This document shows positions 1 through 64,000 of a DNA stretch of 64,000 nt, piece after piece. Each line of letters opens with the position of its first letter. Positions within the stretch are counted from its first letter, which is position 1. The stretch comes from a virus. Under the pieces are notes generated by a model that did no database searches, was not told the origin of the DNA, and saw only the letters and a program-made list of their open reading frames with translations. Location: IMG/VR virus record IMGVR_UViG_3300033273_000833, positions 62,001-126,000 of that record. The stretch is one strand, 5' to 3'. The translations under genes and the position numbers were made by a program.

Positions 1-171
1 TTTCAATCTAATCCTTTGTTAAAATTTAGAACTCGCACAGCAGAATTAAAACACTTAAAAGAAAGGTTTCTTTCTATAATTAATCATAAAGACTTTAGTT
101 ATTCAGATGACTTTTTTGAATACGATAACATGAATAAAATGCCTTTTAAAGAACTATTACTGTATGGATAA
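1..171 (+). CDS. 3' end of an unrecognised gene (partial)
   Basis: An open frame runs from the first base to a TAA at 169-171, giving the last 56 residues of a protein whose start lies outside the window. The visible part is hydrophilic and ends in FKELLLYG. No family is recognised. The 39 bases before the next gene hold an AT-rich promoter-like segment. Confidence 0.6.
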   Translation, partial: FQSNPLLKFRTRTAELKHLKERFLSIINHKDFSYSDDFFEYDNMNKMPFKELLLYG

Positions 172-177
172 TTTGTA

Positions 178-205
178 TTGAATATTTTTATATTATATAT
201 ATAAT
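178..205 (+). promoter_or_regulatory. Possible promoter for the 211 gene
   Basis: A TATAAT (200-205) lies 5 bases before the ATG at 211, with a weak TTGAAT (178-183) 16 bases upstream. It resembles the leaderless promoters found elsewhere in the window, but the -35 match and spacing are poorer. Confidence 0.4.
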
Positions 206-210
206 AATTC

Positions 211-780
211 ATGAGTATAGCTCTTTATAAACCAAATAGTAAAAATACTGGAACTGCAGTTAACCTCAGGGTAGGTTCAGGCAAATACAACATACCCGCT
301 CTTTATATTGGAGCTATTCAGCAGTACAGTTGGGATGAATCAAGGAAGCTTGGATCCTTCAGTGAAAATGCAAAAAACCCAGATAAAACAATTAACATTA
401 AATTAAATGAGTTTGAATGCGGTGAGATTTTAAACTCCATTAGAGACAGGGTAGAGTACTCAACTTTCCATAAATTCGATGACAACCAAACTGTAATTAA
501 GTTTACTCCCTGGGATAAGCAAAGAAAAATTTCTAAATATAATCCTCAAACTAAAACTTTTGATGAAAAATCAGTCACCGTAAGCGCATTTGGTTTAACT
601 ATCACCAGAAATGGAAACCAAAGCTTTAAAATATCAATAGAGCCAGGAGAAGTTAGGGTAATAGAAGAGTTCATTAAAAATTATCTCACTGATTTTTTTA
701 AATCTAAATCAGAAAACTTAGAAAAAAATAAAGAAAACACTTCTACAACAGAAAGCCTATCAGAAGACCCTCCTTTTTGA
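211..780 (+). CDS. Candidate ssDNA-binding protein (SSB-like C-terminal tip)
   Basis: A 189-residue protein with a beta-rich body and a linker of charged and Ser/Thr residues (about 165-185), ending in SEDPPF. That end resembles the acidic DDDIPF tip by which bacterial SSB recruits partner proteins. The central part (FGLTITRNGNQSFKISIEPGE, about 130-150) looks like the repeated-strand pattern of small PC4/Whirly-type ssDNA-binding proteins, but no OB-fold signature is certain. The role is inferred from the tail and the body pattern. It overlaps the next gene at TGATG, so translation is probably coupled. Confidence 0.45.
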   Translation: MSIALYKPNSKNTGTAVNLRVGSGKYNIPALYIGAIQQYSWDESRKLGSFSENAKNPDKTINIKLNEFECGEILNSIRDRVEYSTFHKFDDNQTVIKFTPWDKQRKISKYNPQTKTFDEKSVTVSAFGLTITRNGNQSFKISIEPGEVRVIEEFIKNYLTDFFKSKSENLEKNKENTSTTESLSEDPPF

Positions 781-2690
781 TGAAAAAAGTTTTAATCCAC
801 AGCAATCATTCGAAAGCCTTTACGGGTTTCGGAAAACACACAAAAAACCTTCTTATCTACCTACAAAAAACAGGTAAGTATGAAATTGTGGAGTTTGCTA
901 ACGGAAGAAAGTGGTCAGATCCATCTCTTTTAAAAATGCCCTGGAAGACATATGGCTCAGCTCCAGATAGCCAGGTTGTAACGGAAAGGGCTGCTCGAGA
1001 CCCAAAACTAAAAAGACACCTAGGTTATGGAGGGATAATGATCGATGAGGTCATAGAAAAAGAAAAGCCTGATGTTTACATTGGAATAGAAGACATCTGG
1101 GCATTTAGCGGTTACTGGGAAAAGCCTTGGTGGAATAAAATAAATCATGCAGTATGGACAACTCTAGACAGTTTACCAATTCTGCCTGAAGCAGTAAATG
1201 CAGCGCCCAGGATTAAAAATTATTTCGTGTGGGCATCTTTCGCTGAAAAAGCAATGCATAAACTTGGTCACGATCACGTTAAAATGATTAGAGGATCTTT
1301 AGATACAGATCATTTTTTCAAGCTACCCAATCAATCACGAATTCAACTTAGGTCATCTTTTAATATTAAAGAGCAAGACTTTATTATCGGATTTGTTTTT
1401 AGAAACCAATTAAGAAAAAGCGTCCCAAATCTGCTCGATGGCTTTAAAATATTTAGAGAAAAAAATCCAACTTCTAACGCAAAATTACTTTTGCATACTA
1501 ATTGGTCGGAGGGTTGGGATATTCCAAGGTTATTAAAAGAAAAAGAAATTGACTCATCACTCATTCTCACCACATACTATTGCCCGAAATGTAAAAATTA
1601 TGAAGTCAAACCTTTTGTTGGTCAACAGCAAAATTGTAAATTCTGTGGCTCAGAAAAAACTCAAAACACTACAGGAGTTAACAGCGGGGTATCAGAAGAT
1701 CAGCTAAACGAAGTATATAATTTAATGGACGTCTATTGCCATCCTTTTACATCAGGAGGCCAAGAAATACCAATACAAGAAGCCAAACTAACAGAGCTAG
1801 TGACTCTAGTAACTAATTATAGCTGCGGAGAAGATTGTTGCACAGATGAAAGCGGAGGCTTACCGCTCAACTGGAAAGAATACAGAGAACCTGGCACACA
1901 ATTTATTAAAGCTACCACAGATCCATTTAGCATATATAAACAATTAAATAAAGTTTTTAATATGAACAAAAAAGACTTAGAAAAAAGGGGTCAACTCGCA
2001 AGAGATTTTGTTCTAAAAAATTATTCTATAGAAGTTATAGGTAGTCAAGTCGAAGAATTTATTGATTCTTGTGAGGTTGTAAATTATGATTTTGATATCA
2101 AGCCTCACTCAAAAAGGAGGAACAATACTTATCCTTTTCAAAATATTGAAGATGGCCTAGAGTGGGTTAAAGATTTATATAAAAATGTTCTTATTAGAGA
2201 TGTAGAGGATAACGATGAAGGCGTTAAGCATTGGATGCAAAAATTAAAAGAAGGGGCTACCAGAGAAGGTATTTATAATTATTTTATTTCGGTTGCCAAC
2301 AAAGAAAACCAAGAGATTGTAGACTCTCTAGACACTATCTTAAGTGAAGATAAAGAAAAGAAAATAGCTATTGTAATTAATGAAAATGCCACTGAAACAT
2401 TCCTATGTACATCTTTATTGCCGTCAATCAAAAGATTATATCCTGAGCATAATATTTATTTCTTCGCACCAAAACATAATCTAGATATTTTAAAAGGGAA
2501 TGAGTATATATATAAATCACTCCCTGTTTCAGAAGATATTTTTGACTGCATATCTATGGAAAAAGAAAAAGGGGACAATAAATTTTTTGACATCATCTAC
2601 TACCCTTCTGACGCCTCTTCTGGAGCCTTTAGATACTGCCACCAAGGTAGAGACAAAATAGAATACGAAACAAAATATGCACATACTTGA
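780..2690 (+). CDS. Multidomain glycosyltransferase: GT4-like + DUF4214-like + N-half of GT9-like domain
   Basis: The N-terminal ~430 residues look like a GT-B glycosyltransferase of the GT4 kind: a glycine-rich start (FTGFGKHTKNL), then a C-terminal half with SGGQEIPIQEAKL in place of the usual nucleotide-sugar EX7E region. A CPKC...CKFC pair near residues 266-290 suggests a small zinc ribbon inserted in the fold. Residues ~455-520 (DLYKNVLIRD, then GATREGIYNYF) resemble DUF4214. The last ~90 residues start with a Rossmann strand (KKIAIVIN) and match the first half of a GT9/heptosyltransferase domain, whose second half is encoded by the next frame. The start is taken at ATG 780, overlapping the preceding TGA. 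A TTG three bases earlier is in frame but less likely. Confidence 0.75.
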   Translation: MKKVLIHSNHSKAFTGFGKHTKNLLIYLQKTGKYEIVEFANGRKWSDPSLLKMPWKTYGSAPDSQVVTERAARDPKLKRHLGYGGIMIDEVIEKEKPDVYIGIEDIWAFSGYWEKPWWNKINHAVWTTLDSLPILPEAVNAAPRIKNYFVWASFAEKAMHKLGHDHVKMIRGSLDTDHFFKLPNQSRIQLRSSFNIKEQDFIIGFVFRNQLRKSVPNLLDGFKIFREKNPTSNAKLLLHTNWSEGWDIPRLLKEKEIDSSLILTTYYCPKCKNYEVKPFVGQQQNCKFCGSEKTQNTTGVNSGVSEDQLNEVYNLMDVYCHPFTSGGQEIPIQEAKLTELVTLVTNYSCGEDCCTDESGGLPLNWKEYREPGTQFIKATTDPFSIYKQLNKVFNMNKKDLEKRGQLARDFVLKNYSIEVIGSQVEEFIDSCEVVNYDFDIKPHSKRRNNTYPFQNIEDGLEWVKDLYKNVLIRDVEDNDEGVKHWMQKLKEGATREGIYNYFISVANKENQEIVDSLDTILSEDKEKKIAIVINENATETFLCTSLLPSIKRLYPEHNIYFFAPKHNLDILKGNEYIYKSLPVSEDIFDCISMEKEKGDNKFFDIIYYPSDASSGAFRYCHQGRDKIEYETKYAHT

Positions 2691-3840
2691 ACATTTTTCT
2701 TTAAATTGCGGAATTAAATCATCAAAAGCCTTCATTCAAGAAGACTATATCCCCGTTCCTTTTGATCAATTTATATGCATCAATAATGACTCATCCATAG
2801 ATTCGTTTACATACTCATATTGGTCAGATGTTTTTGACATAATCAAACCTTATCTAGAAAAGTCAAATATTAAAATCTTACAGATTGGTGGACCGAAAGA
2901 TCAACTTCTGCCAAGCTGCGAAGATTACAGGCATATCCAAACTCGACACCAAGGAGCCTACATAATCAATAAAGCACAACTCTTTATTGGTTCAGATATT
3001 TTTTACTCAAACATCGCCTCCCATTTTGGAACCCCAGGCGTTCTCCTATACGGGCCGATACCACCATCTTGCACCAAACCATATTGGAATGAAGATAATT
3101 TTGAAATTTTATGCGAAAACGATAAGTTCTCCTACTCATCTAAAGAACTTCATAAGACAATTGATAAAATAAAACCTGAATCAATAGCAAATGCTATTCT
3201 TAAAAAATTAAAAATACCTTTTGAAAGCGATCAAAAGACAGAGTTTATAGGTCAGCTTTATGACAATAAAATATTCGAAGTCATTCCTAATTTTTCTCCC
3301 AATCCAGATTTCTTAAAAGGCTCATTTGTGACAATGAGAGCTGACTATCAAGAATCTGATGAATTCATAGGTGAGTGGTCGATTGGTCGAAAAATAAATC
3401 TCATAACTAATCGAAAAATTAATCTTGGATTAATACAAGCTATAAAAAACTCTCTACAAGTTATACATTTTGAAGTTTCTAATGACTGCAGTGAAGATGT
3501 TGTAAAAGAAAATATACAGTACTTTAAAGCAATTAAAAAACTTGGTTTAAATATCAGTCTTTTTAGAAAAGATGAAGACAATATTGCTGATCTTCGCTTA
3601 ACTTATTTTGATTGGAATGTAGAAGTTTTATCCCAGAATAAGCCTTCAGAAAATATAACTAAAAATAAAGATTTGTATTTTTATTCTGGCAAGCTGGTCT
3701 TTTCTGATGGCAAAAAATATCCCTCAATAGAGCATGCTATAAACGATCTTGACAGCGACACAGGAATAAATCGGATTGTAGATACAGATTTATTTTGGTT
3801 AGAATCAGATCATTATAGAATAATATCAAAAAAGAGTTGA
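2677..3840 (+). CDS. C-half of a GT9-like glycosyltransferase plus unknown C-terminal region
   Basis: This frame overlaps the preceding gene by 14 bases in the +1 frame. Residues ~60-130 carry the second Rossmann half of GT9/heptosyltransferases (ILQIGGPKDQ, then INKAQLFIGSDIFYSNIASH and FGTPGVLLYGP). The matching first half is the C-terminus of the upstream gene. The remaining ~230 residues are unrecognised. Either the two frames are separate subunits joined by translational coupling, or they are one protein split by a real, programmed or sequencing frameshift. Confidence 0.7.
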   Translation: MHILEHFSLNCGIKSSKAFIQEDYIPVPFDQFICINNDSSIDSFTYSYWSDVFDIIKPYLEKSNIKILQIGGPKDQLLPSCEDYRHIQTRHQGAYIINKAQLFIGSDIFYSNIASHFGTPGVLLYGPIPPSCTKPYWNEDNFEILCENDKFSYSSKELHKTIDKIKPESIANAILKKLKIPFESDQKTEFIGQLYDNKIFEVIPNFSPNPDFLKGSFVTMRADYQESDEFIGEWSIGRKINLITNRKINLGLIQAIKNSLQVIHFEVSNDCSEDVVKENIQYFKAIKKLGLNISLFRKDEDNIADLRLTYFDWNVEVLSQNKPSENITKNKDLYFYSGKLVFSDGKKYPSIEHAINDLDSDTGINRIVDTDLFWLESDHYRIISKKS

Positions 3841-3865
3841 CTTAGGTTGTTTTATATGCTATCAT
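3837..3865 (+). promoter_or_regulatory. Sigma70-type promoter, leaderless arrangement
   Basis: TTGACT (3837-3842), 17-base spacer, TATCAT (3860-3865), then 8 bases to ATG 3874. Transcription would start at or within a base or two of the start codon. The -35 overlaps the stop codon of the preceding gene. Confidence 0.75.
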
Positions 3866-3873
3866 TATAAACA

Positions 3874-4662
3874 ATGAAAAAATCAACTAAGCAAACAAAA
3901 ATAGACAACAGCCCTGGACCAAACCTTTATAGTAGAGACGAAAACGGACTACTAAAAAACCATCAGTATGAGTTCAATGAAGATGGATCAATTAACTGGA
4001 GGGCAATGATTAAAGATGAGCACCTATTCCCAAATCGATCTTGGTTTCAAACAAGAGGCAAAGATTACCCCAAGACCATCGAAGGCTTGGCGGACCATCA
4101 GTTATTAATTAAATTAAGCGGAATTAAAGAGCTGGCTAAACTACGAGGATTTTCTTCGGTTCATTATAAGACAGTCAAATGCGAAGAAAACCATGTGGCT
4201 GTTTCTTGTTCTATTACCTTTTTAGCTAACTACGAAACAAATAACGAACCCATCGTTTTTGAAGATATGGCCAATGCCACACTTAATAACACAAGCAGTT
4301 TTGCCACAAAGTTTCTTGAAACGATTGCATGCAACAGAGCCTTCGTCAGATGCGTTAGAAATTTTCTAAATGTTCATATTGTTGGAGATGACGAAATTGA
4401 TAAGTCCAATAACACCCAACAAAGTTTAACGCAAAGAGAATCAGAAGTTCAATCTAATTCTGACATCTCTCCCTCAGGAATATTAGCGAGCTTAGCTAAA
4501 GATAAATTCGGCATTAATAGCTACTCAGAATTTAAAAATAAACTGAGAGAGTTGTGGCAGAATGATTTATACAAGAACCCTGATACTAAAAATTGGTCAG
4601 ACTTCGCAGATATACCCCCGAAAGAAGCCAGAGCTTTACTTAAAGCACTTCATTCTTCTTAA
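3874..4662 (+). CDS. Conserved phage-type protein; possible recombination (ssDNA-annealing) protein
   Basis: A 262-residue soluble protein driven by its own promoter. Residues ~60-170 form a compact domain ending in SSFATKFLETIACNRAF and VRNFLNVHIVGDDE. The pattern of a helical segment rich in Arg and Ala followed by VRNFLN is reminiscent of the ERF/Rad52-type annealing proteins (ALRNALG). The similarity is weak and no family is assigned. A polar linker (~175-200) leads to a small C-terminal helical domain (SYSEFKNKLRELWQ to ARALLKALHSS). The promoter class suggests early expression. Confidence 0.4.
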   Translation: MKKSTKQTKIDNSPGPNLYSRDENGLLKNHQYEFNEDGSINWRAMIKDEHLFPNRSWFQTRGKDYPKTIEGLADHQLLIKLSGIKELAKLRGFSSVHYKTVKCEENHVAVSCSITFLANYETNNEPIVFEDMANATLNNTSSFATKFLETIACNRAFVRCVRNFLNVHIVGDDEIDKSNNTQQSLTQRESEVQSNSDISPSGILASLAKDKFGINSYSEFKNKLRELWQNDLYKNPDTKNWSDFADIPPKEARALLKALHSS

Positions 4663-4698
4663 TTAAGTGTAATTTATAGAGTTCTTTGATAAATTTAT

Positions 4699-5062
4699 GG
4701 GCGTGTACTGGATTCGATTTAAATTGGATTAGTATACTGCAAGTAGGAGTTGCATCTGGCTCCTCAAAAAGGTGCAAACAATTACATGGCAACAAAAACC
4801 GTGTTAAAGCTTTCGGCCTTAAAGCTAAAAAGCTTGCCCTAGCAGCTTAGTTCTGCTACCTCGTAACCTTTGACGCAGATAAAAGGATTACGGGGCCATT
4901 AATCTGCAAAACAGAAAAAGTTTTCTTGCTTCACAAACTGCAAATAATTGAAACAAGAAGTTGGATGTTAATATCATAACTGTAAAAAAAATTAACTAAA
5001 CTTGTAGGCGTATATCTACAGAAAATTTAAAGACGCGGGTTCGACTCCCGCCACGTCCACCA
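4699..5062 (+). ncRNA. ssrA: tmRNA (one-piece), with encoded proteolysis tag
   Basis: The 5' GGGCGTG (4699-4705) pairs with CACGTCC (5052-5058), followed by A and an encoded CCA (5060-5062). The T arm with GGTTCGACTCCC sits just before. A tag frame runs from GGC 4788 to TAG 4848 and reads GNKNRVKAFGLKAKKLALAA. Its stop codon lies in the loop of a TAGCAG/CTGCTA hairpin (4840-4858), as in helix 5 of known tmRNAs, and the tag ends in the LALAA degradation signal. The resume point falls at nucleotide 90 of the RNA, as in E. coli. At 364 nt the length is normal. tmRNA rescues stalled ribosomes. The resume codon was chosen by position and frame. Confidence 0.93.
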
Positions 5063-5099
5063 AATTTATTCGCCAATCCACACTTAAACCAATTTATAT

Positions 5100-5687
5100 A
5101 TGCTTGTCAAAAAAATATTCTTAATCACCTTTCCAAATTCGTCTCGATCAAAATATTATACAGAATCAAATTCTCATTCCAAAAAGCATTTGACTTTTTT
5201 TAATGCCATTGATACCAGAGAAGACCCTCTAGGCTTTTGCTCAAAATATGGCATCAAGATCAACATAATGGAAAAATGGAAAAAATATTTTTTGTCAAAT
5301 AGTGGTTCATTTGGCTGCACAATTTCGCATGTAGAGCTTTGGAAAAAAATATCATCAATGAAAAAAGGAGATTTTGTCTGCGTTTGTGAAGACGACATAT
5401 CAGTAGATTCTCTAGAAAAATTAATTAACACAGACCTCAGGAGTATAGACTCAGATATAACTTCGGGTAAAATAATCAACATAGCAGGGTGGGCATTTGA
5501 TCTTTGTTCTGCGGGTTATTTGATTGATTCTGCTGGGGCTAAATATTTATTAAAAGAATTTAACCAAACCATTATAGCCCCTCAGGACAAATTTATGTTT
5601 CAAGTTTGCTTCAAAAAAAATCCAGAACTATTTAAATGGAATCCTGTTTTAAAATTTGCAGAACATTTTAAGAATACAACCTTGTAA
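5100..5687 (+). CDS. Glycosyltransferase family 25-like protein
   Basis: The 195-residue product starts with a short strand (VKKIFLITF) and carries GCTISHVELWKK (about 77-88) and CVCEDDI (about 97-103). These are the two hallmark segments of GT25 (LPS galactosyltransferase family), in which the acidic EDD cluster binds metal and sugar nucleotide. It is short for the family (usually 230-280) and could be a minimal catalytic domain. It follows the tmRNA by 37 bases. Confidence 0.75.
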   Translation: MLVKKIFLITFPNSSRSKYYTESNSHSKKHLTFFNAIDTREDPLGFCSKYGIKINIMEKWKKYFLSNSGSFGCTISHVELWKKISSMKKGDFVCVCEDDISVDSLEKLINTDLRSIDSDITSGKIINIAGWAFDLCSAGYLIDSAGAKYLLKEFNQTIIAPQDKFMFQVCFKKNPELFKWNPVLKFAEHFKNTTL

Positions 5688-5699
5688 ATATTTTTATTT

Positions 5700-6137
5700 A
5701 TGACTGATATTAACCCATATTACATTGCTTACATGCAAGGTGGTGATTACATTATAAATGCAAAAATAGATGATCTTCCTGTACATGTAGAAAATAATAT
5801 ACAACAACCAGGCCAATATTTTATTAAAATTTGGATACAATATAAAAGTACAGAATGGGAAGTAGACTATAATAAGGGATGGGTAGGATGCTTAAACAGC
5901 GACGAATCACACCTAATCAATAAAACTTTTAAAAACGGCGACAACGGCCCAATTAAAATTGCAAAAATTGAACTTGATGATGTTATATTCATAGTTGATT
6001 TTCCTGACCGAGGTTTCAACTTAAAATTTAAAGAAAACTTTTTTAAAAATAATCCAAATATCAGTAAATATTTAGGCGGAATTATATCTAAAGATCAGTT
6101 ACGATATTTAGATGATTATAAACAAATTTTAATTTAA
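5700..6137 (+). CDS. Protein of unknown function
   Basis: A 145-residue acidic protein following the GT25-like gene by 12 bases. No signal peptide, membrane segment or recognised motif is seen. It contains a Trp-rich stretch (IWIQYKSTEWEVDY) and probably folds as mostly beta. It is the last rightward gene before a long leftward glycan block. Confidence 0.6.
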   Translation: MTDINPYYIAYMQGGDYIINAKIDDLPVHVENNIQQPGQYFIKIWIQYKSTEWEVDYNKGWVGCLNSDESHLINKTFKNGDNGPIKIAKIELDDVIFIVDFPDRGFNLKFKENFFKNNPNISKYLGGIISKDQLRYLDDYKQILI

Positions 6138-6141
6138 TTAT

Positions 6142-6216
6142 TTATAAAAATATACTTAGTGCTCCAGCTAATAAAATTAAAAATATTATTTGACTAATTT
6201 CAACGTTGTGTATCAT
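6142..6216 (-). CDS. Possible 24-residue membrane peptide
   Basis: An ATG on the lower strand at 6216 opens MIHNVEISQIIFLILLAGAL and ends at TAA 6142. It would be a single transmembrane helix. It lies downstream of the STELLO-like gene in the same direction, and the window holds several other tiny membrane peptides. A 15-codon frame (6213-6260) overlaps it through ATGA. It may be chance. Confidence 0.2.
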   Translation of the reverse strand: MIHNVEISQIIFLILLAGALSIFL

Positions 6217-6269
6217 GCTTGTTTTGTTTGTGCGTGGAAGTTGTTTTTGAAGAATTCCATAATGACTTA

Positions 6270-8075
6270 TTAGAAATACTTTAACCATGTTTCACAAATT
6301 TTTAAATCTAGCTCTGTGATGATTTGTTTGTTAAATAGTTTTTGGTAAATGTTTCGCATTAGTTCTTTGTTGAAGTTTTTATCTATTGACTTTTGTCGAG
6401 GTAAAACATCTTCGCCCAACACATCTACAATAGTTTCGTTAGCCAAATACATGGGAACTTCCGACTCGAAGTCTTGCATCAAATCGTGTTCATTCCTTAG
6501 CTGTGTTACATTAGGTGAGGTGTAAGCCATGTTTTTATTGTTGTACTTCAAGAGGGTATTTGCTACGATTCCTTTTAATATATCACAATAACGAAAAGTT
6601 ACAGAACAAGGTATAAGTAAACCTAGAAAGAGGTTTGGATCTAACCAAAAAGTATTTTGAGTATTAAACGGACAGGTATTCTCATTGGATATAATTATTT
6701 TTTTGCCTTTTTCCCATACAACTGCATGATTGCAAACTAAACGAAAAATAGCATCAACATCTGGATCGTTTTCAACGAGACCATTAATTATGGCAACATC
6801 TTCTTTGTTTTTTGAATTGTCAAATTTAAAGTCTGGATGCGGGTTTTGTTTTATATTGGATAACGGGTAACCTCTTGGCCAAATCCAACTGTTATTGGTG
6901 AAGTATTTAAAAATATTGATCCACGAACTATTATTTTCTTTGATAGTTTGTACATTTTTATCGAGTTCAAGAACTGAGTCAAAGTTGTCGTGCGGTATGT
7001 TGTCATCATCAGTCTCGTATATAACCTCGTAACCTTTTTTAATAGCGTAAAGATAACCTAAGTTTTTACGACCATAATGGTTGTAGGGTATCAAATCACA
7101 CAATTCAGGAAACAATTTTTTTTGATTTTCAACATCCAAAAATATACAATCTTCATTTTTATATGTGCCTGGAGTTTTTAGATCACCCACGATGATTACA
7201 TCATATTCTGAATTGCTTATGTGTTTACGAATAGTTTCCGTAGGTTCATTAATGGTGGTTATTATGACGCATTTTTTCTTTTGAAAAATATCATTTAGTA
7301 AATCGAGTAGTTTTGGGTTTTCACCAAATTTAATTGGATGTAAAAATAAATCAAATTTTTTATTAAATCTGTTCTTTATATACGGTGGTTTAGAGGTGAG
7401 ATTTCTGGAACTCCACAGGACAGTTCCACTTATGTTATTATAGTTCTGTCGTTCAGGTTCAATATTCCTAATAATTGTTGGTATTGCTATTTCTAAAAAA
7501 ACACCATAATTTGCGAATAGTTGAAATAAATCAAAAATTTTGCTCGAAAGATATTTTTTTGGTAAATAAAAATAATCAGCAAATTCTTTACAATATTTAT
7601 TAATACCAAAGTCATGATATTCCGCATTTTTTTCTAGTTTAGATATTGCTTTTATGCCGTAAGGGCCGTGCCACCAGCCCCCTTTAAGTGCATCTAGTGC
7701 ATCTAGTGGTTTTATATTAAAACCGTGACCTGTAGCAGAGCAGGCCTCTGTATTGTAAATAATTTTTCCTGTGTCATATAAATTCAATATATTTGTGTTG
7801 ATTATGTTATCATCCATTGTATAGAATAGACCATCGCATTCGTTTATATCGTTCTTGTAATTATCGTACAAATGCTTAAAAATTTTATGAGCAAGGTATC
7901 CACGCTCTATATCAATATAGTTAACATCGTTGTGCAATTTTTCATCGGTATCTTTGGGTGTATCAGAGTATACAATAATTTTTTTAAAATGGCTTTTATA
8001 CAAATCGCAAATTTTTTGCCTGCTGTCTAAGCATTTGCTATAGTTGAATACTAATAGTAATATTGAATTTGTCAT
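6270..8075 (-). CDS. STELLO-type (DUF288-like) glycosyltransferase
   Basis: The 601-residue product has an N-terminal unknown half (~1-270). Its C-terminal half starts with CVIITTINEPT, continues with YDVIIVGDLKTPGTY, and has LIPYNHYGRKNLGYLYAIK and YETDDDNIP. The DDD/N cluster and the NLGYLYAI motif are typical of the STELLO/reversibly-glycosylated-protein-like GT-A fold, where the aspartates bind the metal of the sugar nucleotide. It is the last gene of the leftward glycan block, 16 bases after the preceding gene. Confidence 0.7.
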   Translation of the reverse strand: MTNSILLLVFNYSKCLDSRQKICDLYKSHFKKIIVYSDTPKDTDEKLHNDVNYIDIERGYLAHKIFKHLYDNYKNDINECDGLFYTMDDNIINTNILNLYDTGKIIYNTEACSATGHGFNIKPLDALDALKGGWWHGPYGIKAISKLEKNAEYHDFGINKYCKEFADYFYLPKKYLSSKIFDLFQLFANYGVFLEIAIPTIIRNIEPERQNYNNISGTVLWSSRNLTSKPPYIKNRFNKKFDLFLHPIKFGENPKLLDLLNDIFQKKKCVIITTINEPTETIRKHISNSEYDVIIVGDLKTPGTYKNEDCIFLDVENQKKLFPELCDLIPYNHYGRKNLGYLYAIKKGYEVIYETDDDNIPHDNFDSVLELDKNVQTIKENNSSWINIFKYFTNNSWIWPRGYPLSNIKQNPHPDFKFDNSKNKEDVAIINGLVENDPDVDAIFRLVCNHAVVWEKGKKIIISNENTCPFNTQNTFWLDPNLFLGLLIPCSVTFRYCDILKGIVANTLLKYNNKNMAYTSPNVTQLRNEHDLMQDFESEVPMYLANETIVDVLGEDVLPRQKSIDKNFNKELMRNIYQKLFNKQIITELDLKICETWLKYF

Positions 8076-8091
8076 TTTTTAAATTTCTTCT

Positions 8092-8847
8092 TCATTTAGG
8101 GGAATATTTACGTAAAAAAATGTATTCGGATGATTCTTTTGGTATGTTAGAGAATACTTGCGCCGCTGTCCTAGTTTGATCTATGTTACAATATATAAAT
8201 TGTTCATTGTCTATGTAATCAATACTATTGTATTTTAACGCATTTGCCCAATAATACTCGTCATGCAAAAAGTATTTAACACATTCATTTTTATCATGGG
8301 GAAGATACTTCTTGGCATAATCATCGTTAAAACCAACAAAAATATCGGATTTTAATATTTCAGGTGTTTTTAACTTATAAAAATCTTCTTTTGATATACA
8401 GAAAAACATATTTTGCTTGACCCATTCAACTTCACTAATTTTTGACTTAAATTTAGCAGTCGTTATACTATTGTATTTGCTTGAATTAAATTTAGCTTGT
8501 GATGTTGTTGGGTTTTTTTGTATTTTTATATTAGTATGTTTGTTATTATTTACAAACGATATAGATCGCCTTAGTGGTAGCATATCTCCCGACATTATGT
8601 ATACAACATCACACCCTTTATCAAATAAATCATGAAATAATAAGTTCGTCGCGACAACCAGGCTAGAATGCCCCCATTCGGTTGGTATAGTATTAATACA
8701 ATTTATTGGAAATGGTAATTTATTTTGCACCCTTCCTTTTGCATGCACAGATATTATCGTTTCATGTTTTATAGAATTAAAAAACGCATCAAGATGTGAT
8801 ACATTATGTATTTTATTATATACCATGAAGCCAAAACCAATTTTCAT
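8092..8847 (-). CDS. Core-2/I-branching (GT14)-like glycosyltransferase
   Basis: A 251-residue protein with the order seen in GT14 enzymes: early SVHAKGR, then WGHSSLVVATNLLFHDLF, YIMSGDMLPLR, MFFCISKEDF and a late DEYYWANAL. GT14 enzymes transfer GlcNAc or Xyl. The SGDMLP segment replaces the canonical SGxDxPL. The stop of the upstream gene overlaps its start by 4 bases, so translation is coupled. Confidence 0.7.
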   Translation of the reverse strand: MKIGFGFMVYNKIHNVSHLDAFFNSIKHETIISVHAKGRVQNKLPFPINCINTIPTEWGHSSLVVATNLLFHDLFDKGCDVVYIMSGDMLPLRRSISFVNNNKHTNIKIQKNPTTSQAKFNSSKYNSITTAKFKSKISEVEWVKQNMFFCISKEDFYKLKTPEILKSDIFVGFNDDYAKKYLPHDKNECVKYFLHDEYYWANALKYNSIDYIDNEQFIYCNIDQTRTAAQVFSNIPKESSEYIFLRKYSPK

Positions 8848-9521
8848 AACTTGTGGAGGTTAAAAAGTTGTGGATATTTTTCATGCATAATTGTTAAGAC
8901 CATTTCTTCATCATATATAATGAAATTATTATCAACAAATTGTAGGCATTCTATATATTTCTTTGTAAATTCAGGAATTATGTGTCTTGGGAGTTTTATA
9001 ACTTGAGCCAATATCTTTATGGGTGGTAATGTATTTTTTAGTAAACCTTTATATGGTTTATTTGGGAAGTTGTCTGATTTTGCATATTGATTGATGTAAC
9101 ACTTATTGCTATCACTGGAGGTTATTGACTGTAAATTTCTTGTCTTCACGCAATCAACCCACATTAAATAATCAGCATCTGTATAGTCTAAAATTTTTTC
9201 AAAAAGAAGAATTTTGCTTGTCCATATTGTAGCTAACTTTAAAAAAGCATTGGATTTAACGTGCCTCCCAAATTTGAAATAAACTGCATCTCGTGATTTG
9301 CAAAAATTAGTTAAGTTTTTAAGGTACGGCAAACTTGGAAGATTATTAAATTCCAAATCAATTTTATTGGAGAAGCCTACAACCTGATCTTGCGAACATA
9401 TAAAATAATCTAAATTTTTGTTTCGAGCATGTTTTATATGACCTTGTCTGTTTGAAAATTTTGGATTGTTTTCTACATGCCAGTAGGCGGAAAAGGTTGT
9501 TGTTTTTTTCATATTGATCAT
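8844..9521 (-). CDS. Probable GT-A glycosyltransferase-like protein
   Basis: A 225-residue protein with DADYLMWVDC (~114-123), which resembles the DxD-containing strand of GT-A enzymes of the HtrL/YibB kind. The start is taken at 9521, about 11 bases after GGAG; ATG 9512 (MKKTTTF) is an alternative. It sits between a sulfotransferase relic and the GT14-like gene in the same leftward operon. The assignment rests on one motif and on context. Confidence 0.45.
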   Translation of the reverse strand: MINMKKTTTFSAYWHVENNPKFSNRQGHIKHARNKNLDYFICSQDQVVGFSNKIDLEFNNLPSLPYLKNLTNFCKSRDAVYFKFGRHVKSNAFLKLATIWTSKILLFEKILDYTDADYLMWVDCVKTRNLQSITSSDSNKCYINQYAKSDNFPNKPYKGLLKNTLPPIKILAQVIKLPRHIIPEFTKKYIECLQFVDNNFIIYDEEMVLTIMHEKYPQLFNLHKL

Positions 9522-9526
9522 AATTA

Positions 9527-9688
9527 CTATTCTCCAAATTTGTAACCGAAATACTCAATGTGCGTACTACCCCCATATGGGTCTCCGTTGTACCCCGTGT
9601 CCGATCTTCCGAAGACAGCCTCCTCGACTGATTCTCCGCCACATTTTGCAAAATGCACAAATATAATTTTTTGTTTATGACAAATCAC
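9527..9688 (-). pseudogene. Collapsed sulfotransferase relic (internally deleted)
   Basis: A 53-codon frame opens with GTG at 9688. Its start (HKQKIIFVHFAKCGGESVEE) matches the PAPS-binding start of the neighbouring sulfotransferases (HKHKFIFIHIPKCGGSSIE). After a short linker it jumps straight to their shared C-terminus (HIEYFGYKFGE). About 140 residues are missing, including the RNPWDR core. Residues expected in the P loop are altered (P to A). It is still an open frame, so a mini-protein cannot be excluded, but it cannot be a working sulfotransferase. Confidence 0.8.
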
Positions 9689-9690
9689 TA

Positions 9691-10452
9691 TTATCTATGT
9701 TTGCGGTTTCCTAAGCCTGTAATATATTTCCTGTTTTTCTGTATATACAGATTATCATATATCCCTTTGGATTTGGAGATAACAGTGTTTTTATTATAAA
9801 TCCCAGCAATTCCGCTAAACGAGGATATTCCAGAAGGAAATAATATGTCGCATAATATCATGTCATTGATTGCAGTTAGCTCTGGTGTATTGCGATCATA
9901 TACATTTACTCTCATTCCATGAGTGTTAAGCTCCCTTAAATTTATATTTCCGTCAGTATGTATATTTATTGATAAGGGGGGATTTATGTAGTAGTGGATA
10001 TAATCTAAAATATTTTTTAGGTCTTCAGTAGAGCAAGCTCTATATCTAACTGGTTTACAGCCTTTATATTCCTCATTAGCAGTATCTCCTCTTCGCACAT
10101 GTATACAGATATTGGTCTGATTAACTTGTTGAAGAGTGTTTTCTAGAGGGGTGTAGTTTTTAATGATTGATTGCATAAATTTGCTACTAAAATCAGCAAA
10201 TAAGCCACGTTTGATAATTGGAGTATAATTAGCTTCACCGCTAAAGATGGTGATCTTATTTAATTCTTTCTCACAAATGTTATGAAATTTAGAGCCTAGG
10301 TTAAAGACAGACTCGTATGGATCCTCGAGTGGTGTGTGTATATATTCGAAGCCTTCTTGTTTAGCAAAGTAAGCGGTCCATAGTCTGCTATAAATTTGCA
10401 TACCAATCCTATCTGTTTTTTGACAGGTGATATATTTTTTTGCTTTTCTCAT
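9691..10452 (-). CDS. Fucosyltransferase-like protein (GT11-type HxRRGD)
   Basis: The 253-residue product has CIHVRRGD (~116-123), the donor-binding motif of alpha-1,2- and alpha-1,6-fucosyltransferases, after an N-terminal part (DRIGMQIYSRLWTAYFA) like the GxGNQLFQ start of GT11. The late region (LCDILFPSGISSFSGIAGIYN) matches the usual FSWWAA/SSFS motif region. Donor would be GDP-fucose or a related GDP sugar, which the phage could make through its gmd and fcl homologues. The acceptor is unknown. Confidence 0.65.
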   Translation of the reverse strand: MRKAKKYITCQKTDRIGMQIYSRLWTAYFAKQEGFEYIHTPLEDPYESVFNLGSKFHNICEKELNKITIFSGEANYTPIIKRGLFADFSSKFMQSIIKNYTPLENTLQQVNQTNICIHVRRGDTANEEYKGCKPVRYRACSTEDLKNILDYIHYYINPPLSINIHTDGNINLRELNTHGMRVNVYDRNTPELTAINDMILCDILFPSGISSFSGIAGIYNKNTVISKSKGIYDNLYIQKNRKYITGLGNRKHR

Positions 10453-10516
10453 TCAGTTAGTAATGTTTGCAAGTTATTTAAGCTGACGAATTCAATATTC
10501 TGGTTGTGGAATAAAT

Positions 10517-11122
10517 TTAATCTCCAAATTCATAATTAAAATACTCAATGTCTTTTGCATATTTTTCTGCAACTATTTGCTTCGTTTCTTCATCGTAATA
10601 TTCGGTGTAGTGTTTTTTGTTTCTCTTGTTCATATGTGGCAATTTCAATCCTTTCATATTCAAGTAATTACACACACACATAAAATTATTTTCAAAATTT
10701 TCAAATCTACCAACAAAATCAACAGCTATATTACCTTCATTATCTTTCAAGAAATCATATTGAGCAACAGAGTGAGATGGATCAAGGTGTATGGGCGATA
10801 GTAGAAACTTTTTTAAGCTTTGTTTTTTTGGTCCGCCGAAATAAAAATAATCTGATATGGCCCTGTCCCATGGGTTTCTAACAAAAGCAAAAGAAAAATA
10901 ATAATTCTTTAATTGTGGGTGAATTTTATAAACCTCACTGATTGTAAGGTGTTGAAGATATTTTCCTGTATACTCATCCCTGCCAAGCAATAATTGCTTG
11001 TCGCAAAAATTATTTGGGAATTTTTTTTTGTCCCATAAATTATAACCAAATGCAGTTTCAATACTAGAACCGCCGCACTTGGGTATATGAATGAAGATAA
11101 ATTTATGCTTATGGCTTATCAT
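10517..11122 (-). CDS. Carbohydrate-type sulfotransferase
   Basis: The 201-residue product starts HKHKFIFIHIPKCGGSSIE, the 5'-phosphosulfate-binding motif of Sulfotransfer_2 enzymes. It has FAFVRNPWDRAISDYFYF (~79-96), the 3'-phosphate-binding motif, and ends KDIEYFNYEFGD. These enzymes move sulfate from PAPS to sugar hydroxyls. It is a paralogue of 11787-12362. An APS-kinase-like gene heads the same operon and may supply PAPS. Confidence 0.85.
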   Translation of the reverse strand: MISHKHKFIFIHIPKCGGSSIETAFGYNLWDKKKFPNNFCDKQLLLGRDEYTGKYLQHLTISEVYKIHPQLKNYYFSFAFVRNPWDRAISDYFYFGGPKKQSLKKFLLSPIHLDPSHSVAQYDFLKDNEGNIAVDFVGRFENFENNFMCVCNYLNMKGLKLPHMNKRNKKHYTEYYDEETKQIVAEKYAKDIEYFNYEFGD

Positions 11123-11142
11123 TGTACTGAATAATATACACC

Positions 11143-11784
11143 TTATTTTAACCAGCTTCCATTCCAGTGGTGAACCGCATAAGCTTCAGGATGCGTTTTG
11201 GAAAAATCTTCTTCCCTACGAAACTTTTCTTGCCAATAGTAAGGGTATACAGTTTTCTTAAGAGAATCGCGACCATCTGGCATTCCTATTTCGTGTCCTA
11301 ATTTTTCGGTTATGTATGCTGGTCCATATTTATAATCAGAGTTTTCTTTATGGCCATGAGATTTTTTTCTCGAAGGTAGTCCGTCTATCAAGCGTTTTAC
11401 ATCTCTATTATGCTTGGAGGCTCCAAAAAAAGCTCCGCATATTTTTTTATGTTCTTGATGAAATAAAACAATTTCTTTTTGTTCAAAGAGAGGATTTATA
11501 TTTTTTAAGCATTCAAAGTCGGTATCAATATACAATCCTCCAAACTGATAAAGGATTTCAAACCTTAAGATATCAGATTTTTCAGAAAAATTTTCGCAAC
11601 TCTCTAGAATTTCAGGGTAGGTAATTTTTAAATTATCTTTTATTTTTTTATCGTCCCAAAGAATATGTATCCATTCGGGGTTTTTACTTTTCCATGTACC
11701 TTGCCAGTATAACTCTTGTTTTGATAATGAACTTTCGCCCATATGTATTTGATGAAATATTTTTGGTATTATTGAATTTCTCAT
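11143..11784 (-). CDS. Glycosyltransferase family 32-like protein
   Basis: A 213-residue protein with IPKIFHQIHMG at the start, SEKSDILRFEILYQFGGLYI then DTDFEC (the DXD of GT32/OCH1-like enzymes), and a final HHWNGSW. This order is typical of polysaccharide-type GT32 proteins using mannose or galactose. It lies between the two intact sulfotransferases in the leftward operon. Confidence 0.85.
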   Translation of the reverse strand: MRNSIIPKIFHQIHMGESSLSKQELYWQGTWKSKNPEWIHILWDDKKIKDNLKITYPEILESCENFSEKSDILRFEILYQFGGLYIDTDFECLKNINPLFEQKEIVLFHQEHKKICGAFFGASKHNRDVKRLIDGLPSRKKSHGHKENSDYKYGPAYITEKLGHEIGMPDGRDSLKKTVYPYYWQEKFRREEDFSKTHPEAYAVHHWNGSWLK

Positions 11785-11786
11785 TT

Positions 11787-12362
11787 TTATTCTCCAAATT
11801 TATACCCAAAATACTCAATGTCCTTTGCGTATTTTTCCGCAACAAGTTGACGAGTTTCATCATCGTAATATTTTGTGTAATGGGTGGTTTCTGTTTTGTA
11901 ATTGTGTGGTAGTGTTTTTCCAGAAATACCTATATTTCTACAAACATTATTGAAGTCTTCGTGTAAATTTTCAAATCTTCCTATAAAATCCATTTGTTCA
12001 AGTGGTTTTAATATTTTCATGTAATCGTATCTGTGATATGGATCTCCTACATTGCTACTAAAAAATTTTTTTAAAAAACATTTAAAAGTTGTTCCGTGAT
12101 AAAATTTTTTGACTTTTTTTAGTGGGTATTTGTGTGTTGAATTTGTAAACCATTTAAACTCTGAAACCATTTTATCGTAAGGGTTTCTTACAAACGCAAA
12201 CTTATAATAATTTTTATACTTATCCAACTTCAGAACCTCTGCATGGGTCGTGTGAGTGTGACCATTAAAAAAGAATTCAAAATCTTGCAAGTATCTTTCC
12301 ATGCTTGTGCCCGCACACTTCGGTATATGAATAAATACAGTTTTATGTTTATCACTTATCAT
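11787..12362 (-). CDS. Carbohydrate-type sulfotransferase
   Basis: The 191-residue product starts MISDKHKTVFIHIPKCAGTS (PAPS-binding loop), has FAFVRNPYDKMVSEF (3'-phosphate motif), and ends KDIEYFGYKFGE. It is a paralogue of 10517-11122 and of the relic at 9527-9688. The start is set at ATG 12362, matching the paralogue; a TTG at 12371 would add three residues and overlap the upstream stop. Confidence 0.85.
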   Translation of the reverse strand: MISDKHKTVFIHIPKCAGTSMERYLQDFEFFFNGHTHTTHAEVLKLDKYKNYYKFAFVRNPYDKMVSEFKWFTNSTHKYPLKKVKKFYHGTTFKCFLKKFFSSNVGDPYHRYDYMKILKPLEQMDFIGRFENLHEDFNNVCRNIGISGKTLPHNYKTETTHYTKYYDDETRQLVAEKYAKDIEYFGYKFGE

Positions 12363-12367
12363 TTTTA

Positions 12368-13183
12368 TCAAATTTTGTTTTCTTTCTTCATAAGAGTTTC
12401 GTCCTTTACCTCTGGATGGTCACTGCTTAATAAATGTTGCAATGTATAATCTGAATACCAATTATTTAATTTTATTTTTTTTTCACAGTTTTCTTTGGAT
12501 ATTATTCTATAATGGTAGCACAACAAAAATCCAGTCTCAATATCTACCTCACGTAAATTATCATAAAACGGATTTAATTCACTTGGTTGGTTGCCAACTC
12601 CGTCGCGAATTTGCTCTGGAGTTCCCATGTGTTCACATGGATGATGGTCTTTTATCTTTGTAAAATATGTTGGTTTAAAAATACATTTAACTTCAATTTT
12701 TTCATAACGACATCTAAACTTGTGAATTTTGTGTGGATGTTTTTTATCATGATTCCACCTATAAGTTATTTCATTTAAAATGCTTTTTGGATTTTTTTTC
12801 AAGGAATTGCAAGACATCATCACCCAAGGTACTTTTATGCAATGGGCGTCCTTGAAAGTTGTTTGTAATTCATCCCTAATAGTTTTATTGAGATTTTTCT
12901 TTGTAACTATAAACTCATCAATGTCCACATATATTACCCACTCGTAATTATCCTTAAGTTTATCCACCCAATTTAAAATATAATTGTCCTTTGTAATTTC
13001 CTTTTCAAAGAAAATGTTTATGTTTTCTTTATTTAACAATTCATCATATATGGATTTATCTTCGGAATCGTCATCTATTATATTAATTTCGTCAACTCCT
13101 TGACTTAGATAATGATTGCAAAACTCTGCAACAAAAAACTCATCTTTACAACGAGCTATTAATCCTAAAAATTTTTTGTGCAT
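12368..13183 (-). CDS. Glycosyltransferase family 92/GT2-like protein
   Basis: A 271-residue GT-A protein starting with FLGLIARCKDEFFVAEFCNH, then INIIDDDSEDKS, WVIYVDIDEFI (the DXD) and later PHKIHKFRCRYE. The RxKNE-like start and the DIDEF motif define the GT92/DUF23-type glycosyltransferases. It follows the APS-kinase fusion by six bases and leads the alternating glycosyltransferase/sulfotransferase series. Confidence 0.8.
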   Translation of the reverse strand: MHKKFLGLIARCKDEFFVAEFCNHYLSQGVDEINIIDDDSEDKSIYDELLNKENINIFFEKEITKDNYILNWVDKLKDNYEWVIYVDIDEFIVTKKNLNKTIRDELQTTFKDAHCIKVPWVMMSCNSLKKNPKSILNEITYRWNHDKKHPHKIHKFRCRYEKIEVKCIFKPTYFTKIKDHHPCEHMGTPEQIRDGVGNQPSELNPFYDNLREVDIETGFLLCYHYRIISKENCEKKIKLNNWYSDYTLQHLLSSDHPEVKDETLMKKENKI

Positions 13184-13189
13184 TGACTC

Positions 13190-13993
13190 TTATTCAGGTC
13201 TTTTGCCTAAAGGTTTTCCATCTTGACCAATTTCTCCAGCCCTAATTTTGGTTGCAGAAACATTTTGAAGCTCTTTACTTAATTCAAGCTGCTCAATGTT
13301 ATATCCTACGCCTCTACCATAAAATACATCTGTAATATTTGGAAGCTCAACAACTTTAATTTTATTCCCAAACTCAATGCATGCAGAATGAATTTCTGCT
13401 TTAACTTTTTCAAAATTATATGGATTCTTTTCGTCAATTCCGCCGACATCTCTTAAAGCAATGCAGCATTGCCCAGTTCTTTTAATCGCTTCAGCAACTA
13501 ATGTTTTATGGCCAACATGAAAAGGTTGATACCTCCCAATTAATAAAGCTGTTGGAGCTTGATTATCCCAGGATTCTGTTTCATTTAATTTATTCAATAC
13601 TCTTTCAACCCATTCTTCTGGAGATCCGTCAGTTAGTCTTACGTCGTAATTCAAAGGTCTTTCAAACATTTTATTAGTGTCTTCGTATCTACCTTCCATA
13701 ATCCTATCGACCCATACAACAAAATCAGCAGCAAATGCTTTTCTTGTTTCTTGGGTAGGGCATACAAAATCGGCGACAGAGTAACCTCCGCCCATTGAAG
13801 ACCAAGAACATAGTTTACCCATTCTTTCGGCATGCTTAATTCTATCTTCTTCCGAAAACCCTAGCTCTGAATATATATCTTGCCTAACGGCATCAGCGTT
13901 AAACCAGGCTGCGTTAATTTTTTTTACTAAAATCTCAGCCAACGTTGTTTTGCCAGATCCTGGGAGCCCCATAATCAAAATTTTTCTTTTCAT
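13190..13993 (-). CDS. APS kinase-like/nucleotidyltransferase fusion protein
   Basis: The N-terminal ~145 residues are a P-loop kinase: GLPGSGKTTLAE (Walker A), FNADAVRQDI, then RKAFAADFVVWVDRI, as in adenylylsulfate kinases (CysC). The C-terminal ~115 residues are a separate cytidylyltransferase-like fold with LIGRYQPFHVGHKTLV (HxGH motif) and NVSATKIRAG (ISSTxIR-like). The pair could convert sulfate or APS towards PAPS for the sulfotransferases downstream, although the C-terminal domain looks more like an NMN/pantetheine-type adenylyltransferase than a classical ATP sulfurylase. It heads the leftward glycan operon. Confidence 0.75.
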   Translation of the reverse strand: MKRKILIMGLPGSGKTTLAEILVKKINAAWFNADAVRQDIYSELGFSEEDRIKHAERMGKLCSWSSMGGGYSVADFVCPTQETRKAFAADFVVWVDRIMEGRYEDTNKMFERPLNYDVRLTDGSPEEWVERVLNKLNETESWDNQAPTALLIGRYQPFHVGHKTLVAEAIKRTGQCCIALRDVGGIDEKNPYNFEKVKAEIHSACIEFGNKIKVVELPNITDVFYGRGVGYNIEQLELSKELQNVSATKIRAGEIGQDGKPLGKRPE

Positions 13994-14015
13994 ATCTCTG
14001 TTTACACGCTTTTTT

Positions 14016-14345
14016 TTATTTTATCTTCTTATTTATTAAACATGCTAGACTAGGCACGGAAAACATACTAAAGCCAGCAAAAATCATATTTAAATTAAAA
14101 AACCAACAACAAAACAAAGAAGCAAGCAAAGACAACCAAGTGCCATAACATAAGGGACAGCTCAATAGTTCTCCCAGCTTACCCCAATTATCAATTATAT
14201 AATCATGCAAATCATCTAATGTATATATTTTTTCTTTTATAAACAATGACAATATATATACTTTTAAATTAGTATACTCCAATACGGCAATAATATTAGA
14301 AACAAACAAAATGCAAGCTAAATAAATTAATAAATAATTAATCAT
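14016..14345 (-). CDS. Membrane protein with CPLCYGTW motif (DUF1360-like)
   Basis: A 109-residue protein with an N-terminal membrane helix (YLLIYLACILFVSNIIAVL), a soluble segment, then LLSCPLCYGTWLSLLAS and a second hydrophobic stretch. The CPxCxGxW motif at a membrane boundary resembles DUF1360 proteins. Function unknown. ATG 14345 overlaps the end of the upstream small gene by 8 bases, so the pair is probably coupled. Confidence 0.65.
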   Translation of the reverse strand: MINYLLIYLACILFVSNIIAVLEYTNLKVYILSLFIKEKIYTLDDLHDYIIDNWGKLGELLSCPLCYGTWLSLLASLFCCWFFNLNMIFAGFSMFSVPSLACLINKKIK

Positions 14346-14562
14346 CTTGAATGCGAGGAAGAATGAACGATGTGTATTTCCTACGCACACTAGCTTTTCT
14401 GCACGAAGAACATCCTCCAGGTTTATTCACTTCTGCCAAGTAATCTTTTTTCATTTGCTGACAACCATCAAAGTTTATTTCTTGACAAGTTTGCTCGGGC
14501 GTTTTATTTAAATCCATAAATATTCTTATGAGATTCATTTGGGCTGGTGTTTTTGGATTCAT
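14338..14562 (-). CDS. Small cysteine-motif protein, unknown
   Basis: A 74-residue protein with four Cys, including a CSSC pair near residue 50, basic at the C-terminal end, with no membrane segment. ATG 14562 is preferred over a TTG at 14574. Its start region lies back-to-back with the strong rightward promoter at 14568-14596. Confidence 0.6.
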   Translation of the reverse strand: MNPKTPAQMNLIRIFMDLNKTPEQTCQEINFDGCQQMKKDYLAEVNKPGGCSSCRKASVRRKYTSFILPRIQDD

Positions 14563-14567
14563 TTTTC

Positions 14568-14596
14568 TTGACAAATTTGATTACATATATTATACT
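14568..14596 (+). promoter_or_regulatory. Sigma70-type promoter, leaderless arrangement
   Basis: TTGACA (14568-14573), 17-base spacer, TATACT (14591-14596), then 6 bases to ATG 14603. It lies inside the short gap between two divergent genes. Confidence 0.85.
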
Positions 14597-14602
14597 TATA
14601 AT

Positions 14603-15142
14603 ATGAAAAATATTCTAGAAAAAACTAAAACTTATCTGGTTGGCCACATGCAATACATTAGTGGGAGGAACTGGCGAGAAGAAGTTACTCAAAAGCTTTC
14701 TGATATTAACATTACATGCTTCGACCCTTATAAAAAACCCTTTATTAAAGATGTCGAAGAAGATGAGGTCTCAAGACAAGAAATGGAAACTTGGATGAAA
14801 ACCAAGCAGTACGACAGAGTAACGGAAAGAATGAAAATGGTAAGAGCTTATGACCTAAATTTAGTTGATCGTAGCGATTTTATCATCGCTCATCTAGTTC
14901 CTAGCGTTGCATCTTGGGGTAGTGCCGAAGAAATTGTTACTGCGGTAAGAATGAAAAAACCTATCTTTATCAGCATGGAAGGCGGTAAGTCCCAAACTCC
15001 ACTCTGGATGCTAGGAATGCTTCCTCATAAATACATTTACAATTCAGTAGAAGAAATAGTAGATATGCTTTTTGCTATCAATGAAGGGTCAAAAACTATA
15101 GACTCAGATCGCTGGCGCCTATTAAGACATGAATTTAGATAG
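14603..15142 (+). CDS. Nucleoside 2-deoxyribosyltransferase-like protein
   Basis: A 179-residue Rossmann-like protein: KTYLVGHMQYISGRNWREEV at the start, DLNLVDRSDFIIAHLV in the middle, then SWGSAEEIVTAVRMKKPIF. The glutamate in GSAEEI matches the nucleophile of nucleoside deoxyribosyltransferases, which swap bases on deoxyribose during salvage. Start fixed by the promoter: ATG 14603 is 6 bases from the -10. Its 3' end overlaps the convergent gene at 15135 by 8 bases. Confidence 0.65.
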   Translation: MKNILEKTKTYLVGHMQYISGRNWREEVTQKLSDINITCFDPYKKPFIKDVEEDEVSRQEMETWMKTKQYDRVTERMKMVRAYDLNLVDRSDFIIAHLVPSVASWGSAEEIVTAVRMKKPIFISMEGGKSQTPLWMLGMLPHKYIYNSVEEIVDMLFAINEGSKTIDSDRWRLLRHEFR

Positions 15143-15569
15143 TATAACCTTTTCCAAAAATAGGCTTCATATGAGGGTCGCCACTTCCACCAGCACTTAG
15201 GCTTGGAGTCCCAAATAGAATTTGATGATTATTGCTGTAATAAGGAGCAGCAACTAAGTCATTGGCAATAGCTACTTTTATACTTGTCTGCCCTCCGCCA
15301 GCATCAGAAATTTCGGTAGCTACTAGAGATATTGAATCAACATAACTGCTCGCTCCTGCATTGTTTGGCCAATGTCCGACGCTAGGTTTGGTAGACGATA
15401 ATACGCTTGAGTCGAACGTTTCATAATCTGAAGCGCTCATTGCTCCAACTGAGTGTGAATTTATATAAGGAGTTATAGTTATATTACTTAGTTCGGTGTC
15501 GCTAGGTATTATAGCGCTTGATACAGTAATTGTTGTTGAATTTGTTCCTGTTGATATTTCGTTTGGCAT
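15135..15569 (-). CDS. Probable virion-associated protein, unknown
   Basis: A 144-residue protein rich in Ser, Thr, Gly and Asn, predicted beta-rich, ending SGGSGDPHMKPIFGKGYTI. A C-terminal GDPH(I/M)KPxFG-type motif is seen in structural proteins of some large phages (recalled, not checked). Low-complexity composition without Cys fits a surface or fibre protein. It stands alone on the lower strand between two rightward units. Confidence 0.4.
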   Translation of the reverse strand: MPNEISTGTNSTTITVSSAIIPSDTELSNITITPYINSHSVGAMSASDYETFDSSVLSSTKPSVGHWPNNAGASSYVDSISLVATEISDAGGGQTSIKVAIANDLVAAPYYSNNHQILFGTPSLSAGGSGDPHMKPIFGKGYTI

Positions 15570-15628
15570 AATATTTTAAAATTTAAAGTGATTAATATAG
15601 GTATATACACATTTTTTTTAAATAGTAC

Positions 15629-15657
15629 TTGACATTCTAAATAATTTTTACTATAAT
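15629..15657 (+). promoter_or_regulatory. Near-consensus sigma70 promoter, leaderless arrangement
   Basis: TTGACA (15629-15634), 17-base spacer, TATAAT (15652-15657), then TATAAAC and ATG 15665. Both hexamers are perfect. It shares the sequence TATAAAC-ATG with the promoter at 26029-26057. Confidence 0.92.
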
Positions 15658-15664
15658 TATAAAC

Positions 15665-15763
15665 ATGGATAATTCAGAATTACAAGGTTATTTTATTTTG
15701 GCTGGAGCAGTAATTTACTGCATATGTCTATGTGTCAAATATTCAGACGGAGGAAAACTATAA
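15665..15763 (+). CDS. 32-residue single-span membrane peptide
   Basis: ATG 15665 opens MDNSELQGYFILAGAVIYCI, one hydrophobic helix, and ends at TAA 15761-15763. It lies directly on a perfect promoter and overlaps the next start as TAATG. The GGAGGA ribosome site of the next gene lies inside its own last codons. Function unknown; it may serve as a leader frame for the operon. Confidence 0.65.
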   Translation: MDNSELQGYFILAGAVIYCICLCVKYSDGGKL

Positions 15764-15984
15764 TGAAAGAAGTTTATCTTAGAGGAATTTATTCTCAATA
15801 TGTCGGATTAAGAGATCAAAAAATTGCAGACTTGAATGTCATGCTTAATTCTCCTGTTGGAGTCGGAGAGCACGGGGATTTAAGTGAGACAATTAAAAAA
15901 ATTATAGAAGAAATTGATAAGTACGATTCTCTTATTTCCACATTGAACAATTTAATTCCTAAAGAAGAAGATAAGAGTGAGTAA
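15763..15984 (+). CDS. Small helical protein, unknown
   Basis: A 73-residue acidic protein starting at ATG 15763 (MKEVYLRGIYSQYVGLRDQK), preceded by a good ribosome site (GGAGGA, 15749-15754). It is mostly helical (LSETIKKIIEEIDKYDSLIS) and overlaps the GMP reductase gene by 8 bases. No family recognised. Confidence 0.7.
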   Translation: MKEVYLRGIYSQYVGLRDQKIADLNVMLNSPVGVGEHGDLSETIKKIIEEIDKYDSLISTLNNLIPKEEDKSE

Positions 15985-16942
15985 AAGTTTAAAATACTCA
16001 GATATTTGCTTGATTCCTAATTATAGCGAATGTCACTCTAGATCAGATTGCGATACATCAGTATCTTTATTTGATAAAAAATTTAATCTACCTATCATTC
16101 CAGCCAATATGAAGTCTGTAATTGATATGGACTTAGCTAAATGGATGAGTGATAATCAATATTTTTATGTAATGCATCGCTTTAATCGCGATTTAGCTGA
16201 AGATGTTGCTAACGCTCAAGAATGGAATAATATTTCATTTAGCGTCGGGGTTAAGATGGAATGCAAGATCGCAATACAAAAAATTAAGAAGCGAAACCAC
16301 AAGGTCGATTTTTTAACAATTGATATTGCTCACGGACATTGTTTAAGAATGAAAACAATGATTAACTTTATCAGGAAACATTTGCCTGATACGAAAATTA
16401 TAGCTGGCAATGTCGCAACTCCTCAGGCAGTTAGAGATTTATCCTCTTGGGGCGCTGATGTCGTTAAGGTTGGAGTAGGTCAAGGTTCTCCTTGTACAAC
16501 TAAAGATAAAACTGGCTTCACTATGCCAATGTTTAGTTGCGTAAAAACTTGCTCTAAGCAGTATTCTGACGACCTTGAGGAGGAAACAAGTATTCCAATC
16601 ATTGCAGATGGAGGTATAGGTAGCAATGGAGATATCGCAAAAGCTCTTGTAGCTGGAGCAACAATGACTATGGCAGGAGGTTTATTTGCGGCTTGCTCTG
16701 ATAGCCCCGCATGCCCTAGCTTAATAGGAGGAGTATCTCACAAATCTTATTTTGGCTCAGCGAGTGCGGAGAATAAAGGGCATCGCAATCACGTAGAAGG
16801 CAAACTAAATCACATCTTATGCAACAATATGACCTACGAACGAAAGCTAAATGAAATCAAACAAGACTTACAAAGCGCCATATCATATGCAGGAGGCCAA
16901 GATCTAAGCGCATTTAAACACGTACAGTACACAGAACAATGA
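15977..16942 (+). CDS. guaC: GMP reductase/IMP dehydrogenase family enzyme
   Basis: A 321-residue TIM-barrel enzyme without CBS domains. It has DFLTIDIAHGH, GNVATPQAVRDL, the catalytic loop VGQGSPCTTKDKTG with the active cysteine, and PIIADGGIGSNGDIAKALVAGA for phosphate binding. The length and the missing CBS module favour GMP reductase (GMP to IMP, NADPH) over IMP dehydrogenase. The start is GTG 15977, inside the preceding gene. It shares a promoter with the small genes upstream and probably rebalances purines for phage replication. Confidence 0.88.
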   Translation: MSKSLKYSDICLIPNYSECHSRSDCDTSVSLFDKKFNLPIIPANMKSVIDMDLAKWMSDNQYFYVMHRFNRDLAEDVANAQEWNNISFSVGVKMECKIAIQKIKKRNHKVDFLTIDIAHGHCLRMKTMINFIRKHLPDTKIIAGNVATPQAVRDLSSWGADVVKVGVGQGSPCTTKDKTGFTMPMFSCVKTCSKQYSDDLEEETSIPIIADGGIGSNGDIAKALVAGATMTMAGGLFAACSDSPACPSLIGGVSHKSYFGSASAENKGHRNHVEGKLNHILCNNMTYERKLNEIKQDLQSAISYAGGQDLSAFKHVQYTEQ

Positions 16943-17103
16943 ACAAACAAAAAGCATTATTAATTAAAAAATTAATTTCTTACGATGGCTCATCAGCCGA
17001 ACATAAAAGAGTTTTTAAAAAATTAAAGAAAAAGTACAACAAATTATCTAAATCAGAAAAGATTAAATTATTAGAAGATATAGAATCTACATTTAAAGAT
17101 TAA
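16939..17103 (+). CDS. Small basic protein, unknown
   Basis: A 54-residue lysine-rich helical protein (MNKQKALLIKKLISYDGSSA to EDIESTFKD). ATG 16939 overlaps the stop of the GMP reductase gene (ATGA). Its stop overlaps the stop of the convergent tail gene at 17100 by 4 bases, leaving no space for a separate terminator. Confidence 0.65.
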   Translation: MNKQKALLIKKLISYDGSSAEHKRVFKKLKKKYNKLSKSEKIKLLEDIESTFKD

Positions 17104-20100
17104 GATATGCCATCAGGTTCAATCCTATACCATATACCATTAACTTCTATGTGAAGATTACCGTCTTCGACTTTTAATCTTGAATTTCCAGATATAACTA
17201 AATTTTGGGTAAAGCCCGTATCTTGTATTTTATTATCAAAAATAGTTGTGTTATTCAAAGCTTCGTCTATTTTACCAGATATCCCTTCTCCCTCAGAAAA
17301 GTAAGTTGACATCGGGGAATTACCGATAGTAGGTTCTTGCGAAAAGTTTACTATTTCCCCAGCCTCAAAACCATTTGTTTTAATTGTTGATCCAGAAATA
17401 ATTCCTCCTTGACCATCATAATCTCCATCATCGCCAGGTACGCACCTGATATTCATTCCTTTAACATTAACAAAAAAGTCTAACATATCACTATCAATTG
17501 ACCCGCTAGTTAAGGCAAAATTATTAGAACTATCACCTTCTCCTAATAAATCACTAAATGTTTTATTGCTTAAGTTTTCAATATCAAACTGTCCAATTCC
17601 TATAGGAGTGCCTTGATATGCAGTTTTAGATGCCAAGGGATACTTAACAAAAGAATCTGGATCAGAACTAACTCCATCAGAACTACTCCAAGTCTTTGTT
17701 CCTCCTATAATTATTCCTTCTCTAAACTGTTTCATCCCTACAATTCTCTCATCTCCAAAAGTGTTCATAAACACATGTCCCAACTCCTCAACTGAACTTT
17801 CTTCATCCTCAACACCTTCGCTTAGATCTGCCAACTCATCTTGAGGAGCAATCATAAAACCTGTTACTCCAAAATCAAAAACGGTATTATCAAGAAGAGT
17901 AACTTTATCAATTTCACTCAATAAAGAATTTTTCCATACGAAACTTTCGAATACTTTAACTTTCAAAAAATAATCTCTGTCATAATTAATTCCACCATTT
18001 TCCAAACTAGCGTCATAAGGAATTATTAGCTTATCACTACCATCTTTCTGTTGAATAGCTAAGGTTTCAGACAATTCAAAATCTGGATTATTTTTATTAG
18101 CATATAGTATAGCGTATCCAACAGTTTGCTTCTGGGAATATCTACTTGAGTCAGCTAATGATGGATTATGATAGGATCCAGATATATTTAAATTCATAGA
18201 GTCGAACGCCATTAACGTATTTGATCCAGCATCATCAGGTCTATTTTTTTGTAGAGCAGCTTTATTTGTATCATTAAATTCTACGTCGCTTGTTGTCCAG
18301 GAACCCAACTCTTCCAGCATAGCAGAATCTTCAATACCGTCTTGTTTCCAGAAATTTACTGCAGAGAAGTTTGCAAAATGAGTTACAGCCAAAATTTTAG
18401 TAAAATTATTAAAGCCATTTGACCCATAATCTTCCCAGGTTTGAGCTATCTGTTTAATTTGATCAAAAGAATATGTTTTATATGGGTAATTTTGATTATG
18501 GAATTGATTTACTTTTAAAGATTGAATTGTCAAATTTTTTATTTGATCCCAATATGCTAGCGCATCATCCAATGAATAAATTCTACTTGGGATATTGCTA
18601 TTCAAAGCCATTTCTGCCTGATAATCAAACCTTGCCCCTTCTGGAATATCTCCATGCGAAGCTGTTTCTGTATGAACATCGTTTCCATCATCATCAGTAG
18701 TTATAATTTTGATTTTTTGATCTTGATTTAAATCTAAAAATACTTCATCTGAGGGGATCCATTCTGGCAAAATTGAAGTTATTGACCCAGTAAATATTGT
18801 AGGTGCGTCGTAAAGTATAAATGTTTGGACTGAAGAATATCTTTTTTGGTTTCCAGCTTTTGCAATTGCTTGGATAACAACTGCTATACCTCTTTGATCT
18901 TGTAAGTTTGAATATTTAAAAGAAACACTACCCTGATCGTCTACAACTGTTTCAAACCTTATATCGTATGAAAAGCTGTAATCCAGCCTTTTGTATAAAT
19001 TGCTTTCATCATAAATCCATTGAGTTTGAGAGGTTACAGGGACTCCAGCTGTTTGAGCGCTAGATGCTCCAGATCTATCAACTGGACACAACCCAATTTT
19101 AAACCCTTCAAAATATGGACTACTGGAATTAAGCATTGACGAAGAGGTATAGGTTGTAGTTAAACTATCTATATCTCTGTATTCCCAGGTTAAATTATAA
19201 GAAGGAGAGTTTTGTTCTATTTTTGCATAATTACCAACCCAACCATCAGGAGCGAAATTGCTAATAACAGGAGGTCCACTACTGTACGTTGAGTCAGATA
19301 GAACTGCAGATAAAATTCCTGAAGCAGAAGTCTTAGACTTTCCTGTACTCTTTTCAGTTCCTGAAGTGGTAACCAATAAAGACCATGTACCTGTTGCTGC
19401 GGAAGAATTTTTTGCCACCGAAGTCGTTATTGAAAAAACTTTACTCCCCCCACCGTTTCTGGAAGAACTATTATGAGTAGTTTGATCTCCTGTTGGAGAT
19501 ATTAATATTATATTATTTGTTATGTTATTAAAGAGGGATTCGTCTACAGTTGTTGTAAATTTTACATCGAAAGTTAAGGTAGAGTTTGACTTAGCTTTAA
19601 ATTTTTCAACGATAGGCGGTGTGATATTTGCTGAAGCCTGAGATGTGCCAACTGATATATCATAGTCTGAAGTTATTATTGGGAATGTTTGATCCATTGA
19701 AGATAGTTTTTCTTCATCAAAAAATACTGCAATAATTTTATATTTACCCTCTCCTTCTTCTTCGATTGCCTGTATTCTATATTTTCGCTCTCTCCAGTCC
19801 GTACCATATTGGCCTCCATCTTCAGGATTAATTAAAGCCCAGTCAGTACCTTTCAGAATAACTTTGTATGAATTATCATAACTTTCAAGAATTGATGTAG
19901 TGAATTTTATAAAATTTCCATTAATGTCTTTTACTTTTATCTTGTTAGTAACAGCGGAACCTCCATCAGCAGGAAATACTGAGCCTTTAATTCTCTGGCT
20001 TTTATTCAAGTCTCGAATATCTTGACTACTTACAGAACCTTTTTCATCTAAAAAGTCTACATCATAATTTGGATCAATATTTCCTAGAATTATATCAAAG

Positions 20101-22835
20101 TAATTCGATTGCCTTGAATTTGGGTCGTAAGCTTTGAGAGATATAGGTTGAGTAAGTACCAGAGTTTCATCGCCTTCGACATCAATTACTTTTCCTATTG
20201 ATTGGTTCGTGTTCTTCAAAGTGTCTGTAACACTGATAATGTTTCCAGGTTTTAAAAACAAAGCTCTATAATCAGTACTAAAAGTAATTGTTTCTGTATT
20301 TACAGAAGAAGTCAGGAAAAACCATCTACCCATTCTTCTGGCCTGACCTCTAGAGGTACACCCCAATGGCTCAATATTTTTCCGAATGACTCCTAATTCT
20401 TTAACCCCCTGCTTATCTTCAACATATTCGTATTTTTTTCGAAAATTATCTTTCTTGTCCATATAGCCTACTCGAGCCACCGTATATCGCGTTGACTTAG
20501 AAGAAGTATAATACGAAAATACTCCTCCTTCTACATTTGTATTTGAAAAATTAATAGATGGTTCATCTACTTGAACACCAGGAACCTTATTCCAATATTT
20601 TTGCCAATTATTATCAACCCCAGGCCTAATTCCAGTTCCGCCAGTAGCGGTTTTTTTGAAAAAATTAAATGTAGATGCAGGAAACTCTACAACATCCCCT
20701 ATAGAATATGAAGTGCCTCCAGAGAAGCTTACATAACTAACGGTATTACTTCCGCCGTCAAGGGAAATAGAAACACCTCTGCCGTCCCAATATGCTATAC
20801 CATGAAATGTTTCAGCTATAGTTTTTAATAGCTGATAAGCTTCTTCTTCTTCGCTTATAATTACATTCATAGTGTATCTAGGCTCTTTACCGTTGTAAGT
20901 GTCATCGACGCCAACAAAATTACCTGAATCATTGACAGCGTCGCAGTATCTACCAATTTTATATAGTGTCCATTTATCAATTTTATCAATATCTAAATAT
21001 GCCCCAATTCCATATCTATTATTAATCATCAAATCATATAAAACCCACGCAGGATTATCAGACCATTCATATTTAAACGTTCCATCCCAGTTTCCGCTGT
21101 ATACATTTCCTCCGACAAATCTATTATCAGGAGTATAATTAGATGGAATTAATATTTTTTTAAGTCGTAGATGATAACTTCTTTCTGGCTTATCTTGAAA
21201 ATACCTTGAATTAAAAGATTGCTGAATAATTGCACTAAATGGGTATGACATTTTTTCGTCAATGATTTCAGTAACACTATCTAATGTAATTTTTGCAGAC
21301 ATTATAGGAGATATAATTTCTCTACCCGTTTTAGTGACTTTAATATATCTAGTTTTTCCAGCAATAGCTGGCGGCATCCTGAAACAATTAAAAGCATTAT
21401 TAGCATCAGTAATTGGCATAAAGAATGTTTCCAAACCTTCTTCATAATATTGCCTCATTCCTGAATCTTGTCCAAATTGACGAAATCTATTTAATCCTAA
21501 AGCTGGTTCATCGCTAGAAGGTGCGAACGTATGAGGGATAGCTTGATCAGGAGTAACTCCTTCTAGAGCTTCTGCATCAAATACCTCAGCTGGATTCCCT
21601 CCAGTTTCAATATCTCGCATTCCGTTATCAAAATCCGAATCCTCTCCAAATATAATTTCACCACTGTCTCCAAAACTAGCCCTACCTACATCAATTAAAT
21701 AACTTGAACCTTGAACCAGGCCTTGAATGAAATAATTTCTACTTATCGATTTCCTAGGAGCACCTCCAACTTGAGAAATTCCATGATATGCAAGCCATTG
21801 AGTAAACTCTAAAGAATTAGCTTCTTGATCAGTTAAACCGTTAATTCCTATTTCTACCTGAAAACCTATTTTATGTTCTCTTGCAGTTGTCATTAAACCT
21901 ACTTTACCACCCCCTGCTCCATGATCAACAGTATCTTTTAAGTCGTCAACGGATATTGTAATATAGGCAAAATCAACCTCAGGATTTGTGATGGTGTGAG
22001 ATACGGGAAAAGCGCCTTCTGAAAATTCTGCATGACCTGCGCTCCATGAAGTAAAATTTCTTACACTTGTATGAGTTCTTATATCTGAACCATGTTGTAC
22101 TTCGCTAGCTGCATACCCATATTTTATCGCTTCATCCAACCCTGCGGATGTACCAAGAAAATAACCTATGTAAGATCCGTTTTTTGCAAACCAATTCGCA
22201 GTATTAAAGTCGGACTTGACTGCCGTTTGACCCTCTTGCTTCATTAGATTAAGCATTGTTTTAAAATTTGGCGTCCCTCCTCCATATAGTATAGAAGCTC
22301 CATCTTCACCAGTACCCATATTAGGGCCGACCAAGCTTTGCTTAATAGATTGAGTATTATATATTTTACTCCTAGACCACGTATCTCTACTTGGGTCTAT
22401 GCCTTTATGGTTTCCAGGGCTCCAGTTTAAAGCAAGTTTTCTATAATTATATGTGCCATTTTCATTCTGAACCGCAGTCCCGTTAAAATATATTCCTTTA
22501 GCAATTTCTGTCCCAGACGCCAAGCTACCATCTGGTTTACAAAAGCCCTCTATAGGTCCTTCACAAATTAAATCTACAACTTCAGACTGAGAAAAACTCT
22601 GCAAAGCATTTTCGTCAGGAGCAGGAGGCTTTAGCAATGGGGTGGGAGGAGAGCCTTTTCCTTTTCCTCCTCCTTCTCCAGAAACTAAAGGTACGACTAT
22701 AAATTTATCCTCTTGTTCTAAAATTTTACATGGATATATATTATGCTTTATATAAAACTTTAATTCCTCCAAGCTTTTGTAAACCCTTTTACCAAGAGTT
22801 TTATTTAAAATTCCATGAAATTTTACGTTTATCAT
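17100..22835 (-). CDS. Tail-tip/host-specificity protein, lambda J-like
   Basis: At 1911 residues this is the largest gene here. After a ~50-residue N-terminal segment it has a Gly/Pro linker and ALQSFSQSEVVDLICEGPIEGF, the opening of lambda J-type tail-tip proteins. The middle contains WALYDL-like (WVLYDLMINNRYGIG) and AETFHGIAYWDGRGVSIS segments seen in J proteins. Fibronectin-like beta repeats follow, and a receptor-facing C-terminal part. It assembles at the tail tip and contacts the host. It is longer than lambda J (about 1130). It is last in the leftward tail-tip operon, overlapping the I-like gene by 4 bases. Confidence 0.9.
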   Translation of the reverse strand: MINVKFHGILNKTLGKRVYKSLEELKFYIKHNIYPCKILEQEDKFIVVPLVSGEGGGKGKGSPPTPLLKPPAPDENALQSFSQSEVVDLICEGPIEGFCKPDGSLASGTEIAKGIYFNGTAVQNENGTYNYRKLALNWSPGNHKGIDPSRDTWSRSKIYNTQSIKQSLVGPNMGTGEDGASILYGGGTPNFKTMLNLMKQEGQTAVKSDFNTANWFAKNGSYIGYFLGTSAGLDEAIKYGYAASEVQHGSDIRTHTSVRNFTSWSAGHAEFSEGAFPVSHTITNPEVDFAYITISVDDLKDTVDHGAGGGKVGLMTTAREHKIGFQVEIGINGLTDQEANSLEFTQWLAYHGISQVGGAPRKSISRNYFIQGLVQGSSYLIDVGRASFGDSGEIIFGEDSDFDNGMRDIETGGNPAEVFDAEALEGVTPDQAIPHTFAPSSDEPALGLNRFRQFGQDSGMRQYYEEGLETFFMPITDANNAFNCFRMPPAIAGKTRYIKVTKTGREIISPIMSAKITLDSVTEIIDEKMSYPFSAIIQQSFNSRYFQDKPERSYHLRLKKILIPSNYTPDNRFVGGNVYSGNWDGTFKYEWSDNPAWVLYDLMINNRYGIGAYLDIDKIDKWTLYKIGRYCDAVNDSGNFVGVDDTYNGKEPRYTMNVIISEEEEAYQLLKTIAETFHGIAYWDGRGVSISLDGGSNTVSYVSFSGGTSYSIGDVVEFPASTFNFFKKTATGGTGIRPGVDNNWQKYWNKVPGVQVDEPSINFSNTNVEGGVFSYYTSSKSTRYTVARVGYMDKKDNFRKKYEYVEDKQGVKELGVIRKNIEPLGCTSRGQARRMGRWFFLTSSVNTETITFSTDYRALFLKPGNIISVTDTLKNTNQSIGKVIDVEGDETLVLTQPISLKAYDPNSRQSNYFDIILGNIDPNYDVDFLDEKGSVSSQDIRDLNKSQRIKGSVFPADGGSAVTNKIKVKDINGNFIKFTTSILESYDNSYKVILKGTDWALINPEDGGQYGTDWRERKYRIQAIEEEGEGKYKIIAVFFDEEKLSSMDQTFPIITSDYDISVGTSQASANITPPIVEKFKAKSNSTLTFDVKFTTTVDESLFNNITNNIILISPTGDQTTHNSSSRNGGGSKVFSITTSVAKNSSAATGTWSLLVTTSGTEKSTGKSKTSASGILSAVLSDSTYSSGPPVISNFAPDGWVGNYAKIEQNSPSYNLTWEYRDIDSLTTTYTSSSMLNSSSPYFEGFKIGLCPVDRSGASSAQTAGVPVTSQTQWIYDESNLYKRLDYSFSYDIRFETVVDDQGSVSFKYSNLQDQRGIAVVIQAIAKAGNQKRYSSVQTFILYDAPTIFTGSITSILPEWIPSDEVFLDLNQDQKIKIITTDDDGNDVHTETASHGDIPEGARFDYQAEMALNSNIPSRIYSLDDALAYWDQIKNLTIQSLKVNQFHNQNYPYKTYSFDQIKQIAQTWEDYGSNGFNNFTKILAVTHFANFSAVNFWKQDGIEDSAMLEELGSWTTSDVEFNDTNKAALQKNRPDDAGSNTLMAFDSMNLNISGSYHNPSLADSSRYSQKQTVGYAILYANKNNPDFELSETLAIQQKDGSDKLIIPYDASLENGGINYDRDYFLKVKVFESFVWKNSLLSEIDKVTLLDNTVFDFGVTGFMIAPQDELADLSEGVEDEESSVEELGHVFMNTFGDERIVGMKQFREGIIIGGTKTWSSSDGVSSDPDSFVKYPLASKTAYQGTPIGIGQFDIENLSNKTFSDLLGEGDSSNNFALTSGSIDSDMLDFFVNVKGMNIRCVPGDDGDYDGQGGIISGSTIKTNGFEAGEIVNFSQEPTIGNSPMSTYFSEGEGISGKIDEALNNTTIFDNKIQDTGFTQNLVISGNSRLKVEDGNLHIEVNGIWYRIEPDGIS

Positions 22836-23326
22836 CTAAATAAATTTCTATTCCATGTTTGATTGCCGATTACATAGCTACCAACCCTGAGCCTACCATA
22901 GGCAACAGGCACAGGCTTACCTTGTTTTTCAACATTTGTTTCTCCTCTAAAAGAGTAAGATTCAGTTTTAGCGGATTGAGTTGAAGCATTATCCATTTCG
23001 GGGGCTTGAACTGAATTAGCTGCCATAATTACGCTTACGCCAATTGAGACAAGAAGTCCTACAAAAAACCAAAAAAGCCCACCTTTAGCTGCAGGCAATA
23101 TGTCTATTCTTTTTATATTTTTTTTATTAGCATTCTCTAGAGACAAAACTTTTCCATCTATCAAAATCACAAATTCCATTTGATCAAAATTTTTAGCTAA
23201 AAAAGTCATAAAATTACCTTCTACGGCATCTATAGCTTTAAGAACGTCTTTCGCAGATGAAATTTCGAATTCATATTTTTCTTGAAAACGCTCCTCAAAT
23301 ATTCCATGCATATATACCTCAACCAT
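22832..23326 (-). CDS. Tail assembly protein, lambda I-like
   Basis: A 164-residue protein with an N-terminal beta-grasp-like part (MHGIFEERFQEKYEFEISSA), IDILPAAKGG, a membrane-like segment (FWFFVGLLVSIGVSVIMAA), and a C-terminal GKPVPVAYGRLRVGSYVIG. The last motif is characteristic of lambda I proteins. Its order L-K-I-J matches lambda. It overlaps both neighbours. Confidence 0.88.
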   Translation of the reverse strand: MVEVYMHGIFEERFQEKYEFEISSAKDVLKAIDAVEGNFMTFLAKNFDQMEFVILIDGKVLSLENANKKNIKRIDILPAAKGGLFWFFVGLLVSIGVSVIMAANSVQAPEMDNASTQSAKTESYSFRGETNVEKQGKPVPVAYGRLRVGSYVIGNQTWNRNLFR

Positions 23327-23690
23327 TAATCAGTCCTTTTATTTTATCAATTTTATGTTTCTTGCATAAATCAGGAAAAAATACTTCAAATTTATCTTCT
23401 TCATTTATATACAAAACATTGGGCAGGCAATTGATTCTCGAAACTATTTTATCAGCTTCGGAAAAAGATTCTGCATTAGGGTGGCTATGGTATATCGCTA
23501 AAATTTCTGAGCTTAATTTAGTCTCTAAATATGCCTCTGGATGTATTTCAAATTTGGTCTTGGGGGTGGAGGATACATTCTTGCATTCTTTTGCAGATAT
23601 TTCTCCATCAACCTCAACAATAAATCCGCAAATTTCTTCTGAAATTTTACTTAAAGCATGCGTTTTAATTCTTTTAAGCGTCTGATCCAT
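23319..23690 (-). CDS. JAMM/Mov34 metallopeptidase-like tail protein, lambda K-like N-domain
   Basis: A 123-residue protein with YHSHPNAESFSEAD, the full HxH-x7-SxxD zinc motif of JAMM peptidases, plus an upstream glutamate (EEICGF). In lambda, K joins this domain to an NlpC/P60 peptidase. Here only the JAMM half is present and no NlpC/P60 gene is seen nearby. It sits between L-like and I-like genes, overlapping both. Confidence 0.88.
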   Translation of the reverse strand: MDQTLKRIKTHALSKISEEICGFIVEVDGEISAKECKNVSSTPKTKFEIHPEAYLETKLSSEILAIYHSHPNAESFSEADKIVSRINCLPNVLYINEEDKFEVFFPDLCKKHKIDKIKGLING

Positions 23691-24873
23691 ATCCTTCTGT
23701 AGCTGGAAAACCTCCGAATCGTAAATTTTTATTTTTTGTGTACCCAGATCTAAATCTCATTCTGCAAGCATCTACGCTTTTTGAGCATTGATCAGCAACC
23801 CAATTTCCACTTTTTTTCTCAGGAGCATTACTTAAACTAGATAAATGAGCACTCACACAAACCCACACAGTTAAGTCGTGTTTTTTACTTATTTTTCCAG
23901 ATACAAGAGTAATTTGTTTTGTACCCTCCATAAAACCCCCTCCTTCAGAAGAAGGTGGCGTTTTAACAACTGTACCAACCTCATAATTAACCCCAGCAGC
24001 CCAATCTGAAATCGTAGCTGTATAATCTTTTTCTCCTATCACCGAAGAACCTCCATTGCTTGGAGTTCTTAATGCGTTTAATCTCCCTAATCCTGCGGCA
24101 TTTTCATAAGACTCTGTTTGTCCAAGCATAAAGTTTTTTTCATCTAATTCTGTAGCTATTGGAGGTCCAGTAAAGTAACAACCTTCGCCCCTATAACACC
24201 ATGAGCAATAACTACCCAATATAGTTCTATTTGGTATAGTTACATTTTCTACATCTAAAGAAGAGGTTAACTCATACTCCACAGATTCTTTTGTTTCGTT
24301 AGCTTTTTTTGATATAAAGTATAATTCCGAAGAAAATTCGTAAGCAGAATCTGTTTCTGAGCCAGCGCCAGCATTTCTGGTTCCCCAAGGATTTTTGTTG
24401 CCGTTTTCAGGAAAGTTGTCCCCGTCTAAAAACTTAGCAAAAACTCGCCTCCTTACAACTCTAGCATTAGTCATATCATTAAAGTACTTATTATATGTAG
24501 ATATAGTTTCTAACACAGTACCCTTGTGATTTGTATCCTGCACAGCGTTTGCGATTTCTTTATTTGATATTGTTAACAAAGGTCTAGGAAGACCTTGAGA
24601 AGAAGATGCAAAATTTGCAGACCTAATACCTATAGGTAGATATGAAAAACCAGCCCAATTTAACCCTTTTTCTTGCATATGATCTGCTGTGACTGCCGTG
24701 ATTTCAGACAAGTTATCTACAGAACATAACCTTAGTGCGTAATTTCGATTATCATATACATCAACATCTTGATATCCTTCCAAGTAATATATTTCATACA
24801 AAGACAATAAAGCCGTTGGCGACAAGCCGAATGCTTGCTCCATGTTTAATCCTTGTTTTTGATAATCTTCCAT
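23674..24873 (-). CDS. Minor tail protein, lambda L-like
   Basis: A 399-residue protein. The C-terminal half has CSWCYRGEGCYFTGPP, then SKSVDACRMRF and GFPA, the four-cysteine pattern that holds the iron-sulfur cluster of lambda L. The N-terminal half (ALLSLYEIYYL) matches the beta domain of L. It overlaps the JAMM gene by 17 bases and is the first tail gene after a cupin-type gene. Confidence 0.88.
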   Translation of the reverse strand: MEDYQKQGLNMEQAFGLSPTALLSLYEIYYLEGYQDVDVYDNRNYALRLCSVDNLSEITAVTADHMQEKGLNWAGFSYLPIGIRSANFASSSQGLPRPLLTISNKEIANAVQDTNHKGTVLETISTYNKYFNDMTNARVVRRRVFAKFLDGDNFPENGNKNPWGTRNAGAGSETDSAYEFSSELYFISKKANETKESVEYELTSSLDVENVTIPNRTILGSYCSWCYRGEGCYFTGPPIATELDEKNFMLGQTESYENAAGLGRLNALRTPSNGGSSVIGEKDYTATISDWAAGVNYEVGTVVKTPPSSEGGGFMEGTKQITLVSGKISKKHDLTVWVCVSAHLSSLSNAPEKKSGNWVADQCSKSVDACRMRFRSGYTKNKNLRFGGFPATEGYGSDA

Positions 24874-24886
24874 ATAATTATTTACA

Positions 24887-25633
24887 CTATAGTTTAAAAT
24901 TATAAGTTATTGAAATTCCTTGTTTTATATTATTTATTCTATGCCACCAAAACCTAGGTATATTTAAACTTTCGTTTTCATTTAATATTATTATATTATA
25001 TTTTATATTGTTTTTAATTAAAATCTCGGAAATTTTTGTTTTAGAATACATAGCTCCAGAATGTTTTAAATCAGAACTTTCTATAAAGTTATTATATTGA
25101 GGATCAATCAACAAGACTTCTTTTCTACCACTTATAACGCTTAGTAGGGAATGTGCTATCGGCTTCTTATAAAAGTTTTCCTTGTGAATTTGCTTAAGAG
25201 TTTGATCAATTTTATAACTATAGGAATCGTAATGCAACGGAGTGATAGTGCCCTTTCCTCCCCACCAGAATGATATTCCGCCCTCTTTACCAAAATTGTA
25301 TTTATTGACTATTTCTTTTTCGAACTCTAAAATTTTTTCAGGATCAACAAAGCCAAAAGGATTTTCCGAGCGCAGATAATATTTATTATTTTTTTTATTC
25401 ATATACTCTTTAACATATTGCTCTATAGTAATTTCAATACAATTCATTTCTTGTAAATTTGATATTTGCCTACCTTCTATTATTTCTGGCACAATAACCT
25501 TGAGTCGCCCATATTTCTTTAATATATTATCGACATTAATAATTTTACTTAATCCAAAATCATAACTTAAAAAAAATGGGTTATTCTCCTTAAACAAATC
25601 TGTAATATTGTCAATATTTTCTACATGCAACAT
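24887..25633 (-). CDS. Cupin/JmjC-type Fe(II) oxygenase-like protein
   Basis: A 248-residue protein with WWGGKGTITPLHYDSY, the HxD of the iron-binding facial triad in Cupin_8/JmjC enzymes, a core SVISGRKEVLLIDPQY, and a distal PRFWWHRI supplying the second histidine. Such enzymes hydroxylate proteins or small molecules using 2-oxoglutarate. It lies 13 bases before the L-like gene in the tail operon, so a tail protein could be a substrate, but nothing proves this. Confidence 0.75.
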   Translation of the reverse strand: MLHVENIDNITDLFKENNPFFLSYDFGLSKIINVDNILKKYGRLKVIVPEIIEGRQISNLQEMNCIEITIEQYVKEYMNKKNNKYYLRSENPFGFVDPEKILEFEKEIVNKYNFGKEGGISFWWGGKGTITPLHYDSYSYKIDQTLKQIHKENFYKKPIAHSLLSVISGRKEVLLIDPQYNNFIESSDLKHSGAMYSKTKISEILIKNNIKYNIIILNENESLNIPRFWWHRINNIKQGISITYNFKL

Positions 25634-25636
25634 GCT

Positions 25637-25948
25637 TTATTTTAGTCTATTTAATATTTTTCTCAATACAAAAGACTGATTATTATAATTAATTAATTCT
25701 ATCTGCAAATTACTTTTGCGACGCGGGCCTATATAAAAACCTTGAACCTCATCTCTACTCACCATAGCGTCAACAAAATCATATGAATTATTTTGTTTTA
25801 ACCAAGACCAATATAGATCAATTTCTTTTTCGCAACATTCTACAAAAACATTTTTGTTTAAAAAACATTTTGCATATAAACTAATGTCCCTAAAACAATA
25901 CACCTGACTAGGAGGAGCGGTCAAACTACCATCTATAATCAAATCCAT
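25637..25948 (-). CDS. Protein of unknown function
   Basis: A 103-residue protein preceding the cupin-type gene by 3 bases, first of the leftward tail operon. The start is set at ATG 25948; a TTG at 25966 would add six lysine-rich residues. It contains several Cys without clear spacing (FVECCEKEIDLYWSW) and ends basic. No family recognised. No convincing promoter lies upstream. Confidence 0.55.
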   Translation of the reverse strand: MDLIIDGSLTAPPSQVYCFRDISLYAKCFLNKNVFVECCEKEIDLYWSWLKQNNSYDFVDAMVSRDEVQGFYIGPRRKSNLQIELINYNNQSFVLRKILNRLK

Positions 25949-26028
25949 ATTTTTTTTTACACTCAAACAACTAAAATTTTTTTTCGACGGATTTTTGAAT
26001 CACAGTGGACGATATACAAAAATAATAC

Positions 26029-26057
26029 TTGACAAACCTTGCAATATTTAATATGAT
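26029..26057 (+). promoter_or_regulatory. Near-consensus sigma70 promoter, leaderless arrangement
   Basis: TTGACA (26029-26034), 17-base spacer, TATGAT (26052-26057), then TATAAAC and ATG 26065. It fixes the start of the next gene: an upstream TTG in frame is the -35 box itself. Confidence 0.9.
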
Positions 26058-26064
26058 TATAAAC

Positions 26065-26370
26065 ATGAATACTGAAAACAAAACAAAAACTTCTACTGAG
26101 TGGTCTTCGAGAGAAATGGGAGCACTTTGGCGCAAAAGCGGGAATACCGACTATTTAACAGGACACTTCAAGACTACAGAACTTGGTCAAGAAGTAGTTC
26201 ATAAGGTTGTTATTTTTGCCAACAAAAATAAAAAAGATAATGAAAGAGCTCCTGATTTAATTATCTACAAATCTAAACCTAATAATGCGTCTGAGGTAGC
26301 GCAAGTTCAACCTGAAGTAGCAGCTGTTTCTGCGGCCTCTGAAGATGAAGTTCCTGATAACTTGTTTTAA
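26065..26370 (+). CDS. DUF736-like small protein
   Basis: A 101-residue protein. REMGALWRKSGNTDYLTGHF and VVIFANKNKKDNERAPDLII follow the pattern of DUF736 proteins (GTFTKxDNGF..., APDFRV). A flexible Val/Ala/Glu linker leads to an acidic, aromatic end (EDEVPDNLF), somewhat like an SSB tip. It has its own promoter and is followed by the UvsE-like gene. Function unknown; a DNA-associated role is possible. Confidence 0.55.
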   Translation: MNTENKTKTSTEWSSREMGALWRKSGNTDYLTGHFKTTELGQEVVHKVVIFANKNKKDNERAPDLIIYKSKPNNASEVAQVQPEVAAVSAASEDEVPDNLF

Positions 26371-26388
26371 TGTGTAAATAAGTTTATT

Positions 26389-27489
26389 ATGAATACTTAT
26401 GGTTTACTGAGCTCAAGCTCAACTTTGTCACAATCCTCTACTAGTAACGCTTTTAGAAGCTTATCCAAAAAAGCTTTTAATTCTAAGTCTCTTGATGAAG
26501 CCATAGCTGAGCTCAGTGAAATCATAATGCATAATGCGGTGTGCGCGCAAAACCATCTCAAATTTTGTGCTCAAAACAACATTAAGTTATATTCTATATT
26601 TAATGACTTAATTCCTTTGTTGCACGATGACGCAATACCATGTTCTATTAAAGACTTAAACGACTATGAGTCTATTATTAAAGAATTAAAGAAAATTGGA
26701 ATTATAGCAAGAAAATTTAATATTAAAATTTGTGTCGAACTAAGGAAACAAGTATTCTTGTCAGGTACAGACAATACTATTAAAAAATCTTTAAATTTAA
26801 TTAATTTATGGTCTACAATTTTTGACTTGTTCGAACTAGACCAAGGGCAAGAATCTCCAATTATTGTGCAAATTAATAATTCTGTAAATGAAGCCGAGGA
26901 ACTAAAACTAAAAAACGTGGTTGATAAATTTTACTCATCTTTTGAAAACCTACCCGAATCTTCTCAATCAAGAGTCGTCGTAACCAATGAAAAAGAAGGT
27001 TGCTGGAACTGTCAAAATCTATTTAAATGGTTGCATCTATACTGTGGCGGAGAATATGGCAAATTCTTTTCTTTATCTTACAATAATTTAAATCATAAAT
27101 TAAATTCCTCTATAGTTGGCGGTTCTGAGGTTTCTGATAAGCAAAATGTTCAAGCTTTTAAACATACTTGGGCTAAAAACGTAACTCCCACTTTCTTTTG
27201 GGACGAAGAACCTCTTGATGATTCATTTTCTAAAGAAATTCCTGATTTTGGAGAGAGCGTTAATTGGGTATGCTGTGGTGTAGAAAGTGATAAGAATATT
27301 TTTGGAATGCAAGGCGTTGTTGTTGAAGATGAGAATCTTGACATTAGTAGCTTTGATGAATTACTTATTGACGTCGAAGTTGATGATAGTGATATTAATG
27401 AAAGCGAAATAGATCTTGCTCATAAGAAAATTAGAGAAGCTTTAGAGTCAAAAGGGGGCAAAGACTTCAATTCTATATACGGTTTTTAG
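26389..27489 (+). CDS. UvsE (UV endonuclease)-like paralogue lacking metal ligands
   Basis: A 366-residue protein that aligns along its length with the intact UvsE at 58038-59048: RSLSKKAFNSKSLDEAIAEL against RTMTRKRFNDL..., IGIIARKFNIKI against VGLIAKRFNISI. The metal-binding residues are replaced: SHPDQF to ELRKQVF, NIHVNY to IVQINN, IENEDKG to VTNEKEG, CYDNLHD to SYNNLNH, FHWSEG to FFWDEE. An acidic C-terminal extension (~80 residues) is added. It is probably not a nuclease but kept as an intact frame. A GTGTAAA element lies 10 bases before its ATG. Confidence 0.82.
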   Translation: MNTYGLLSSSSTLSQSSTSNAFRSLSKKAFNSKSLDEAIAELSEIIMHNAVCAQNHLKFCAQNNIKLYSIFNDLIPLLHDDAIPCSIKDLNDYESIIKELKKIGIIARKFNIKICVELRKQVFLSGTDNTIKKSLNLINLWSTIFDLFELDQGQESPIIVQINNSVNEAEELKLKNVVDKFYSSFENLPESSQSRVVVTNEKEGCWNCQNLFKWLHLYCGGEYGKFFSLSYNNLNHKLNSSIVGGSEVSDKQNVQAFKHTWAKNVTPTFFWDEEPLDDSFSKEIPDFGESVNWVCCGVESDKNIFGMQGVVVEDENLDISSFDELLIDVEVDDSDINESEIDLAHKKIREALESKGGKDFNSIYGF

Positions 27490-27490
27490 A

Positions 27491-27907
27491 ATGCCAAGTA
27501 TAAATAGCCTTGACATCACTTATCTCGAAATGGCTAAGACATGGTCAAATTTGTCAAAAGCTTTGCGTAAAAAAGTCGGATGCTTAATTGTCAAAGATGG
27601 TGCGATAATCTCAGATGGGTACAACGGAACTCCTAGTGGTTTCGACAATTGTTGTGAAACTGAGGATTTTATCACTAAGCCAGAAGTTATACACGCTGAA
27701 AGCAATGCCATCACTAAACTATCAAGGTCTACACAATCAAGCCTTGACGCGACTATGTATGTCACGATATCTCCATGCGTTGAATGCGCAAAGCTTATTA
27801 TTCAGTCTGGTATCTCTCGCGTTGTATTTGGAGAAGTTTATCGCAGTGAAGAAGGTATAGATTTATTAAGTAAAGCAGGAATTAGGACAGATTTAGTAGT
27901 TTTTTAA
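27491..27907 (+). CDS. Deoxycytidylate deaminase
   Basis: A 138-residue zinc deaminase: VIHAESNAI supplies the His and catalytic Glu, SPCVECAKLII the two Cys ligands, and GYNGTPSGFDNC the substrate loop typical of dCMP deaminases. It turns dCMP into dUMP for thymidylate synthesis. It starts one base after the UvsE-like gene and is probably cotranscribed with it. Confidence 0.92.
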   Translation: MPSINSLDITYLEMAKTWSNLSKALRKKVGCLIVKDGAIISDGYNGTPSGFDNCCETEDFITKPEVIHAESNAITKLSRSTQSSLDATMYVTISPCVECAKLIIQSGISRVVFGEVYRSEEGIDLLSKAGIRTDLVVF

Positions 27908-27908
27908 T

Positions 27909-28940
27909 ATGGAACAACCTTTAATAGATTTTGATTTAATTAGATCAAAAATTTCCATCAGAGATGAAAATTTGTCTAATAACGATCAAACAAAACAATA
28001 TAAAAAAATAGCTTCACTTATAACTCCTTATTGTCTTTCTTTTAAAGATGACGAAACAAGAAGAAAATATATAGAATTATTTAATCATCTTTGCGGCACT
28101 TTACAGTATTTTTATCAAGTTAAAATTATAACGCCCCGCAAGTATTTAGATATTACTTCTAAATATATAACAAAAAATCATGAATTATTAATTAGCGTTC
28201 CTGACGCATATGAAATTAAACACGTTAATCTAGCCCCAAGGAATTATTTATTTTATCAAATCAGCTCAAGAAAAGAAGGCATAGACTGCTCGTTTGCCCA
28301 GAGTTTCATGTCTTCAGATTATCGTTTAGATTTTCGCCAACTATTTAAACATTTAGACGGAGTTTATACTTTTGTCAATTTACCTGATAATGTTTCTTTG
28401 AATGAAATTTGCATAACCAAGCATTATGCTATTATATCAACAGCGCTTGAAAAGCAATATCCAAACATAAAAGAGAAGCTATCAAAATTTTTAAGATTAA
28501 AAATCATAACTTTTCGTTCTCCTGAAAATTCGACAGATATAACAAAATATTTTAGGTCAATTGATTCCGCGCCATCCTTGAATATCTCAGATTCTTTTGT
28601 TTCCTCTAATAATAGTCGATTAATATATGCCGAAACAGGAGTAAAAGATATAGATTCTAAAATCAAATTAGTGCTTGATGAAATTTCAAAAATTCAAAAC
28701 ACTACCACAATAAAATTTTTAAACCCTCAGAATAATAGATTAATTAATTATCTTGATTTCGCAATGTTAGATGGAACTTTTTTATTCCCACTATACGACG
28801 AAACTGCAGAGCAGAACCAATACGCTCTATCAGAACATTTTGCAAATAATTATTTTTTAACAATGATGCATCCAGACCTTGATTTATTTAACAAAAACAA
28901 AGTTAATTTTTCAAACAGCATTCTATTATCTCTAATATAA
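27909..28940 (+). CDS. Protein of unknown function
   Basis: A 343-residue soluble protein starting one base after the dCMP deaminase gene. Mixed helices and strands, no signal peptide, no recognised motif. It is the last gene of the unit that begins at 26065 and is followed by a new promoter. Confidence 0.6.
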   Translation: MEQPLIDFDLIRSKISIRDENLSNNDQTKQYKKIASLITPYCLSFKDDETRRKYIELFNHLCGTLQYFYQVKIITPRKYLDITSKYITKNHELLISVPDAYEIKHVNLAPRNYLFYQISSRKEGIDCSFAQSFMSSDYRLDFRQLFKHLDGVYTFVNLPDNVSLNEICITKHYAIISTALEKQYPNIKEKLSKFLRLKIITFRSPENSTDITKYFRSIDSAPSLNISDSFVSSNNSRLIYAETGVKDIDSKIKLVLDEISKIQNTTTIKFLNPQNNRLINYLDFAMLDGTFLFPLYDETAEQNQYALSEHFANNYFLTMMHPDLDLFNKNKVNFSNSILLSLI

Positions 28941-28953
28941 AATTATTTTTTTA

Positions 28954-28982
28954 TTGACATTTTAATATCTTTTTAATACAAT
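28954..28982 (+). promoter_or_regulatory. Sigma70-type promoter, leaderless arrangement
   Basis: TTGACA (28954-28959), 17-base spacer, TACAAT (28977-28982), then ATATAT and ATG 28989. It lies entirely in the gap after the 27909 gene. Confidence 0.85.
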
Positions 28983-28988
28983 ATATAT

Positions 28989-29195
28989 ATGAAAATTGAA
29001 AATAACTCACATTCTGCTACGAAGAGAGGTAGAAAAAAAGGTTCAACATCATTTACCCATTTAACATACAAAGATTTAGGTAAATTTGTTGGCGCCGAAA
29101 CCTTAGTTCCTGTCCATAAATCTTGGCTCGAACAACTTGGCTTTGATATCTATACGAAAGAGCAGATCGAAAAATATACTCAGAAAAAATTATAA
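28989..29195 (+). CDS. Small AT-hook-like protein (paralogue of 54615-54848)
   Basis: A 68-residue basic protein with KRGRKKGS near residue 13, an AT-hook-like core (RGRxxG), then HLTYKDLGKFVG and PVHKSWLEQLGFDI. The gene at 54615 repeats the plan: KRGRPKGY, ISYEELADWVG, VCKKWLESLMG. This suggests two copies of a small DNA-binding family. Own leaderless promoter. Confidence 0.65.
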   Translation: MKIENNSHSATKRGRKKGSTSFTHLTYKDLGKFVGAETLVPVHKSWLEQLGFDIYTKEQIEKYTQKKL

Positions 29196-29205
29196 ATTAT
29201 ATAAA

Positions 29206-29625
29206 ATGCAGAAAATCTTAATTGTTTTATCACTTATTGGTTTAGCTAGTTGCTCTAGCTCATTAACTAAAATCAACAAAGGCTCAAACGGGGAAATTGT
29301 AAGAGAATTACATATTGCTCCAATTGAAAAAGTGCGAGAAGCTACTGATTCCATCAAAGATTCAGTTCCTGTTAGAGTTAAATTATATCACATGCCATTT
29401 GTGTTAGGGCCAAGACTAAAAATGATAAATAACTGGGATCAACCACCACATATTTATGAATATGATTACGCCGAAGAACAGTATACAGAAAAATATGTTA
29501 TGTTCGATGTTAAAAATATTGAAAAATCAGAATCAATGAATATAATTGATTATATTAACTCAAACATTAAAGATCCTTCAGGCTTTCAACAAAATCATAA
29601 TAAACGATTTTTATTGGGGCTCTGA
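29206..29625 (+). CDS. Small lipoprotein, unknown
   Basis: A 139-residue protein starting MQKILIVLSLIGLASCSSS, a signal peptide with an LASC lipobox (Cys 16), so it should be lipid-anchored. The mature part is hydrophilic with no recognised domain. An outer-membrane anchor in a phage can indicate superinfection exclusion or a spanin; neither is supported by motif. It follows the AT-hook-like gene by 10 bases. Confidence 0.6.
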   Translation: MQKILIVLSLIGLASCSSSLTKINKGSNGEIVRELHIAPIEKVREATDSIKDSVPVRVKLYHMPFVLGPRLKMINNWDQPPHIYEYDYAEEQYTEKYVMFDVKNIEKSESMNIIDYINSNIKDPSGFQQNHNKRFLLGL

Positions 29626-29626
29626 T

Positions 29627-30109
29627 ATGGAAAAACAACCAACTCCATTTGCCGTGTTTCAAGATTTAGCAGAAAAAAAAGGGTATAGGCCCAAAAGAGC
29701 TACTACATCTCTTAAGAAAGAAAATGTTCAGTTTATCTTCCAAACTCCAACTCATAAAAATATTGAAGTTGATTTAAAGACTAAGAAAAAGTTTAAAAAT
29801 AAGTCTTTTGATAAGTGGATTTGGATTGAGTTTGCTAACAAGTATGGTAGGAAAGGCTGGATATATGGTCGAGCAAAATTTATCGCATTTGAAACGGCAG
29901 ATTCTTTTATACTCGTAAACAGGTCCGAACTAGCTAATTTCTTACAAAGCAGCAATGTAGCAAGATTTGACCTACCATTTGTTGACCAACCATGGAAAGC
30001 TAAATACAGGGTTTTTCGCAGACCTAATACAAAAGAAACTTTGACCCAAATCAAAACTCATGATTTATTAAAATTAAAATCCGTACAGATTTGGAAAAAA
30101 TATGAGTAA
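29627..30109 (+). CDS. PD-(D/E)XK nuclease-like protein (paralogue of 50046-50501)
   Basis: A 160-residue protein with IEVDLKTKKKF (D-x-K), then WIWIEFANKYGRKGWIYGRAK and FIAFE..DSFILVNRSEL. The same order (DVKGPKK, WIELQNVRGQKGWLRGKADYI, AFEHIDHFLIVNRQDL) occurs at 50046. A catalytic Asp...(D/E)xK with a following strand is typical of restriction-endonuclease-like folds. Start ATG 29627. Not a known named family. Confidence 0.55.
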   Translation: MEKQPTPFAVFQDLAEKKGYRPKRATTSLKKENVQFIFQTPTHKNIEVDLKTKKKFKNKSFDKWIWIEFANKYGRKGWIYGRAKFIAFETADSFILVNRSELANFLQSSNVARFDLPFVDQPWKAKYRVFRRPNTKETLTQIKTHDLLKLKSVQIWKKYE

Positions 30110-30275
30110 TTTATTAGAAGTCGCACTCTTTAATGTGTGGCATTTTTTTGGAACTATTGTATTAATTATTACTATAGGTTTCGCAATATCTCTACCAGTG
30201 AGCGTTTACTTCAGGAATAAGCAATTACAATCATCAAACCTACTAAAAGTAATCAAATCAAAATTATATGAATAA
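30102..30275 (+). CDS. 57-residue membrane protein, unknown
   Basis: ATG 30102 opens MSNLLEVALFNVWHFFGTIV, one long hydrophobic helix (~15-35), followed by a basic polar tail. It overlaps the preceding gene by 8 bases and the next by 8 bases. Confidence 0.6.
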   Translation: MSNLLEVALFNVWHFFGTIVLIITIGFAISLPVSVYFRNKQLQSSNLLKVIKSKLYE

Positions 30276-30453
30276 TCAAGACAAATTCTATGTTGTCACA
30301 AGAAATGGTCGCAGAATTGAAGAAAAAAATTACTGGACCAAAGATCTTGCAATCAAGCGCGCAGACGCTTTAATCGCATGTTTAAAAAAGTGGAAGGATA
30401 AAACTAATAAGGTTGAAATCGTAGAAACTTTTAAGCCTGAATCTATTAGGTGA
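30268..30453 (+). CDS. Small protein, unknown
   Basis: A 61-residue basic protein (KFYVVTRNGRRIEEKNYWT). The N-terminal strand pattern is common among small phage proteins but unnamed. It overlaps the neighbouring genes at both ends. Confidence 0.6.
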   Translation: MNNQDKFYVVTRNGRRIEEKNYWTKDLAIKRADALIACLKKWKDKTNKVEIVETFKPESIR

Positions 30454-30995
30454 TAAAAAGTCTAGATTTATCGAACTCTAAAAAAAAGTATAGTCATAAA
30501 GGTTTTGAGATTCTACCCTCACACTATTGGGTAGAAGAATTTCTGCAAAGCCTAAATAAGCTGCCTGAAGAATCAAGAAAGCTTATGTTTTGGAACCAAA
30601 CAAACAGCGACTTATACTTTAATCTTAGGTCTTTTTCCCGCACAAAAGGTTTTAGATTTCAAAAAGAAGGTCGAGGTATGTACTGGTTATTCAATAAGCC
30701 AAAAGATTTTAATAATGCATGGACTTTAGATGTGTTTAATCCACCAGATTCTGGAATTAATGGAATTGATTTTATTAGGGCAGTCCCCACCTACTTTTAT
30801 ATAGTTGATAAATTTAAAGAAACCCTAAAATGTAAAAAATTGAGAGCTTTTGTGTTAAATGATAATATTCAATCTATGAGAATGTGCAAAACTTTAGTCA
30901 AAAAAGGTTATCTAGATCTTGAATGCGAACTTAAAAACGAGGTTTTTGTTCATGGTAAAGATAGAGATTTAACACTTTTTTTAAGGTCAAAATAA
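30450..30995 (+). CDS. Possible GNAT-like acetyltransferase
   Basis: A 181-residue protein starting with GTG 30450, overlapping the preceding stop (GTGA). The C-terminal part (LRAFVLNDNIQSMRMCKTLVKKGYL) resembles the last GNAT segment (NxxSxxxxxKxGF). The acetyl-CoA motif A is not evident, so the assignment is weak. Confidence 0.35.
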   Translation: MIKSLDLSNSKKKYSHKGFEILPSHYWVEEFLQSLNKLPEESRKLMFWNQTNSDLYFNLRSFSRTKGFRFQKEGRGMYWLFNKPKDFNNAWTLDVFNPPDSGINGIDFIRAVPTYFYIVDKFKETLKCKKLRAFVLNDNIQSMRMCKTLVKKGYLDLECELKNEVFVHGKDRDLTLFLRSK

Positions 30996-31003
30996 AAAAA
31001 AAT

Positions 31004-31549
31004 ATGGAATTTCTGGTTTTTACATGTATAATTATACTAATAGCAAGTTTATACTTTCAATCTCAACACAAAAATAACGCAAATTTATTATCATCAGAAA
31101 ATAAATTACTTAAAAATAGAGAGGATCAATTAAATAGAACAATATCTGACTTAAATGCATCTTTAAAAAGAGAGCAAGAAATTATCAAAGAGCGTAAAAC
31201 TGAATTAGATAAAAAAGAAAAGCATATTGTCTCAACTTTAAATGATTTAGAAATACAATTAGCTAAAGAAAAAGAAGCGAAGAAAAAAGTAACATCACAG
31301 AAAAAGAGTAGCGAAGTTAGACTCGGTCATATCGCAGAAACTCTGGCTCCTTTTTTAGATCAATTTGAATTCGATCCAGAGGCTTGTACATTTCTAGGAA
31401 AACCTATAGACTATATATCGTTTGGAGAAGAAGAAATTACATTTATAGAAGTTAAAAGCGGAAATAGTCAATTAAACCAAAATCAGAGAAGAGTAAGAGA
31501 TTTAGTGAAAGACAAAAAAGTAAGTTGGAAAGAAATCAGAATAAAATAA
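31004..31549 (+). CDS. Membrane-anchored Holliday-junction-resolvase-related endonuclease
   Basis: A 181-residue protein: N-terminal membrane helix (FLVFTCIIILIASLYF), a coiled coil of charged residues (~25-105), then RLGHIAETLAPFLDQF and EITFIEVKSGNSQLNQNQRR, then VRDLVKDKKVSWKEIRI. The VEVKSG...LxxNQRRVRD pattern is that of the Holliday-junction-resolvase-related secreted endonucleases (COG4741). The E-x-K is the catalytic pair. Confidence 0.78.
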   Translation: MEFLVFTCIIILIASLYFQSQHKNNANLLSSENKLLKNREDQLNRTISDLNASLKREQEIIKERKTELDKKEKHIVSTLNDLEIQLAKEKEAKKKVTSQKKSSEVRLGHIAETLAPFLDQFEFDPEACTFLGKPIDYISFGEEEITFIEVKSGNSQLNQNQRRVRDLVKDKKVSWKEIRIK

Positions 31550-31566
31550 ATTTAATTATAAAATAT

Positions 31567-32220
31567 ATGAAAACTAAAATCGTATCATTATTACTAGCCC
31601 TCGGGCTCACAACTAACGCCGCCTTTTCAGGCAACTCTGCACAAGTAGGATACACATCCGACTTTTTCTACAGAGGAGCGCAAAAGGCAGAACAATCAAT
31701 TCAATCCTCAGTTAGCCTCGGCTCTGCCGTCGGAAGCGTTGATCTTAGCGCGAATGTTTCCACTAATCAAGCTGTTGATACTGGTGCAGATAGCTACCAA
31801 ATTGCAGTAGGAGGAGGAAAGTCTTTCTCGGAAGGATTATTATCTGTCTATGCTGGAATCAATCATTTTGAAGACCGTCCAGGAGACGCCATTTCTGAAT
31901 TCGAAGTAGGTCTTTCTTCAAATGTATTGCTGAATCCATCTGTTTCGGTATTCAGAGATCTTGATGATTCTTTGTATACGGTTGAGCTTGGAGTCGGTCA
32001 TTCTGTAGATTTATCAGTTGCTTCCCTTGATTTGTCAGCTTCAATTGGTAACACTGATTTAACTGACACTACCGACAGAACATATTACGCTATTGGAGCA
32101 AGTGTTTCAAAAGCTGTTTCTGATAATGCAGAAGTTTCTGTTGGTGTAGATTATATTGATGCTGACGATCTTGCTGATAGAGAGTATGTTTTTGGAGGAG
32201 CTCTAACAATTAATTTTTAA
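31567..32220 (+). CDS. Outer-membrane beta-barrel protein (TorF/Gcw_chp-like)
   Basis: A 217-residue protein with a cleavable signal peptide (KIVSLLLALGLTTNAAFSG), then QVGYTSDFFYRGAQKAEQSI. The SDFxxRG motif is typical of the TIGR02001/TorF putative porins. Alternating strands follow and the protein ends in aromatic F, the BAM targeting signal. A phage-encoded barrel could alter host surface or permeability. Start ATG 31567. Confidence 0.78.
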   Translation: MKTKIVSLLLALGLTTNAAFSGNSAQVGYTSDFFYRGAQKAEQSIQSSVSLGSAVGSVDLSANVSTNQAVDTGADSYQIAVGGGKSFSEGLLSVYAGINHFEDRPGDAISEFEVGLSSNVLLNPSVSVFRDLDDSLYTVELGVGHSVDLSVASLDLSASIGNTDLTDTTDRTYYAIGASVSKAVSDNAEVSVGVDYIDADDLADREYVFGGALTINF

Positions 32221-32247
32221 CCCCTAACCATCAACCATTAAATTATT

Positions 32248-32487
32248 ATGAAAAATACATTGGAAACAATCAAAGCATATGCTGGCGGAATTACCAGCGT
32301 GTTACTAACGCTCATTGGACTACTTGTAGTAGCCCAAGTTGTATTCGGTACTGGAGCTCCAATTAATGTTATTGGAAATCTTCAAGAAGTAGTTACTGGA
32401 TTTGTAGGAGAAGGAGCCAGCCTGTCTGGAGTCATTACTCTCTTGCTTATCGTAGCTCTGTTTCAGAAAACTAAAGAAGCTAAGTAA
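32248..32487 (+). CDS. 79-residue two-helix membrane protein
   Basis: MKNTLETIKAYAGGITSVLL begins a helix (~12-32); a second lies at the C-terminal end (LSGVITLLLIVALFQ), with a KTKEAK tail. No family recognised. It follows the barrel gene by 27 bases and is followed by a strong terminator, so the two are probably a unit. Confidence 0.65.
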   Translation: MKNTLETIKAYAGGITSVLLTLIGLLVVAQVVFGTGAPINVIGNLQEVVTGFVGEGASLSGVITLLLIVALFQKTKEAK

Positions 32488-32510
32488 CAGCTAATACATA
32501 GCAAGCTTTA

Positions 32511-32536
32511 AGGGGCGCTTTTGCGCCCCTTTTTTT
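32511..32536 (+). terminator. Intrinsic terminator
   Basis: AGGGGCGC-TTTT-GCGCCCCT (8-bp stem, 4-base loop, 32511-32530) followed by six more T. It is the clearest rho-independent terminator in the window and ends the barrel-protein unit. Confidence 0.95.
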
Positions 32537-32570
32537 GTGGATTTTTTAATTTTTAATTATATAATAATTA

Positions 32571-33326
32571 ATGCAAGAATCATTAGCTATATTAAGTTCT
32601 TATTTTTCTAAAAAAAAGCACCCCAATGACCCTGCGGATGCTCATGTAGTCGGAAGAACTGTTGATGGTAAAGTTAAAAACGACGAAATATCCTATATTA
32701 AACCTTGGTATGATTCTATTAATAAATTAAACCTTAAAGGATTCATATTTCACGACAATCTTTCGGAATACTTTGTAGAGCAGTATACAACAGAAAATGT
32801 AACTTTTATTAAAGTTGAAGATTCGATATACTCTAACAATGATTATAGATTTTTCTGTTTTAACAATTTTTTGCAAGAGAATAAATTCAATTACGTTTTT
32901 CATTCTGATGCATCAGATGTTACGGTAGCTCAAAATCCAATTAAATTAATTAAAAATAATCCAGAAATTTCATATTTCGCCTGTAAAGACAGCATTAAAC
33001 TCAAACAGTTTGGCGATTACTTAAGCGTTCATGATAAATTTAATTTTGAAGATAAAATGATGTTCATGCTGAACATGGATTCATGGGATTTAATTAATAT
33101 GGGGGTTATCGGGGGAGCTTACGAAGATATGTCTAATTTTTATTCTAGATTCGTTGAAATTAGACAATCTATGGGTGTTCCAGAATTTAATTCTGATATG
33201 TGGTTATGCCAGTACTTACTCAGGTCTCAATTCAAAGATAAAAAGTTTATTATGGGTGAGCCTGTTTGTAGTGAATTTAAACAATACCAAAACGAAAGAG
33301 AAGATGTCTATTTCATCCACAAGTAA
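32571..33326 (+). CDS. Glycosyltransferase-like protein, first gene of second glycan block
   Basis: A 251-residue protein with NYVFHSDASDVTVAQNP, a DxxD-type strand like the DXD of GT-A enzymes, then LNMDSWDLINMGVIGGAYED. This resembles galactosyl-/glycosyltransferases acting on short acceptors, but the family is uncertain. TATAAT (32560-32565) lies 5 bases before its ATG, with no good -35. Confidence 0.5.
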   Translation: MQESLAILSSYFSKKKHPNDPADAHVVGRTVDGKVKNDEISYIKPWYDSINKLNLKGFIFHDNLSEYFVEQYTTENVTFIKVEDSIYSNNDYRFFCFNNFLQENKFNYVFHSDASDVTVAQNPIKLIKNNPEISYFACKDSIKLKQFGDYLSVHDKFNFEDKMMFMLNMDSWDLINMGVIGGAYEDMSNFYSRFVEIRQSMGVPEFNSDMWLCQYLLRSQFKDKKFIMGEPVCSEFKQYQNEREDVYFIHK

Positions 33327-34032
33327 AATTACGGTTTATTGCTCTACCTATAATTCAATTAAATGGATTGAAGGTTATTTAAATAATATCAACTCTCAGA
33401 TTTGTGAAGCCTTTGAATTATTTTTCATAGACGCAGGCTCAACAGATGGCTCTCTTGAGAAAATTAAAAATTTTAAATTCAGCCCACATATTAATGTGTC
33501 TATTTTTGAACCTGGATTTTTATCCATTTACGGAGCATGGAATTTAGCAGTCGCTAAAGCTAGTACTCCATATGTTATGAATTTCAATACAGACGATAGA
33601 CTTAATTTTTGCGCCCTTTCAACCTATCATAGGTATATCGAAGAGTTCCCAGAGATAGATTTATTTTACGGAGTTCACAATTTCGTATCTGAAATTGGCG
33701 GAACCAACCTACCTATAGGTGAATATTGGAAAAACTTAACTGACTCCCTACTATCTGAATCAGAGAAAAAATTAATGTTTACAATTAATCCCTGTGGACC
33801 ATTTCCTTTAGTCAAAAAAGCCTCCCTGATGGACGCTGGTGAATTTGATGAAAAATATTTTTCTTCTGCGGATTATGACATGTGGTTGCGAATGTTTTCG
33901 ATGGGCATGAGATTTAAAAGAACTCAAGATATCATTGGTGACTTTTTATATAGGCCTGATTCAGCCTCTCAAGCTAAAATCAAAGAGTCAGAATCGCACG
34001 ATAAAGAAATACAATCAAAATATAAAACATGA
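33304..34032 (+). CDS. Glycosyltransferase family 2
   Basis: A 242-residue GT-A protein: ITVYCSTYNSIKWIEGYLNN, then FIDAGSTDGSLEKI, WNLAVAKASTPYVMNFNTDD (DXD), and later SADYDMWLRM. All are textbook GT2 motifs. Start ATG 33304, overlapping the preceding gene by 23 bases. Confidence 0.88.
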   Translation: MSISSTSKITVYCSTYNSIKWIEGYLNNINSQICEAFELFFIDAGSTDGSLEKIKNFKFSPHINVSIFEPGFLSIYGAWNLAVAKASTPYVMNFNTDDRLNFCALSTYHRYIEEFPEIDLFYGVHNFVSEIGGTNLPIGEYWKNLTDSLLSESEKKLMFTINPCGPFPLVKKASLMDAGEFDEKYFSSADYDMWLRMFSMGMRFKRTQDIIGDFLYRPDSASQAKIKESESHDKEIQSKYKT

Positions 34033-34685
34033 AAAAAGTAGTATCATTTTCTCTATGGGGCGATTGCGATCACTATACATATGGAGCCATTGAAAATGCA
34101 AAAAGTATTGGGCGCGAATTTTATTCAGACTGGGAAAGCTGGTTCTATACGCACCCATCAGTAGGTCAAGATATTCAAGAAAAAATAAAAGAAGCTGGGG
34201 GTAAAATTATTATGTCAGAAAGCTCTAAAGACTTTTCTATGCTTTTTGAAAGATTCAAGCCAATGTCTGATCCTAATGTATCAATTTTCGCCAGCAGAGA
34301 TTGCGATTCTAGAGTTTCAGATAAAGAATATCAAGCCGTTCTGGAATGGGAAAATAGCGACTTTCAATTTCATGCAATGCGCGACCACTTCCATCATCAT
34401 CTTTACGTCATGGGCGGACTATGGGGAGCAAAAACTGAAGGATTAATCAATACATCCCAAGCATACCGACAAATGATTGATTCATCTTTTGGAACCCATT
34501 ATAACGACGATCAAAGATCATTGCATTTTTTATACAAAGAATATAGCAAAAATTTTTTGGAGCACGACGATAGACAAAGACATAAAGGAATAAAATTCCC
34601 TAATCATAAACCCTTTAAATATGGCTCCTTCATAGGAGAGCGCATAACTTCTAATAATCAAGTCGGACCAATAGAAAGATGGTGA
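34029..34685 (+). CDS. Glycosyltransferase-like protein
   Basis: A 218-residue protein with SIFASRDCDSRVS, a plausible DCD acidic metal-binding motif, then HLYVMGGLWGAKTEG. The order fits small GT-A enzymes that act on capsule or O-antigen. Overlaps neighbours by 4 and 7 bases. The exact family is unknown. Confidence 0.5.
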   Translation: MKKVVSFSLWGDCDHYTYGAIENAKSIGREFYSDWESWFYTHPSVGQDIQEKIKEAGGKIIMSESSKDFSMLFERFKPMSDPNVSIFASRDCDSRVSDKEYQAVLEWENSDFQFHAMRDHFHHHLYVMGGLWGAKTEGLINTSQAYRQMIDSSFGTHYNDDQRSLHFLYKEYSKNFLEHDDRQRHKGIKFPNHKPFKYGSFIGERITSNNQVGPIERW

Positions 34686-35362
34686 ACCACAATAAAGACA
34701 TTTTATTCAGATCCCACCTAGGGCTTGGAGATCAAATATCTTGCTGTGGCATTGTTCACTATCTTAGAATTGAACTTCAAAAGAAAATACATGTACTAAC
34801 TAAAACTCGGAATGTGCAAAATATATCTTTTTTATACAAGGATTACGAAGACATTGAAGTCGTAGAGATACCAGGAATAAATGAAGATCAAGAATCCAAT
34901 CAAATATCAAAAGATTTAAATTTAAATGTAATTAGAACGTTAATACCGCATGGCAGACATCTTTCAGATATATACTGGGACAAAGCTTTTTATGACCTCT
35001 TAAATTTAGACTACAATATAAAATATACACACTGGTCATCTCCTAAGCTTAATGAGCGGCATATAATTGAAAAATACTGCCCAAAAGAAGATTTCGCCTT
35101 CGTTTTTGATGATGAGCGCAGAGGCTTTACATTTCAAGCTTCAACTAACCTACAAGTAGTAAAAAATATACCAGACTTGAATATTTTTGAAATGGAGCCT
35201 ATAATAAAAAGAGCTAAAGAGCTTCATATAATGAATGGCGGCCTACTCTGCCTAATTGAAATGTTAGATATACCAAAAGAAAACCAAAAAGCATTTTTTT
35301 ACCCGATTAGGGATAATTTAAATTTCAGAAATAAAGAAAAATACAAAATAATTTCTACATGA
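34679..35362 (+). CDS. GT9-like/unknown glycan protein
   Basis: A 227-residue protein starting DILFRSHLGLGDQISCCGIV, like the N-terminal loop of ADP-heptose:LPS transferases (GDxxxxxP), then alternating strands and helices. The C-terminal donor domain is short. It may bind a nucleotide sugar. It is coupled to the formyltransferase gene by a 4-base overlap. Confidence 0.45.
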   Translation: MVNHNKDILFRSHLGLGDQISCCGIVHYLRIELQKKIHVLTKTRNVQNISFLYKDYEDIEVVEIPGINEDQESNQISKDLNLNVIRTLIPHGRHLSDIYWDKAFYDLLNLDYNIKYTHWSSPKLNERHIIEKYCPKEDFAFVFDDERRGFTFQASTNLQVVKNIPDLNIFEMEPIIKRAKELHIMNGGLLCLIEMLDIPKENQKAFFYPIRDNLNFRNKEKYKIIST

Positions 35363-36060
35363 AAATAAAAAACGTTATATTATGCGGAACAAACTGGGCA
35401 GGCTGCAAAGCCTTAGAGATCCTGCATTCGAGAAAAGATGTAAATCTATATGTTTATACAGAGCGAAGACCTTATTATATTAATGATATGGAAAACTACT
35501 GTAAAAAATTAAAAATAAATTATTCTTTAGAAAAAATTAAAAAAGAGAACCTTCCTTTTAATCCAGACATAGTGATTTCAGTATATTACTCTTATATCAT
35601 TCCAGCGGAGGTATTGACAAAAAACAGCTTCAATCTCCATCCGTCGTTATTGCCAAAATACAGAGGTTGTAGCAGTCTAACTTGGGCTTTAATAAATGGA
35701 GACAAAGAAGCTGGCTTTACATATCACTTCATGAATGAAAAAATCGATGACGGTAAAATAATTCTTCAAGAAAGAGTATTAATAGAGGAATTTGATACTC
35801 AAGAAACCTTATATCAAAGAACAATGTTTGAAGCCTTAAAATTTTTCAATAAAGTGTTATCGTTAATTGAAAATGGTTACGCAGGCTCAGAACAAAAAGG
35901 AACTATAACATATAATAAAAGAGGCTGCCCTCATAGCGGAGAAATAGATGAATCCTGGGCCATTGACAAAAAAGAGCGTTTTATAAGAGCCATGATATAC
36001 CCTCCTTTAAAATGTGCAACATATAAAGGGAAAGAAATTAAGTCGATAAATGAACTTTAA
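35359..36060 (+). CDS. Sugar N-formyltransferase (Fmt-type fold)
   Basis: A 233-residue enzyme with the formyltransferase core NLHPSLLPKYRGCSSLTWAL, TYHFMNEKIDDGKIILQ. Asn and His of NLHPS and Asp of DDGKI form the expected catalytic set for 10-formyl-THF transfer. It lacks the tRNA-binding C-domain of Met-tRNA formyltransferase. Next to an aminotransferase and gmd, it probably formylates a 4-amino sugar, as WbkC does in Brucella. Confidence 0.8.
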   Translation: MKIKNVILCGTNWAGCKALEILHSRKDVNLYVYTERRPYYINDMENYCKKLKINYSLEKIKKENLPFNPDIVISVYYSYIIPAEVLTKNSFNLHPSLLPKYRGCSSLTWALINGDKEAGFTYHFMNEKIDDGKIILQERVLIEEFDTQETLYQRTMFEALKFFNKVLSLIENGYAGSEQKGTITYNKRGCPHSGEIDESWAIDKKERFIRAMIYPPLKCATYKGKEIKSINEL

Positions 36061-36106
36061 ATTTTAAAATTATGGAAATAAATAAATTTAACTATATAAT
36101 AATATT

Positions 36107-36415
36107 ATGGCAGATACAATAGGCAGTTTAATAGATAAATTAATTACAGCTGATCTTAAAATGTGGAATAATCAAGAGATTTATTACGCAATTAGGCACA
36201 TGGATTTCGATCAATTCAAAAAAGAATACTTGTCTAACGAAAAAGATCAAGAAGCGATCTTTAATTGTTTCAAAAAAGTTGCAGACCTTAATGTTCAAAG
36301 AAATTCAATTATCGATGAGATAGATGAAAAAATCATAGACATTATAAAATCTGGCTTATCTGGAAAAGATTTAGATGACGGAAAGTTTATTCAACGAAAA
36401 CACAAAACTTATTAA
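36107..36415 (+). CDS. DUF4254-like protein
   Basis: A 102-residue helical protein: IGSLIDKLITADLKMWNNQE matches the opening of DUF4254 proteins found in LPS/polysaccharide gene clusters. TATAAT (36095-36100) lies 6 bases before ATG 36107, without a good -35. Function unknown. Confidence 0.6.
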   Translation: MADTIGSLIDKLITADLKMWNNQEIYYAIRHMDFDQFKKEYLSNEKDQEAIFNCFKKVADLNVQRNSIIDEIDEKIIDIIKSGLSGKDLDDGKFIQRKHKTY

Positions 36416-36445
36416 ACAAATATCAGTCGAATTTAGAGGCAGACA

Positions 36446-37579
36446 ATGATACCAATTTACAAGCCTTATTTACCTCCCAATAGCCTGCGATATGCGCACG
36501 AAGCTATAGATTCTGGCTGGATATCTTCTCAAGGAAAATACGTCTCTCAGGCAGAAGATATGGTTAAAGAAAAAAATCAATCTAAATTCGCCCTCTTAAC
36601 CAATAGCGGAACTTCTGCGACCCATTTACTTTCTATAGGCCTAAAGCACAAATACCCTGACATAGATACATTGATTGTTCCAAACGGCGTATATGTTGCC
36701 GCGTGGAATAGCTTCATGATGTCAGAAGATTATATTTTTAGAGTTGCCGAAATGAATCCAGACACCTGGAACTCAAACTATATTGACGCAATACATGCAG
36801 AGCATAACCTAAAAGACATTATACCTCATTTAGATCACGCAAGAATGATCGGCGTTCTCGTCGTTCACAATCTTGGGAATATAGTGAATGTACCTAAAAT
36901 TCAAAACAGCATTCGCAATTGGAGTAATCGTACCATTTTTGTTGAAGATAATTGCGAGGGTTTTTTAGGTTCATACAACAACACCTTAAGCGGTAACGCT
37001 TCATTACTTTCTTCTGTCTCTTTTTTTGGAAATAAAACCATAACAAGTGGCGAGGGCGGAGCAGTTTTCACTAATGACGAAGAATTATTTGAGCACCTCA
37101 ACTCCGTTAAAAATCAAGGAAACTGTTCTGGTAATTATATTTTCAATAAATTAGGTTACAATTATCGCATGACCAATGTTCAAGCTGCCATACTCCTAGG
37201 GCAACTAGAAATCTTAGATGAAATATTGGAAAAAAAGCGGACAATATTCAATACTTATAAACAAGAATTATGCATGGTTGATGAAATAGATTTTCAGGAA
37301 GCCGAAGTAGATACATCACATTCAAATTGGATGTTTTCTATAAAATGCAAATTAAAATCAGCAGCAGATTTACAATTAAATTTATACAGAAACAAGATTG
37401 ACTCACGCAGTATGTTCCCTCCAATAAATCAACACAAACACTTAAGTCAACATGCTCATGACTGCGTCGCAGATGAGCTATGGAGGAGCGTTTTAATGCT
37501 GCCCAGTTACCCTGAATTAACAAAGCCTGAAGTTGTATGCATTTGCAAACATATTAAAAATTATTTTAAAAAGAATTAA
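36446..37579 (+). CDS. DegT/DnrJ/EryC1/StrS aminotransferase, perosamine-synthase-like
   Basis: A 377-residue PLP enzyme. It has IPIYKPYLPPNS, the DSGWISSQGKYV start, TNSGTSATHLLSIGL, VEDNCEGFLG and SFFGNKTITSGEGGAVFTND, in which the Lys forms the Schiff base. The GNKTITSGEGG form is typical of GDP-perosamine synthases. With gmd downstream supplying GDP-4-keto-6-deoxymannose and the formyltransferase upstream, GDP-(N-formyl)perosamine is the likely product. Other 4-keto sugars remain possible. Confidence 0.8.
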   Translation: MIPIYKPYLPPNSLRYAHEAIDSGWISSQGKYVSQAEDMVKEKNQSKFALLTNSGTSATHLLSIGLKHKYPDIDTLIVPNGVYVAAWNSFMMSEDYIFRVAEMNPDTWNSNYIDAIHAEHNLKDIIPHLDHARMIGVLVVHNLGNIVNVPKIQNSIRNWSNRTIFVEDNCEGFLGSYNNTLSGNASLLSSVSFFGNKTITSGEGGAVFTNDEELFEHLNSVKNQGNCSGNYIFNKLGYNYRMTNVQAAILLGQLEILDEILEKKRTIFNTYKQELCMVDEIDFQEAEVDTSHSNWMFSIKCKLKSAADLQLNLYRNKIDSRSMFPPINQHKHLSQHAHDCVADELWRSVLMLPSYPELTKPEVVCICKHIKNYFKKN

Positions 37580-37588
37580 TGAAATCCA

Positions 37589-38851
37589 ATGAATAGTAAA
37601 TTAATTATACCAAAAGCTTGTTTCGAGAAGCAATTTGGTTTTTGCCTCATCAATCATGACGACAAAAAAGCTTACCGTTTTGTAACAAAAGAATGTTCGA
37701 ATTTTTTGAAATCTAATGCTTACCAATCTAAATCTTCGGATTTATGGATTCAAGCTAAACATATAAACCAGAAAGAAATAGACTATCCCCATCAACCTAA
37801 TCTTGAACTATTCGAGGTTGATTATGTCCAAAATGTATTTTATTGGACTGAAATGTCATTTTTTGATATCAAAAAAAGCTTGATTAAATTGTGTGATATT
37901 TGTATTTTTTTAAGTGAAAACAACTATAGCATACAATCCCATTTATGGAATATTGTCCTTCAAAAAGGTGAGCCGATTTTAATTGACTTAGGGGATTTTA
38001 AACATGGCGCTAATAAATATTTTGTATTTGAAACAATAAGGAGTACTCTAAAAGAGCATTGCGAAGAACATCATTGTCCTAAAAATTTGCACGGGAAAAT
38101 TTGGATAAAAAACTATAAAGATATTTTGAGTAGAATTAATGATCTTCAAAATAATATTAATATATATCATGCCAGTGATTTATCGAAAAAATTGAAAGAT
38201 ATTATTTTGTCTATCGAAATTAATTTAGAGAAACATTATTGGGATAGCTATCCTGCACAAAAAAACATACCGAAAGACCGCAATGAAATACTTAAATACG
38301 CTCAAAATAATTCAGGCGCCAAAAGCTTGAATTTATGCAAAATAATTTCAAATGAAAAACCCAAAACTCTGATTGATATCGGATGCTCTAGAGGTCTGTA
38401 TTCTACATACGCTACTTTATCTTGTGAAGCAACTTGCACAGGTATAGATTATAGCCACGAGTTAGTTTCATCAGCTAACGAGCTTTCTAGAAACTTAAAC
38501 CTAAATAATAATTTTGCTTTCATAGATCTATTAAATCTAAAAAAATATGGATTTAAAAATGCTTATGAAAGTTTTTTAGAGCGATTTAGATGCGAAATGC
38601 TTATAGCCCCTGCTGTTATTCATCACTTGAATGGTCGGGGCGTTCTATTAAAGGATATCATTAACCAATGGTGCAAAATCACTTCTAATTGCTTGATGAT
38701 TGAATATATTAGCAAAGATACCCTTGGTAATGAAATAAGTTTGGATGCTATAAAAAACTACCTTGCTTTGAATAGATTTTCAGATATAAAAATTTTAGAT
38801 TCTAGTTCTGTAGACAGAAAATGGATTTACGCTAAAAAACTTTTAAATTAA
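37589..38851 (+). CDS. NoeA-like protein: kinase-like N-domain plus SAM methyltransferase
   Basis: A 420-residue protein. The N-half has SHLWNIVLQKGEPILIDLGD, like the HxDxxxxN...DFG loop of kinase-fold proteins. The C-half has TLIDIGCSRGLYSTYA (motif I) and IAPAVIHHLNG. This pairing is seen in NoeA-type proteins of nodulation and polysaccharide clusters. It probably methylates a sugar or glycan. It stands alone between the aminotransferase and gmd. Confidence 0.6.
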   Translation: MNSKLIIPKACFEKQFGFCLINHDDKKAYRFVTKECSNFLKSNAYQSKSSDLWIQAKHINQKEIDYPHQPNLELFEVDYVQNVFYWTEMSFFDIKKSLIKLCDICIFLSENNYSIQSHLWNIVLQKGEPILIDLGDFKHGANKYFVFETIRSTLKEHCEEHHCPKNLHGKIWIKNYKDILSRINDLQNNINIYHASDLSKKLKDIILSIEINLEKHYWDSYPAQKNIPKDRNEILKYAQNNSGAKSLNLCKIISNEKPKTLIDIGCSRGLYSTYATLSCEATCTGIDYSHELVSSANELSRNLNLNNNFAFIDLLNLKKYGFKNAYESFLERFRCEMLIAPAVIHHLNGRGVLLKDIINQWCKITSNCLMIEYISKDTLGNEISLDAIKNYLALNRFSDIKILDSSSVDRKWIYAKKLLN

Positions 38852-38906
38852 AATATATAAAATATATCGGTTTAAAAACCTTAATTGTGTAATATAATTT
38901 TATAGA

Positions 38907-39959
38907 ATGAAGAAAATTATCATAACAGGAGTAACAGGTCAAGACGGTAGCCACATGGTAGACTATCTCTTAAAATTATTTAACGAAGAGTTTGGTAAAA
39001 CAGACTACATGATATACGGATCGATAAGAAGGTTAAGTGTCAAGAATCATGAAAACATTTTACATCTAGAAGATGAGCCTAGATTTCAGTTAATTGACAT
39101 GGATCTAAATGATCCTCACAGTATTCGTGACGTGGTCATCGATATTCAGCCTGATTACTTTATTAACTTTGCGGCTCAATCCTTTGTGGCAGGAAGCTGG
39201 AAATATCCAATACAAACGTGGGACACTGATGCAGATGCCGTTCTTCATATTTTAGAATCAATTCGTAGATTTGCACCAAATTGTAGATTTTATAATGCTG
39301 GATCATCTGAAGAATTTGGAGATGTCATTTATAGCCCTCAAGACGAAAAGCATCCACTTCGCCCTCAATCTCCTTATGGAGCTGCAAAATGTGGTGCTAG
39401 GCATATAGTCAGAGTCTATAGAGAATCTTATGGTCTATATGCAGTTCAAGGCTGGTTATTTAATCATGAAGGAACTCGCAGAGGACTTGACTTTGTAACT
39501 CGAAAAATTACTCATACTATCGCTAGAATTAAAATTGCTCTTGAAAATAACAAACCCCTACCAATTCTTAAACTTGGAAACTTAGAGGCTAAAAGAGACT
39601 GGAGTGACTCAGAAGATTTTATGGAGGGAGTATGGTTAATGCTAAATCAAGACGCTCCTAAAAATTATGTTCTAGGAAGCGGTGAAATGTTTACTGTTAG
39701 GGAGTTTTTAAATATTTGCCTTAAATATGCTGGTATTGAGTTTGAAACTAGAGGCTCTAATGATTCCGAAGAATATTATACAAAAGAAGGTGCTCTATTT
39801 TTTCAGGTAGATCCTAAATTTTATCGACCTGCAGAAGTTCATGAGCTGTGTGGAGATCCATCTCTTGCTGAAAAAGAATTAGGCTGGGTAAGAAAAACTT
39901 CATTCGAAGCCTTAGTAAAAAAGATGTACGACAATGACTACCAATTACTCAATCACTAA
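38907..39959 (+). CDS. gmd: GDP-mannose 4,6-dehydratase
   Basis: A 350-residue extended SDR: ITGVTGQDGSHMVDYLLKLF (NAD loop), NFAAQSFVAGSWKYP, GSSEEFGDV, SPYGAAKCGARHIVRVYRES (catalytic Tyr-Lys), and FNHEGTRRGLDFVTRKI. It converts GDP-mannose to GDP-4-keto-6-deoxymannose. TATAAT (38893-38898) lies 8 bases upstream of the ATG, within a GTGTAAT element. It overlaps the next gene by 26 bases. Confidence 0.93.
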   Translation: MKKIIITGVTGQDGSHMVDYLLKLFNEEFGKTDYMIYGSIRRLSVKNHENILHLEDEPRFQLIDMDLNDPHSIRDVVIDIQPDYFINFAAQSFVAGSWKYPIQTWDTDADAVLHILESIRRFAPNCRFYNAGSSEEFGDVIYSPQDEKHPLRPQSPYGAAKCGARHIVRVYRESYGLYAVQGWLFNHEGTRRGLDFVTRKITHTIARIKIALENNKPLPILKLGNLEAKRDWSDSEDFMEGVWLMLNQDAPKNYVLGSGEMFTVREFLNICLKYAGIEFETRGSNDSEEYYTKEGALFFQVDPKFYRPAEVHELCGDPSLAEKELGWVRKTSFEALVKKMYDNDYQLLNH

Positions 39960-40908
39960 AGATTCAAAAATTTTCATCGCAGGCCACAGAGGAATGGTCG
40001 GCTCTGCGACATTAGATTGTCTTAAAGCTCAAGGCTATCAAAACATCGTAACTAAAAACAGGAAAGAGCTTGACTTAACAAACCAAAAAGATGTTGATTC
40101 TTTTTTTGAAAAGGAACAAATCAACATTGTTATTCTATGCGCGGCAAAAGTTGGAGGGATACTCGCCAACAATACTTATAGAGGAGATTTCCTTTATGAT
40201 AATTTACTCATTAGTGCAAACATTATTAAAGCCGCCCGAGATTGCTCTGTAGGTAAATTAATCAATCTAGGCTCGTCTTGCATTTATCCTAAAAATTCGG
40301 ATTTACCAATTAAAGAAGAAAGTCTTTTGAGCGGATTTCTAGAGTCTACAAACGAGCCTTATGCTATAGCTAAAATTGCGGGATTAAAATTATGCGAAGC
40401 ATTCTACCACCAATACTCTAGTAATTTTTACTCAATTATGCCATGCAATTTATACGGCGAAAGAGATAATTTTGACCTCAAAAGCTCTCACGTACTTCCT
40501 GCGTTTATTAACAAATTCCATACTGCAAAAGAAAGTGATTTAGATTTTGTTAAAATTTGGGGCTCAGGAAAACCTAAAAGAGAATTTTTGCATGTTAGGG
40601 ATTTGGCTAACGCTATACTGTTTTGCTTGGAGAATGTTGAAGCTGAAGACATATACAAGTACAATATTTCTCACTTGAATTGCGGTTCATCTCAAGAAGT
40701 TTCTATCCTAGAGTTAGCCAACTTGATTAAAAAAACTGTAAAATATAAGGGCGAAATCAGATTCGATAAATCGAAGCCAGATGGAACTTTTAGAAAAGTT
40801 ATGAACAATAATAGAATCTTCAAATTAGGCTTTTTACCTCAGATATCTCTCGAGGATGGGATTAAACAAACATATAATTGGTATATAAAAAATAATGAAA
40901 AAAAATAA
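39934..40908 (+). CDS. fcl: GDP-fucose synthase (WcaG/Fcl)
   Basis: A 324-residue SDR: IFIAGHRGMVGSATLDCLK, AAKVGGILANN, NLGSSCIYPK, EPYAIAKIAGLKLCEAFYHQ (catalytic Tyr-Lys), and MPCNLYGERDNF. These are hallmarks of GDP-4-keto-6-deoxymannose epimerase/reductase, which makes GDP-L-fucose from the product of Gmd. Coupled to gmd by overlap. Confidence 0.92.
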   Translation: MTTNYSITKDSKIFIAGHRGMVGSATLDCLKAQGYQNIVTKNRKELDLTNQKDVDSFFEKEQINIVILCAAKVGGILANNTYRGDFLYDNLLISANIIKAARDCSVGKLINLGSSCIYPKNSDLPIKEESLLSGFLESTNEPYAIAKIAGLKLCEAFYHQYSSNFYSIMPCNLYGERDNFDLKSSHVLPAFINKFHTAKESDLDFVKIWGSGKPKREFLHVRDLANAILFCLENVEAEDIYKYNISHLNCGSSQEVSILELANLIKKTVKYKGEIRFDKSKPDGTFRKVMNNNRIFKLGFLPQISLEDGIKQTYNWYIKNNEKK

Positions 40909-41818
40909 ATTTTTAGTAACTGGTGGAGCTGGATTCATTGGTAGTAATCTTGTTGACTTATTAATAGAAGAAGGTCACGAAGTAACTGTTGTGGATAATT
41001 TATCAACAGGCAAAGAGTCAAATTTAAACCCAAAAGCGAATTTTGAAATACTTGATATAAGTCATTCTTGCAATCAAGAAAAACTGACCAAGTTAATGGT
41101 TGGTTGTGATGGCGTTTTTCATCTTGCGGCTCTTGCCAGGGTTCAGCCTTCGATTGAAGACCCTAATGAATTTAATAAACAAAACGTTAATGGAACACTA
41201 AATGTTATTGTTGCTGCTCGCGACTCAAAAGTTAAAAGAGTGGTGTACAGCGCCAGCTCCGCCGCTTACGGGGACGCTGAAGTTTTACCTACTCCAGAAG
41301 ATTTCCCAACCGACCCTTTGAGTCCTTATGGTTTACAAAAATTAATTGGAGAACAGTATTGCAGAGTTTTTTATCATTGTTACGGTTTAGAGACTGTTAG
41401 CCTTCGCTATTTTAATGTTTTTGGGGAAAGGCAGTCTCTAGATAGTGGCGCTTATAAACTGGTTATGAGTGTATTTGCACAGCAAAGGCTGGAGGGAAAG
41501 CCTCTGACGATAACAGGAGATGGCGAACAGCGTAGAGATTTTACCTACGTTGGGGATGTTGCTAGAGCAAATCTTTTGGCAATGACTTCAGAAAATGTTG
41601 GAAGCGGAGAAGTTATTAATATAGGCTGCGGAGATAATCGTTCAGTAAATCAGCTCGCTGATCTTATGGGCGGGGAAAAAACATATATAGAAAAAAGGCT
41701 TGAACCTCAAGAAACCCTTGCCGACAACAGCAAAGCTAAAAAACTCTTAGAATGGGAGCCAACCGTGTCAATTGAAGAATGGGTTCCAAAATATAAAAAA
41801 TCCTTAAATATTGATTAA
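40895..41818 (+). CDS. NAD-dependent sugar epimerase/dehydratase (UDP-glucose 4-epimerase-like)
   Basis: A 307-residue SDR with FLVTGGAGFIGSNLVDLLIE (NAD loop), HLAALARVQPSIEDP, SASSAAYGDAEVLPTPE, LSPYGLQKLIGEQYCRVF (Tyr-Lys), and LRYFNVFGERQ. Substrate specificity cannot be read directly; WbpP- and GalE-type proteins look alike. It overlaps fcl by 14 bases. Confidence 0.85.
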   Translation: MKKNKFLVTGGAGFIGSNLVDLLIEEGHEVTVVDNLSTGKESNLNPKANFEILDISHSCNQEKLTKLMVGCDGVFHLAALARVQPSIEDPNEFNKQNVNGTLNVIVAARDSKVKRVVYSASSAAYGDAEVLPTPEDFPTDPLSPYGLQKLIGEQYCRVFYHCYGLETVSLRYFNVFGERQSLDSGAYKLVMSVFAQQRLEGKPLTITGDGEQRRDFTYVGDVARANLLAMTSENVGSGEVINIGCGDNRSVNQLADLMGGEKTYIEKRLEPQETLADNSKAKKLLEWEPTVSIEEWVPKYKKSLNID

Positions 41819-42051
41819 TGTCTGATAAATATACTGGCCCAAATGATTTTGACGAACAGACTGATGCATTCAGATTTGATTTAGATTCTTTAGTAGATAG
41901 ATATTTGCAAGAATTTGATATTAATGTCTTTACTATAGCAGGTGCATTGATGGAAAAAATCAAAGAAGTTTTAGGTGATGATATTGTATTCAATATAGAA
42001 GAGCCAGAAGAAGAGTCAGAAGAAGAGAATGACAATGATGATGAAATATAA
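41818..42051 (+). CDS. Small acidic protein, unknown
   Basis: A 77-residue protein starting on the last base of the epimerase gene, ending in a run of Glu/Asp (EEPEEESEEENDNDDEI). No family recognised. An acidic mimic of nucleic acid is conceivable but unsupported. Confidence 0.6.
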   Translation: MSDKYTGPNDFDEQTDAFRFDLDSLVDRYLQEFDINVFTIAGALMEKIKEVLGDDIVFNIEEPEEESEEENDNDDEI

Positions 42052-42057
42052 GGAATC

Positions 42058-42225
42058 ATGACAGAAAGGCAAAAAAAATATTTTGCAACCGAAAAAGGGA
42101 AAAAGTCTCTAGAAAAAGCTAGAAAAAAATATGACGAATCAGATAAAGAAAGACGCAAAGAGCAAAAAAGAGAGTATATGCGCAGAAAAAGAGAAAAAGA
42201 TCCAAATTATTGTAAATGGAAATAA
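42058..42225 (+). CDS. Small very basic protein, unknown
   Basis: ATG 42058 follows AAGGAATC and opens MTERQKKYFATEKGKKSLEK. The 55-residue protein is full of Lys and Arg (KEQKREYMRRKREKDP) and could bind nucleic acid. It follows an acidic gene by 6 bases and precedes the DUF1549 gene. Confidence 0.6.
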   Translation: MTERQKKYFATEKGKKSLEKARKKYDESDKERRKEQKREYMRRKREKDPNYCKWK

Positions 42226-42227
42226 AA

Positions 42228-42257
42228 TTGTGTAATTTGATAAAAATTACATATAAT
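42228..42257 (+). promoter_or_regulatory. Possible promoter before the DUF1549/DUF1553 gene
   Basis: TTGTGT (42228-42233), an 18-base spacer and TATAAT (42252-42257), 5 bases before ATG 42263. The -35 is weak and overlaps a GTGTAAT element (42230-42236). Confidence 0.5.
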
Positions 42258-42262
42258 ATATT

Positions 42263-44533
42263 ATGAAAATTCTAACTATTCTATTATTGTCATCAATTTT
42301 CTGCTTTGGTGATGTTCTTTATTTTAATAACGGAAAAGACCTAAAAGGCGATATTATTGAAGCGAACGCGACACACGCATTAATTAAAAGATCAAGCGAC
42401 TTGCAGTTATTTAGAATCGCTATCGATTCTTTAACAGAAGACAATCGGGCGTATATTAAAAACAATTTTGCACCCAGCCATGAAGCTCTACCTAAGTTCA
42501 ATAAACCCTTGTCTGATAAAGAGTTAACTACCCACTCCAAATACATTGATAGTTTAATTGAAACAAAATTAAGATCATACAATCTTAGGTCGAATAAAGA
42601 AGTTGATGATGCCACTTTTTTGCGCAGATCTTATTTAAAAATTATCGGCAGAACACCATCATTAACCGAAGTAGACTCCTTTTTAAATAGCAGAGAAAAT
42701 AATAAAAGATCTAAATTAATTGATCAATTACTAGGCAGCGAAGGCTATGTAAGCCATTGGTTTAATTTTTGGGCAGATATATTAAGAATAAAAGATCGAC
42801 TGAATAATAGAATATCTGGAGTGCCATACAAAAATTATGTAAAAGATTTTATATCTAATAATAGGCCTTACGATGAATGGGTAAGAGAGATGCTTTCCTC
42901 TTCTGGCCCATTATGGATAAAAGGCAATGAAGGAGTTAGTTATTTTGCTCGAGATGTAAATATGCCTCTTGACAGCATGGCTAATACAGTCCGAGTTTTT
43001 TTAGGTACTAGCCTTGAATGCGCTCAGTGCCATGATCACCCTTTTGATCGTTGGACACAAAAACAATTTTATGAAATGGCAGCATTTACGAGTGGGTCAA
43101 CCAATTTAAGAATAAAGAGTCCAGATAATTTAACTCAGTTAAACAGGCTAGTGAGGGACGAAAGAAAAAAACTAGAAGATTCAGATCAGCCTCAAAAATC
43201 AAGACAATTATCAAATGCTGTCAGAGATATCCAAGATATTCTGCAAACTGGTTTAACTAGTTTAGGAAATGGTAAGATAAATTTACCGAAAGATTATCAA
43301 TATAACAATGCAAAACCAAATGAAGTTTTATTAGGTAAAACAATTTTTGGAAAAGAAATCGATATCAAAACTAAAGCTCCTGACGCTGGTTCTAGAGAGA
43401 TTTACGCTAATTGGTTGGCTTCAGATTCTAACCCAAGATTTACCGCTGTAATTGTAAATCGTTTATGGAAAGAAGTGTTTGGGCTTGCCTTAATTGAACC
43501 TCTGGATAATATGTTCGACGATACTCTCGCAACTGATACAAAACTTCAGTTACATTTGGAAAAAGTTATGGTTGCATTAGATTATGATTTAAAAGAATTT
43601 TTGAGGATATTATATAACACAAAGACTTTTCAAAGACAATCTGTAGTTCGAGATGTAATACCTAAAGACAATAAAGATCAGTCTATGCCTGTAGATGTAA
43701 AATGGATCATAGCTGGACCAAATGTAGAAAAGCAATCTCAAGGAGCAATTCCATATTTCTATCAAGGGCCAATACTCGAAAGAATGAGTGGCGAGCAAAT
43801 CTGGGACTCTTTAGTCAACTTAACCTTTAATGATATAGACTCTAGAAAATTAGAGCAAAACACAAAAGGTTACCAGAATTACGAAAATTTTTCCGAAATG
43901 ACTGGAGAAGAATTGTTTGCAGACATAATGGCTAAAATTAATAAAACAGAAAAGCCAAAAATAGAGAAGAAGACTAAGTTTTCTGAACCTATCAACACCG
44001 ACTGCCCCATAAAGCCTGGGAGGGCAATTGATCCAACATTATTAGCTCTAAACGAAAACGGAGAAACTCTTGCGTTTTGTTGCGAATCTTGCGTTGATAA
44101 ATATAAATCCCAGCAGAAAGCTAGAGAACAAGAGTATAAGCAGAATTTTGTTAAAGATAGAAACTCTGTCAGAGCCTCTGAACTGCCTTCCCCTGCTCCG
44201 ATTGGTCACTTAATCCGAGAGTTTGGAGGTTCGGATAGAGAGCAGATAGAAAATGCGCATAAAAGCGCCTCTGCAACACAAGTATTAAATTTACTCAATG
44301 GGTTTGTAGAAACTAGATTATTAAAAAATAAAAACTTTGAAATTATTAAAGCAATTCAATCTCAAAAATCATTAAATGATAAAATAAAAGTTGGATATAA
44401 ATACATACTAAATAGAGAGCCTGACACTAAAGAGTTAAGAATTTTTTCTGACAATTTAAAAAACGCAAAAGAACCTTATAAAGAAATAATATGGACGCTA
44501 ATCAATACTCATGAATTCATGTTTATTAAATAA
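42263..44533 (+). CDS. Secreted DUF1549/DUF1553 protein (planctomycete/verrucomicrobial type)
   Basis: A 756-residue protein with a signal peptide (MKILTILLLSSIFCFG). A short DVLYFNNGKDLKGDIIEA segment precedes DUF1549: DATFLRRSYLKIIGRTPS, FWADILRIKDR, then LGTSLECAQCHDHPFDRW with a CxxCH motif. DUF1553 follows (NPRFTAVIVNRLWKEVFG, LALIEPLDNMFDD). A CPIKPG...FCCESCVDKY stretch between resembles YHS/TRASH metal-binding. Such proteins are common in Planctomycetota and Verrucomicrobiota, usually beside DUF1501 genes as here, and their biochemical role is unknown. Exceptional in a phage. Confidence 0.9.
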   Translation: MKILTILLLSSIFCFGDVLYFNNGKDLKGDIIEANATHALIKRSSDLQLFRIAIDSLTEDNRAYIKNNFAPSHEALPKFNKPLSDKELTTHSKYIDSLIETKLRSYNLRSNKEVDDATFLRRSYLKIIGRTPSLTEVDSFLNSRENNKRSKLIDQLLGSEGYVSHWFNFWADILRIKDRLNNRISGVPYKNYVKDFISNNRPYDEWVREMLSSSGPLWIKGNEGVSYFARDVNMPLDSMANTVRVFLGTSLECAQCHDHPFDRWTQKQFYEMAAFTSGSTNLRIKSPDNLTQLNRLVRDERKKLEDSDQPQKSRQLSNAVRDIQDILQTGLTSLGNGKINLPKDYQYNNAKPNEVLLGKTIFGKEIDIKTKAPDAGSREIYANWLASDSNPRFTAVIVNRLWKEVFGLALIEPLDNMFDDTLATDTKLQLHLEKVMVALDYDLKEFLRILYNTKTFQRQSVVRDVIPKDNKDQSMPVDVKWIIAGPNVEKQSQGAIPYFYQGPILERMSGEQIWDSLVNLTFNDIDSRKLEQNTKGYQNYENFSEMTGEELFADIMAKINKTEKPKIEKKTKFSEPINTDCPIKPGRAIDPTLLALNENGETLAFCCESCVDKYKSQQKAREQEYKQNFVKDRNSVRASELPSPAPIGHLIREFGGSDREQIENAHKSASATQVLNLLNGFVETRLLKNKNFEIIKAIQSQKSLNDKIKVGYKYILNREPDTKELRIFSDNLKNAKEPYKEIIWTLINTHEFMFIK

Positions 44534-44895
44534 TCCCATTTCTTATATTTAAATATATAAATCATATTGCTTTTAATATAAATCCACCCCAACTTTTCTG
44601 CATAAAAATACCCTTTTTTGTTGGGCATATTATAAACCCATCCTAATTTTTTTGAATATATCCAATCATTGCTTATTGATTTTTGATAAGTTCCATATAC
44701 CCTGCCAAGCCCCTTCATATCGAACCATATAGACTTAGGTTTTTTCTGGCATTTAGCCATCCATTCGCCAATATCTAAAGGTTCTCTATATTTAGCTTTT
44801 TTTTTACACCAATCACAATCATCCAGAAAATCATCTAATTCAACCCTAGCTCCTGTACAAACGCAAATCATTACAAAAATAAAGAAAAACCTCAC
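44509..44895 (-). CDS. Small secreted protein with LGW(I/V)Y repeats
   Basis: A 128-residue protein from GTG 44895 with an N-terminal signal-like segment (FFFIFVMICVCTGA), a cysteine pair (DWCKKK, then AKC), then repeats WIYSKKLGWVYN, YFYAEKLGWIYI. Similar LGW-type C-terminal repeats are frequent in Verrucomicrobiota proteins (recalled, not searched). It lies between, and opposite to, the two DUF genes. Confidence 0.6.
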   Translation of the reverse strand: MRFFFIFVMICVCTGARVELDDFLDDCDWCKKKAKYREPLDIGEWMAKCQKKPKSIWFDMKGLGRVYGTYQKSISNDWIYSKKLGWVYNMPNKKGYFYAEKLGWIYIKSNMIYIFKYKKWDYLINMNS

Positions 44896-44916
44896 ATTTA
44901 TGTATACACAAATTGT

Positions 44917-44944
44917 TTGATTTTTTAAAAAATGTGTATATAAT
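44917..44944 (+). promoter_or_regulatory. Promoter before the DUF1501 gene
   Basis: TTGATT (44917-44922), 16-base spacer, TATAAT (44939-44944), 6 bases before ATG 44951. It lies in the divergent gap with the LGW-repeat gene. Confidence 0.65.
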
Positions 44945-44950
44945 ATTATT

Positions 44951-46243
44951 ATGAACTTAAATACAATAGACGAATTAGGAAGAAGAGAATTTATAGCTCA
45001 TGCCGCCAGAGCATGTTTTGGAGTAGGGTTAATGCCGATGGCGGGGGCATACATACATAATAGTGTTAGCGCTTTACAGCCTGGAGCTAGAGTTCCAACA
45101 GCCAGACACGTTATTTATTTAAATATGGCAGGGGCAATGTCTCATCTGGACACATTTGGCCCGAAACCCGATGCTCCTGATATCCAAGGCCCAACTCAGT
45201 CTATTTCTACAAGTGCAGACGGTATTATTTTATCAGAAAATTTACCCTTAACCGCTCAACACATGCATAATGGCTCTATTATTAAAACAATGGTTACGAG
45301 TCAAGGCGCGCATGAGCAAGCAAGCTACCTAATGCACACAAGCTATCTTAAAAGAGGCACTATTGTACACCCAACTTTTGGTAGCTGGGTTTCAAAACTT
45401 TCAGGATCAATCAATAGAACGATTCCAAGTAATATAAAAATCGGCGGAGGCGGAGGTGGAGCTGGATTTTTAGAGTCTAAATACGGAGCACTTCCCATCA
45501 ATAATCCTTCATCAGGTTTAGCTAATAGTAAGATGGCTTCATACTTAGATCATGAGCATTTTCAGAGCAGAATATCTATTGCAGAACAGTTAAACGAAAA
45601 TTTCTCCACAGAGTTTCCTCAAAAGCAAGTTAGAGCTTATGGTGACCTCTATAAAGACGCCATTAAATTAATGAATAGCAATGATCTTAATGCGTTCGAT
45701 ATAACCCAAGAAGCTGAGTCAACAAGTTCTCTCTACGGACCAACTAATTTTGGTAAAGGCTGCCTACTAGCAAGAAGGCTAGTGGAGCATGGAGTAAGAT
45801 ATGTTGAAGTCACAAGAGGAGGATGGGACACTCATGACAATAATTTTGAAAGAGTAGCGGCTAATTGCGCTGATATAGACAAGGCCTTAAGTGGGCTACT
45901 TATAGACTTAGATAGAAGAGGTCTGCTATCAGAAACTCTAGTTGTTCTAACTTCAGAATTTGGACGCACTCCAAACATTAACGGCAGAGACGGCAGAGAT
46001 CACTGGCCTTACTGCTTCACAGCGTTCCTAGCAGGAGGCGGAGTCAAAGAAGGCTTTAGTTACGGAGAGACAGATAAAACTGGCAGATCCCCTACGGAAG
46101 GCAAACCAATTAAGCCTGAAGATCTGAATGCTACAATTGCTCATACGCTAGGCTTACCACTAAATGACTATCAGTATTCGCCGTCAGGAAGGCCTTTTAC
46201 CATAGCTCATAAAGGCGAGCCTTTATTTGATATTTTGGCTTGA
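44951..46243 (+). CDS. Secreted DUF1501 protein
   Basis: A 430-residue protein with a Tat-like start (LGRREFIAHAARACFGVG), then VIYLNMAGAMSHLDTFGPKP, GHEQASY-like segments, GGWDTHDNN and LTSEFGRTPNINGRDGRDHW. These are the core motifs of DUF1501, an alkaline-phosphatase-like superfamily member found next to DUF1549/DUF1553 proteins in Planctomycetota and Verrucomicrobiota. The substrate is unknown. It has its own leaderless-type promoter, separate from the upstream partner. Confidence 0.9.
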   Translation: MNLNTIDELGRREFIAHAARACFGVGLMPMAGAYIHNSVSALQPGARVPTARHVIYLNMAGAMSHLDTFGPKPDAPDIQGPTQSISTSADGIILSENLPLTAQHMHNGSIIKTMVTSQGAHEQASYLMHTSYLKRGTIVHPTFGSWVSKLSGSINRTIPSNIKIGGGGGGAGFLESKYGALPINNPSSGLANSKMASYLDHEHFQSRISIAEQLNENFSTEFPQKQVRAYGDLYKDAIKLMNSNDLNAFDITQEAESTSSLYGPTNFGKGCLLARRLVEHGVRYVEVTRGGWDTHDNNFERVAANCADIDKALSGLLIDLDRRGLLSETLVVLTSEFGRTPNINGRDGRDHWPYCFTAFLAGGGVKEGFSYGETDKTGRSPTEGKPIKPEDLNATIAHTLGLPLNDYQYSPSGRPFTIAHKGEPLFDILA

Positions 46244-46268
46244 CAAATAATTTAAATTCATCTATAAT
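46240..46268 (+). promoter_or_regulatory. Near-consensus sigma70 promoter, leaderless arrangement
   Basis: TTGACA (46240-46245), 17-base spacer, TATAAT (46263-46268), then 6 bases to ATG 46275. The -35 overlaps the stop codon of the DUF1501 gene. Confidence 0.92.
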
Positions 46269-46274
46269 ATTTAG

Positions 46275-46871
46275 ATGAATAAATTACCAAAAATTATCGG
46301 CCTAACAGGGTTTGCAACGAGCGGCAAAGACACGTTTTTTACTGCAATTAATTCTTTAGCAAAAGATATGAATCTTCCAGAAATGACAAGATTTGCCTTT
46401 GCGGATGAACTTAAACGAGAATGTGATTCATTTTTAATTGAAAATGTAGGTATATCAGCTTGGACTTCTGAAAAAAAATCTAAAGAAATAATTAGACCTT
46501 TTTTGGTTACATACGGAACTCATATCCGAAGGAAGTTAGATCAAAATTGCTGGATTAATAAAATTAAAGATTCTGTAGAAAATTGTATAGCTAATAATGA
46601 GATTCCTGTCGTAACAGATGTACGGTACGAAAACGAAGCTTTATGGGTTAAAGAACAAGAAGGTATTATTGTCCAAATAAACAGAGAGTCTATCGGACCA
46701 GCAAATAATGAAGAAGAGTCTGAAATGAAAAAGCTTTCGAATTATCAAGATTTTTCTGTAGATTGGCCTACATTCGGCGCCGATAATCTATCAGAATGTA
46801 TGGGCTTCGCTAGATCCTTTTTGTCTCAATTAGGCTCAAGCATGGCAGTGGAATCTAATGCTTTTACCTAA
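46275..46871 (+). CDS. Deoxynucleoside monophosphate kinase
   Basis: A 198-residue P-loop kinase: IIGLTGFATSGKDTFF (Walker A), FADELKRE, LVTYGTHIRRKLDQNCWINK and VVTDVRYENEALWVK. The order matches T4 gp1-type dNMP kinases that feed dNTP synthesis. Own promoter; overlaps the next gene by 14 bases. Confidence 0.88.
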   Translation: MNKLPKIIGLTGFATSGKDTFFTAINSLAKDMNLPEMTRFAFADELKRECDSFLIENVGISAWTSEKKSKEIIRPFLVTYGTHIRRKLDQNCWINKIKDSVENCIANNEIPVVTDVRYENEALWVKEQEGIIVQINRESIGPANNEEESEMKKLSNYQDFSVDWPTFGADNLSECMGFARSFLSQLGSSMAVESNAFT

Positions 46872-47517
46872 TCAATACATACAAAAGCAAATATTAAATA
46901 AATTATTAATATATAATTCTAACTTTTTTGACTTCAAAAATAATTTATTCACTGAAGAGATCAACTTTATCCATAGATCGATCAAGAATATTTCAGCAGA
47001 AGACATTTTCTTGCATGAACATATATCAGTTTATACATTTTGTCCTCAAGTATTACCCTCAGGAGACATAAACTACGGAAGGTTTGCATTTGGTAAAAAA
47101 ACGGAAAATGAAACATTTAATCAAATAACATTAGAACTATTTAGTTTTTTTAATTTAAAGTTAAAACCAAAAAAAAATTTCTTTTTCTATGGCGTTGGAT
47201 GGGATTATAGAAATAATTTAATAAAGCTATATAAGCTAAGTTTTGATTATGAAAACATTTTATGCTTAGAATATTTTGTAGATCGCTCTGATTTCAATAA
47301 TAATAAGTTATTACGAAAAAAAATGTATAATATAGGAAAAAAAACTACAGTTATGCATAAAGATGATTTAAATATTGAGCAAATTAATTTAACTAAATCA
47401 AAAAAAATCTTCAATCATAAGCCCGTAGATAAGTTTTGTGAAGTAATGGAAAAATTAAATTTTAATTTAGATACATACAGTTTATATAACAATATCACAA
47501 CTTTGTATTTTGATTAA
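46858..47517 (+). CDS. Protein of unknown function
   Basis: A 219-residue soluble protein rich in Phe, Asn and Lys. It has no signal peptide and no clear motif. It is probably cotranscribed with the dNMP kinase gene and is the last gene before a new promoter. Confidence 0.6.
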   Translation: MLLPNQYIQKQILNKLLIYNSNFFDFKNNLFTEEINFIHRSIKNISAEDIFLHEHISVYTFCPQVLPSGDINYGRFAFGKKTENETFNQITLELFSFFNLKLKPKKNFFFYGVGWDYRNNLIKLYKLSFDYENILCLEYFVDRSDFNNNKLLRKKMYNIGKKTTVMHKDDLNIEQINLTKSKKIFNHKPVDKFCEVMEKLNFNLDTYSLYNNITTLYFD

Positions 47518-47525
47518 TTTTTTTC

Positions 47526-47554
47526 TTGATATTTGCCAAATAAAGAGTTATAAT
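47526..47554 (+). promoter_or_regulatory. Sigma70-type promoter, leaderless arrangement
   Basis: TTGATA (47526-47531), 17-base spacer, TATAAT (47549-47554), then 7 bases to ATG 47562. Confidence 0.85.
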
Positions 47555-47561
47555 TTATAAC

Positions 47562-47783
47562 ATGAACAATAAATTCCTATCTATTCTTGAATATTCTTTA
47601 AATAAGTTTATGCCATATGTTTTAATTAGTTTTTTAGTGTTTTTTGAATTTGGATTTTATAAAGTTCAACCATACATAATCATGGGGCTATTGTGTTTTC
47701 TAGACAAACATTCTTTCAGAGTTGGGTACGCAGTAGCTCTTTGCGAACAAAAAGGTATCGATCTTGAGAAATGGGAAGAATAA
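47562..47783 (+). CDS. 73-residue membrane protein
   Basis: Two hydrophobic helices (PYVLISFLVFFEFGFYKV; YIIMGLLCFLDKHSF), then GYAVALCEQKGIDLEKWEE, a soluble tail. Function unknown. Own leaderless promoter. Confidence 0.65.
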   Translation: MNNKFLSILEYSLNKFMPYVLISFLVFFEFGFYKVQPYIIMGLLCFLDKHSFRVGYAVALCEQKGIDLEKWEE

Positions 47784-47793
47784 GAGTGTAATC

Positions 47794-48012
47794 TTGTTTG
47801 TGCAAGAAAGAATTATAAATTTGCTTTTAACAATTATTGGTTGTTGTGTAGTATTCTATATTTTTAAACAAAATCACGAAATAACTTACTTGAAAGATAC
47901 AATTAGACTGCAACACGAAGCAATAGAAAGGCAAAATGTTTTAATCGACTTCCAAAAAAGAATCATGTATCCCGATAATTTCAAAAATGAATTTCAGCCA
48001 ACTTATAAATAA
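47794..48012 (+). CDS. Small membrane protein with coiled tail
   Basis: No ATG is in frame. TTG 47794 (or GTG 47800, TTG 47764) opens a frame with VQERIINLLLTIIGCCVVFYI as a membrane helix and a charged coiled-coil-like tail (RLQHEAIERQNVLIDFQKR). A GTGTAAT element lies just before. The start is uncertain. Confidence 0.5.
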   Translation: MFVQERIINLLLTIIGCCVVFYIFKQNHEITYLKDTIRLQHEAIERQNVLIDFQKRIMYPDNFKNEFQPTYK

Positions 48013-48382
48013 GCAATCATACAAGCGTATATTTAATATATTATATTCAAGTCATTATAAACATGAACGATCCTCTACCGTCTCAGAAATTGATGTAAAA
48101 TCGCGAGCAGCTTGGGATGTTTTATTAAAAACTCAGCCTCAAAGATCCAAGCATGAAATATATGTGGCTTTTTGTAAAGACTTTGAAAATAAAAAATTTG
48201 CTTGTGCAGAATTGCAGAACATTAAAAGTAAACTTTTTCATGATTTTGATCAAGTTGCTTGGCAGGAAGTTTTGGGTTCAAATATTATCAATCACACAGA
48301 TCTACCAGACGAAAAAATATGTGCAATAATTTTTTGGCACCTGACAATGAATTCTTTCGAGCTAAATAAGACAAATGGATAG
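47987..48382 (+). CDS. Protein of unknown function
   Basis: A 131-residue soluble protein (SRAAWDVLLKTQPQRSKHEI in the middle). No family recognised. Overlaps both neighbours (26 and 8 bases), which implies a single unit leading into the glycosyltransferase genes. Confidence 0.6.
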   Translation: MNFSQLINKQSYKRIFNILYSSHYKHERSSTVSEIDVKSRAAWDVLLKTQPQRSKHEIYVAFCKDFENKKFACAELQNIKSKLFHDFDQVAWQEVLGSNIINHTDLPDEKICAIIFWHLTMNSFELNKTNG

Positions 48383-49319
48383 ACAGCCTTGGTGGTTCGA
48401 TAGAAACCTTGACGAAATTATAGGAGAGAATCCTATTATTTTAAATAATGTTTACATTGGGGCGAAAGGCTCTGTTTTTAACGAGCAAAAACAACCTATA
48501 TACTTAAACAACATAAAGGAAACGCATGAATCTGCTAAATTCCACAAATCCCAAAAAATTCATGAACTTAAAGGAGAATATATATACATGCTTTCTGAAC
48601 ATGATATCCAAGTATATGGGCATATTGGAGAAGATTTCTCTAGGCTTAGATTTTTTGAGGATGATAAATTTAAAAAATGCTCGGTTCTTAAAAACGTAGG
48701 ACATTTCACAAGCTGGCAAGGGCTTAGTAAAAGAGAATGCCTAACAAAACATCTAGAATTTTTTGGCTACCCTCCATCTCGGCAAAAGGAATTAACCTTA
48801 AGCCCCTCTCCTTCGGGAATTACTTATAAGATAGACACCCTACATTTAGCGCCTCGAACCATTAATGTTGAAAGTATTAATTTTTTCACTCAAACATGGA
48901 GGAAAGCATTATCTCTCCCTCAATATAAAAATAAAAACAATAAAATTTATTTATCACGACCTCATCGACCAGATCAGCGCGCCGTGCTTAATAATTCTGA
49001 AGTTGAAAAGTATTTAAGGCAAGAAGGTTTTTATATATGGACAGGTAAAGAAAATCTTGAGGATCAAGTGCATCTTTTCAGGGATGCTGATGTAATTATT
49101 GGGCCTCACGGAGCCGCTTTTTTTAACTGCATTTTTTGCCAAAACAAACCTTTAATATTAGAATTCATGCCCTCATCAAGGAGTGTATATATGTTTCGAA
49201 ATCAATCTCATATTATTGGTAACAAGAACCATAAAGTAATCGAATGCGATTCGGATAAAAATTGGAATCATGAAATAAATATAGATATAATTAAAAATGA
49301 AATACTTGCTATACGATAA
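48375..49319 (+). CDS. Glycosyltransferase family 61 (DUF563)-like protein
   Basis: A 314-residue protein with KIYLSRPHRPDQRAVLNN, then DADVIIGPHGAAFFNCIFC and LILEFMP. The R...NE and GxHGAxxxN segments mark GT61 capsular xylosyl/GlcNAc-type transferases. It overlaps the fucosyltransferase-like gene by 23 bases. Confidence 0.85.
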   Translation: MDRQPWWFDRNLDEIIGENPIILNNVYIGAKGSVFNEQKQPIYLNNIKETHESAKFHKSQKIHELKGEYIYMLSEHDIQVYGHIGEDFSRLRFFEDDKFKKCSVLKNVGHFTSWQGLSKRECLTKHLEFFGYPPSRQKELTLSPSPSGITYKIDTLHLAPRTINVESINFFTQTWRKALSLPQYKNKNNKIYLSRPHRPDQRAVLNNSEVEKYLRQEGFYIWTGKENLEDQVHLFRDADVIIGPHGAAFFNCIFCQNKPLILEFMPSSRSVYMFRNQSHIIGNKNHKVIECDSDKNWNHEINIDIIKNEILAIR

Positions 49320-50049
49320 TCTAGTGCGCGGTGCAGGCCTTGGTCACTTAATGAATTGCTATAATTATGGTCTAGACTATAGCATCAGAGAAGACATGGA
49401 ATGGGTTCCTATCAGAATTAAGTGTGGACATCATTTAGGCTCAGGTGGGCATGTAATAGAAAATGAATTAGGGTTACCTATTTTCGAAGATTCTTATCGA
49501 GAAAATATTAAAAAAAACCATAAATACGAACATAAAGAGTATAATCCAAAATATAGTCCAACATCAGAATCTACAGAGCTGACAGGAAAAATATTAAAAG
49601 ACTGGTATACGACTTCTCGAAAAGGGCTCTCAAGTAAGTTTTTAAGTCAAGATAAAGTCAATATATGCATTTCGATTAGAAGGGGGGATATATCCGCCAC
49701 CCCAAACCATTCAATGAGAGATCGGCTTCGGCCCTTAAGTTACTATACAAATATGTTGAATGAAATTATTAAAGAAAATGGCGTATCTAAGTATAGAATC
49801 ATTCTCTCTACTGATTTGCGTGGGCATCGTGATTGCCTAGTTGATATGGACAACCAACCTCATTCAGTGGAAAAAATATTCAAAAACCACTTGGATGATT
49901 TAATATTCCTGCCTTTTTGCGAAGATGATCCAGACTCCAATGAATATCATACTTTTGATTTTTTTCATACAGCGATAGCTTCTGATTTTTTCATTGGCAG
50001 TAATAGTGGTTTTAGTCATATTATTGAAAATTATTATAGATCAAAATGA
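49297..50049 (+). CDS. Fucosyltransferase-like protein with SIRRGD motif
   Basis: A 250-residue protein. GAGLGHLMNCYNYGLDYSI near the N-terminus and NICISIRRGDISATP in the middle match the donor-binding HxRRGD region of fucosyltransferases (GT11/GT23 type). FIGSNSGFSHIIENYY at the end is the usual acceptor-side segment. Probably GDP-fucose-dependent. Confidence 0.65.
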   Translation: MKYLLYDNLVRGAGLGHLMNCYNYGLDYSIREDMEWVPIRIKCGHHLGSGGHVIENELGLPIFEDSYRENIKKNHKYEHKEYNPKYSPTSESTELTGKILKDWYTTSRKGLSSKFLSQDKVNICISIRRGDISATPNHSMRDRLRPLSYYTNMLNEIIKENGVSKYRIILSTDLRGHRDCLVDMDNQPHSVEKIFKNHLDDLIFLPFCEDDPDSNEYHTFDFFHTAIASDFFIGSNSGFSHIIENYYRSK

Positions 50050-50501
50050 ATGAAAGTGAAAAAAAGTTTTGCGATATCTGTGTTTCAAGAAATTGGAGCG
50101 TAAAAAAAGCGTCAAAATATCAAGACATGCATGAGCATTGGGATTTTAAAGTGAGAGATTCTCTAATTGATGTCAAAGGGCCTAAAAAAACTTCTAGACA
50201 TGATGCTTGTTTTAATTATAATGAAGCTTGGATAGAGCTTCAAAATGTAAGAGGTCAAAAAGGTTGGCTTCGTGGTAAAGCAGATTATATAGCTTTTGAG
50301 CATATAGATCATTTTTTAATCGTGAACCGCCAAGACTTATTAAATTGGTGCAAAAATAAAATCGAAACCTCCTCTTTTGTTGCAAGTCCTAAAGAAGCTT
50401 TGTATAAACTTTATCGCCGAAAAAACCGCAAAGATATTATTTCTATTATAAAAATAAAAGATTTTCAAAAAGATATAAAAACTTGGAAACTCAAACAATA
50501 G
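50046..50501 (+). CDS. PD-(D/E)XK nuclease-like protein (paralogue of 29627-30109)
   Basis: A 151-residue protein: LIDVKGPKKTS supplies D-x-K, then WIELQNVRGQKGWLRGKADY, IAFEHIDHFLIVNRQDLLNW. The same layout occurs at 29627. Typical of nuclease-fold proteins that cut or nick DNA; the target is unknown. Overlaps the preceding gene by 4 bases. Confidence 0.6.
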   Translation: MNESEKKFCDICVSRNWSVKKASKYQDMHEHWDFKVRDSLIDVKGPKKTSRHDACFNYNEAWIELQNVRGQKGWLRGKADYIAFEHIDHFLIVNRQDLLNWCKNKIETSSFVASPKEALYKLYRRKNRKDIISIIKIKDFQKDIKTWKLKQ

Positions 50502-50505
50502 TGCG

Positions 50506-50763
50506 ATGTACGACAATGGCTTAAACAATGGATTTGAAGAAGCTCATCAAAAAGGACTTCATCGAGGCTTTGATCTAGGCTGGTCATACAAAGGAAGGTT
50601 TGATCGCCAAATAATACAAGATAAAATAAACGAACTTAAGGTAAAATATGATATGCGAAAGTCAAAAAAAACTTTGCATGAAATTAACGTATTACAAACT
50701 GTTTTAGATCAAATAAAAGAACATAAATCTAACAGAGAAAATATAACTTTAAATTTTTGGTAG
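50506..50763 (+). CDS. Small protein, unknown
   Basis: An 85-residue basic helical protein: GLNNGFEEAHQKGLHRGFDL has repeated GF/GL turns, then a long coiled helix. No family recognised. It ends just before a GTGTAAA element. Confidence 0.55.
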   Translation: MYDNGLNNGFEEAHQKGLHRGFDLGWSYKGRFDRQIIQDKINELKVKYDMRKSKKTLHEINVLQTVLDQIKEHKSNRENITLNFW

Positions 50764-50786
50764 GCTTGTGTAAATAATGGAAAATT

Positions 50787-51290
50787 ATGAACTTATATAA
50801 CATTGCAAAACACTGTAATTCACCCGAAAAAGTATACGGAGTAGTTGAAATACCCAAAGACACAAACGTAAAGTATGAATATCGCCCTGATTTAGAAGCA
50901 TTTATTTATGATAGGAGCTTATTAAGCTCTATGGTTTATCCATCTAATTATGGCTTTATCCCTAGTACAAAAGCTGAAGACGGAGACGCCTTAGATGTGT
51001 TGATTTATAATGGAACTCCTATTGACAGAGCTACTATAGTAGAGTGTAAAATAATTGGTGTATTAGACATGGAAGACGAAGGGCAAAAAGATTACAAAGT
51101 TTTAGTAACTCCTGTTTCTCATGTTAAAAAATATCGAGGTCTTGAGGACATTGACCCTCATTTTTTAAATATATGTAAAAATTTCTTTTCTCATTACAAA
51201 GACTTAAATGGAAAAAAGGTAGAAGTTTTTGAATGGCATGATAGTGATTTTGCTAAAAATATAGTCGAAAAAAGTTATATCAAATATTAG
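50787..51290 (+). CDS. ppa: Inorganic pyrophosphatase
   Basis: A 167-residue family I pyrophosphatase: VVEIPKDTNVKYEY, YPSNYGFIPSTKAEDGDALD (catalytic DxDxxD-like), VLVTPVSHVKKYRGLEDI and VEVFEW. It hydrolyses pyrophosphate released during nucleic-acid and sugar-nucleotide synthesis. A GTGTAAA element lies 12 bases upstream. Confidence 0.92.
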   Translation: MNLYNIAKHCNSPEKVYGVVEIPKDTNVKYEYRPDLEAFIYDRSLLSSMVYPSNYGFIPSTKAEDGDALDVLIYNGTPIDRATIVECKIIGVLDMEDEGQKDYKVLVTPVSHVKKYRGLEDIDPHFLNICKNFFSHYKDLNGKKVEVFEWHDSDFAKNIVEKSYIKY

Positions 51291-51311
51291 TGGTGTAATG
51301 CTTTGTGTACT

Positions 51312-51701
51312 ATGGAACACAAACATCTTTTAATAAATGCAACTTTCAAGGAAACCCCATTTACAAATGTAGATTTCACAAATAAATGGCTTTTAGATAT
51401 TGTTGACTTAATAGGAATGGAAGTGCTTCACCCACCAACTTCTGTTAGATGCGAGCAAGAAGGAAATAAAGGCATTAGTGGGTTTTGCCTTATAACCACA
51501 AGCCACATTTGCTTACATTCATGGGAAGAGAGAGAGCCGAACTTACTGCAACTTGATGTTTACAGCTGTAAAGATTTTGATCGAAATTTAATTAGAAATG
51601 AAATCGAAAAATTCAAACCTCTTTCTTTTGGATTCAAGTTTTTGGATAGAAAAATCAAAAACACAAAAGGTTGGGCTGTTTTTGACGAAAATAAAGCGTG
51701 A
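51312..51701 (+). CDS. SpeD-family pyruvoyl decarboxylase (first copy)
   Basis: A 129-residue protein. GISGFCLITTSHICLHSWEE contains the self-cleavage Ser and the catalytic His of S-adenosylmethionine decarboxylase-type proenzymes, and LDVYSCKDFD supplies the catalytic Cys. The residue before Ser is Thr, not the usual Glu, and SpeD homologues that act on ornithine or arginine are known, so the substrate is open. The start is ATG 51312; a TTG at 51303 is unlikely. Coupled to the next gene (4-base overlap). Confidence 0.85.
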   Translation: MEHKHLLINATFKETPFTNVDFTNKWLLDIVDLIGMEVLHPPTSVRCEQEGNKGISGFCLITTSHICLHSWEEREPNLLQLDVYSCKDFDRNLIRNEIEKFKPLSFGFKFLDRKIKNTKGWAVFDENKA

Positions 51702-52468
51702 AAATATATTTCCGACATTACTCAGGGGCAATTACTGAATATGATTATTTATTTTTTGACTGCATGGCAGAAGTTTCTTTACCTGAAGAAGATAAAGCTT
51801 TATGTGAAGGTTGGTTACCTGATGATTATTTAATTAAAAAAGACTCTTTAGGTAATATTTCAAAATCACATTGGTATCAAGCAAGGCAAACGAGAATTAA
51901 TTTAAGTAAATTTTTGGATACCCGAAGCACTAGAAAAGCTCGAAAGAAATGTAAACAAATAACAACTAAATGCTTAAACGCAAAAGAGATAGATTTAAAT
52001 ATTTTACAAGATATTTTTGATAAATATTTTGAGTATAGAAATTTCAAGAAATGGGATTTAGAACCATTGATTTTAGCAGAGCCTCATAGAAAATATTTTT
52101 TAATTTATTATTTAAATGAAAAACCTATTGCATTTACATTCCTGAGAGATGTTGGGTCGAGTAGCGTGTTCTCAACTCAATTTGCATGGGACTATGAAAA
52201 CCCGAAATTATATTTAGGCAAATATGCAAATCTCGCAGAGATAGACTATTGTATCGCAAATAATAAGAATTATATGTACCTTGGTTTTGGTTATGAAAAA
52301 TCTTGTATGTATAAAGCAGATTATAAAGGTTTTGAATTTTGGACAGGAGAGAATTGGTCTAATGATACAGAACAATATAAATGGTTGTGCGAAAGAGATT
52401 CTAAAATAATTAAAACAAGTGATTTGGATAAAATAAAGAAATATGATGATAAAAATTTTTTTAAATGA
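51698..52468 (+). CDS. Arginyl-tRNA-protein transferase-like (ATE/Bpt C-domain) GNAT protein
   Basis: A 256-residue protein: YFLIYYLNEKPIAFTFLRDV, then LYLGKYANLAEIDYCIANNK, YMYLGFGYEKSCMYKADYKG and TGENW. These match the C-terminal GNAT domain of arginyl/leucyl-transferases (SLGxYxxxWEI, YxYLGYW, MxYKxxFxP...DGxW). The N-terminal Cys region of Ate is reduced to CMAEVSLPEEDKALCEGWL. It could attach amino acids to proteins from aa-tRNA or act on other acceptors. Confidence 0.7.
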   Translation: MKIYFRHYSGAITEYDYLFFDCMAEVSLPEEDKALCEGWLPDDYLIKKDSLGNISKSHWYQARQTRINLSKFLDTRSTRKARKKCKQITTKCLNAKEIDLNILQDIFDKYFEYRNFKKWDLEPLILAEPHRKYFLIYYLNEKPIAFTFLRDVGSSSVFSTQFAWDYENPKLYLGKYANLAEIDYCIANNKNYMYLGFGYEKSCMYKADYKGFEFWTGENWSNDTEQYKWLCERDSKIIKTSDLDKIKKYDDKNFFK

Positions 52469-52917
52469 TTAAAGATTATATAGAATACATTTCGCTTAAA
52501 AGAAAAGAATTGGGAGGTCATGCAATTTGCCCGTTCGCTAAAACTTTTTTAAATAAAGTCGAAATAATAGAGTCGAAAGATTTTTGGGTCGATGCTATCA
52601 AATGCATGGACAATAAAGATCACCCAATGTTATATCTTATATATGGAGACAGAAATAGATATGATACTGAATGGCTTAAGTGGTTCTGCGAAATACATGA
52701 GCAATATTCAAAAGATAAGGACTTGTGGTTAATATGGGATCATCCCGACCAAATAAATAAAATAAACGGAATTGATACAAATAACAAAGAATATGCTATT
52801 CTGTTAATACAAAAATTATCTGAATTAAATAAATATTCTGAAAAGTTACATAAAACAAATTATTATGGATTTTGGGATGAAAAATACTATAATAAAATAG
52901 TGGAAAGGAGAAAATAA
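52465..52917 (+). CDS. Conserved protein with ICPFAK motif, unknown
   Basis: A 150-residue protein with GGHAICPFAKTFLNKVEI at residues ~18-35, a Cys-Pro motif like that in DUF1415 proteins. The rest is acidic and helical. It is coupled to the ATE-like gene. No biochemical role can be given. Confidence 0.55.
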   Translation: MIKDYIEYISLKRKELGGHAICPFAKTFLNKVEIIESKDFWVDAIKCMDNKDHPMLYLIYGDRNRYDTEWLKWFCEIHEQYSKDKDLWLIWDHPDQINKINGIDTNNKEYAILLIQKLSELNKYSEKLHKTNYYGFWDEKYYNKIVERRK

Positions 52918-52919
52918 AA

Positions 52920-53111
52920 ATGAAAAAACTTTGGTTAATTTGGGCTAGAACACTAGATCATCGCGTTGGTAGAACTGATGACGATCAGCCCGATATTCCA
53001 ATTTTATCTTTGCGAGATGCTCAATTTAGTTTAATCTTGAGGACGATTATAGTCGTTGTAAATATAACAACTTGTTTCTTTATAATAGCAAATATAATTA
53101 AAAATTGGTGA
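52920..53111 (+). CDS. 63-residue membrane protein
   Basis: MKKLWLIWARTLDHRVGRTD, then a C-terminal hydrophobic helix (LRTIIVVVNITTCFFIIANI). Preceded by GGAGAAAATAAAA as ribosome site. Function unknown. Confidence 0.6.
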   Translation: MKKLWLIWARTLDHRVGRTDDDQPDIPILSLRDAQFSLILRTIIVVVNITTCFFIIANIIKNW

Positions 53112-53118
53112 TTTTTTC

Positions 53119-53147
53119 TTGATTTTTCGCAAATAATATGGTATATT
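53119..53147 (+). promoter_or_regulatory. Sigma70-type promoter, leaderless arrangement
   Basis: TTGATT (53119-53124), 17-base spacer, TATATT (53142-53147), then 7 bases to ATG 53155. Confidence 0.8.
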
Positions 53148-53154
53148 TATACCC

Positions 53155-53559
53155 ATGTATTTAGGTAGTCACGAATTAGTTGAATTTTATAATTGCGATG
53201 AAGATATTTTAAAAGATTCTGATTTAATAAAAAGAATATTTATTGAGTCTGCTAAACTGGGTAATGCAAATATAGTTAATAGTCTATTTCATTCTTTCAG
53301 TCCGTATGGGGTCACAGGAGTCTTAGTGATTGCAGAAAGTCATATGAGTATTCATACATGGCATGAATTTAATTATTGTGCCGTTGATATATTTTCTTGT
53401 TGCGATAAATTAAATAATAAAATTGTTTTAGAAGACTTAAAAGACAAACTATTCAGCAGTAGATATGAATCAAAACTAATTAATAGGGGGAATAAATATA
53501 TTATCGAACAAAGTGCAAATAAAAAGTTGACAAATAAACAAAAATCTGTCATTATATAA
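53155..53559 (+). CDS. SpeD-family pyruvoyl decarboxylase (second copy)
   Basis: A 134-residue protein with GVTGVLVIAESHMSIHTWHE, the canonical E-S cleavage site and catalytic His, and CAVDIFSCCDK with the catalytic Cys. This copy keeps the standard S-adenosylmethionine decarboxylase motifs better than the one at 51312. It has its own leaderless promoter. A typical role is to provide the aminopropyl donor for spermidine. Confidence 0.88.
   Translation: MYLGSHELVEFYNCDEDILKDSDLIKRIFIESAKLGNANIVNSLFHSFSPYGVTGVLVIAESHMSIHTWHEFNYCAVDIFSCCDKLNNKIVLEDLKDKLFSSRYESKLINRGNKYIIEQSANKKLTNKQKSVII
53527..53555 (+). promoter_or_regulatory. Sigma70-type promoter, leaderless arrangement
   Basis: TTGACA (53527-53532), 17-base spacer, CATTAT (53550-53555), then 6 bases to ATG 53562. 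It lies inside the 3' end of the second SpeD gene. Confidence 0.8.
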
Positions 53560-53561
53560 AC

Positions 53562-53822
53562 ATGGTAATTAGAAAAGAATTAAAAAACGCCACTTTTGAA
53601 TACGATGAAGAGAAAAAAATATTCACCATTATGGAAGCTGATGGTTTTAATGGTTATATTGAATTAAATAAAATTTATGCTTTTTCTTTTATGCGTTTTG
53701 TAATCAGAATGGCTCAGAGAAATTGGCTAAAAAGTGCAGATTCTTTTAATAAAACTGAAGAACTTTTAGACTCTATTGAAGAGGAAGAAGATAATCCAAA
53801 TCAATTAGAGCTTTTTAATTAA
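53562..53822 (+). CDS. Small protein with C-terminal beta-clamp-binding-like motif
   Basis: An 86-residue protein: N-terminal strands, a helix with SFMRFVIRMAQRNWLKSADS, an acidic linker (EEEEDNP), then QLELF followed by the last N. QLxLF at a flexible end is the consensus by which polymerases and other proteins bind the bacterial beta sliding clamp. Role inferred: capture of the host (or phage) clamp. Own promoter. Confidence 0.7.
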   Translation: MVIRKELKNATFEYDEEKKIFTIMEADGFNGYIELNKIYAFSFMRFVIRMAQRNWLKSADSFNKTEELLDSIEEEEDNPNQLELFN

Positions 53823-53837
53823 TAAATAATAAATAAT

Positions 53838-54020
53838 ATGAACAATAAATCATTCGATATAGTTTGTGCGTCTGAAGTAGAAGAATTTTTTTACGAAGAC
53901 TCTGATTTGCCTGTTTCTGAAGGCGAGCCTGTTGGTGTTGAGTTTTATTCTCAAACCCAATCAAGTCTCATTTTATCTAAAGGAATCTATTTTTCGCATG
54001 AAAATCTTTTTTTAGATTAA
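53838..54020 (+). CDS. Small acidic protein, unknown
   Basis: A 60-residue acidic protein (FDIVCASEVEEFFYEDSDLP) with no recognised motif. It follows the clamp-motif gene by 15 bases and is probably cotranscribed. Confidence 0.55.
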   Translation: MNNKSFDIVCASEVEEFFYEDSDLPVSEGEPVGVEFYSQTQSSLILSKGIYFSHENLFLD

Positions 54021-54028
54021 AATTTTAT

Positions 54029-54057
54029 TTGACAAACCCACGCTTCTGTGCAATGCT
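54029..54057 (+). promoter_or_regulatory. Probable promoter, extended -10, leaderless arrangement
   Basis: TTGACA (54029-54034), 17-base spacer ending TGTGC (an extended -10 TGn), AATGCT (54052-54057), then 6 bases to ATG 54064. The -10 hexamer is poor but spacing matches the others. Confidence 0.65.
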
Positions 54058-54063
54058 TATTAC

Positions 54064-54240
54064 ATGATGAAAACAGAATATATCAAACTTACAGACTTGT
54101 GGAACGAAGGCGAATACGCTCAAGTAGGAAATATTATTAACGAAGAAAATTGGAGTGCATCAAGGGTTGCTGAATTCTGTGCGTACTTCAATAAATATCT
54201 TGGAGTAAATCAATTAAATCTTTTATATAAGTTTTTATAA
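54064..54240 (+). CDS. Small protein, unknown
   Basis: A 58-residue protein from ATG 54064 (or the adjacent ATG 54067): MMKTEYIKLTDLWNEGEYAQ, VGNIINEENWSASRVAEFCA. A KLxxLWNEGEYxxVG pattern occurs in other small phage proteins as far as I recall, but no name is known. Ends one base before the next ATG. Confidence 0.65.
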   Translation: MMKTEYIKLTDLWNEGEYAQVGNIINEENWSASRVAEFCAYFNKYLGVNQLNLLYKFL

Positions 54241-54241
54241 T

Positions 54242-54628
54242 ATGGATGATTTAAGTAATGAAATAGCTTGGGATAGTTATGAATTCTATACCGAGCAATT
54301 ATTTAAACTCGAAGAAGATCATTTATCAAATATGGATAAAGTGACAAATGTCTTGCAAGGCGGGTCGTACTGCAACAAGCAAGACCACTTAGAAGTATTT
54401 AATAAATCCCTTGAAGTGACTTCTCAATTAATAGTTCTATATAATAAACAATTGTCATCTATTCAAGATATGTTAATAGCCTTGTCTGATGAAAAAGATG
54501 AGCAGTTAAAAAATCGCACTATTAACTCCTTAAATGTTCTAGTTCAATGGACAAATGATCTCCGAGATGATACAAATAAGTATAGACAAGATTTAAATAA
54601 ACTAATAAAAGAATATGAAGAGAGGTAG
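54242..54628 (+). CDS. Helical protein, unknown
   Basis: A 128-residue acidic protein predicted to be almost entirely helical (QLFKLEEDHLSNMDKVTNVL; RTINSLNVLVQWTNDLRDDT), perhaps a coiled coil. It overlaps the AT-hook-like gene by 14 bases. Confidence 0.6.
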   Translation: MDDLSNEIAWDSYEFYTEQLFKLEEDHLSNMDKVTNVLQGGSYCNKQDHLEVFNKSLEVTSQLIVLYNKQLSSIQDMLIALSDEKDEQLKNRTINSLNVLVQWTNDLRDDTNKYRQDLNKLIKEYEER

Positions 54629-54848
54629 ACCAAAAGGATATACTCCATATGTTGAAATTTCTTACGAGGAATTGGCTGATTGGGTAGGCAGAAAAGCTAA
54701 AGTAGTTGTCTGTAAAAAATGGCTAGAATCATTAATGGGTAAAGAGATTCATATTGGATCAACAGAAGAACTCATTGCAGACAAACAACAACAACAAGAA
54801 GAAGAGAAAGAAGTTCCGAAGATTGAATACGAAATAACTCATTTTTAA
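54615..54848 (+). CDS. Small AT-hook-like protein (paralogue of 28989-29195)
   Basis: A 77-residue protein starting MKRGRPKGYTPYVEISYEEL, with an AT-hook core (RGRPKG), then ADWVGRKAKVVVCKKWLES. A Gln-rich linker (KQQQQEEEKE) precedes the end. Same plan as the gene at 28989. Likely DNA-binding. Confidence 0.65.
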   Translation: MKRGRPKGYTPYVEISYEELADWVGRKAKVVVCKKWLESLMGKEIHIGSTEELIADKQQQQEEEKEVPKIEYEITHF

Positions 54849-54850
54849 TC

Positions 54851-54879
54851 TTGACAATTACTAATTTTAACTTTAGATT
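54851..54879 (+). promoter_or_regulatory. Sigma70-type promoter, leaderless arrangement
   Basis: TTGACA (54851-54856), 17-base spacer, TAGATT (54874-54879), then 6 bases to ATG 54886. Confidence 0.8.
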
Positions 54880-54885
54880 TATATC

Positions 54886-55818
54886 ATGGACAATAATTAC
54901 TTCGATGGTTTGATCGGGCAAGAGTGCGTCAAAAAGAAACTCTCCTTTTATTTAGATGCGTTTCACAAAACAAGCGTTTGCCCATTCCTTAATTTAGTTG
55001 GTGCAAAAGGCTTGGGTAAAACCGAATTTGCAAAAGCCTTCGCTAAAAATCTGTACAATAGAAATGGGGGCAAGCGTTCGTTCTTGGAATTAAATTGCTC
55101 TACAATTAAAAATAATGAGCAATTTTTTGAGCAAATATTCCTACCCTTAATTGCAGACAATGAGATTACAATTCTTTTTGATGAATGCCATGCTCTGCCT
55201 AAAGACTTGACAATGGCTTTTTTAACCATTTTCAATACCGAAACAAACACAAGAAAGCGTTTTGAATGGAATGAGATGACATTTGAGTTTGACTTTAGAA
55301 AACAAACTTTTATTTTCGCAACAACAGAGAGTGATAAAATATTTCCACCACTTAAAGATAGATTAACGACAATAGATTTCGATCCGTATTCTCAAGAGGA
55401 GATTGGCGAAATTATTAAAATTTGTTGCGGTAATATTTCTTTCTCCGATGAATGCATAAACGAGGTTTCTTCTACAATTAGAAGTAACGCTAGAAGTGCC
55501 GTAATGCGTTCAAGAGAGATAATGCTATATTGCGAATCTAAAGAGATTGAAAGATTTGAATCTCATCATTTTAAAGATTTGCGTGACTCTATTGGGATTT
55601 TACCTTTAGGTATTTCTCGAACAGAAAAACAAATCCTACAAATACTTAAAGAGTGTGGATCAATTAGCCTAACAGGCTTATCCGCTAAGTTAGGCTTAAG
55701 CAAGACATCCCTACAAAGAGATCACGAACTTTACTTATTGGGCAAAAATTTAATTGAAATTGATGGTAAGCGAAGAATTACTTCAAATGGAATAAAACTT
55801 TGCGAGGACTTGTCATGA
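54886..55818 (+). CDS. RuvB-like AAA+ ATPase
   Basis: A 310-residue protein. NLVGAKGLGKTEFAKAFAKN is Walker A, ITILFDECHALPKDL Walker B, TFIFATTESDKIF sensor 1, then RSNARSAVMRSREIM as a sensor 2/arginine region. The C-terminal SISLTGLSAKLGLSKTSLQR is a winged helix as in RuvB. RuvB drives Holliday-junction branch migration with RuvA; no RuvA or RuvC homologue is seen here. Own promoter. Confidence 0.82.
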   Translation: MDNNYFDGLIGQECVKKKLSFYLDAFHKTSVCPFLNLVGAKGLGKTEFAKAFAKNLYNRNGGKRSFLELNCSTIKNNEQFFEQIFLPLIADNEITILFDECHALPKDLTMAFLTIFNTETNTRKRFEWNEMTFEFDFRKQTFIFATTESDKIFPPLKDRLTTIDFDPYSQEEIGEIIKICCGNISFSDECINEVSSTIRSNARSAVMRSREIMLYCESKEIERFESHHFKDLRDSIGILPLGISRTEKQILQILKECGSISLTGLSAKLGLSKTSLQRDHELYLLGKNLIEIDGKRRITSNGIKLCEDLS

Positions 55819-55991
55819 CAAGAGATCAACTATCGCATTTAAGACAAGAGGTTTATTCCTTATGGTATCATGCTAAAGATAATTCTGAAGATAAAAAAAC
55901 TTATACTAGAATACTAGAATTAATAGATTATACCTTAGAATTAAAATCTGCAGTAAGATCAATTAGGAATTTATATGAAGGGTTAGTATGA
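55815..55991 (+). CDS. Small helical protein, unknown
   Basis: A 58-residue protein from ATG 55815, overlapping the RuvB-like stop (ATGA): MTRDQLSHLRQEVYSLWYHA. Mostly helical, no family recognised. It overlaps the next gene by 4 bases. Confidence 0.6.
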   Translation: MTRDQLSHLRQEVYSLWYHAKDNSEDKKTYTRILELIDYTLELKSAVRSIRNLYEGLV

Positions 55992-56182
55992 ACTTATCTG
56001 AAGATCAAAAATTAATATTTATGAAACTAGTTGAAGAACTATCAGAGCTTTCCGTTGAACTTTGTCACGCAGTTAATAAACCTAAAAAAAATAATTTTTC
56101 AAAAATTTTAAATGAAATAAATGATGTAGAAGGTTGGATTTTGAAATTAAAAGAAATAAATAATGATTTAAAATGTAATTAG
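55988..56182 (+). CDS. Possible MazG-like all-alpha nucleotide pyrophosphohydrolase fragment
   Basis: A 64-residue helical protein: FMKLVEELSELSVELCHAVN, then KILNEINDVEGWILKLKE. The EExxEL...EixDV spacing is like the metal-binding helices of MazG/dUTPase-type enzymes, although it is shorter than usual. Tentative. Confidence 0.45.
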   Translation: MNLSEDQKLIFMKLVEELSELSVELCHAVNKPKKNNFSKILNEINDVEGWILKLKEINNDLKCN

Positions 56183-56185
56183 AGC

Positions 56186-56214
56186 TTGACTTTATTCACT
56201 CTTGTTATTATAAT
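56186..56214 (+). promoter_or_regulatory. Sigma70 promoter with a short leader
   Basis: TTGACT (56186-56191), 17-base spacer, TATAAT (56209-56214). Unlike the others, the gene starts 23 bases later at ATG 56238, after a GGAG ribosome site (56226-56229). A first ATG at 56224 opens only a 10-codon frame. Confidence 0.8.
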
Positions 56215-56237
56215 ATATATTTTATGGAGATAAATAA

Positions 56238-56453
56238 ATGTTTGAATATAAAATAACTTATAGAAGAAGAGGAGATATGTTATCAAACTCTCATTATTAT
56301 ATGGCATCAGATGCTCATGAAGCACTAGACTACCAACTAGAAATGATTGACCATAAAGGATGGAATATAGATATATTAAAAATAGAAAAATTTTGTAAAT
56401 ATTCTAATAAATGGATAGATGAAAGTGAAGTATTAGAGGAAGAAAATAAATGA
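56238..56453 (+). CDS. Small protein, unknown
   Basis: A 71-residue acidic protein: MFEYKITYRRRGDMLSNSHY, YMASDAHEALDYQLEMID. Preceded by a good GGAG site eight bases upstream. No family recognised. Confidence 0.6.
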   Translation: MFEYKITYRRRGDMLSNSHYYMASDAHEALDYQLEMIDHKGWNIDILKIEKFCKYSNKWIDESEVLEEENK

Positions 56454-56827
56454 AATATATAAACTTATTGATATTGTTAATGTTTGTGACTGCCTTTGGC
56501 TTTCAAACAAATAACTTTTATGACTCAAAAAATATACAACAGGCAACTTTTGTTCCTACTCCAAAAGTTATACCTCAGTCTGTACCTATATTTGATGATC
56601 CCATAGACAAATCTAAACACAAAGGGCAAATACAGATAAATCCTGCTCCATTCCCTTTCAATCTTACTCATCCTTATGTAGTTTGGATAGATGGTGAAAA
56701 AGCAGATTTAAGTCTAAAAGAAGTCAAAGCTTTAGCAAAAACATTAAACTTGACTCTTGAAAAGCCCAAAGATACTGCTGAAATTCATTCGGGTGATGGA
56801 TGGCTTAGACCTAAAATTATTAAATAA
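56450..56827 (+). CDS. Secreted protein, unknown
   Basis: A 125-residue protein with a signal peptide (YINLLILLMFVTAFGF), then a Pro-rich region, and LTHPYVVWIDGEKADLSLKE. Probably periplasmic or extracellular. No family recognised. Overlaps the preceding gene by 4 bases. Confidence 0.6.
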   Translation: MKYINLLILLMFVTAFGFQTNNFYDSKNIQQATFVPTPKVIPQSVPIFDDPIDKSKHKGQIQINPAPFPFNLTHPYVVWIDGEKADLSLKEVKALAKTLNLTLEKPKDTAEIHSGDGWLRPKIIK

Positions 56828-56845
56828 TTAGTGTAATCCACATAA

Positions 56846-57685
56846 ATGAAAATAGGAGTAATTGGAAATGGTTATGTAGGTTCAGCAGTAGCGAATGGAT
56901 TTAAGTGTTATGATTTAAAAATTTATGATAAAAATCCCGATTTATCAAGCTCTTCGTTAGAGGATGTTTTATCTCAAGACTTTGTTTTTGTATGTGTGCC
57001 TACTCCCATGACCGAAGTTTTGGGTGGAGATTGTAATTTATCAATTATTGATTCTTGTTTTAAAGAAATAGAAGAGATAGGTTCTAAAGCTATTTTTATC
57101 ATTAAATCTACTATACCTATTGGTACGACAAACTTTTTGCAAACTAAGCATCCTAGTTTAAGTATTGTGCATTCTCCCGAATTTTTGACTGCCAAGTCTG
57201 CAAAAAAAGATTTCGTCAACGCTGATAGGCATATTATCGGCTACCCTAAAAATAAAAGCATTGCAAAAAGAGTTGAACTTCTTTTTAAAGATCGATTCCC
57301 TAGCACTTTAACTTTAATTATGACGAGTGATGAATCTGAATCAGTTAAATATATAGCTAATTGCTTTTTCGCAACAAAAGTTAGCTTTTTTAATGAAATA
57401 TATACTTTAATTGAAAAATCGGGTCTTGATTGGACTCATATTATTAATGGGGTTATGTCAGACAGAAGAATTGGAAAATCTCACTATAAAGTTCCAGGGC
57501 ATGATGGATTCAAAGGATTCGGAGGCACTTGTTTTCCTAAAGATATTAATGCTTTAATAAAAACTTTTGAAAGAAATAATCTTGATCCAAAACTACTTAA
57601 ATCAGTATGGGCAGTTAATCTTGATGTCCGAAAAAATCACGATTGGGGCGACTCAGAATCAGCAGTTAAAAATGTGGAATTATAG
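56846..57685 (+). CDS. UDP-glucose/GDP-mannose 6-dehydrogenase, compact form
   Basis: A 279-residue enzyme: MKIGVIGNGYVGSAVANGFK (NAD loop), FVCVPTPM, IKSTIPIGTTNFL, VHSPEFLTAKSA and GFGGTCFPKDINALI with the catalytic Cys. The family usually has a further C-terminal nucleotide-sugar-binding domain (total ~390-450); here only the NAD and central parts remain. It would make UDP-glucuronate or GDP-mannuronate. A GTGTAAT element lies 8 bases before the ATG. Confidence 0.8.
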   Translation: MKIGVIGNGYVGSAVANGFKCYDLKIYDKNPDLSSSSLEDVLSQDFVFVCVPTPMTEVLGGDCNLSIIDSCFKEIEEIGSKAIFIIKSTIPIGTTNFLQTKHPSLSIVHSPEFLTAKSAKKDFVNADRHIIGYPKNKSIAKRVELLFKDRFPSTLTLIMTSDESESVKYIANCFFATKVSFFNEIYTLIEKSGLDWTHIINGVMSDRRIGKSHYKVPGHDGFKGFGGTCFPKDINALIKTFERNNLDPKLLKSVWAVNLDVRKNHDWGDSESAVKNVEL

Positions 57686-57998
57686 AATCATACAAGCGTC
57701 AGATAAGAGCTATGGTCTTCATGAAGTCATTTACAATGATGATGGAGAAATATCTTTTGTTACAGAAAATCCCGAAATAATAGGTTGTAGCGTCAAAGAT
57801 TTACTTAATACTCTGAGGTTAATGCTTGATGACGCACAGAAAGCATCTAATAATATATTAGAAATGGATAAAATAGAATTTTCTCCAATCTGCGAAGATT
57901 ATGATAAAGAAGATGCCATACCATATGAAGAATGCAATAAAACAATAAATGTTTGGAAACCTAGTTGGGATTGGGAAGAAGAAGATAAGAGTAAATAA
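57672..57998 (+). CDS. Small protein of a common phage type, unknown
   Basis: A 108-residue protein from ATG 57672, starting MWNYRIIQASDKSYGLHEVI, then YNDDGEISFVTENPEIIG and a long acidic tail. The opening pattern WNYRIi...YGlHEVyYdddG is widespread in phages (recalled), but unnamed. It overlaps the dehydrogenase by 14 bases. Confidence 0.65.
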   Translation: MWNYRIIQASDKSYGLHEVIYNDDGEISFVTENPEIIGCSVKDLLNTLRLMLDDAQKASNNILEMDKIEFSPICEDYDKEDAIPYEECNKTINVWKPSWDWEEEDKSK

Positions 57999-58002
57999 TT
58001 TC

Positions 58003-58031
58003 TTGACATTTTTTTTGTTTTGTCTTATGAT
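58003..58031 (+). promoter_or_regulatory. Near-consensus sigma70 promoter, leaderless arrangement
   Basis: TTGACA (58003-58008), 17-base spacer, TATGAT (58026-58031), then 6 bases to ATG 58038. It fixes the start of UvsE. Confidence 0.9.
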
Positions 58032-58037
58032 TATATC

Positions 58038-59048
58038 ATGTCAGAACAAATATTAGGCTTAACTTGCATTAGTGAAGAACTAAAGGAGAAAGATAAAGTT
58101 AAATATTCCTTTAGAACTATGACTCGCAAAAGATTCAATGATTTGTGTAACTCCGAAGGTAGAGATGAAGCAATTAATCAATTATCTGAAAGAATTTTGC
58201 ACAATGTTATTGTTACTCAATATATTGTCAATCATTGCCATGCCTCAAATATTAGGCATTATCGTCTTAGTTCTGCTCTTTTTCCTCTCCTTACCGATCA
58301 GACTTTGGAAATTTCTTTGGAAGAATTGCCTCACAGAGCAAGAATCGAAAAAGGATTAGAATTTGTAGGCTTAATTGCAAAACGCTTTAATATATCAATC
58401 GGCTCTCACCCCGACCAATTCAATGTTCTCGCGTCTCCCGATAGAGACAAGGTTAGTCGCACTATAAACGAACTTAATTTCCAAGCGAGCGTTCTTGACA
58501 TGGTAGGACTACCACAAGATCATACTGCACCGATGAACATTCATGTAAACTATACTCCAAAAATGGATGAAAGTTTGGAAATAGTTGCAACTAGATTTTT
58601 TCGCAATCTTTCTATGTGCGACAAAGGTGTTTATAATCGTCTAACTATCGAGAACGAAGACAAAGGTTTCTTTAATGTAGATAATTGCATCAAATTTAGT
58701 GAATACTTGTTTGCAGTCTTCGGTGTTAATATTCCTGTTTGTTACGACAATTTGCATGACTTCTGCAACCCATCAGAAGATCATAATATTGCATTTCAAG
58801 CAGAGCGATGTGCATATACATGGGTAAATCAAGGAAGTGGTGATAACAATTTTGTTGCTCCTGTTTTTCATTGGTCAGAAGGTAAACCCGAAAAGCCTCG
58901 CTCTCATGCAGACTATTTTGCTCTTGGAAATTTTCCACCACATATCGCCATTGACCCCGATCAACCTGCCAAGTGGGAGTGTGAAGTTAAGTTAAAAGAT
59001 CAAGCGATTAAAGTATTGCGAAATAATCTAACAGAAAAAAGTGGTTGA
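58038..59048 (+). CDS. uvsE: UV damage endonuclease UvsE
   Basis: A 336-residue TIM-barrel endonuclease: RTMTRKRFNDLCNSEGRDEA, NISIGSHPDQFNVLASPD, NIHVNYTPKMDES, RLTIENEDKGFFNV, CYDNLHDFCNPS, VFHWSEG and PRSHADYF. All the His/Glu/Asp metal ligands of UvsE are present. It nicks DNA 5' to UV photoproducts. Own leaderless promoter. Its degenerate paralogue lies at 26389. Confidence 0.92.
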   Translation: MSEQILGLTCISEELKEKDKVKYSFRTMTRKRFNDLCNSEGRDEAINQLSERILHNVIVTQYIVNHCHASNIRHYRLSSALFPLLTDQTLEISLEELPHRARIEKGLEFVGLIAKRFNISIGSHPDQFNVLASPDRDKVSRTINELNFQASVLDMVGLPQDHTAPMNIHVNYTPKMDESLEIVATRFFRNLSMCDKGVYNRLTIENEDKGFFNVDNCIKFSEYLFAVFGVNIPVCYDNLHDFCNPSEDHNIAFQAERCAYTWVNQGSGDNNFVAPVFHWSEGKPEKPRSHADYFALGNFPPHIAIDPDQPAKWECEVKLKDQAIKVLRNNLTEKSG

Positions 59049-59063
59049 TTTATTTATGTCTTT

Positions 59064-60404
59064 ATGACCTTAGCTCAAAAACATCCTAAAGATAGTTATA
59101 TTTTGGAACAGCAAATTGGCATTGTTTACAAGATAACAAATAAAATTCAATTCGATCCATTTCATGAAAAGTATAAATATTTAAACGCTTGGGACTCTTG
59201 TTATATTGGATGTACAAGCCAAGACCTTAATGAGCGTTATCAAGATGGAATAGAGAATACCCATAACCATTTTCTAAAAAAAGCTATCGAATTGTATGGT
59301 AAAGAAAATTTTGATATTGAAGTTTTAGAAGAAAAAATTCGGTTTGTAGATTTACTAAGAAGAGAGCGTTATTATATTCAATTAAATAATTGTATATATC
59401 CCAATGGATATAACATAAGAGAAGGTTCTGAATCTGATAATTCTAGCCATAGACGCAAAAAAGAGTCTCACATCAGAAACATTAAAACTAATAATGTTTT
59501 TTCTATTAAAAACCTTAAACATTTTTGCAAAAATCCAAGTTTATACGATAAATCCATTGATGAAAATTTAAAAATAAATTATACACAGATGTCTAATGCT
59601 CTCACAGGTTATGTAGAGCCTAAACACAAAAAGAAAGGATATGACTTACCTCACCAAATAATCGTTTCCGAAACTTATTGCTCGGCTAAACACACAAATA
59701 AAGATTTAGAAAATTTCAAACAATACCTGTATAAAAAAAGTATAGAAGAGTTTGCGGATAAATTAATATTCCCGATTGAATTAATAAATTTTAAAAATTT
59801 TAATATAATTAAAATTAAGGATGAACTTGCATTCGCCCATTTCATAATTAATAATCCTGAAATTTCCTTATCGAAATTGAAGCGAATTTTTTCAACCGAT
59901 AAAAGTGGGTATAAACGCTCAAAATATTCTAATCATGATCTTATCTTAAAAGAAAATTTTAAAAAAAACAATCAATGGCATAAATATGACATTAATGGTG
60001 AACCTGCTAAATTCACTCTAATTCACAAAAAAAGTGGAGATACAGAAACATTTACTTGGCAAGAGCTTGAAGCATTAGCTCAAAAACTATACTTAAAATC
60101 ATATGCTAGTATTGGTCTGAAAAATCACATAAGCCACATAAAAGATGTTGCACATTCAACTTTTGGTCGATCCATTAGAAAACTTTTGACAGGAGAGTTA
60201 AAAATATGTTATGGATACAAACTTGATGAATCTAATTTACCTTTTAAATTAAGAATAAAAAGATTTACGACAAATAAGTATGTTAAAAAAGTTTTAGACT
60301 TAGGTTATGCCGTTAGATTTAAAAATTTACCAACAGATTCTAAAGAGGAAGTTAAAATGACAAAAAAAATTCTTGATCTTCTTGACATTCCTTTCTTTTT
60401 ATGA
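59064..60404 (+). CDS. GIY-YIG homing endonuclease
   Basis: A 446-residue protein. GIVYKITNKIQFDPFHEKYK and CYIGCTSQDLNERYQDGIEN form the GIY-YIG core, with an ERYYIQLNNC region. The C-terminal ~300 residues hold repeated DNA-binding modules like those of phage homing enzymes (GDTETFTWQELEALAQ). It is free-standing, 15 bases after uvsE, with no obvious intron. It may have inserted between uvsE and the macro-domain gene. Confidence 0.82.
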   Translation: MTLAQKHPKDSYILEQQIGIVYKITNKIQFDPFHEKYKYLNAWDSCYIGCTSQDLNERYQDGIENTHNHFLKKAIELYGKENFDIEVLEEKIRFVDLLRRERYYIQLNNCIYPNGYNIREGSESDNSSHRRKKESHIRNIKTNNVFSIKNLKHFCKNPSLYDKSIDENLKINYTQMSNALTGYVEPKHKKKGYDLPHQIIVSETYCSAKHTNKDLENFKQYLYKKSIEEFADKLIFPIELINFKNFNIIKIKDELAFAHFIINNPEISLSKLKRIFSTDKSGYKRSKYSNHDLILKENFKKNNQWHKYDINGEPAKFTLIHKKSGDTETFTWQELEALAQKLYLKSYASIGLKNHISHIKDVAHSTFGRSIRKLLTGELKICYGYKLDESNLPFKLRIKRFTTNKYVKKVLDLGYAVRFKNLPTDSKEEVKMTKKILDLLDIPFFL

Positions 60405-60416
60405 GAGTATATTTGT

Positions 60417-60899
60417 ATGGACATTAAAATAATAGATGGAAATCTTCTTGATTTTCCTAATGATATAGATTTCATTGCTCACTCTTGCAATACACATAAT
60501 GTTATGGGAGCAGGAATTGCTAGAGCAATAAAAGATCGCTACCCTAAAGCCTATGAAGCTGATTGTCATGCAATGTACGAAGGTGCTAATATTTTAGGGG
60601 ATTATAGTTTTTCAGTAACAGATGCTACTCAAAATAAAGGCATTTATAATATGTATACGCAATCTAAGATTGGAGACAAAAGATCAGTTAATTATGAAGC
60701 ATTTTATGTTGCATTAAATAAAGTGGCAGGTCATATTGAATGGCAATCCAAGCATGAAGATGAAGAAAAGATTCTAGGTTTACCTTGGATGATCTCTTGT
60801 GGACTCGCAGGTGGAAGTTGGAATGTAATTTTTTCAATGATAAATGATATTTTGATTGACAGGTGCTTCAAAACCTTTATAGTTAAATATGATGAATAA
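60417..60899 (+). CDS. Macro-domain protein
   Basis: A 160-residue protein: IDFIAHSCNTHNVMGAGIAR, AIKDRYPKAYEAD, NMYTQSKIGD, and PWMISCGLAGGSWNVIF. This is a macro domain, which binds ADP-ribose and often hydrolyses ADP-ribose-1''-phosphate or protein-linked ADP-ribose. In a phage it may counter ADP-ribose-based defence or recycle NAD. Confidence 0.88.
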   Translation: MDIKIIDGNLLDFPNDIDFIAHSCNTHNVMGAGIARAIKDRYPKAYEADCHAMYEGANILGDYSFSVTDATQNKGIYNMYTQSKIGDKRSVNYEAFYVALNKVAGHIEWQSKHEDEEKILGLPWMISCGLAGGSWNVIFSMINDILIDRCFKTFIVKYDE

Positions 60900-61107
60900 A
60901 TTAGAAGAAGCAATGGGTAGCATGAGTCAGATTCAATCTGATATAGACGCAATGATTTATGCGATTGGAGATTCTCCTCGCAAATATACAGAAGATGAAT
61001 TATTAAATATGCTAATTGGAATGAATCAGTTGCACAAAACTCGCTATGATATGATGTGGCAAGAATATGAAACATTTACAAAAAAAGAAAGGCAAAATAA
61101 TGATTGA
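60889..61107 (+). CDS. Small helical protein, unknown
   Basis: A 72-residue protein with ATG ATG at 60889/60892 (MNKLEEAMGSMSQIQSDIDA), largely helical. It overlaps the macro-domain gene by 11 bases and the next by 8. Confidence 0.6.
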   Translation: MMNKLEEAMGSMSQIQSDIDAMIYAIGDSPRKYTEDELLNMLIGMNQLHKTRYDMMWQEYETFTKKERQNND

Positions 61108-61483
61108 AATAGAAAAACCTTGGAGAGTTGACGAAAAAGTTGCGTTAGAAATAATTGATTTAGCAATAGCTCATATTAAAAAAGTTGAGCTTAATCCCGA
61201 AGTCGAAACTGATGGAGATAATTTTGATTATTGGAATAGTTACAAGCTAGAAGATGGCACTTTTGTAGATTACAATATCTATTGCGGTGATGATATTGGA
61301 GAATTTACTTGGAATGGTAAGTTTAGATATAGTGATCCAAGTGAATGGTCTTGGGATGTTGCCTGTTATGCAGTTGATCCGCCAAATAAAGACAATCCTC
61401 ATCATCAAATAGATACAGATAGAACACAATATTTATTTAATTATAATAAAGATGGGAATAAGGAGATAGTTTTTGAAAATTGA
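61100..61483 (+). CDS. Acidic protein, unknown
   Basis: A 127-residue acidic protein from ATG 61100 (MIEIEKPWRVDEKVALEIID), with a Trp/Asp-rich middle (GEFTWNGKFRYSDPSEWSWD). No family recognised. Contains an AGGAG (61461-61465) near its end that serves the next short frame. Confidence 0.6.
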   Translation: MIEIEKPWRVDEKVALEIIDLAIAHIKKVELNPEVETDGDNFDYWNSYKLEDGTFVDYNIYCGDDIGEFTWNGKFRYSDPSEWSWDVACYAVDPPNKDNPHHQIDTDRTQYLFNYNKDGNKEIVFEN

Positions 61484-61553
61484 TTGGTCATTTTTATTTG
61501 AATTATTTTTCGTTTTGTTCTTGACTTTTATATTAGTCTACTTTAGTCTTTAA
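61473..61553 (+). CDS. 26-residue membrane peptide
   Basis: TTG 61473, seven bases after AGGAG, opens a peptide (KIDWSFLFELFFVLFLTFIL), one hydrophobic helix, ending at TAA 61551-61553. The frame also carries the promoter of the next gene. Confidence 0.45.
   Translation: MKIDWSFLFELFFVLFLTFILVYFSL
61521..61549 (+). promoter_or_regulatory. Probable sigma70-type promoter, leaderless arrangement
   Basis: TTGACT (61521-61526), 17-base spacer, TAGTCT (61544-61549), then 6 bases to ATG 61556. The -10 is weak, the spacing exact. Confidence 0.7.
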
Positions 61554-61555
61554 TT

Positions 61556-62143
61556 ATGAGCGGAGAAGGTTTATCAGTTAGTTTTAGAAGAACATCCTTT
61601 ACGGATAAGTCTAATGCAGAACTCCTTAAGGAGTTTCAAAAGATCATCTACAATAGTAGAGTCATGAGACATATGAAATGGTATGGCAAACTTCATAGCG
61701 TTGACATACTAGAGCATGGTGACGACAACCGACCAAAATTTCAACAAGAATATGTTGCAATTAAAGACACTTTTCAATTTGAGATTAGTGTTTATGATTC
61801 TTGGTACGAAGATGCCGATCTTTATGAGTCGCATGAAGTAGAAGATAGTTTTGTGTCTCTTGCTTTTAAGTTCGCCAAAGATAACAACTTGATGTATTTT
61901 TCCCAAGGTTTTCCTGCTGAATGGATAGAGACAGAAACTACTGATGGAGAAAGATGTTGGAATCATTATAATGTAAAACCCGATGATAAAAACATTGACA
62001 AAATATGTAAAGTATGGCATGATTATGGTATGAAAATGATTCAAGCAGAACAATGTGGTCAAGCTGACGAAATGAAAAGTTATTATTGGGCAAATGCAAG
62101 AGATCAAATAAAAGAATTAATGGAATATGAATATGCAAAATAG
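61556..62143 (+). CDS. Protein of unknown function
   Basis: A 195-residue acidic protein: SGEGLSVSFRRTSFTDKSNA, then YEADLYESHEVEDSF-like acidic segments and WHDYGMKMIQAEQCGQADEM. No family recognised. Own promoter; it heads a small unit with the next two genes. Confidence 0.6.
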   Translation: MSGEGLSVSFRRTSFTDKSNAELLKEFQKIIYNSRVMRHMKWYGKLHSVDILEHGDDNRPKFQQEYVAIKDTFQFEISVYDSWYEDADLYESHEVEDSFVSLAFKFAKDNNLMYFSQGFPAEWIETETTDGERCWNHYNVKPDDKNIDKICKVWHDYGMKMIQAEQCGQADEMKSYYWANARDQIKELMEYEYAK

Positions 62144-62498
62144 ATCAGATAGTTGGTTAATAGAACAATACAATCGGAATCGTCCACCATCAGAACATAT
62201 TTCAAGTGTGGATCAAATCTCAAACGCTTACTCGCAAAGTTGGTTGACTATCAGACAACAAGATGGTACAGACGATTGGGGCACTCCGATTATGTGGCTC
62301 GATGACGGATCAGAATATGACCTCTTTGCGTCTAATGATCTTAATATAGATTGGGTAGAAGAAATGGATAAAGAGGGTTCTCCGATCATAGAGGACGATC
62401 ACTTATGTAGAGATATTTGTATTGAAGTAACCTGTCCATCCAAGGGTTGGAATAAAAGAAGGGCGGTAGGATATAACATAGACTTTGATTGGAACTAA
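62127..62498 (+). CDS. Protein of unknown function
   Basis: A 123-residue acidic protein (DSWLIEQYNRNRPPSEHISS). No motif recognised. It overlaps the preceding gene by 17 bases and the next by one base (TAATG). Confidence 0.6.
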   Translation: MNMQNRSDSWLIEQYNRNRPPSEHISSVDQISNAYSQSWLTIRQQDGTDDWGTPIMWLDDGSEYDLFASNDLNIDWVEEMDKEGSPIIEDDHLCRDICIEVTCPSKGWNKRRAVGYNIDFDWN

Positions 62499-62641
62499 TG
62501 AAGCAAAAATCAAATGGAAATGGTAAAGGTGATTCGCCTAGAAACAATACTTCAAAAAAATTTAAAGACAATTATTCTAAAATAAATTGGAAAAAGGTGC
62601 GAGACACAAAAAAATATCTTGACAAAAACAAGAATAAATAA
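62498..62641 (+). CDS. Small basic protein, unknown
   Basis: A 47-residue Lys/Asn-rich protein (MKQKSNGNGKGDSPRNNTSK) from ATG 62498 to TAA 62641. Probably disordered. The promoter for the next gene lies within its last codons. Confidence 0.55.
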   Translation: MKQKSNGNGKGDSPRNNTSKKFKDNYSKINWKKVRDTKKYLDKNKNK

Positions 62642-62647
62642 TATCAT
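62619..62647 (+). promoter_or_regulatory. Near-consensus sigma70 promoter, leaderless arrangement
   Basis: TTGACA (62619-62624), 17-base spacer, TATCAT (62642-62647), then 6 bases to ATG 62654. Confidence 0.85.
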
Positions 62648-62653
62648 ATATAA

Positions 62654-63004
62654 ATGAAAATACAAGTAACTAATTACGGAAAAACATACACTATTGAATC
62701 TAACGAAGATCATGATGTTGAAAGTGTCGCAGATATGTTCAAGAGCTTGCTTGTAAGTATGGGATACCATCCATGCAATGTAGACGCATTATTTAATACA
62801 GAATATAAATGGTTTACCGAAGAAGAGTTAGAAGCAAACTTACAAGGTCACATTCCCGCCTCAAATAAAATAGTAAACAAGTGGTACGATGAATGTCTAA
62901 ATGAATCTAAAGAAGATAAGGATAAAAGGGTGCAAGCATGGCAAAATAATCTTTATCGCCCCGAAGATGATGACTTTGATGATTACGACATATTCAAGAC
63001 ATGA
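62654..63004 (+). CDS. Acidic protein, unknown
   Basis: A 116-residue acidic protein: KIQVTNYGKTYTIESNEDHD, then VESVADMFKSLLVSMGYHPC and an acidic tail. No family recognised. Own leaderless promoter. Confidence 0.6.
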   Translation: MKIQVTNYGKTYTIESNEDHDVESVADMFKSLLVSMGYHPCNVDALFNTEYKWFTEEELEANLQGHIPASNKIVNKWYDECLNESKEDKDKRVQAWQNNLYRPEDDDFDDYDIFKT

Positions 63005-63081
63005 AAGAATTAGAAAAAAAAATTGATGTTTTTCTTTTGCTTGTTTTGATGGTCGCAGTATTAATCTTAATATTTAATTGA
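63001..63081 (+). CDS. 26-residue membrane peptide
   Basis: ATG 63001 overlaps the preceding stop (ATGA) and opens MKELEKKIDVFLLLVLMVAV, one hydrophobic helix, ending at TGA 63079-63081. Function unknown. Confidence 0.5.
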   Translation: MKELEKKIDVFLLLVLMVAVLILIFN

Positions 63082-63083
63082 AA

Positions 63084-63374
63084 ATGATAGAAAAAGAAAT
63101 AATATTAAAAGAAACTACCAATGGTGAATTGTTTTTTACTATACCCGATGAAATGCTCAATCGATTAGGTTGGAAAGAAGGAGATGATTTAAAGTTTGAA
63201 GATAGAAATGGTTCGGTTTTAATTCGTAAAGTTAAATACGAAAGCGTTGAACTAGAATTTGATGACGAAGAATTACTCAAGTACATGAAGTTTGCACACG
63301 AAAAAGGAATCACATTTAATGAACTTTGCGAGGAAGCAATCAAAGCTAAATTAGATGAGGTTAATTCTGAGTAA
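63084..63374 (+). CDS. AbrB/MazE-type DNA-binding protein
   Basis: A 96-residue protein from ATG 63084. LFFTIPDEMLNRLGWKEGDD and LKFEDRNGSVLIRKV form the swapped-hairpin DNA-binding domain of AbrB/MazE proteins. The C-terminal half is helical (LLKYMKFAHEKGITFNELCE). It may be a regulator or orphan antitoxin; no toxin gene is adjacent. Confidence 0.75.
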   Translation: MIEKEIILKETTNGELFFTIPDEMLNRLGWKEGDDLKFEDRNGSVLIRKVKYESVELEFDDEELLKYMKFAHEKGITFNELCEEAIKAKLDEVNSE

Positions 63375-63405
63375 AATATTATATCATATTGGAGACTTTA
63401 TTAGT

Positions 63406-63513
63406 ATGTTTTTGTATTTTAATTGCTTTAGTTGGTTATATCCACTTTACAAAAGATTAATGATAGTAAGTTGTAAATTAGATAAAGACGCTAAAATATG
63501 GAAACATGAGTAA
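63406..63513 (+). CDS. Possible 35-residue protein
   Basis: ATG 63406, 11 bases after GGAG, opens MFLYFNCFSWLYPLYKRLMI and ends at TAA 63511-63513, overlapping the next start. It has one hydrophobic stretch. It may be chance. Confidence 0.3.
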   Translation: MFLYFNCFSWLYPLYKRLMIVSCKLDKDAKIWKHE

Positions 63514-63745
63514 CTATCTCCCTAACAATAAAGAACCCGAAATGCCTCCCGATACTTGTCCGTATATAAATTTCATACAAGAAGTATTAGATCAAATAAA
63601 AGATAAAACAAAATCAAAAAATATAGACTCTCAAATACAATTAATAAATGATACCCTTGAATATATTAGAGATGCAAATTCGTCCCTCAGAGATTGTGGT
63701 AAATATTGGAAAAGACAATACCAAAATAAAGGTAAGAGAAAATGA
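63506..63745 (+). CDS. Small protein, unknown
   Basis: A 79-residue protein: SNYLPNNKEPEMPPDTCPYI, then QEVLDQIKDKTKSKNIDSQI. Mostly helical after a Pro-rich start. No family recognised. It overlaps the next gene by 4 bases. Confidence 0.6.
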   Translation: MSNYLPNNKEPEMPPDTCPYINFIQEVLDQIKDKTKSKNIDSQIQLINDTLEYIRDANSSLRDCGKYWKRQYQNKGKRK

Positions 63746-63909
63746 AAGAAGAAAAACAAGAATACATTATTATTGATTGGGGTCGTCCTCATGGTCACGA
63801 AAGAGTTCCAACTGATAAAAAAATTCTCTTAACAAAAGACGAAGCATATGATTTAAATAAATTACTTACATTAAATGGTGAGCATAAAAGGTATGTAAAA
63901 TGTCCGTAA
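63742..63909 (+). CDS. Small protein, unknown
   Basis: A 55-residue protein from ATG 63742: MKEEKQEYIIIDWGRPHGHE, then KKILLTKDEAYDLNKLLT. No family recognised. It overlaps both neighbours. Confidence 0.55.
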   Translation: MKEEKQEYIIIDWGRPHGHERVPTDKKILLTKDEAYDLNKLLTLNGEHKRYVKCP

Positions 63910-64000
63910 ATCGTCCAACAAAAAAACAACTATTAAGAGCTTTAAAACTTAATAAACAAATCTTAAAACTTTTGCCCGAAGGTGATTCGATGCACTTAAT
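63900..64000 (+). CDS. 5' end of an unrecognised gene (partial)
   Basis: ATG 63900 overlaps the previous gene and runs off the window: MSVNRPTKKQLLRALKLNKQ, then LLPEGDSMHL. The start is basic and helical. The product cannot be named. Confidence 0.55.
   Translation, partial: MSVNRPTKKQLLRALKLNKQILKLLPEGDSMHL

Follow-up and report, generated by a model that had tools for sequence, protein, structure and literature searches.

A candidate sulfoglycan locus of clustered glycosyltransferases and sulfotransferases in a large marine phage

Gene content of the locus

The window analysed here is a stretch of 64,000 nucleotides and corresponds to positions 62001–126000 of a 203,067-base virus record. 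According to ORF calls, nine intact genes and a relic lie on its minus strand between positions 6270 and 13993. They form a tight leftward unit, in which neighbouring genes overlap by 4 nt or are separated by gaps of 2–64 nt. In leftward order, the unit (hereafter the block) encodes a fusion of an APS-kinase-like domain with an adenylyltransferase (the fusion enzyme), a GT92-like glycosyltransferase (GT), a sulfotransferase (ST), a GT32, a second ST, a GT11-like protein, an ST relic, the product of gene 8844–9521, a GT14 and a STELLO-like protein. These and further features of the window are summarized in Table 1. The initial annotation had proposed the same ORFs and gene order, and ORF calls together with family searches bear it out, with weaker assignments for three genes.

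Table 1. Features of the block and of other parts of the window, with the matches on which the assignments rest
Feature	Position	Strand	Evidence and remarks
Fusion enzyme: APS-kinase-like P-loop kinase (aa ~1-140) + NMN-adenylyltransferase-like nucleotidyltransferase (aa ~147-255)	13190..13993	-	PF01583, PF01467, phrog_10255
GT2/GT92-like glycosyltransferase	12368..13183	-	PF13704 1.9e-12; PF01697 1.3e-7; DID motif
Sulfotransferase 1 (ST1)	11787..12371	-	PF03567 9.7e-19; phrog_3347 7e-23; conserved PAPS-site positions
GT32-like glycosyltransferase	11143..11784	-	PF04488 6.7e-16; DTD motif
Sulfotransferase 2 (ST2)	10517..11122	-	PF03567 9.2e-19; phrog_3347 6e-23
Probable fucosyltransferase-like protein (GT11-type)	9691..10452	-	HVRRGD motif; PF01531 0.025; phrog_2644 glycosyltransferase 0.0014
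Sulfotransferase relic	9527..9688	-	53 codons; ST-like N-terminus fused in frame to ST-like C-terminus, without the middle part
Protein possibly a glycosyltransferase	8844..9521	-	DAD motif
GT14 (core-2/I-branching) glycosyltransferase	8092..8847	-	via relatives: PF02485 5.3e-28 to 1.5e-10
STELLO-like probable glycosyltransferase	6270..8075	-	PF03385 1.9e-4
Small membrane protein	14016..14390	-	two hydrophobic segments; 22-nt gap, upstream in same leftward unit as block
GDP-mannose 4,6-dehydratase-like (Gmd)	38907..39959	+	PF16363 7e-102; TIGR01472 310.5 bits vs cut-off 415
GDP-L-fucose synthase-like (Fcl)	39934..40908	+	NF047922 432.8 bits vs cut-off 500

Sulfotransferases, glycosyltransferases and fucose supply

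ST1 and ST2 match the Sulfotransfer_2 profile over its full length, at 68.9 and 69.0 bits respectively against a curated cut-off of 22, and both contain the PAPS-site motifs IHIPKC(A/G)G(T/S)S and FVRNP......S. Among 14 ST members, R62 and S70 are invariant and the loop Lys is kept in nearly all; we take the Lys to belong to the 5' phosphosulfate loop and the Arg and Ser to the 3' phosphate site, their catalytic role being that known for the family. The sequence of the ST relic is MICHKQKIIFVHFAKCGGESVEEAVFGRSDTGYNGDPYGGSTHIEYFGYKFGE. Recombination via the conserved ends of STs was considered and set aside: codon identity, taken at identical residues over 208 STs, was 0.42 at the N end, 0.49 in the middle and 0.53 at the C end, a difference too small to claim shuffling at the ends.

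Among the GTs, the GT32 and GT92 profile cut-offs are passed directly, and GT14 only through relatives, gene 8092–8847 itself having no Pfam match over threshold. The remaining three GT calls are weak. The GT11-like protein scores 14.2 bits with PF01531 (cut-off 23.9) and the STELLO-like protein 20.8 bits with PF03385 (cut-off 27.8; a homologue in L111 reaches 8.6e-4), while gene 8844–9521 has no Pfam family match and has a homologue (L039:12356-13009) that lies beside STs. Hence the enzyme identities given by the initial annotation can be kept for the fusion enzyme, the GT92-like protein, the two STs, GT32, the ST relic and, via relatives, GT14; its GT11 and STELLO calls fall below cut-off, and gene 8844–9521, which it had also called a GT, is possibly one by its DAD motif.

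Judged by their profiles, the GDP-fucose genes at 38.9–40.9 kb are real homologues: the best matches of both are the models of their own families, under the strict equivalog cut-offs in each case. Since the window has Gmd-like and Fcl-like genes as well as the GT11-like gene of the block, a fucose-containing chain is plausible, and these matches support the earlier suggestion that genes at 39–41 kb supply the fucose.

The fusion enzyme

The fusion enzyme matches PF01583 at 4.7e-12 and PF01467 at 1.5e-5, and phrog_10255 spans its length (3.5e-52); by these matches it is a member of a known phage family, PHROG 10255. An alignment-based AlphaFold model has a pLDDT of 84.7. Among the PDB fold matches listed for this model, 50 of 50 are APS kinases or enzymes that contain one, the top match being 7yq1 (TM(target) 0.71), and the first match in a viral structure library is a Ralstonia phage protein named APS kinase. 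Model and alignment agree on an APS kinase fold with a P-loop in the kinase half. In the family alignment of 42 members, this half keeps the P-loop, NADxVR (for DGDNVR), GF..R and F.CP. The Asp pair of DGDxxR is not intact, as DGD reads NAD, with Asn in place of the first Asp, and the family alignment contains no motif of the KGLYxKAR type, whose residues we take to be the APS kinase lid. Against TIGR00455, the apsK equivalog, the enzyme scores 42.3 bits where the cut-off is 138.7, and the match covers residues 5–86 only.

The C half is nearest to the NMNAT 2qjt (1.4e-8) and is also matched by NCBIfam NMNAT models. It carries the NMNAT signature GR.QP(F/W)H.GH and ISATKIR (of the ISxTxxR type), both conserved in the 42-member alignment. 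No ATP sulfurylase domain was found in this half, the ATP sulfurylase part of 2gks giving only 2.3 bits. A ribosylnicotinamide kinase domain was likewise not found in the kinase half, which matches APS kinases, not NR kinases, by sequence and by fold.

The initial annotation had held that this first gene supplies PAPS. The alternative is that the fusion enzyme works in NAD or nucleotide salvage rather than in sulfate activation, and that its place at the head of the unit is accidental; this alternative concerns the fusion enzyme only and is compatible with a sulfoglycan product of the block. Scanning viral contigs gave 138 relatives of the fusion enzyme, and 80 of these were kept. In four Casjensviridae phages, the fusion gene follows, with an 8-nt overlap, a gene whose product, tested in Bhz60 only, is NADAR (PF08719 4.1e-26), and no PF03567 ST was found in any of the four. 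A nucleoside-deoxyribosyltransferase-like gene lies at most four genes from the fusion in 13 relatives. Both arrangements favour salvage, as do the NMNAT-like C half, the low apsK score and the lack of a significant proximity between fusion and ST genes (8 within 3 kb vs 5.5 expected, p = 0.16). L056 and L081 have weak ST calls beside the fusion that do not exceed the Pfam cut-off; these were not counted as STs.

Against salvage stand the APS kinase fold matches and several neighbourhoods. The gene immediately after the fusion encodes an ST in L058–L061, and an ST lies two genes away in L052–L054. Many loci of distant phages have a DUF2061 gene (Pfam confirmed for one) at the 3' end of the fusion or immediately beyond it, and in 44 of 80 bacterial DUF2061 loci (29/55 for loci of at least 10 kb) at least one of CysD, CysN and APS kinase is encoded no more than 6 kb away. 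For example, Mesorhizobium has the order nodBCI-ST-DUF2061-cysD-cysN, with DUF2061 between the sulfotransferase and cysDN, beside nod genes; a literature search on DUF2061 was uninformative. Among 50,697 phage records, the fusion occurs in 5 and an ST1-like ST in 2, and only Stenotrophomonas phage DLP6 has both (chance ~2e-4), as one ST and one fusion ~90 kb apart.

Two co-occurrence comparisons were not used. In records chosen by an unrelated gene, that of dCMP deaminase, STs are present in 3/4 fusion-bearing and 11/30 fusion-free records, which is not significant (p = 0.18); the comparison with the clade found by the fusion itself (25/33, p = 0.002) is confounded by relatedness.

An APS-kinase gene over cut-off is missing from 34 of the 37 other ST-bearing viral records, and no PAPS reductase was found in the window's own genome. 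Because the STs of most phages do without the fusion enzyme, PAPS from the host is the default supply. PAPS supply by the first gene, with evidence both ways, is plausible and unproven: the fold match and the DUF2061 linkage speak for it, and the missed apsK cut-off, the missing lid, the NMNAT-like C half and the lack of ST proximity speak against it. From such comparisons, we put the chances that the enzyme has a PAPS-related activity at about even, and consider salvage a credible reading of somewhat lower probability.

Sulfotransferase expansion and turnover in related phages

In the closer group of related records, PF03567 genes are present in 24 of 32, with up to 11 per record; among records of at least 90 kb, the window's own included, 15 of 16 have STs (mean 5.6). 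STs in relatives are usually packed against GTs. In the islands sampled, 239/244 neighbours of an ST share its strand, and the median gap is 2 nt. ST neighbours belong to GT2, GT10, GT25, GT32, GT61, GT90, GT92, Fringe-like and galactosyltransferase families, and include methyltransferases and a GDP-mannose dehydratase. As 52 of 236 close ST neighbours are another ST, strict alternation is no rule.

The two activities are also joined within single proteins, namely a GT14-ST protein (L109:777-2165), an ST-GT25 protein (L130:9234-10562) and an ST-GT25-ST protein (L160:8004-9944). These chains provide the best evidence that GTs and STs probably act on one product. Other tandem-ST reading frames hinted at by a genome search were, apart from the ST-GT25-ST protein, unconfirmed by ORF calls. 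A sulfated-glycan pathway is well supported by the way in which STs and GTs are packed together in many related phages and by the single-chain proteins, and the proposal of a sulfated-oligosaccharide pathway by the initial annotation is upheld on the same grounds.

Gene content differs among relatives. The nearest sampled relatives of the block genes are found in different records, with 32–64% identity in the pairs measured, and the fusion enzyme is 70–90% identical within the close group; from these values and the scatter across records, turnover is faster for the block than for the fusion. Gene 31004–31549 of the window was sought as a clade marker and returned too few loci.

Such variation, together with the reduction of one ST to a relic, is what would be expected if the block were a passing collection of decaying genes of host origin whose function is not maintained. 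This is improbable in our view: the reading frames are intact apart from the relic, pairwise pN is below pS in every pair tested, the genes are tightly packed, and STs recur in nearly all large related records.

Probable destination of the proposed glycan

No transmembrane (TM) segment is predicted in any block enzyme, no scanned ORF of the record has five or more, and the record has no match to PF01943 (flippase), PF02397 (priming transferase) or PF04932 (Wzy_C ligase/polymerase). Because the enzymes appear soluble and these three families are absent, an acceptor in the cytosol, for example a structural protein, is favoured, and with it the virion.

The glycan could also be exported by borrowing host flippases, priming enzymes and ligases. 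The acceptor would then be a host surface polysaccharide or lipid-linked glycan, and its modification would change the receptor and block superinfection. It is established, and also summarised in PMC12619734, that phage GTs alter host surface glycans. Moreover, GT families of the block and of ST neighbours serve capsules and LPS too, and the leftward gene 14016–14390 has two hydrophobic segments. We nevertheless consider a host-surface acceptor unlikely, though deserving of some weight, in view of the absence of these three marker families and of multi-TM ORFs, and of the presumably limited use of sugar changes late in a lytic cycle.

Glycosylation is also known for phage DNA, so the GTs and STs might hypermodify DNA instead of building a protein glycan. 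The GT14, GT32, GT92 and carbohydrate-type PF03567 families, however, are by their known members what we take to be sugar-on-sugar enzymes, and the branching and fucose genes point to an oligosaccharide. The absence of PF00303 (thymidylate synthase/hydroxymethylase) from the record further weakens DNA hypermodification. A viromics paper suggests roles in nucleotide glycosylation and sulfation (PMC10829341), and even so we regard DNA as a highly improbable acceptor.

Proposed model and its significance

The reading that we prefer, at about even confidence as a whole, is that the block is one instance of a variable sulfoglycan locus found in large marine phages, with a product most likely carried on a virion structural protein. 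Soluble GTs would work in the cytosol of the infected cell and use nucleotide sugars, GDP-fucose among them coming partly from the phage's own Gmd and Fcl, to build a short branched oligosaccharide. Soluble STs would then add sulfate from PAPS, provided by host metabolism and perhaps boosted by the APS-kinase-like fusion. If the acceptor is, as seems most likely, one of the phage's structural proteins, virions would bear a glycan with negative charge, and related phages would come to differ in their coats as ST and GT genes are gained, lost or decay. In this model we infer the enzyme activities, the sugar identities, the single-chain product, the PAPS supply by the fusion and the acceptor.

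A more specific version holds that a fast-turnover sulfoglycan locus coats virions with differing sulfated chains and is fed by a compact two-domain enzyme whose kinase half 3'-phosphorylates an AMP-linked product; we consider it doubtful. The AMP-linked product in that version would be APS, or another AMP conjugate from the NMNAT-like half.

By tying STs to GTs, single-chain fusions included, the clusters suggest that sulfate goes to a glycan in this phage group. If true, phages would have a new class of surface, one with sulfated virion glycans, and adsorption and particle charge in seawater would have to be understood differently.

Comparison with known systems

Phage GTs, virion glycosylation and the presence of STs in phages are known already. 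STs have been noted in phage genomes with a function called 'unclear' (PMC10580990), and for large phages cysC has been interpreted in terms of sulfur assimilation (PMC10914622). In the literature searched, which covers part only, no description of multi-ST, GT-linked phage clusters was found. The phage STs resemble Sulfotransfer_2 and PHROG 3347, 'Galactose-3-O-sulfotransferase', in their full-length profile matches and PAPS-site motifs, but the short phage forms (194–201 aa) have fewer than half of their residues in common with one another, and the acceptor therefore cannot be read from the PHROG name.

The fusion enzyme shares with APS kinases (CysC; PF01583) the P-loop, NADxVR, GF..R, F.CP and its best fold match, and differs from them in its missing lid motif, its Asn for the first Asp and its score far under the apsK cut-off. 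Like PAPS synthetases (APSK plus ATP sulfurylase), it joins a kinase to an adenylyltransferase, although its second half is NMNAT-like. It has in common with NadR and the NMNAT-Nudix enzymes an NMNAT-matching half with GR.QPFH.GH and ISATKIR, whereas its kinase domain is N-terminal and APS-kinase-like, not ribosylnicotinamide-kinase-like, and its NMNAT half is short.

At the level of whole systems, mycobacteriophage virion glycosylation reportedly involves fewer enzymes than the block. There, too, phage-encoded GTs decorate structural proteins, namely those of capsid and tail (Freeman et al. 2023, as cited in PMC12619734), and the accessible part of PMC12619734 does not mention sulfation. A bacterial capsule or O-antigen locus is comparable to the phage sulfoglycan locus, which in the doubtful version above would be used for virion coating. 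The rhizobial Nod-factor sulfation cluster, in which an ST works with CysD/CysN, is similar in that the ST adjoins PAPS-forming genes and sugar-chain enzymes, but it contains true ATP sulfurylase genes and its product is an exported bacterial signal molecule.

Genes near the fusion enzyme and elsewhere

The genes and loci considered here are listed in the table below. The deoxyribosyltransferase-like gene of the window shares 73–86% identity with its counterparts in the relatives, that is, the viral contig loci that carry a homologue of the fusion enzyme, and in 13 loci such a gene lies at most four genes from the fusion enzyme. The gene order around the fusion enzyme in Stenotrophomonas phage Bhz60, where the NADAR-domain gene lies, recurs in three more Casjensviridae phages.

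Genes and loci, in window positions unless a locus is named
Position	Feature	Remark
4699-5062	tmRNA gene	complete; tag GNKNRVKAFGLKAKKLALAA
14528-15142	nucleoside deoxyribosyltransferase-like gene	match slightly below Pfam cut-offs
26389-27489; 58020-59048	two UvsE-like genes (UV damage endonuclease)	presumed, from reading sequences
32571-38851 and 48375-50049	GT2, DegT aminotransferase, formyltransferase, GT61, another GT11-like gene
42263-46243	PSCyt2/PSD1 (DUF1549/DUF1553) protein, then DUF1501 protein
51303-51701; 53155-53559	two small SpeD-like genes (S-adenosylmethionine decarboxylase)	presumed, from reading sequences
60417-60899	Macro-domain protein	Pfam 22.3 bits, barely above cut-off of 22
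L091:7559-8735	NADAR-domain gene	Bhz60; 8-nt overlap with fusion-enzyme gene
L216:4049-8296	DUF2061 (small membrane protein family)	within sulfation operon, Mesorhizobium plasmid

Further genes of the window and a possible host clue

The additional sugar genes occupy two regions, both of which lie outside the block (6270-13993).

PSCyt2/PSD1 and DUF1501 gene pairs are known mainly from Planctomycetota and Verrucomicrobiota, and the pair in the window is a possible clue to the host. No homologue was found among the 50,697 phage records searched; a DUF1501 homologue is located at most a few genes from the fusion enzyme in eight of the relatives.

DUF2061 and a possible role in sulfate activation

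DUF2061, often encoded just downstream of the fusion enzyme in distant phage loci, may have a role in sulfate activation: in more than half of the bacterial loci sampled, sulfate-activation genes are close to it.

Follow-up and report, generated by a model that had tools for sequence, protein, structure and literature searches.

The gene at positions 26389 to 27489 of the analyzed DNA encodes a protein with the barrel of the UV endonuclease UVDE (UvsE), in which metal ligands have been lost. The protein belongs to a family under strong purifying selection, and shares its subfamily and a C-terminal motif with tailed UvsE enzymes. The DNA, called the window here, is 64,000 nucleotides long and corresponds to positions 62001-126000 of the 203,067-base record IMGVR_UViG_3300033273_000833. 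UVDE nicks DNA 5' of UV lesions. In our view, the chances are about even that this protein, named pseudo-UvsE, is a maintained UVDE-family pseudoenzyme that serves as a docking adaptor through its barrel and its tail.

Fold and family membership

The same phage carries two UvsE-like genes:

26389-27489, + strand: pseudo-UvsE gene (clade D, see below), ATG start, 366 codons, no internal stop
58038-59048, + strand: canonical UvsE, all ligands present, possible TTG start at 58020

The first-pass annotation had described the former as an intact frame of 366 codons aligning along its length with the latter. The open reading frame is indeed complete, and BLASTP aligns its residues 21-273 with the canonical UvsE (28% identity and 50% positives over 270 columns, E 2e-30). 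The Pfam profile UvdE (PF03851) matches the protein with 34.3 bits (cut-off 24, E 1.9e-8). The predicted model has a mean pLDDT of 82.3, with values below 50 at residues 327-338 and 351-366; it was built with 36 related sequences as input, canonical UvsE among them, which may favor the UVDE fold. This model superposes on SacUVDE (PDB 3tc3) with a VIA-align Z of 30.9 and an rmsd of 2.2 over 271 residues. The seven best structural matches are all UVDE entries (Z 29.4-30.9), followed by another barrel at 17.0, which rules out a different TIM-barrel enzyme as its identity. No other close family appears in the VIA-align and Foldseek listings, an absence that carries no evidential weight. The fold in common with UVDE (PDB 2j6v, 3tc3, 4gle) extends over residues 1-311. 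In comparison with UVDE, the protein lacks Q104 and most of the ligands, and adds a linker and a C-terminal motif. The NCBIfam equivalog cut-off does not separate pseudo from canonical proteins, because the canonical UvsE of the window (95.1/456; 88.3/124.45) falls below it like pseudo-UvsE (52.5/456 bits).

Four clades of pseudo-UvsE and their tailed relatives

Eight orthologues of the window protein, at 82-83% identity and with the same changes, were found in IMG/VR. A profile search of 49 records carrying UvsE or an orthologue revealed a second, divergent copy in nine more, and an alignment scan gave 16 loci, one of which (L107) encodes a tailed enzyme. The merged set comprises 25 records with a pseudo-UvsE, divided into clades D (nine, window included), B (six), C (seven) and A (three). 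Several clade D copies are nucleotide-identical and thus not independent.

The tailed UvsE proteins L107, L128 and L129 have all motifs intact. They share with the pseudo proteins a Y at residue 4, LF at 211-212, AF at 256-257 and the C-terminal motif [FY]N-x-[LIV]Y, and differ from them by the presence of all ligands and of Q104, and by a long K/P/Q-rich linker. In a 69-row tree, the three tailed proteins and all pseudo clades lie on one side (98/95), apart from the canonical group; clades A-D group together (90/80), and the branch of clade D is long (3.14). In a 49-row tree without clade D, support reaches 100/100 for A+B+C and 95/95 for tailed plus pseudo proteins, and the AU test rejects a constraint that joins the tailed proteins and clade A (p 0.002). 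Both trees triggered the program's warning that long branches meet. The placement of clade D is also backed by gene order: a small gene described below (f6) lies immediately 5' in clades B, C and D, and the neighbors f2, f3 and f17, likewise listed below, recur across loci.

A recent origin by duplication from the UvsE at 58038 is ruled out by the tree, in which the window protein groups with the tailed UvsE. The description of the gene as a simple degenerate paralogue of that UvsE is not supported either. The canonical protein, although homologous, sits on another branch, has complete ligands and has no tail. Since the tailed forms with intact ligands and the pseudo clades constitute one group, the ligand loss most simply came after the gain of the tail.

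Against named phages, the window protein gave one weak match at chance level, and a clade B protein matched only LR756502, at 20.6% identity. The first-pass annotation knew of no described non-catalytic UvsE; likewise, none is found in the titles and abstract openings of the open-licence papers searched, or in passages of PMC6487183 and PMC10831059.

Loss of metal ligands and lesion-probing residues

Ligands are numbered here as in Thermus thermophilus UVDE, where we take them to be H69, H101, H143, E175, D200, H203, H231 and E269; Q104-Y/F105 is presumably the lesion-probing pair. Every aligned ligand number hits the right residue type in the UVDE chain when shifted by 21 (the alignment does not reach E269), and this numbering is consistent with the PDB titles E175A and K229L. 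An alignment of 36 proteins assigns the corresponding residues of the window protein as follows:

26626-26628, + strand: D80, at the H69 position (D in phage UvsE), kept; D in 36/36 proteins
26737-26739, + strand: E117, replaces H101
26869-26871, + strand: Q161, replaces H143
26983-26985, + strand: T199, replaces E175
27082-27084, + strand: N232, replaces D200
27091-27093, + strand: N235, replaces H203
27196-27198, + strand: F270, replaces H231
27274-27276, + strand: C296, replaces E269

The earlier claim that all visible metal ligands were lost is thus correct for seven of the eight positions and fails for the invariant D80. The five motifs on which it was built (SHPDQF, NIHVNY, IENEDKG, CYDNLHD and HWSEG) are all changed, and E269 has become C296 besides.

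The full ligand set is present in 18 canonical rows and one tailed row of the 36-protein table, and also in two further tailed proteins. H231, E269 and Q104 are changed in all 17 pseudo rows, the replacements of the remaining ligands differing clade by clade. At positions 101/143/175/200/203/231, clade D has E-Q-T-N-N-F, clade B Y/C-K-Q-(H/N/Y/S)-A-L, clade C Q-H(kept)-K-N-F-T and clade A H(kept)-E-D-D(kept)-H(kept)-R. Clade A is only partly degenerate, as it retains three ligands (H101, D200 and H203); it has acidic substitutes at H143, E175 and E269. Q104 is absent from all four pseudo clades and F105 is lost in B and D, where clade D shows a K and an alignment gap at the pair. Other residues of the catalytic face that are invariant in canonical UvsE, among them S72, N159 and K298, are lost in most pseudo proteins. 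K229 is uninformative here, since canonical phage UvsE has V or I at that position. Clades B-D likely perform no UVDE-type cutting, and clade A may retain some metal binding or an altered chemistry.

Purifying selection and the location of constraint

The gene was proposed to be kept intact, and the unsaturated pseudo pairs agree with this: Nei-Gojobori dN/dS is 0.019 (L001/L006), 0.058 (L001/L004), 0.032 (L102/L103) and 0.032 (L105/L106), indicating purifying selection. Seven canonical pairs range from 0.064 to 0.319. In the two phages where both genes are unsaturated, the pseudo pair L102/L103 gives 0.032 versus 0.117 for their canonical UvsE (L020/L019). Thirteen pseudo pairs were tried, seven of which had a dS beyond correction; two pairs involving the window have a dS above 2, making the window gene's own dN/dS (0.04-0.05) unreliable.

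Surface classes (face, back, helix, strand) were defined from the secondary structure of the predicted model. From canonical to pseudo proteins, conservation drops by 0.289 in catalytic-face loops versus 0.169 in helices and back-face loops (Mann-Whitney p 0.002, a guide only, given that the classes were delimited on a predicted model and that columns depend on one another). The drop is greatest on the strands (0.354), which bear several ligands. The difference in conservation between the face and the back plus helices is +0.079 in canonical and +0.070 in tailed proteins, and falls to -0.020, -0.085, -0.029 and -0.053 in clades A, B, C and D; 1000 random draws of six canonical proteins each gave no value under -0.021, a bound within which clade A still lies. 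In this respect too the window protein departs from UVDE, its catalytic face being no longer more conserved than its helices and back-face loops. The shift is a matter of degree, since the retained fraction of canonical-conserved positions is similar on loops and helices (face 0.52, back 0.53, helix 0.50, strand 0.42). With classes taken from a model, this argues that conservation has moved, by degree, off the catalytic face toward the helices, the back-face loops and the tail.

The C-terminal tail

The barrel is followed by a tail made of two parts:

27313-27465, + strand: acidic C-terminal linker, residues 309-359, mostly of low model confidence
27466-27483, + strand: motif FNSIYG, residues 360-365; [FY]N-x-[LIV]Y in every pseudo and tailed relative inspected

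Residues 309-366 contain 17 D+E versus 5 K+R, so the acidic C-terminal extension reported by the first-pass annotation is present in the window protein. Its acidity is not a shared feature, as the tailed relatives have a basic pI over their full length (8.0-9.1); what all have in common is the end motif. It occurs at most 26 residues from the end in 25/25 pseudo records and in the three tailed proteins, which end in SFNQIYGR (L107), PFNQLYQ (L128) and AYNHVYG (L129). A looser end pattern, run on 461 ORFs of 21 loci, matched only the UvsE relatives and one unrelated protein, weakly (window 60417-60899). Among the 17 DNA matches of the tail pattern in five whole records, those that are C-terminal in ORFs above 45 codons are only the five pseudo-UvsE. 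The tail would dock a partner, with the barrel as a scaffold.

In phage T4, gp43 and gp55 end in SLDFLFG and SLDFLYEAND, and two reports describe these C-termini as binding the sliding clamp (PMC2988020, PMC7892883). The likeness to these ends, a short hydrophobic-aromatic-acidic motif near the C-terminus that is also similar to NYNALYEAA of clade C, is suggestive. However, a clamp-binding tail finds little support in the phages themselves. A gp45-type clamp (PF02916) was matched in 0/19 records, with a control that was unmatched too, and Pol B, Pol A and DnaN were each found in 0/12 records. Pol III alpha is present in nine of 12 and, unlike the T4 clamp clients, lacks the motif at the five C-termini inspected.

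Genomic neighborhood and distribution

The pseudo-UvsE gene is flanked by the following genes:

26029-26370, + strand: small protein f6, immediately upstream, acidic C-tip
27491-27907, + strand: dCMP deaminase-like gene, next downstream

The f6 gene is found in 38/49 records: 15/15 of clades B-D, 0/2 of clade A, 0/3 tailed and 23/29 others. It is common in records without pseudo-UvsE, which rules it out as an obligate partner and makes the pseudo-UvsE gene an accessory insert in a conserved neighborhood. None of 14 slots examined beside f6 in records without pseudo-UvsE holds a UvsE-like gene. The f6 model reaches a pLDDT of 68 with a best PDB match at E 0.46, and no significant match was found in Pfam or PHROGs. 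Its C-tip is SSB-like, acidic and hydrophobic (DEVPDNLF, EIPDTLV, EVDLI). The deaminase cluster (f17) has members in the window and in five loci of clade B, and 17/21 loci carry f2 (Endonuc_Holl type) and f3, which in the window (31525-32220) has a start resembling a signal peptide. PADLOC matched none of five proteins.

Among pseudo-bearing virus records that reach 100 kb, 10 of 11 (the window's included) also contain a canonical UvsE, the exception being G054 (110 kb). For pseudo-bearing virus records of any size the count is 12/24, and most of the others are short fragments. A second UvsE is absent from the three tailed records (53-79 kb). Of 43 records with a canonical UvsE, 32, several of them 160-206 kb long, have no pseudo copy, though records may be incomplete.

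One clade A copy (L108; PBIO01000024.1, 6010-7050) lies on a 47-kb MAG contig binned as Halobacteriovorax, with a gene order resembling that of L102/L103. This contig could point to a host, but is likely mis-binned phage DNA. The tailed protein L128 had no matches in the other 76 genomes of that MAG's order.

Elsewhere in the window, a tmRNA gene with the tag GNKNRVKAFGLKAKKLALAA lies at 4699-5062. A 756-aa protein with DUF1549, DUF1553 and DUF4214 (42263-44533) is unexpected in a phage; DUF4214 recurs on a glycosyltransferase-like protein (777-2690). A Cupin_8/JmjC-like protein (24887-25633) adjoins the tail genes.

Possible function of pseudo-UvsE

The tail of an active tailed UvsE would first have tethered the enzyme to a partner in phage DNA metabolism. 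Where a phage possessed a canonical UvsE besides, the tailed copy could then have given up cutting while keeping the barrel and the docking tail. Its present role would be that of a non-catalytic adaptor or regulator, joining the partner of the tail to a ligand of the helical or back surface of the barrel. We consider slightly less likely than not this whole history, in which a UV-endonuclease lineage gained a docking tail and, once a second UvsE was present, dropped cutting to become a tail-tethered adaptor.

The retention of the fold and of the groove position, and the canonical UvsE that accompanies most large pseudo-bearing records, would also suit a protein whose old groove still binds damaged or undamaged DNA without cutting it, so as to protect lesions or flag them for the canonical enzyme. 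Net charge does not decide on DNA binding, as canonical UvsE is mostly acidic too. However, lesion binding in the usual UVDE mode becomes less likely with Q104 gone in all clades, and the loss of F105 in B and D and of other canonical-invariant face residues in most pseudo proteins, together with the displacement of constraint to the helices, back and tail, argues against the damaged-DNA binding without cutting that was initially proposed; we consider it unlikely. A regulatory role directed at UvsE itself is less probable still: a tail in common with active-looking enzymes could let pseudo-UvsE compete for the same partner and so inhibit or regulate phage or host UvsE, which usually coexists in its phage form, but the canonical UvsE of pseudo-bearing phages has no such tail, and most canonical-bearing records do without a pseudo copy.

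About as improbable is an altered enzyme in which a new one-metal or metal-free site is formed by D80, E117, C296 or else H236, which is displaced by one residue from the H203 position. Clade A, with three exact ligands and E/D at three others, and the invariance of D80 speak for it; against it, the replacements in clades B-D are mostly non-ligands and clade-specific (K, Q, T, F, L, A), and positions 101 and 200 vary even within clade B. A decaying gene caught ahead of its loss would explain the missing catalytic residues and the accessory distribution, and is very hard to reconcile with 25 intact copies spread over four clades, and with the low dN/dS of the measurable pairs. The docking adaptor remains our preferred reading.

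Implications for phage UV repair

The Pfam UvdE cut-off is exceeded by all six pseudo proteins scanned, and annotation pipelines will therefore label them UV endonucleases. Such mislabelling leads to an over-count of phage UV repair. The active-looking tailed enzymes, the half-lost form of clade A and the changed forms of the three other clades are all extant and could, we tentatively propose, represent a series of steps from nuclease to non-enzymatic factor. Members of the subfamily range from an active-looking tailed enzyme to the changed forms, and both the binding by the tail and a role after catalysis are open to direct tests with purified proteins.

Follow-up and report, generated by a model that had tools for sequence, protein, structure and literature searches.

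A DUF1549/DUF1553 and DUF1501 gene pair of marine Opitutales origin in the genome of a large phage

Features of the locus

The window, i.e. the whole stretch of 64,000 nucleotides that was analysed, corresponds to G000:62001-126000 of a virus record of 203,067 b. The record also encodes a large terminase (TerL), lambda-J-like tail fibre, minor tail and tail-assembly proteins, and a tmRNA. The window contains two neighbouring genes for exported-type proteins, whose coordinates in an earlier sequence-only reading (42263-44533 and 44951-46243) are exact. The features of the locus are as follows.

38907..41818, + strand: genes for GDP-mannose 4,6-dehydratase (GMD), a GDP-fucose-synthase-like protein and an NAD-epimerase; upstream nucleotide-sugar module
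42252..42257, + strand: TATAAT, separated from the DUF1549 start codon by 5 nt (sequence, positional test)
42263..44533, + strand: DUF1549 (PSCyt2)/DUF1553 (PSD1) protein, 756 aa, host-derived (Pfam, AF2, tree, dN/dS)
43019..43033, + strand: CxxCH motif C253-AQC-H257 (alignments, motif listing)
44000..44140, + strand: CP...CCxxC (metal-binding-like) module in DUF1553, one copy left (alignment; approximate borders by eye)
44509..44895, - strand: 128-aa ORF between the pair genes, no family (ORF, family search)
44917..44944, + strand: promoter-like TTGATT ... TGTGTATATAAT, the -10 ending 6 nt before the DUF1501 start
44951..46243, + strand: DUF1501 protein, 430 aa, Tat-like signal (Pfam, AF2, fold search, conservation, tree)
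46240..46268, + strand: TTGACA-17-TATAAT (12/12), 6 nt before the ATG of the next gene
46275..46871, + strand: deoxynucleoside monophosphate (dNMP) kinase (phrog_139), directly downstream of DUF1501
161018-162133 of the 203,067-b record: TerL gene

The first protein of the pair matches PF07583/DUF1549 (E 1.2e-44, 153.3 bits versus a gathering score of 29.8), PF07587/DUF1553 (7e-24, 85 bits versus 28.5) and, at its C-terminus, DUF4214 (2e-9, above the gathering score). Its Sec-like N-terminus MKILTILLLSSIFCFG supports export. The AF2 model (pLDDT 86, pTM 0.83) has an SHD1-like N-terminal domain that matches 2hbp with a weak E-value and a probability of 1.0; beyond this part no confident match was found among the listed structures. 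Residues 253-257 read CAQCH, the haem-type CxxCH motif of PSCyt2 proteins, and its two cysteines and histidine are invariant in 46 phage and host proteins. Most host relatives carry two CP...CCxxC modules in DUF1553, or one together with a PSCyt1-type CxxCH segment, versus none in the clade B phages or in locus L057; most phage lineages have trimmed these cytochrome/metal modules. Some relatives have the 128-aa ORF at the corresponding position (51-67% identity) and others lack it; its dN/dS is 0.21.

The second protein matches PF07394/DUF1501 over profile positions 1-389 of 390 (E 1.2e-105, 354 bits versus a cut-off of 27). Its Tat-like N-terminus (GRREFIAHAA...) supports export; all 47 phage and host copies in the alignment share the arginine pair at residues 11-12. 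Median dN/dS values of 0.053 and 0.050 for the two pair genes (0.05 for the DUF1549/DUF1553 gene) indicate strong purifying selection. Together with the conserved polar residues, none of which is disrupted in the phage copies, they show that selection keeps the genes functional.

Promoter elements

Sigma70-like matches over the region (53 versus 51.9 in shuffled sequences) show no excess, so that only position-specific promoter tests were used. TATAAT at 4-8 nt before an ATG precedes seven genes of the window, both pair genes included, versus 0.36 expected. The view that each gene has its own phage-style promoter is thus borne out in part, by position, the region-wide matches being at chance level. 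A variant TTGAC...TGTGTAATAAT precedes DUF1501 in loci L002, L005, L006, L007 and L012, and several phage lineages have given the captured genes promoter-like elements of their own. A Shine-Dalgarno-like site precedes DUF1501 in 11 of 18 host orthologues versus none of 16 phage genes. The ordinary phage gene at 46275 shares the promoter arrangement of the pair genes.

Genome setting and distribution in viruses

The pair is truly carried by a phage, as had been proposed: TerL is encoded on the same record, and three loci from three other metagenome ids (L003, L004, L006) have identical genes and gene order on both sides of the pair. An assembly chimera or a prophage edge between 42 and 46 kb is ruled out by these collinear contigs. 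It is very improbable, in our estimate, that the pair is passenger DNA or an artefact of these kinds and not functional phage cargo. This explanation could appeal to the oddity of the genes and to possible host contamination elsewhere in IMG/VR, but the identical junctions in contigs from other metagenomes, the low dN/dS, the phage-type promoter elements and the repeated capture described below all speak against it.

Both genes occur together on about 20 contigs. Neither was found in PHROGs or in 50,697 GenBank phages, for which the sequence-only reading was right that there is no phage example; for DUF1501 the statement fails in IMG/VR and BFVD, given 34 IMG/VR loci close to the DUF1501 of the window and, in a broad set, 473 stretches that encode some DUF1501. 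The broad profile, run to test for bias toward close relatives of the query, uncovered phages with arrays of DUF1501; the IMG/VR genes often form arrays of 2-4 and adjoin phage replication genes. Some DUF1501-bearing IMG/VR contigs may represent host contamination. BFVD holds A0A6J5M742, a 'DUF1501 domain-containing protein' of an uncultured Caudovirales phage, which is thus already annotated as such and shares 14% identity with the DUF1501 of the window. No report of phage DUF1501 or DUF1553 was found in the open-access PMC literature, where one paper names only a weak CDD match of 61 aa in a Pseudomonas phage.

Host origin and repeated capture

Few protein families have expanded as much in Planctomycetes and Verrucomicrobia as DUF1501, DUF1549 and DUF1553, and few are as poorly understood. 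The nearest chromosomal copies are found in metagenome-assembled and single-cell genomes of marine Opitutia/Opitutales (Verrucomicrobiota), with up to 83-89% identity. Phylogenies against chromosomal copies nest both phage genes in marine Opitutales, in agreement with the proposed verrucomicrobial origin, and the pair thus represents host-derived genes in a genuine phage genome. Chromosomal copies are normally adjacent, as had also been assumed: the host operon reads DUF1549/DUF1553-DUF1501-PSCyt1. In its marine Opitutales form (TMED40, L065; SAG AM-382-K23, L074) the first two genes are orthologous to those of the phages and stand in the same order, with DUF1501 83-89% identical. Unlike this operon, the phages are without PSCyt1, have a shorter DUF1553 region and phage-type promoter elements, and lack the Shine-Dalgarno-like site before DUF1501. 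The PSCyt1 family was not detected in 16 virus records, versus 22-27 matches in two hosts.

Host genomes contain 6-55 DUF1501 loci each, and the phage copies trace to one three-gene operon, from which phages have acquired, more than once, either the first two genes or only DUF1501. A single ancient capture is ruled out by the AU test for clades A and B (p 1.5e-89) and for A, B and C (p 1.5e-49), and only marginally for A and C (p 0.035). DUF1501 capture in general extends beyond the Opitutales orthologue, as the broad profile matches indicate; DUF1549-like genes occur in only 6 of 80 array-type loci, the DUF1549 and DUF1501 pair being mostly the Opitutales orthologue. A search for the phage TerL in 273 genomes from the presumed host order found no copy, so the host assignment rests on the gene trees, according to which the large marine phages with the pair most likely infect Opitutales-type Verrucomicrobiota.

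Predicted fold of DUF1501

To our knowledge no activity has been reported for any DUF1501, DUF1549 or DUF1553 protein. The AF2 model of DUF1501 (pLDDT 86.1, pTM 0.84) has the alkaline phosphatase superfamily fold. Fold search gave 503 chains with Z >= 8, and the best 50 consist entirely of relatives of NPPs, alkaline phosphatases and sulfatases. The matches include ENPP6 (VIA Z 20.9, with an rmsd of 2.9 over 244 residues), PafA (Z 19.9) and sulfatases (Z ~19). DUF1501 is accordingly predicted, on the strength of the model, to be a hydrolase of this superfamily closest to NPP and PafA; a common fold alone shows no function. The predicted fold is shared with ENPP, Xac NPP and PafA (Z ~20, rmsd 2.9-4.4) at 12-16% identity, but the canonical first metal ligand is not evident, and neither this ligand nor the AP/NPP nucleophile could be matched to a DUF1501 counterpart. 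Unlike NPP and PafA, DUF1501 has its own conserved set of H121, D293, H295, E336, R339 and H351. These residues and D350 are candidate active-site residues; D293, H295, H351 and H121 are invariant and E336 nearly so (47 and 177 sequences). In hhalign the TSEFG segment with E336 pairs with the metal Asp of sulfatase TTDNG, over 35 columns and with a probability of only 7.8%.

The cysteine form of the formylglycine-sulfatase (S1) motif C/S-x-P/A-x-R, scanned as C-x-[PA]-x-R, is absent from 47 of 47 DUF1501 sequences, which speaks against a formylglycine sulfatase of this form. The same absence counts against a part in carbon/sulfur metabolism, in which the pair would aid periplasmic processing of sulfated algal oligosaccharides in the infected cell. 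A role of this kind has been proposed for PSCyt-type proteins in Verrucomicrobia. PSCyt genes have sulfatases as neighbours, and action on mono- or oligosaccharides has been suggested (PMC5615132). In keeping with this, a sulfatase gene lies close to the host operon and sulfatases are among the DUF1501 fold matches, but the phages left out PSCyt1 and have nucleotide genes beside the pair instead. We consider this explanation unlikely.

Neighbouring genes and proposed role

In pair-carrying phages DUF1501 usually lies within two genes of a ribonucleotide reductase or dNMP kinase gene, and in relatives ribonucleotide reductase, phage DNA polymerase III alpha and a ClpB-like ATPase are close to the pair. 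A nucleotide-metabolism gene was found at most two genes away in 14/16 clade A and 10/10 clade B loci and in L057, and in 3/8 clade C and 28/79 array-type loci; these counts are not independent, as many loci are close kin. The neighbourhood may be merely a permissive site for early genes.

In clade A the pair also adjoins nucleotide-sugar genes, a setting in line with a role in surface modification. The pair would then hydrolyse substituents of host envelope or capsule glycans (sulfate, phosphate, phosphocholine/ethanolamine) and so block superinfection or alter receptor access, alongside the nucleotide-sugar genes and glycosyltransferases of the phage. The GMD, GDP-fucose synthase, epimerase and GT61 genes of the window, a GMD homologue in the vicinity of 15 of 35 viral loci, and LtaP/LtaS-like and choline-active enzymes among the fold matches all favour this role. 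It is nevertheless rather improbable, as the glycan neighbourhood is mostly missing in clade C, L014 and the array-type phages, and the host orthologue forms part of an unremarkable chromosomal operon together with PSCyt1, with SufS and sulfatase genes close by. The sequence-only reading had offered a metabolic role or surface modification; the former is plausible, and the latter is a rival candidate.

With moderate confidence we regard the pair as captured, host-derived auxiliary metabolic genes for exported proteins, with an ester hydrolase acting outside the cytoplasm and probably feeding DNA synthesis. During infection DUF1501 (by Tat) and the DUF1549/DUF1553 protein (by Sec) would be exported. 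DUF1501 would work as a member of the alkaline phosphatase superfamily that hydrolyses esters in a metal-dependent manner, and the DUF1549/DUF1553 protein may serve as its partner or present the substrate. The most likely putative role of DUF1501 would be to free phosphate or nucleosides from phosphoesters for phage DNA synthesis, which is favoured because the pair sits in a nucleotide-synthesis module. Phosphoester or nucleotide salvage is favoured as the substrate side ahead of surface or sulfated glycans. Given the strong selection and the place beside DNA-building genes, the phage probably runs the enzyme outside the host cytoplasm.

Cyanophage pstS and phage phoA are auxiliary metabolic genes of phages with exported products. 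Like them, the pair is host-derived, predicted to be exported and, as proposed here, linked to nutrient supply in infection; unlike them, it comprises protein families of unknown activity, has probable Verrucomicrobiota hosts and stems from one operon captured repeatedly.

Implications

Phages mostly retain only genes that pay, so the repeated capture of one operon among many paralogues, with the cytochrome gene left behind, singles out a functional core that can be expressed and assayed. The pair provides a gene-based link to Verrucomicrobiota hosts for large uncultured marine phages, and the phage repertoire gains a widespread, predicted exported enzyme family that is unlisted in the phage libraries searched. 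More tentatively, and with considerable doubt, phages of marine Verrucomicrobiota may routinely carry an exported salvage arm of DNA replication: Tat-secreted DUF1501 phosphohydrolases, encoded singly, paired with DUF1549/DUF1553 or in arrays of 2-4, next to genes for ribonucleotide reductase, dNMP kinase or PhoH, would release phosphate or nucleosides outside the cytoplasm to supply phage DNA synthesis. If true, this would be the first function for the DUF1501 family.

Gene features and genomic context

The pair proposed by the sequence-only reading is present in the window with exact coordinates, and both genes score far over the Pfam cut-offs:

42263-44533: DUF1549/DUF1553 protein
between the two genes, reverse strand: 128-aa ORF without a family
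44951-46243: DUF1501 protein

The DUF1549/DUF1553 protein starts with a Sec-like N-terminus, after which comes an SHD1-like domain (structure comparison with 2hbp: rmsd 1.9 across 52 columns, with a weak E-value); it also has a conserved CxxCH in the DUF1549 part and one CP...CCxxC module in the DUF1553 region. The DUF1501 protein has a twin-arginine start, both arginines being invariant in 47/47 aligned phage and host copies. Judged by their N-termini, both proteins would be exported in infection.

The virus record containing the window comprises 203,067 b, with TerL at record position 161018-162133. Tail genes (lambda-J-like tail fibre, minor tail, tail-assembly) and genes for a dNMP kinase, a clamp-loader/RuvB-like ATPase and a GIY-YIG homing endonuclease occur in the window. 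That the pair is phage-carried was borne out by junctions on both sides common to three contigs with other metagenome ids (L003, L004, L006). TerL is 66-97% identical among pair carriers (records G001, G006, G008) and lone-DUF1501 carriers (G003, G004), which places these records in one phage family.

Two UvdE-family UV-endonuclease homologues are encoded by the window phage (26389-27489 and 58020-59048), as is an inorganic pyrophosphatase without PHROG (50787-51290; PF00719, 1.9e-46), a homologue of which adjoins DUF1501 in loci L029 and L034. A kinase and cytidylyltransferase-like fusion of the window phage (13190-13993, reverse strand; phrog_10255) is retained with 85-90% identity in the lone-DUF1501 phages of clade C and in L014, where it is sited at the DUF1501 locus. 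In L017 (11385-15843) a phage DNA polymerase III alpha is accompanied by separate genes for the PHP-like domain and for an exonuclease.

Host origin

The closest chromosomal genes belong to marine Opitutia/Opitutales MAGs and single-cell genomes, which contain 6-55 DUF1501 loci each. The host operon has the order DUF1549/1553 - DUF1501 - PSCyt1, with SufS, PAS and sulfatase genes in its vicinity. The proposed verrucomicrobial origin agrees with the phylogeny, which nests the pair among marine Opitutales hosts. In the DUF1501 tree, clade A (16 phages, including the window phage) is placed among TMED40-like hosts and clade B inside another Opitutales group, at 87-89% identity. Clade C and L057 stand apart. 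For A, B and L057 the same placement is seen in the DUF1549 tree. A single phage clade was rejected by the AU test for A+B (p 1.5e-89) and A+B+C (p 1.5e-49); for A+C the result was marginal (p 0.035). By these trees and tests, phages acquired the same host operon on at least two occasions, and probably on three or four.

The PSCyt1 family had no match in 16 virus records; two host controls gave 22 and 27 matches. Most DUF1553 regions of the hosts have either a pair of CP..CCxxC modules or a single one together with a PSCyt1-type CxxCH segment. In clade A phages one module remains, whereas clade B and L057 lack such modules altogether.

Occurrence among phages

The statement that no phage example was known holds for 50,697 GenBank phages and for PHROGs, neither gene being matched in either, but not for IMG/VR, where a close DUF1501 (61-92%) is encoded at 34 loci and a close DUF1549/1553 (41-88%) at 23. 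One phage DUF1501 protein is already annotated in BFVD, so that the presence of DUF1501 in phages has at least some precedent. A broad profile delivered DUF1501 relatives in 473 IMG/VR stretches, some of which may be host contamination. Among the best 80 loci, which were examined, 60 contain two to four DUF1501 genes, many adjoin exonuclease, dNMP kinase, primase, DnaB, PhoH, RNR or UvsX genes, and 164/177 DUF1501 proteins have a Tat-like motif. Terminases of two sampled records of this array type (G025, G029) share only 24-25% identity with that of the window phage.

Loci L146-L224 have 2-4 near-tandem DUF1501 genes of deeply different subfamilies beside RNR, PhoH or replication genes, for example:

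L157: 5112-12293
L146: 5722-10520
L160: 6760-11867

In L022 (11296-15605) a second DUF1501 (34% identical), adjoining the captured clade B pair, is flanked by 550-aa and 453-aa proteins, neither of which matched Pfam or NCBIfam.

Promoters, starts and tmRNA

Each gene had been credited with its own phage-style promoter-like sequence, and a TATAAT indeed lies close to each start, its end being 5 nt upstream of the DUF1549 ATG and 6 nt upstream of the DUF1501 ATG. TATAAT lies 4-8 nt before the ATG in 7/59 window ATG genes versus 0.36 expected; at these seven starts (211, 36107, 38907, 42263, 44951, 46275, 49297) the distance is 5-8 nt. A TTGAC ... TGTGTAATAAT element recurs upstream of DUF1501 in several clade A phages; its TGTGTA core also precedes window genes 26389, 38907 and 50787. 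Shine-Dalgarno-like sites were found upstream of DUF1501 in 0/16 phage genes versus 11/18 host orthologues, and the window phage is generally poor in them (5/54 genes). Their scarcity and the closeness of TATAAT to the ATG suggest leaderless or near-leaderless transcripts.

The window phage has a tmRNA at 4699-5062. In L029 (clade C) a tmRNA (9588-9984) is followed by DUF1501 at 9992, with 7 nt from CCA to ATG, arranged as if co-transcribed. A tmRNA-like 3' end with CCA lies shortly upstream of the DUF1501 start in clade C loci L025, L029, L034 and L031.

Selection, predicted folds and proposed role

Median pairwise dN/dS among clade A phages is 0.053 for DUF1501 and 0.050 for DUF1549/1553, rough values because synonymous changes are close to saturating and the pairs already saturated had been excluded. 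In 47 phage and host and 177 further phage copies of DUF1501, H121, D293, H295, R339 and H351 are invariant and E336 and D350 nearly so. These sequence patterns indicate that the function of the pair is kept by selection.

The predicted DUF1501 structure (pLDDT 86, pTM 0.84) belongs to the alkaline phosphatase superfamily, with matches to ENPP6 (Z 20.9, rmsd 2.9, 244 aligned), PafA (Z 19.9) and choline and other sulfatases (Z about 19); Foldseek agrees (best E 6.8e-8). Profile comparison paired E336 with the metal Asp of sulfatase TTDNG, over a short stretch and at low probability. The cysteine formylglycine-sulfatase motif is absent from the 47 aligned copies. Fold and motif data specify no substrate. 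For the DUF1549/1553 model (pLDDT 86) the fold search gave no confident match beyond SHD1.

Sulfated-sugar metabolism, a role proposed for PSCyt proteins (PMC5615132), is a live alternative for the pair. Glycan-surface modification is another, favored by the window neighbors GDP-mannose 4,6-dehydratase, GDP-fucose-synthase-like protein, epimerase and GT61. A gene of nucleotide metabolism (RNR, dNMP kinase, deoxyribosyltransferase-like or PPase) lies at most two genes from the cassette in 14/16 clade A and 10/10 clade B phages and L057. The same holds for 3/8 loci of clade C and 28/79 of the array type, and the sites concerned are several and distinct. This neighborhood is suggestive only, since related phages enter the count more than once and early genes tend to lie together. 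Because of it, the favored reading is an exported phosphoester hydrolase, which would feed phage DNA synthesis.
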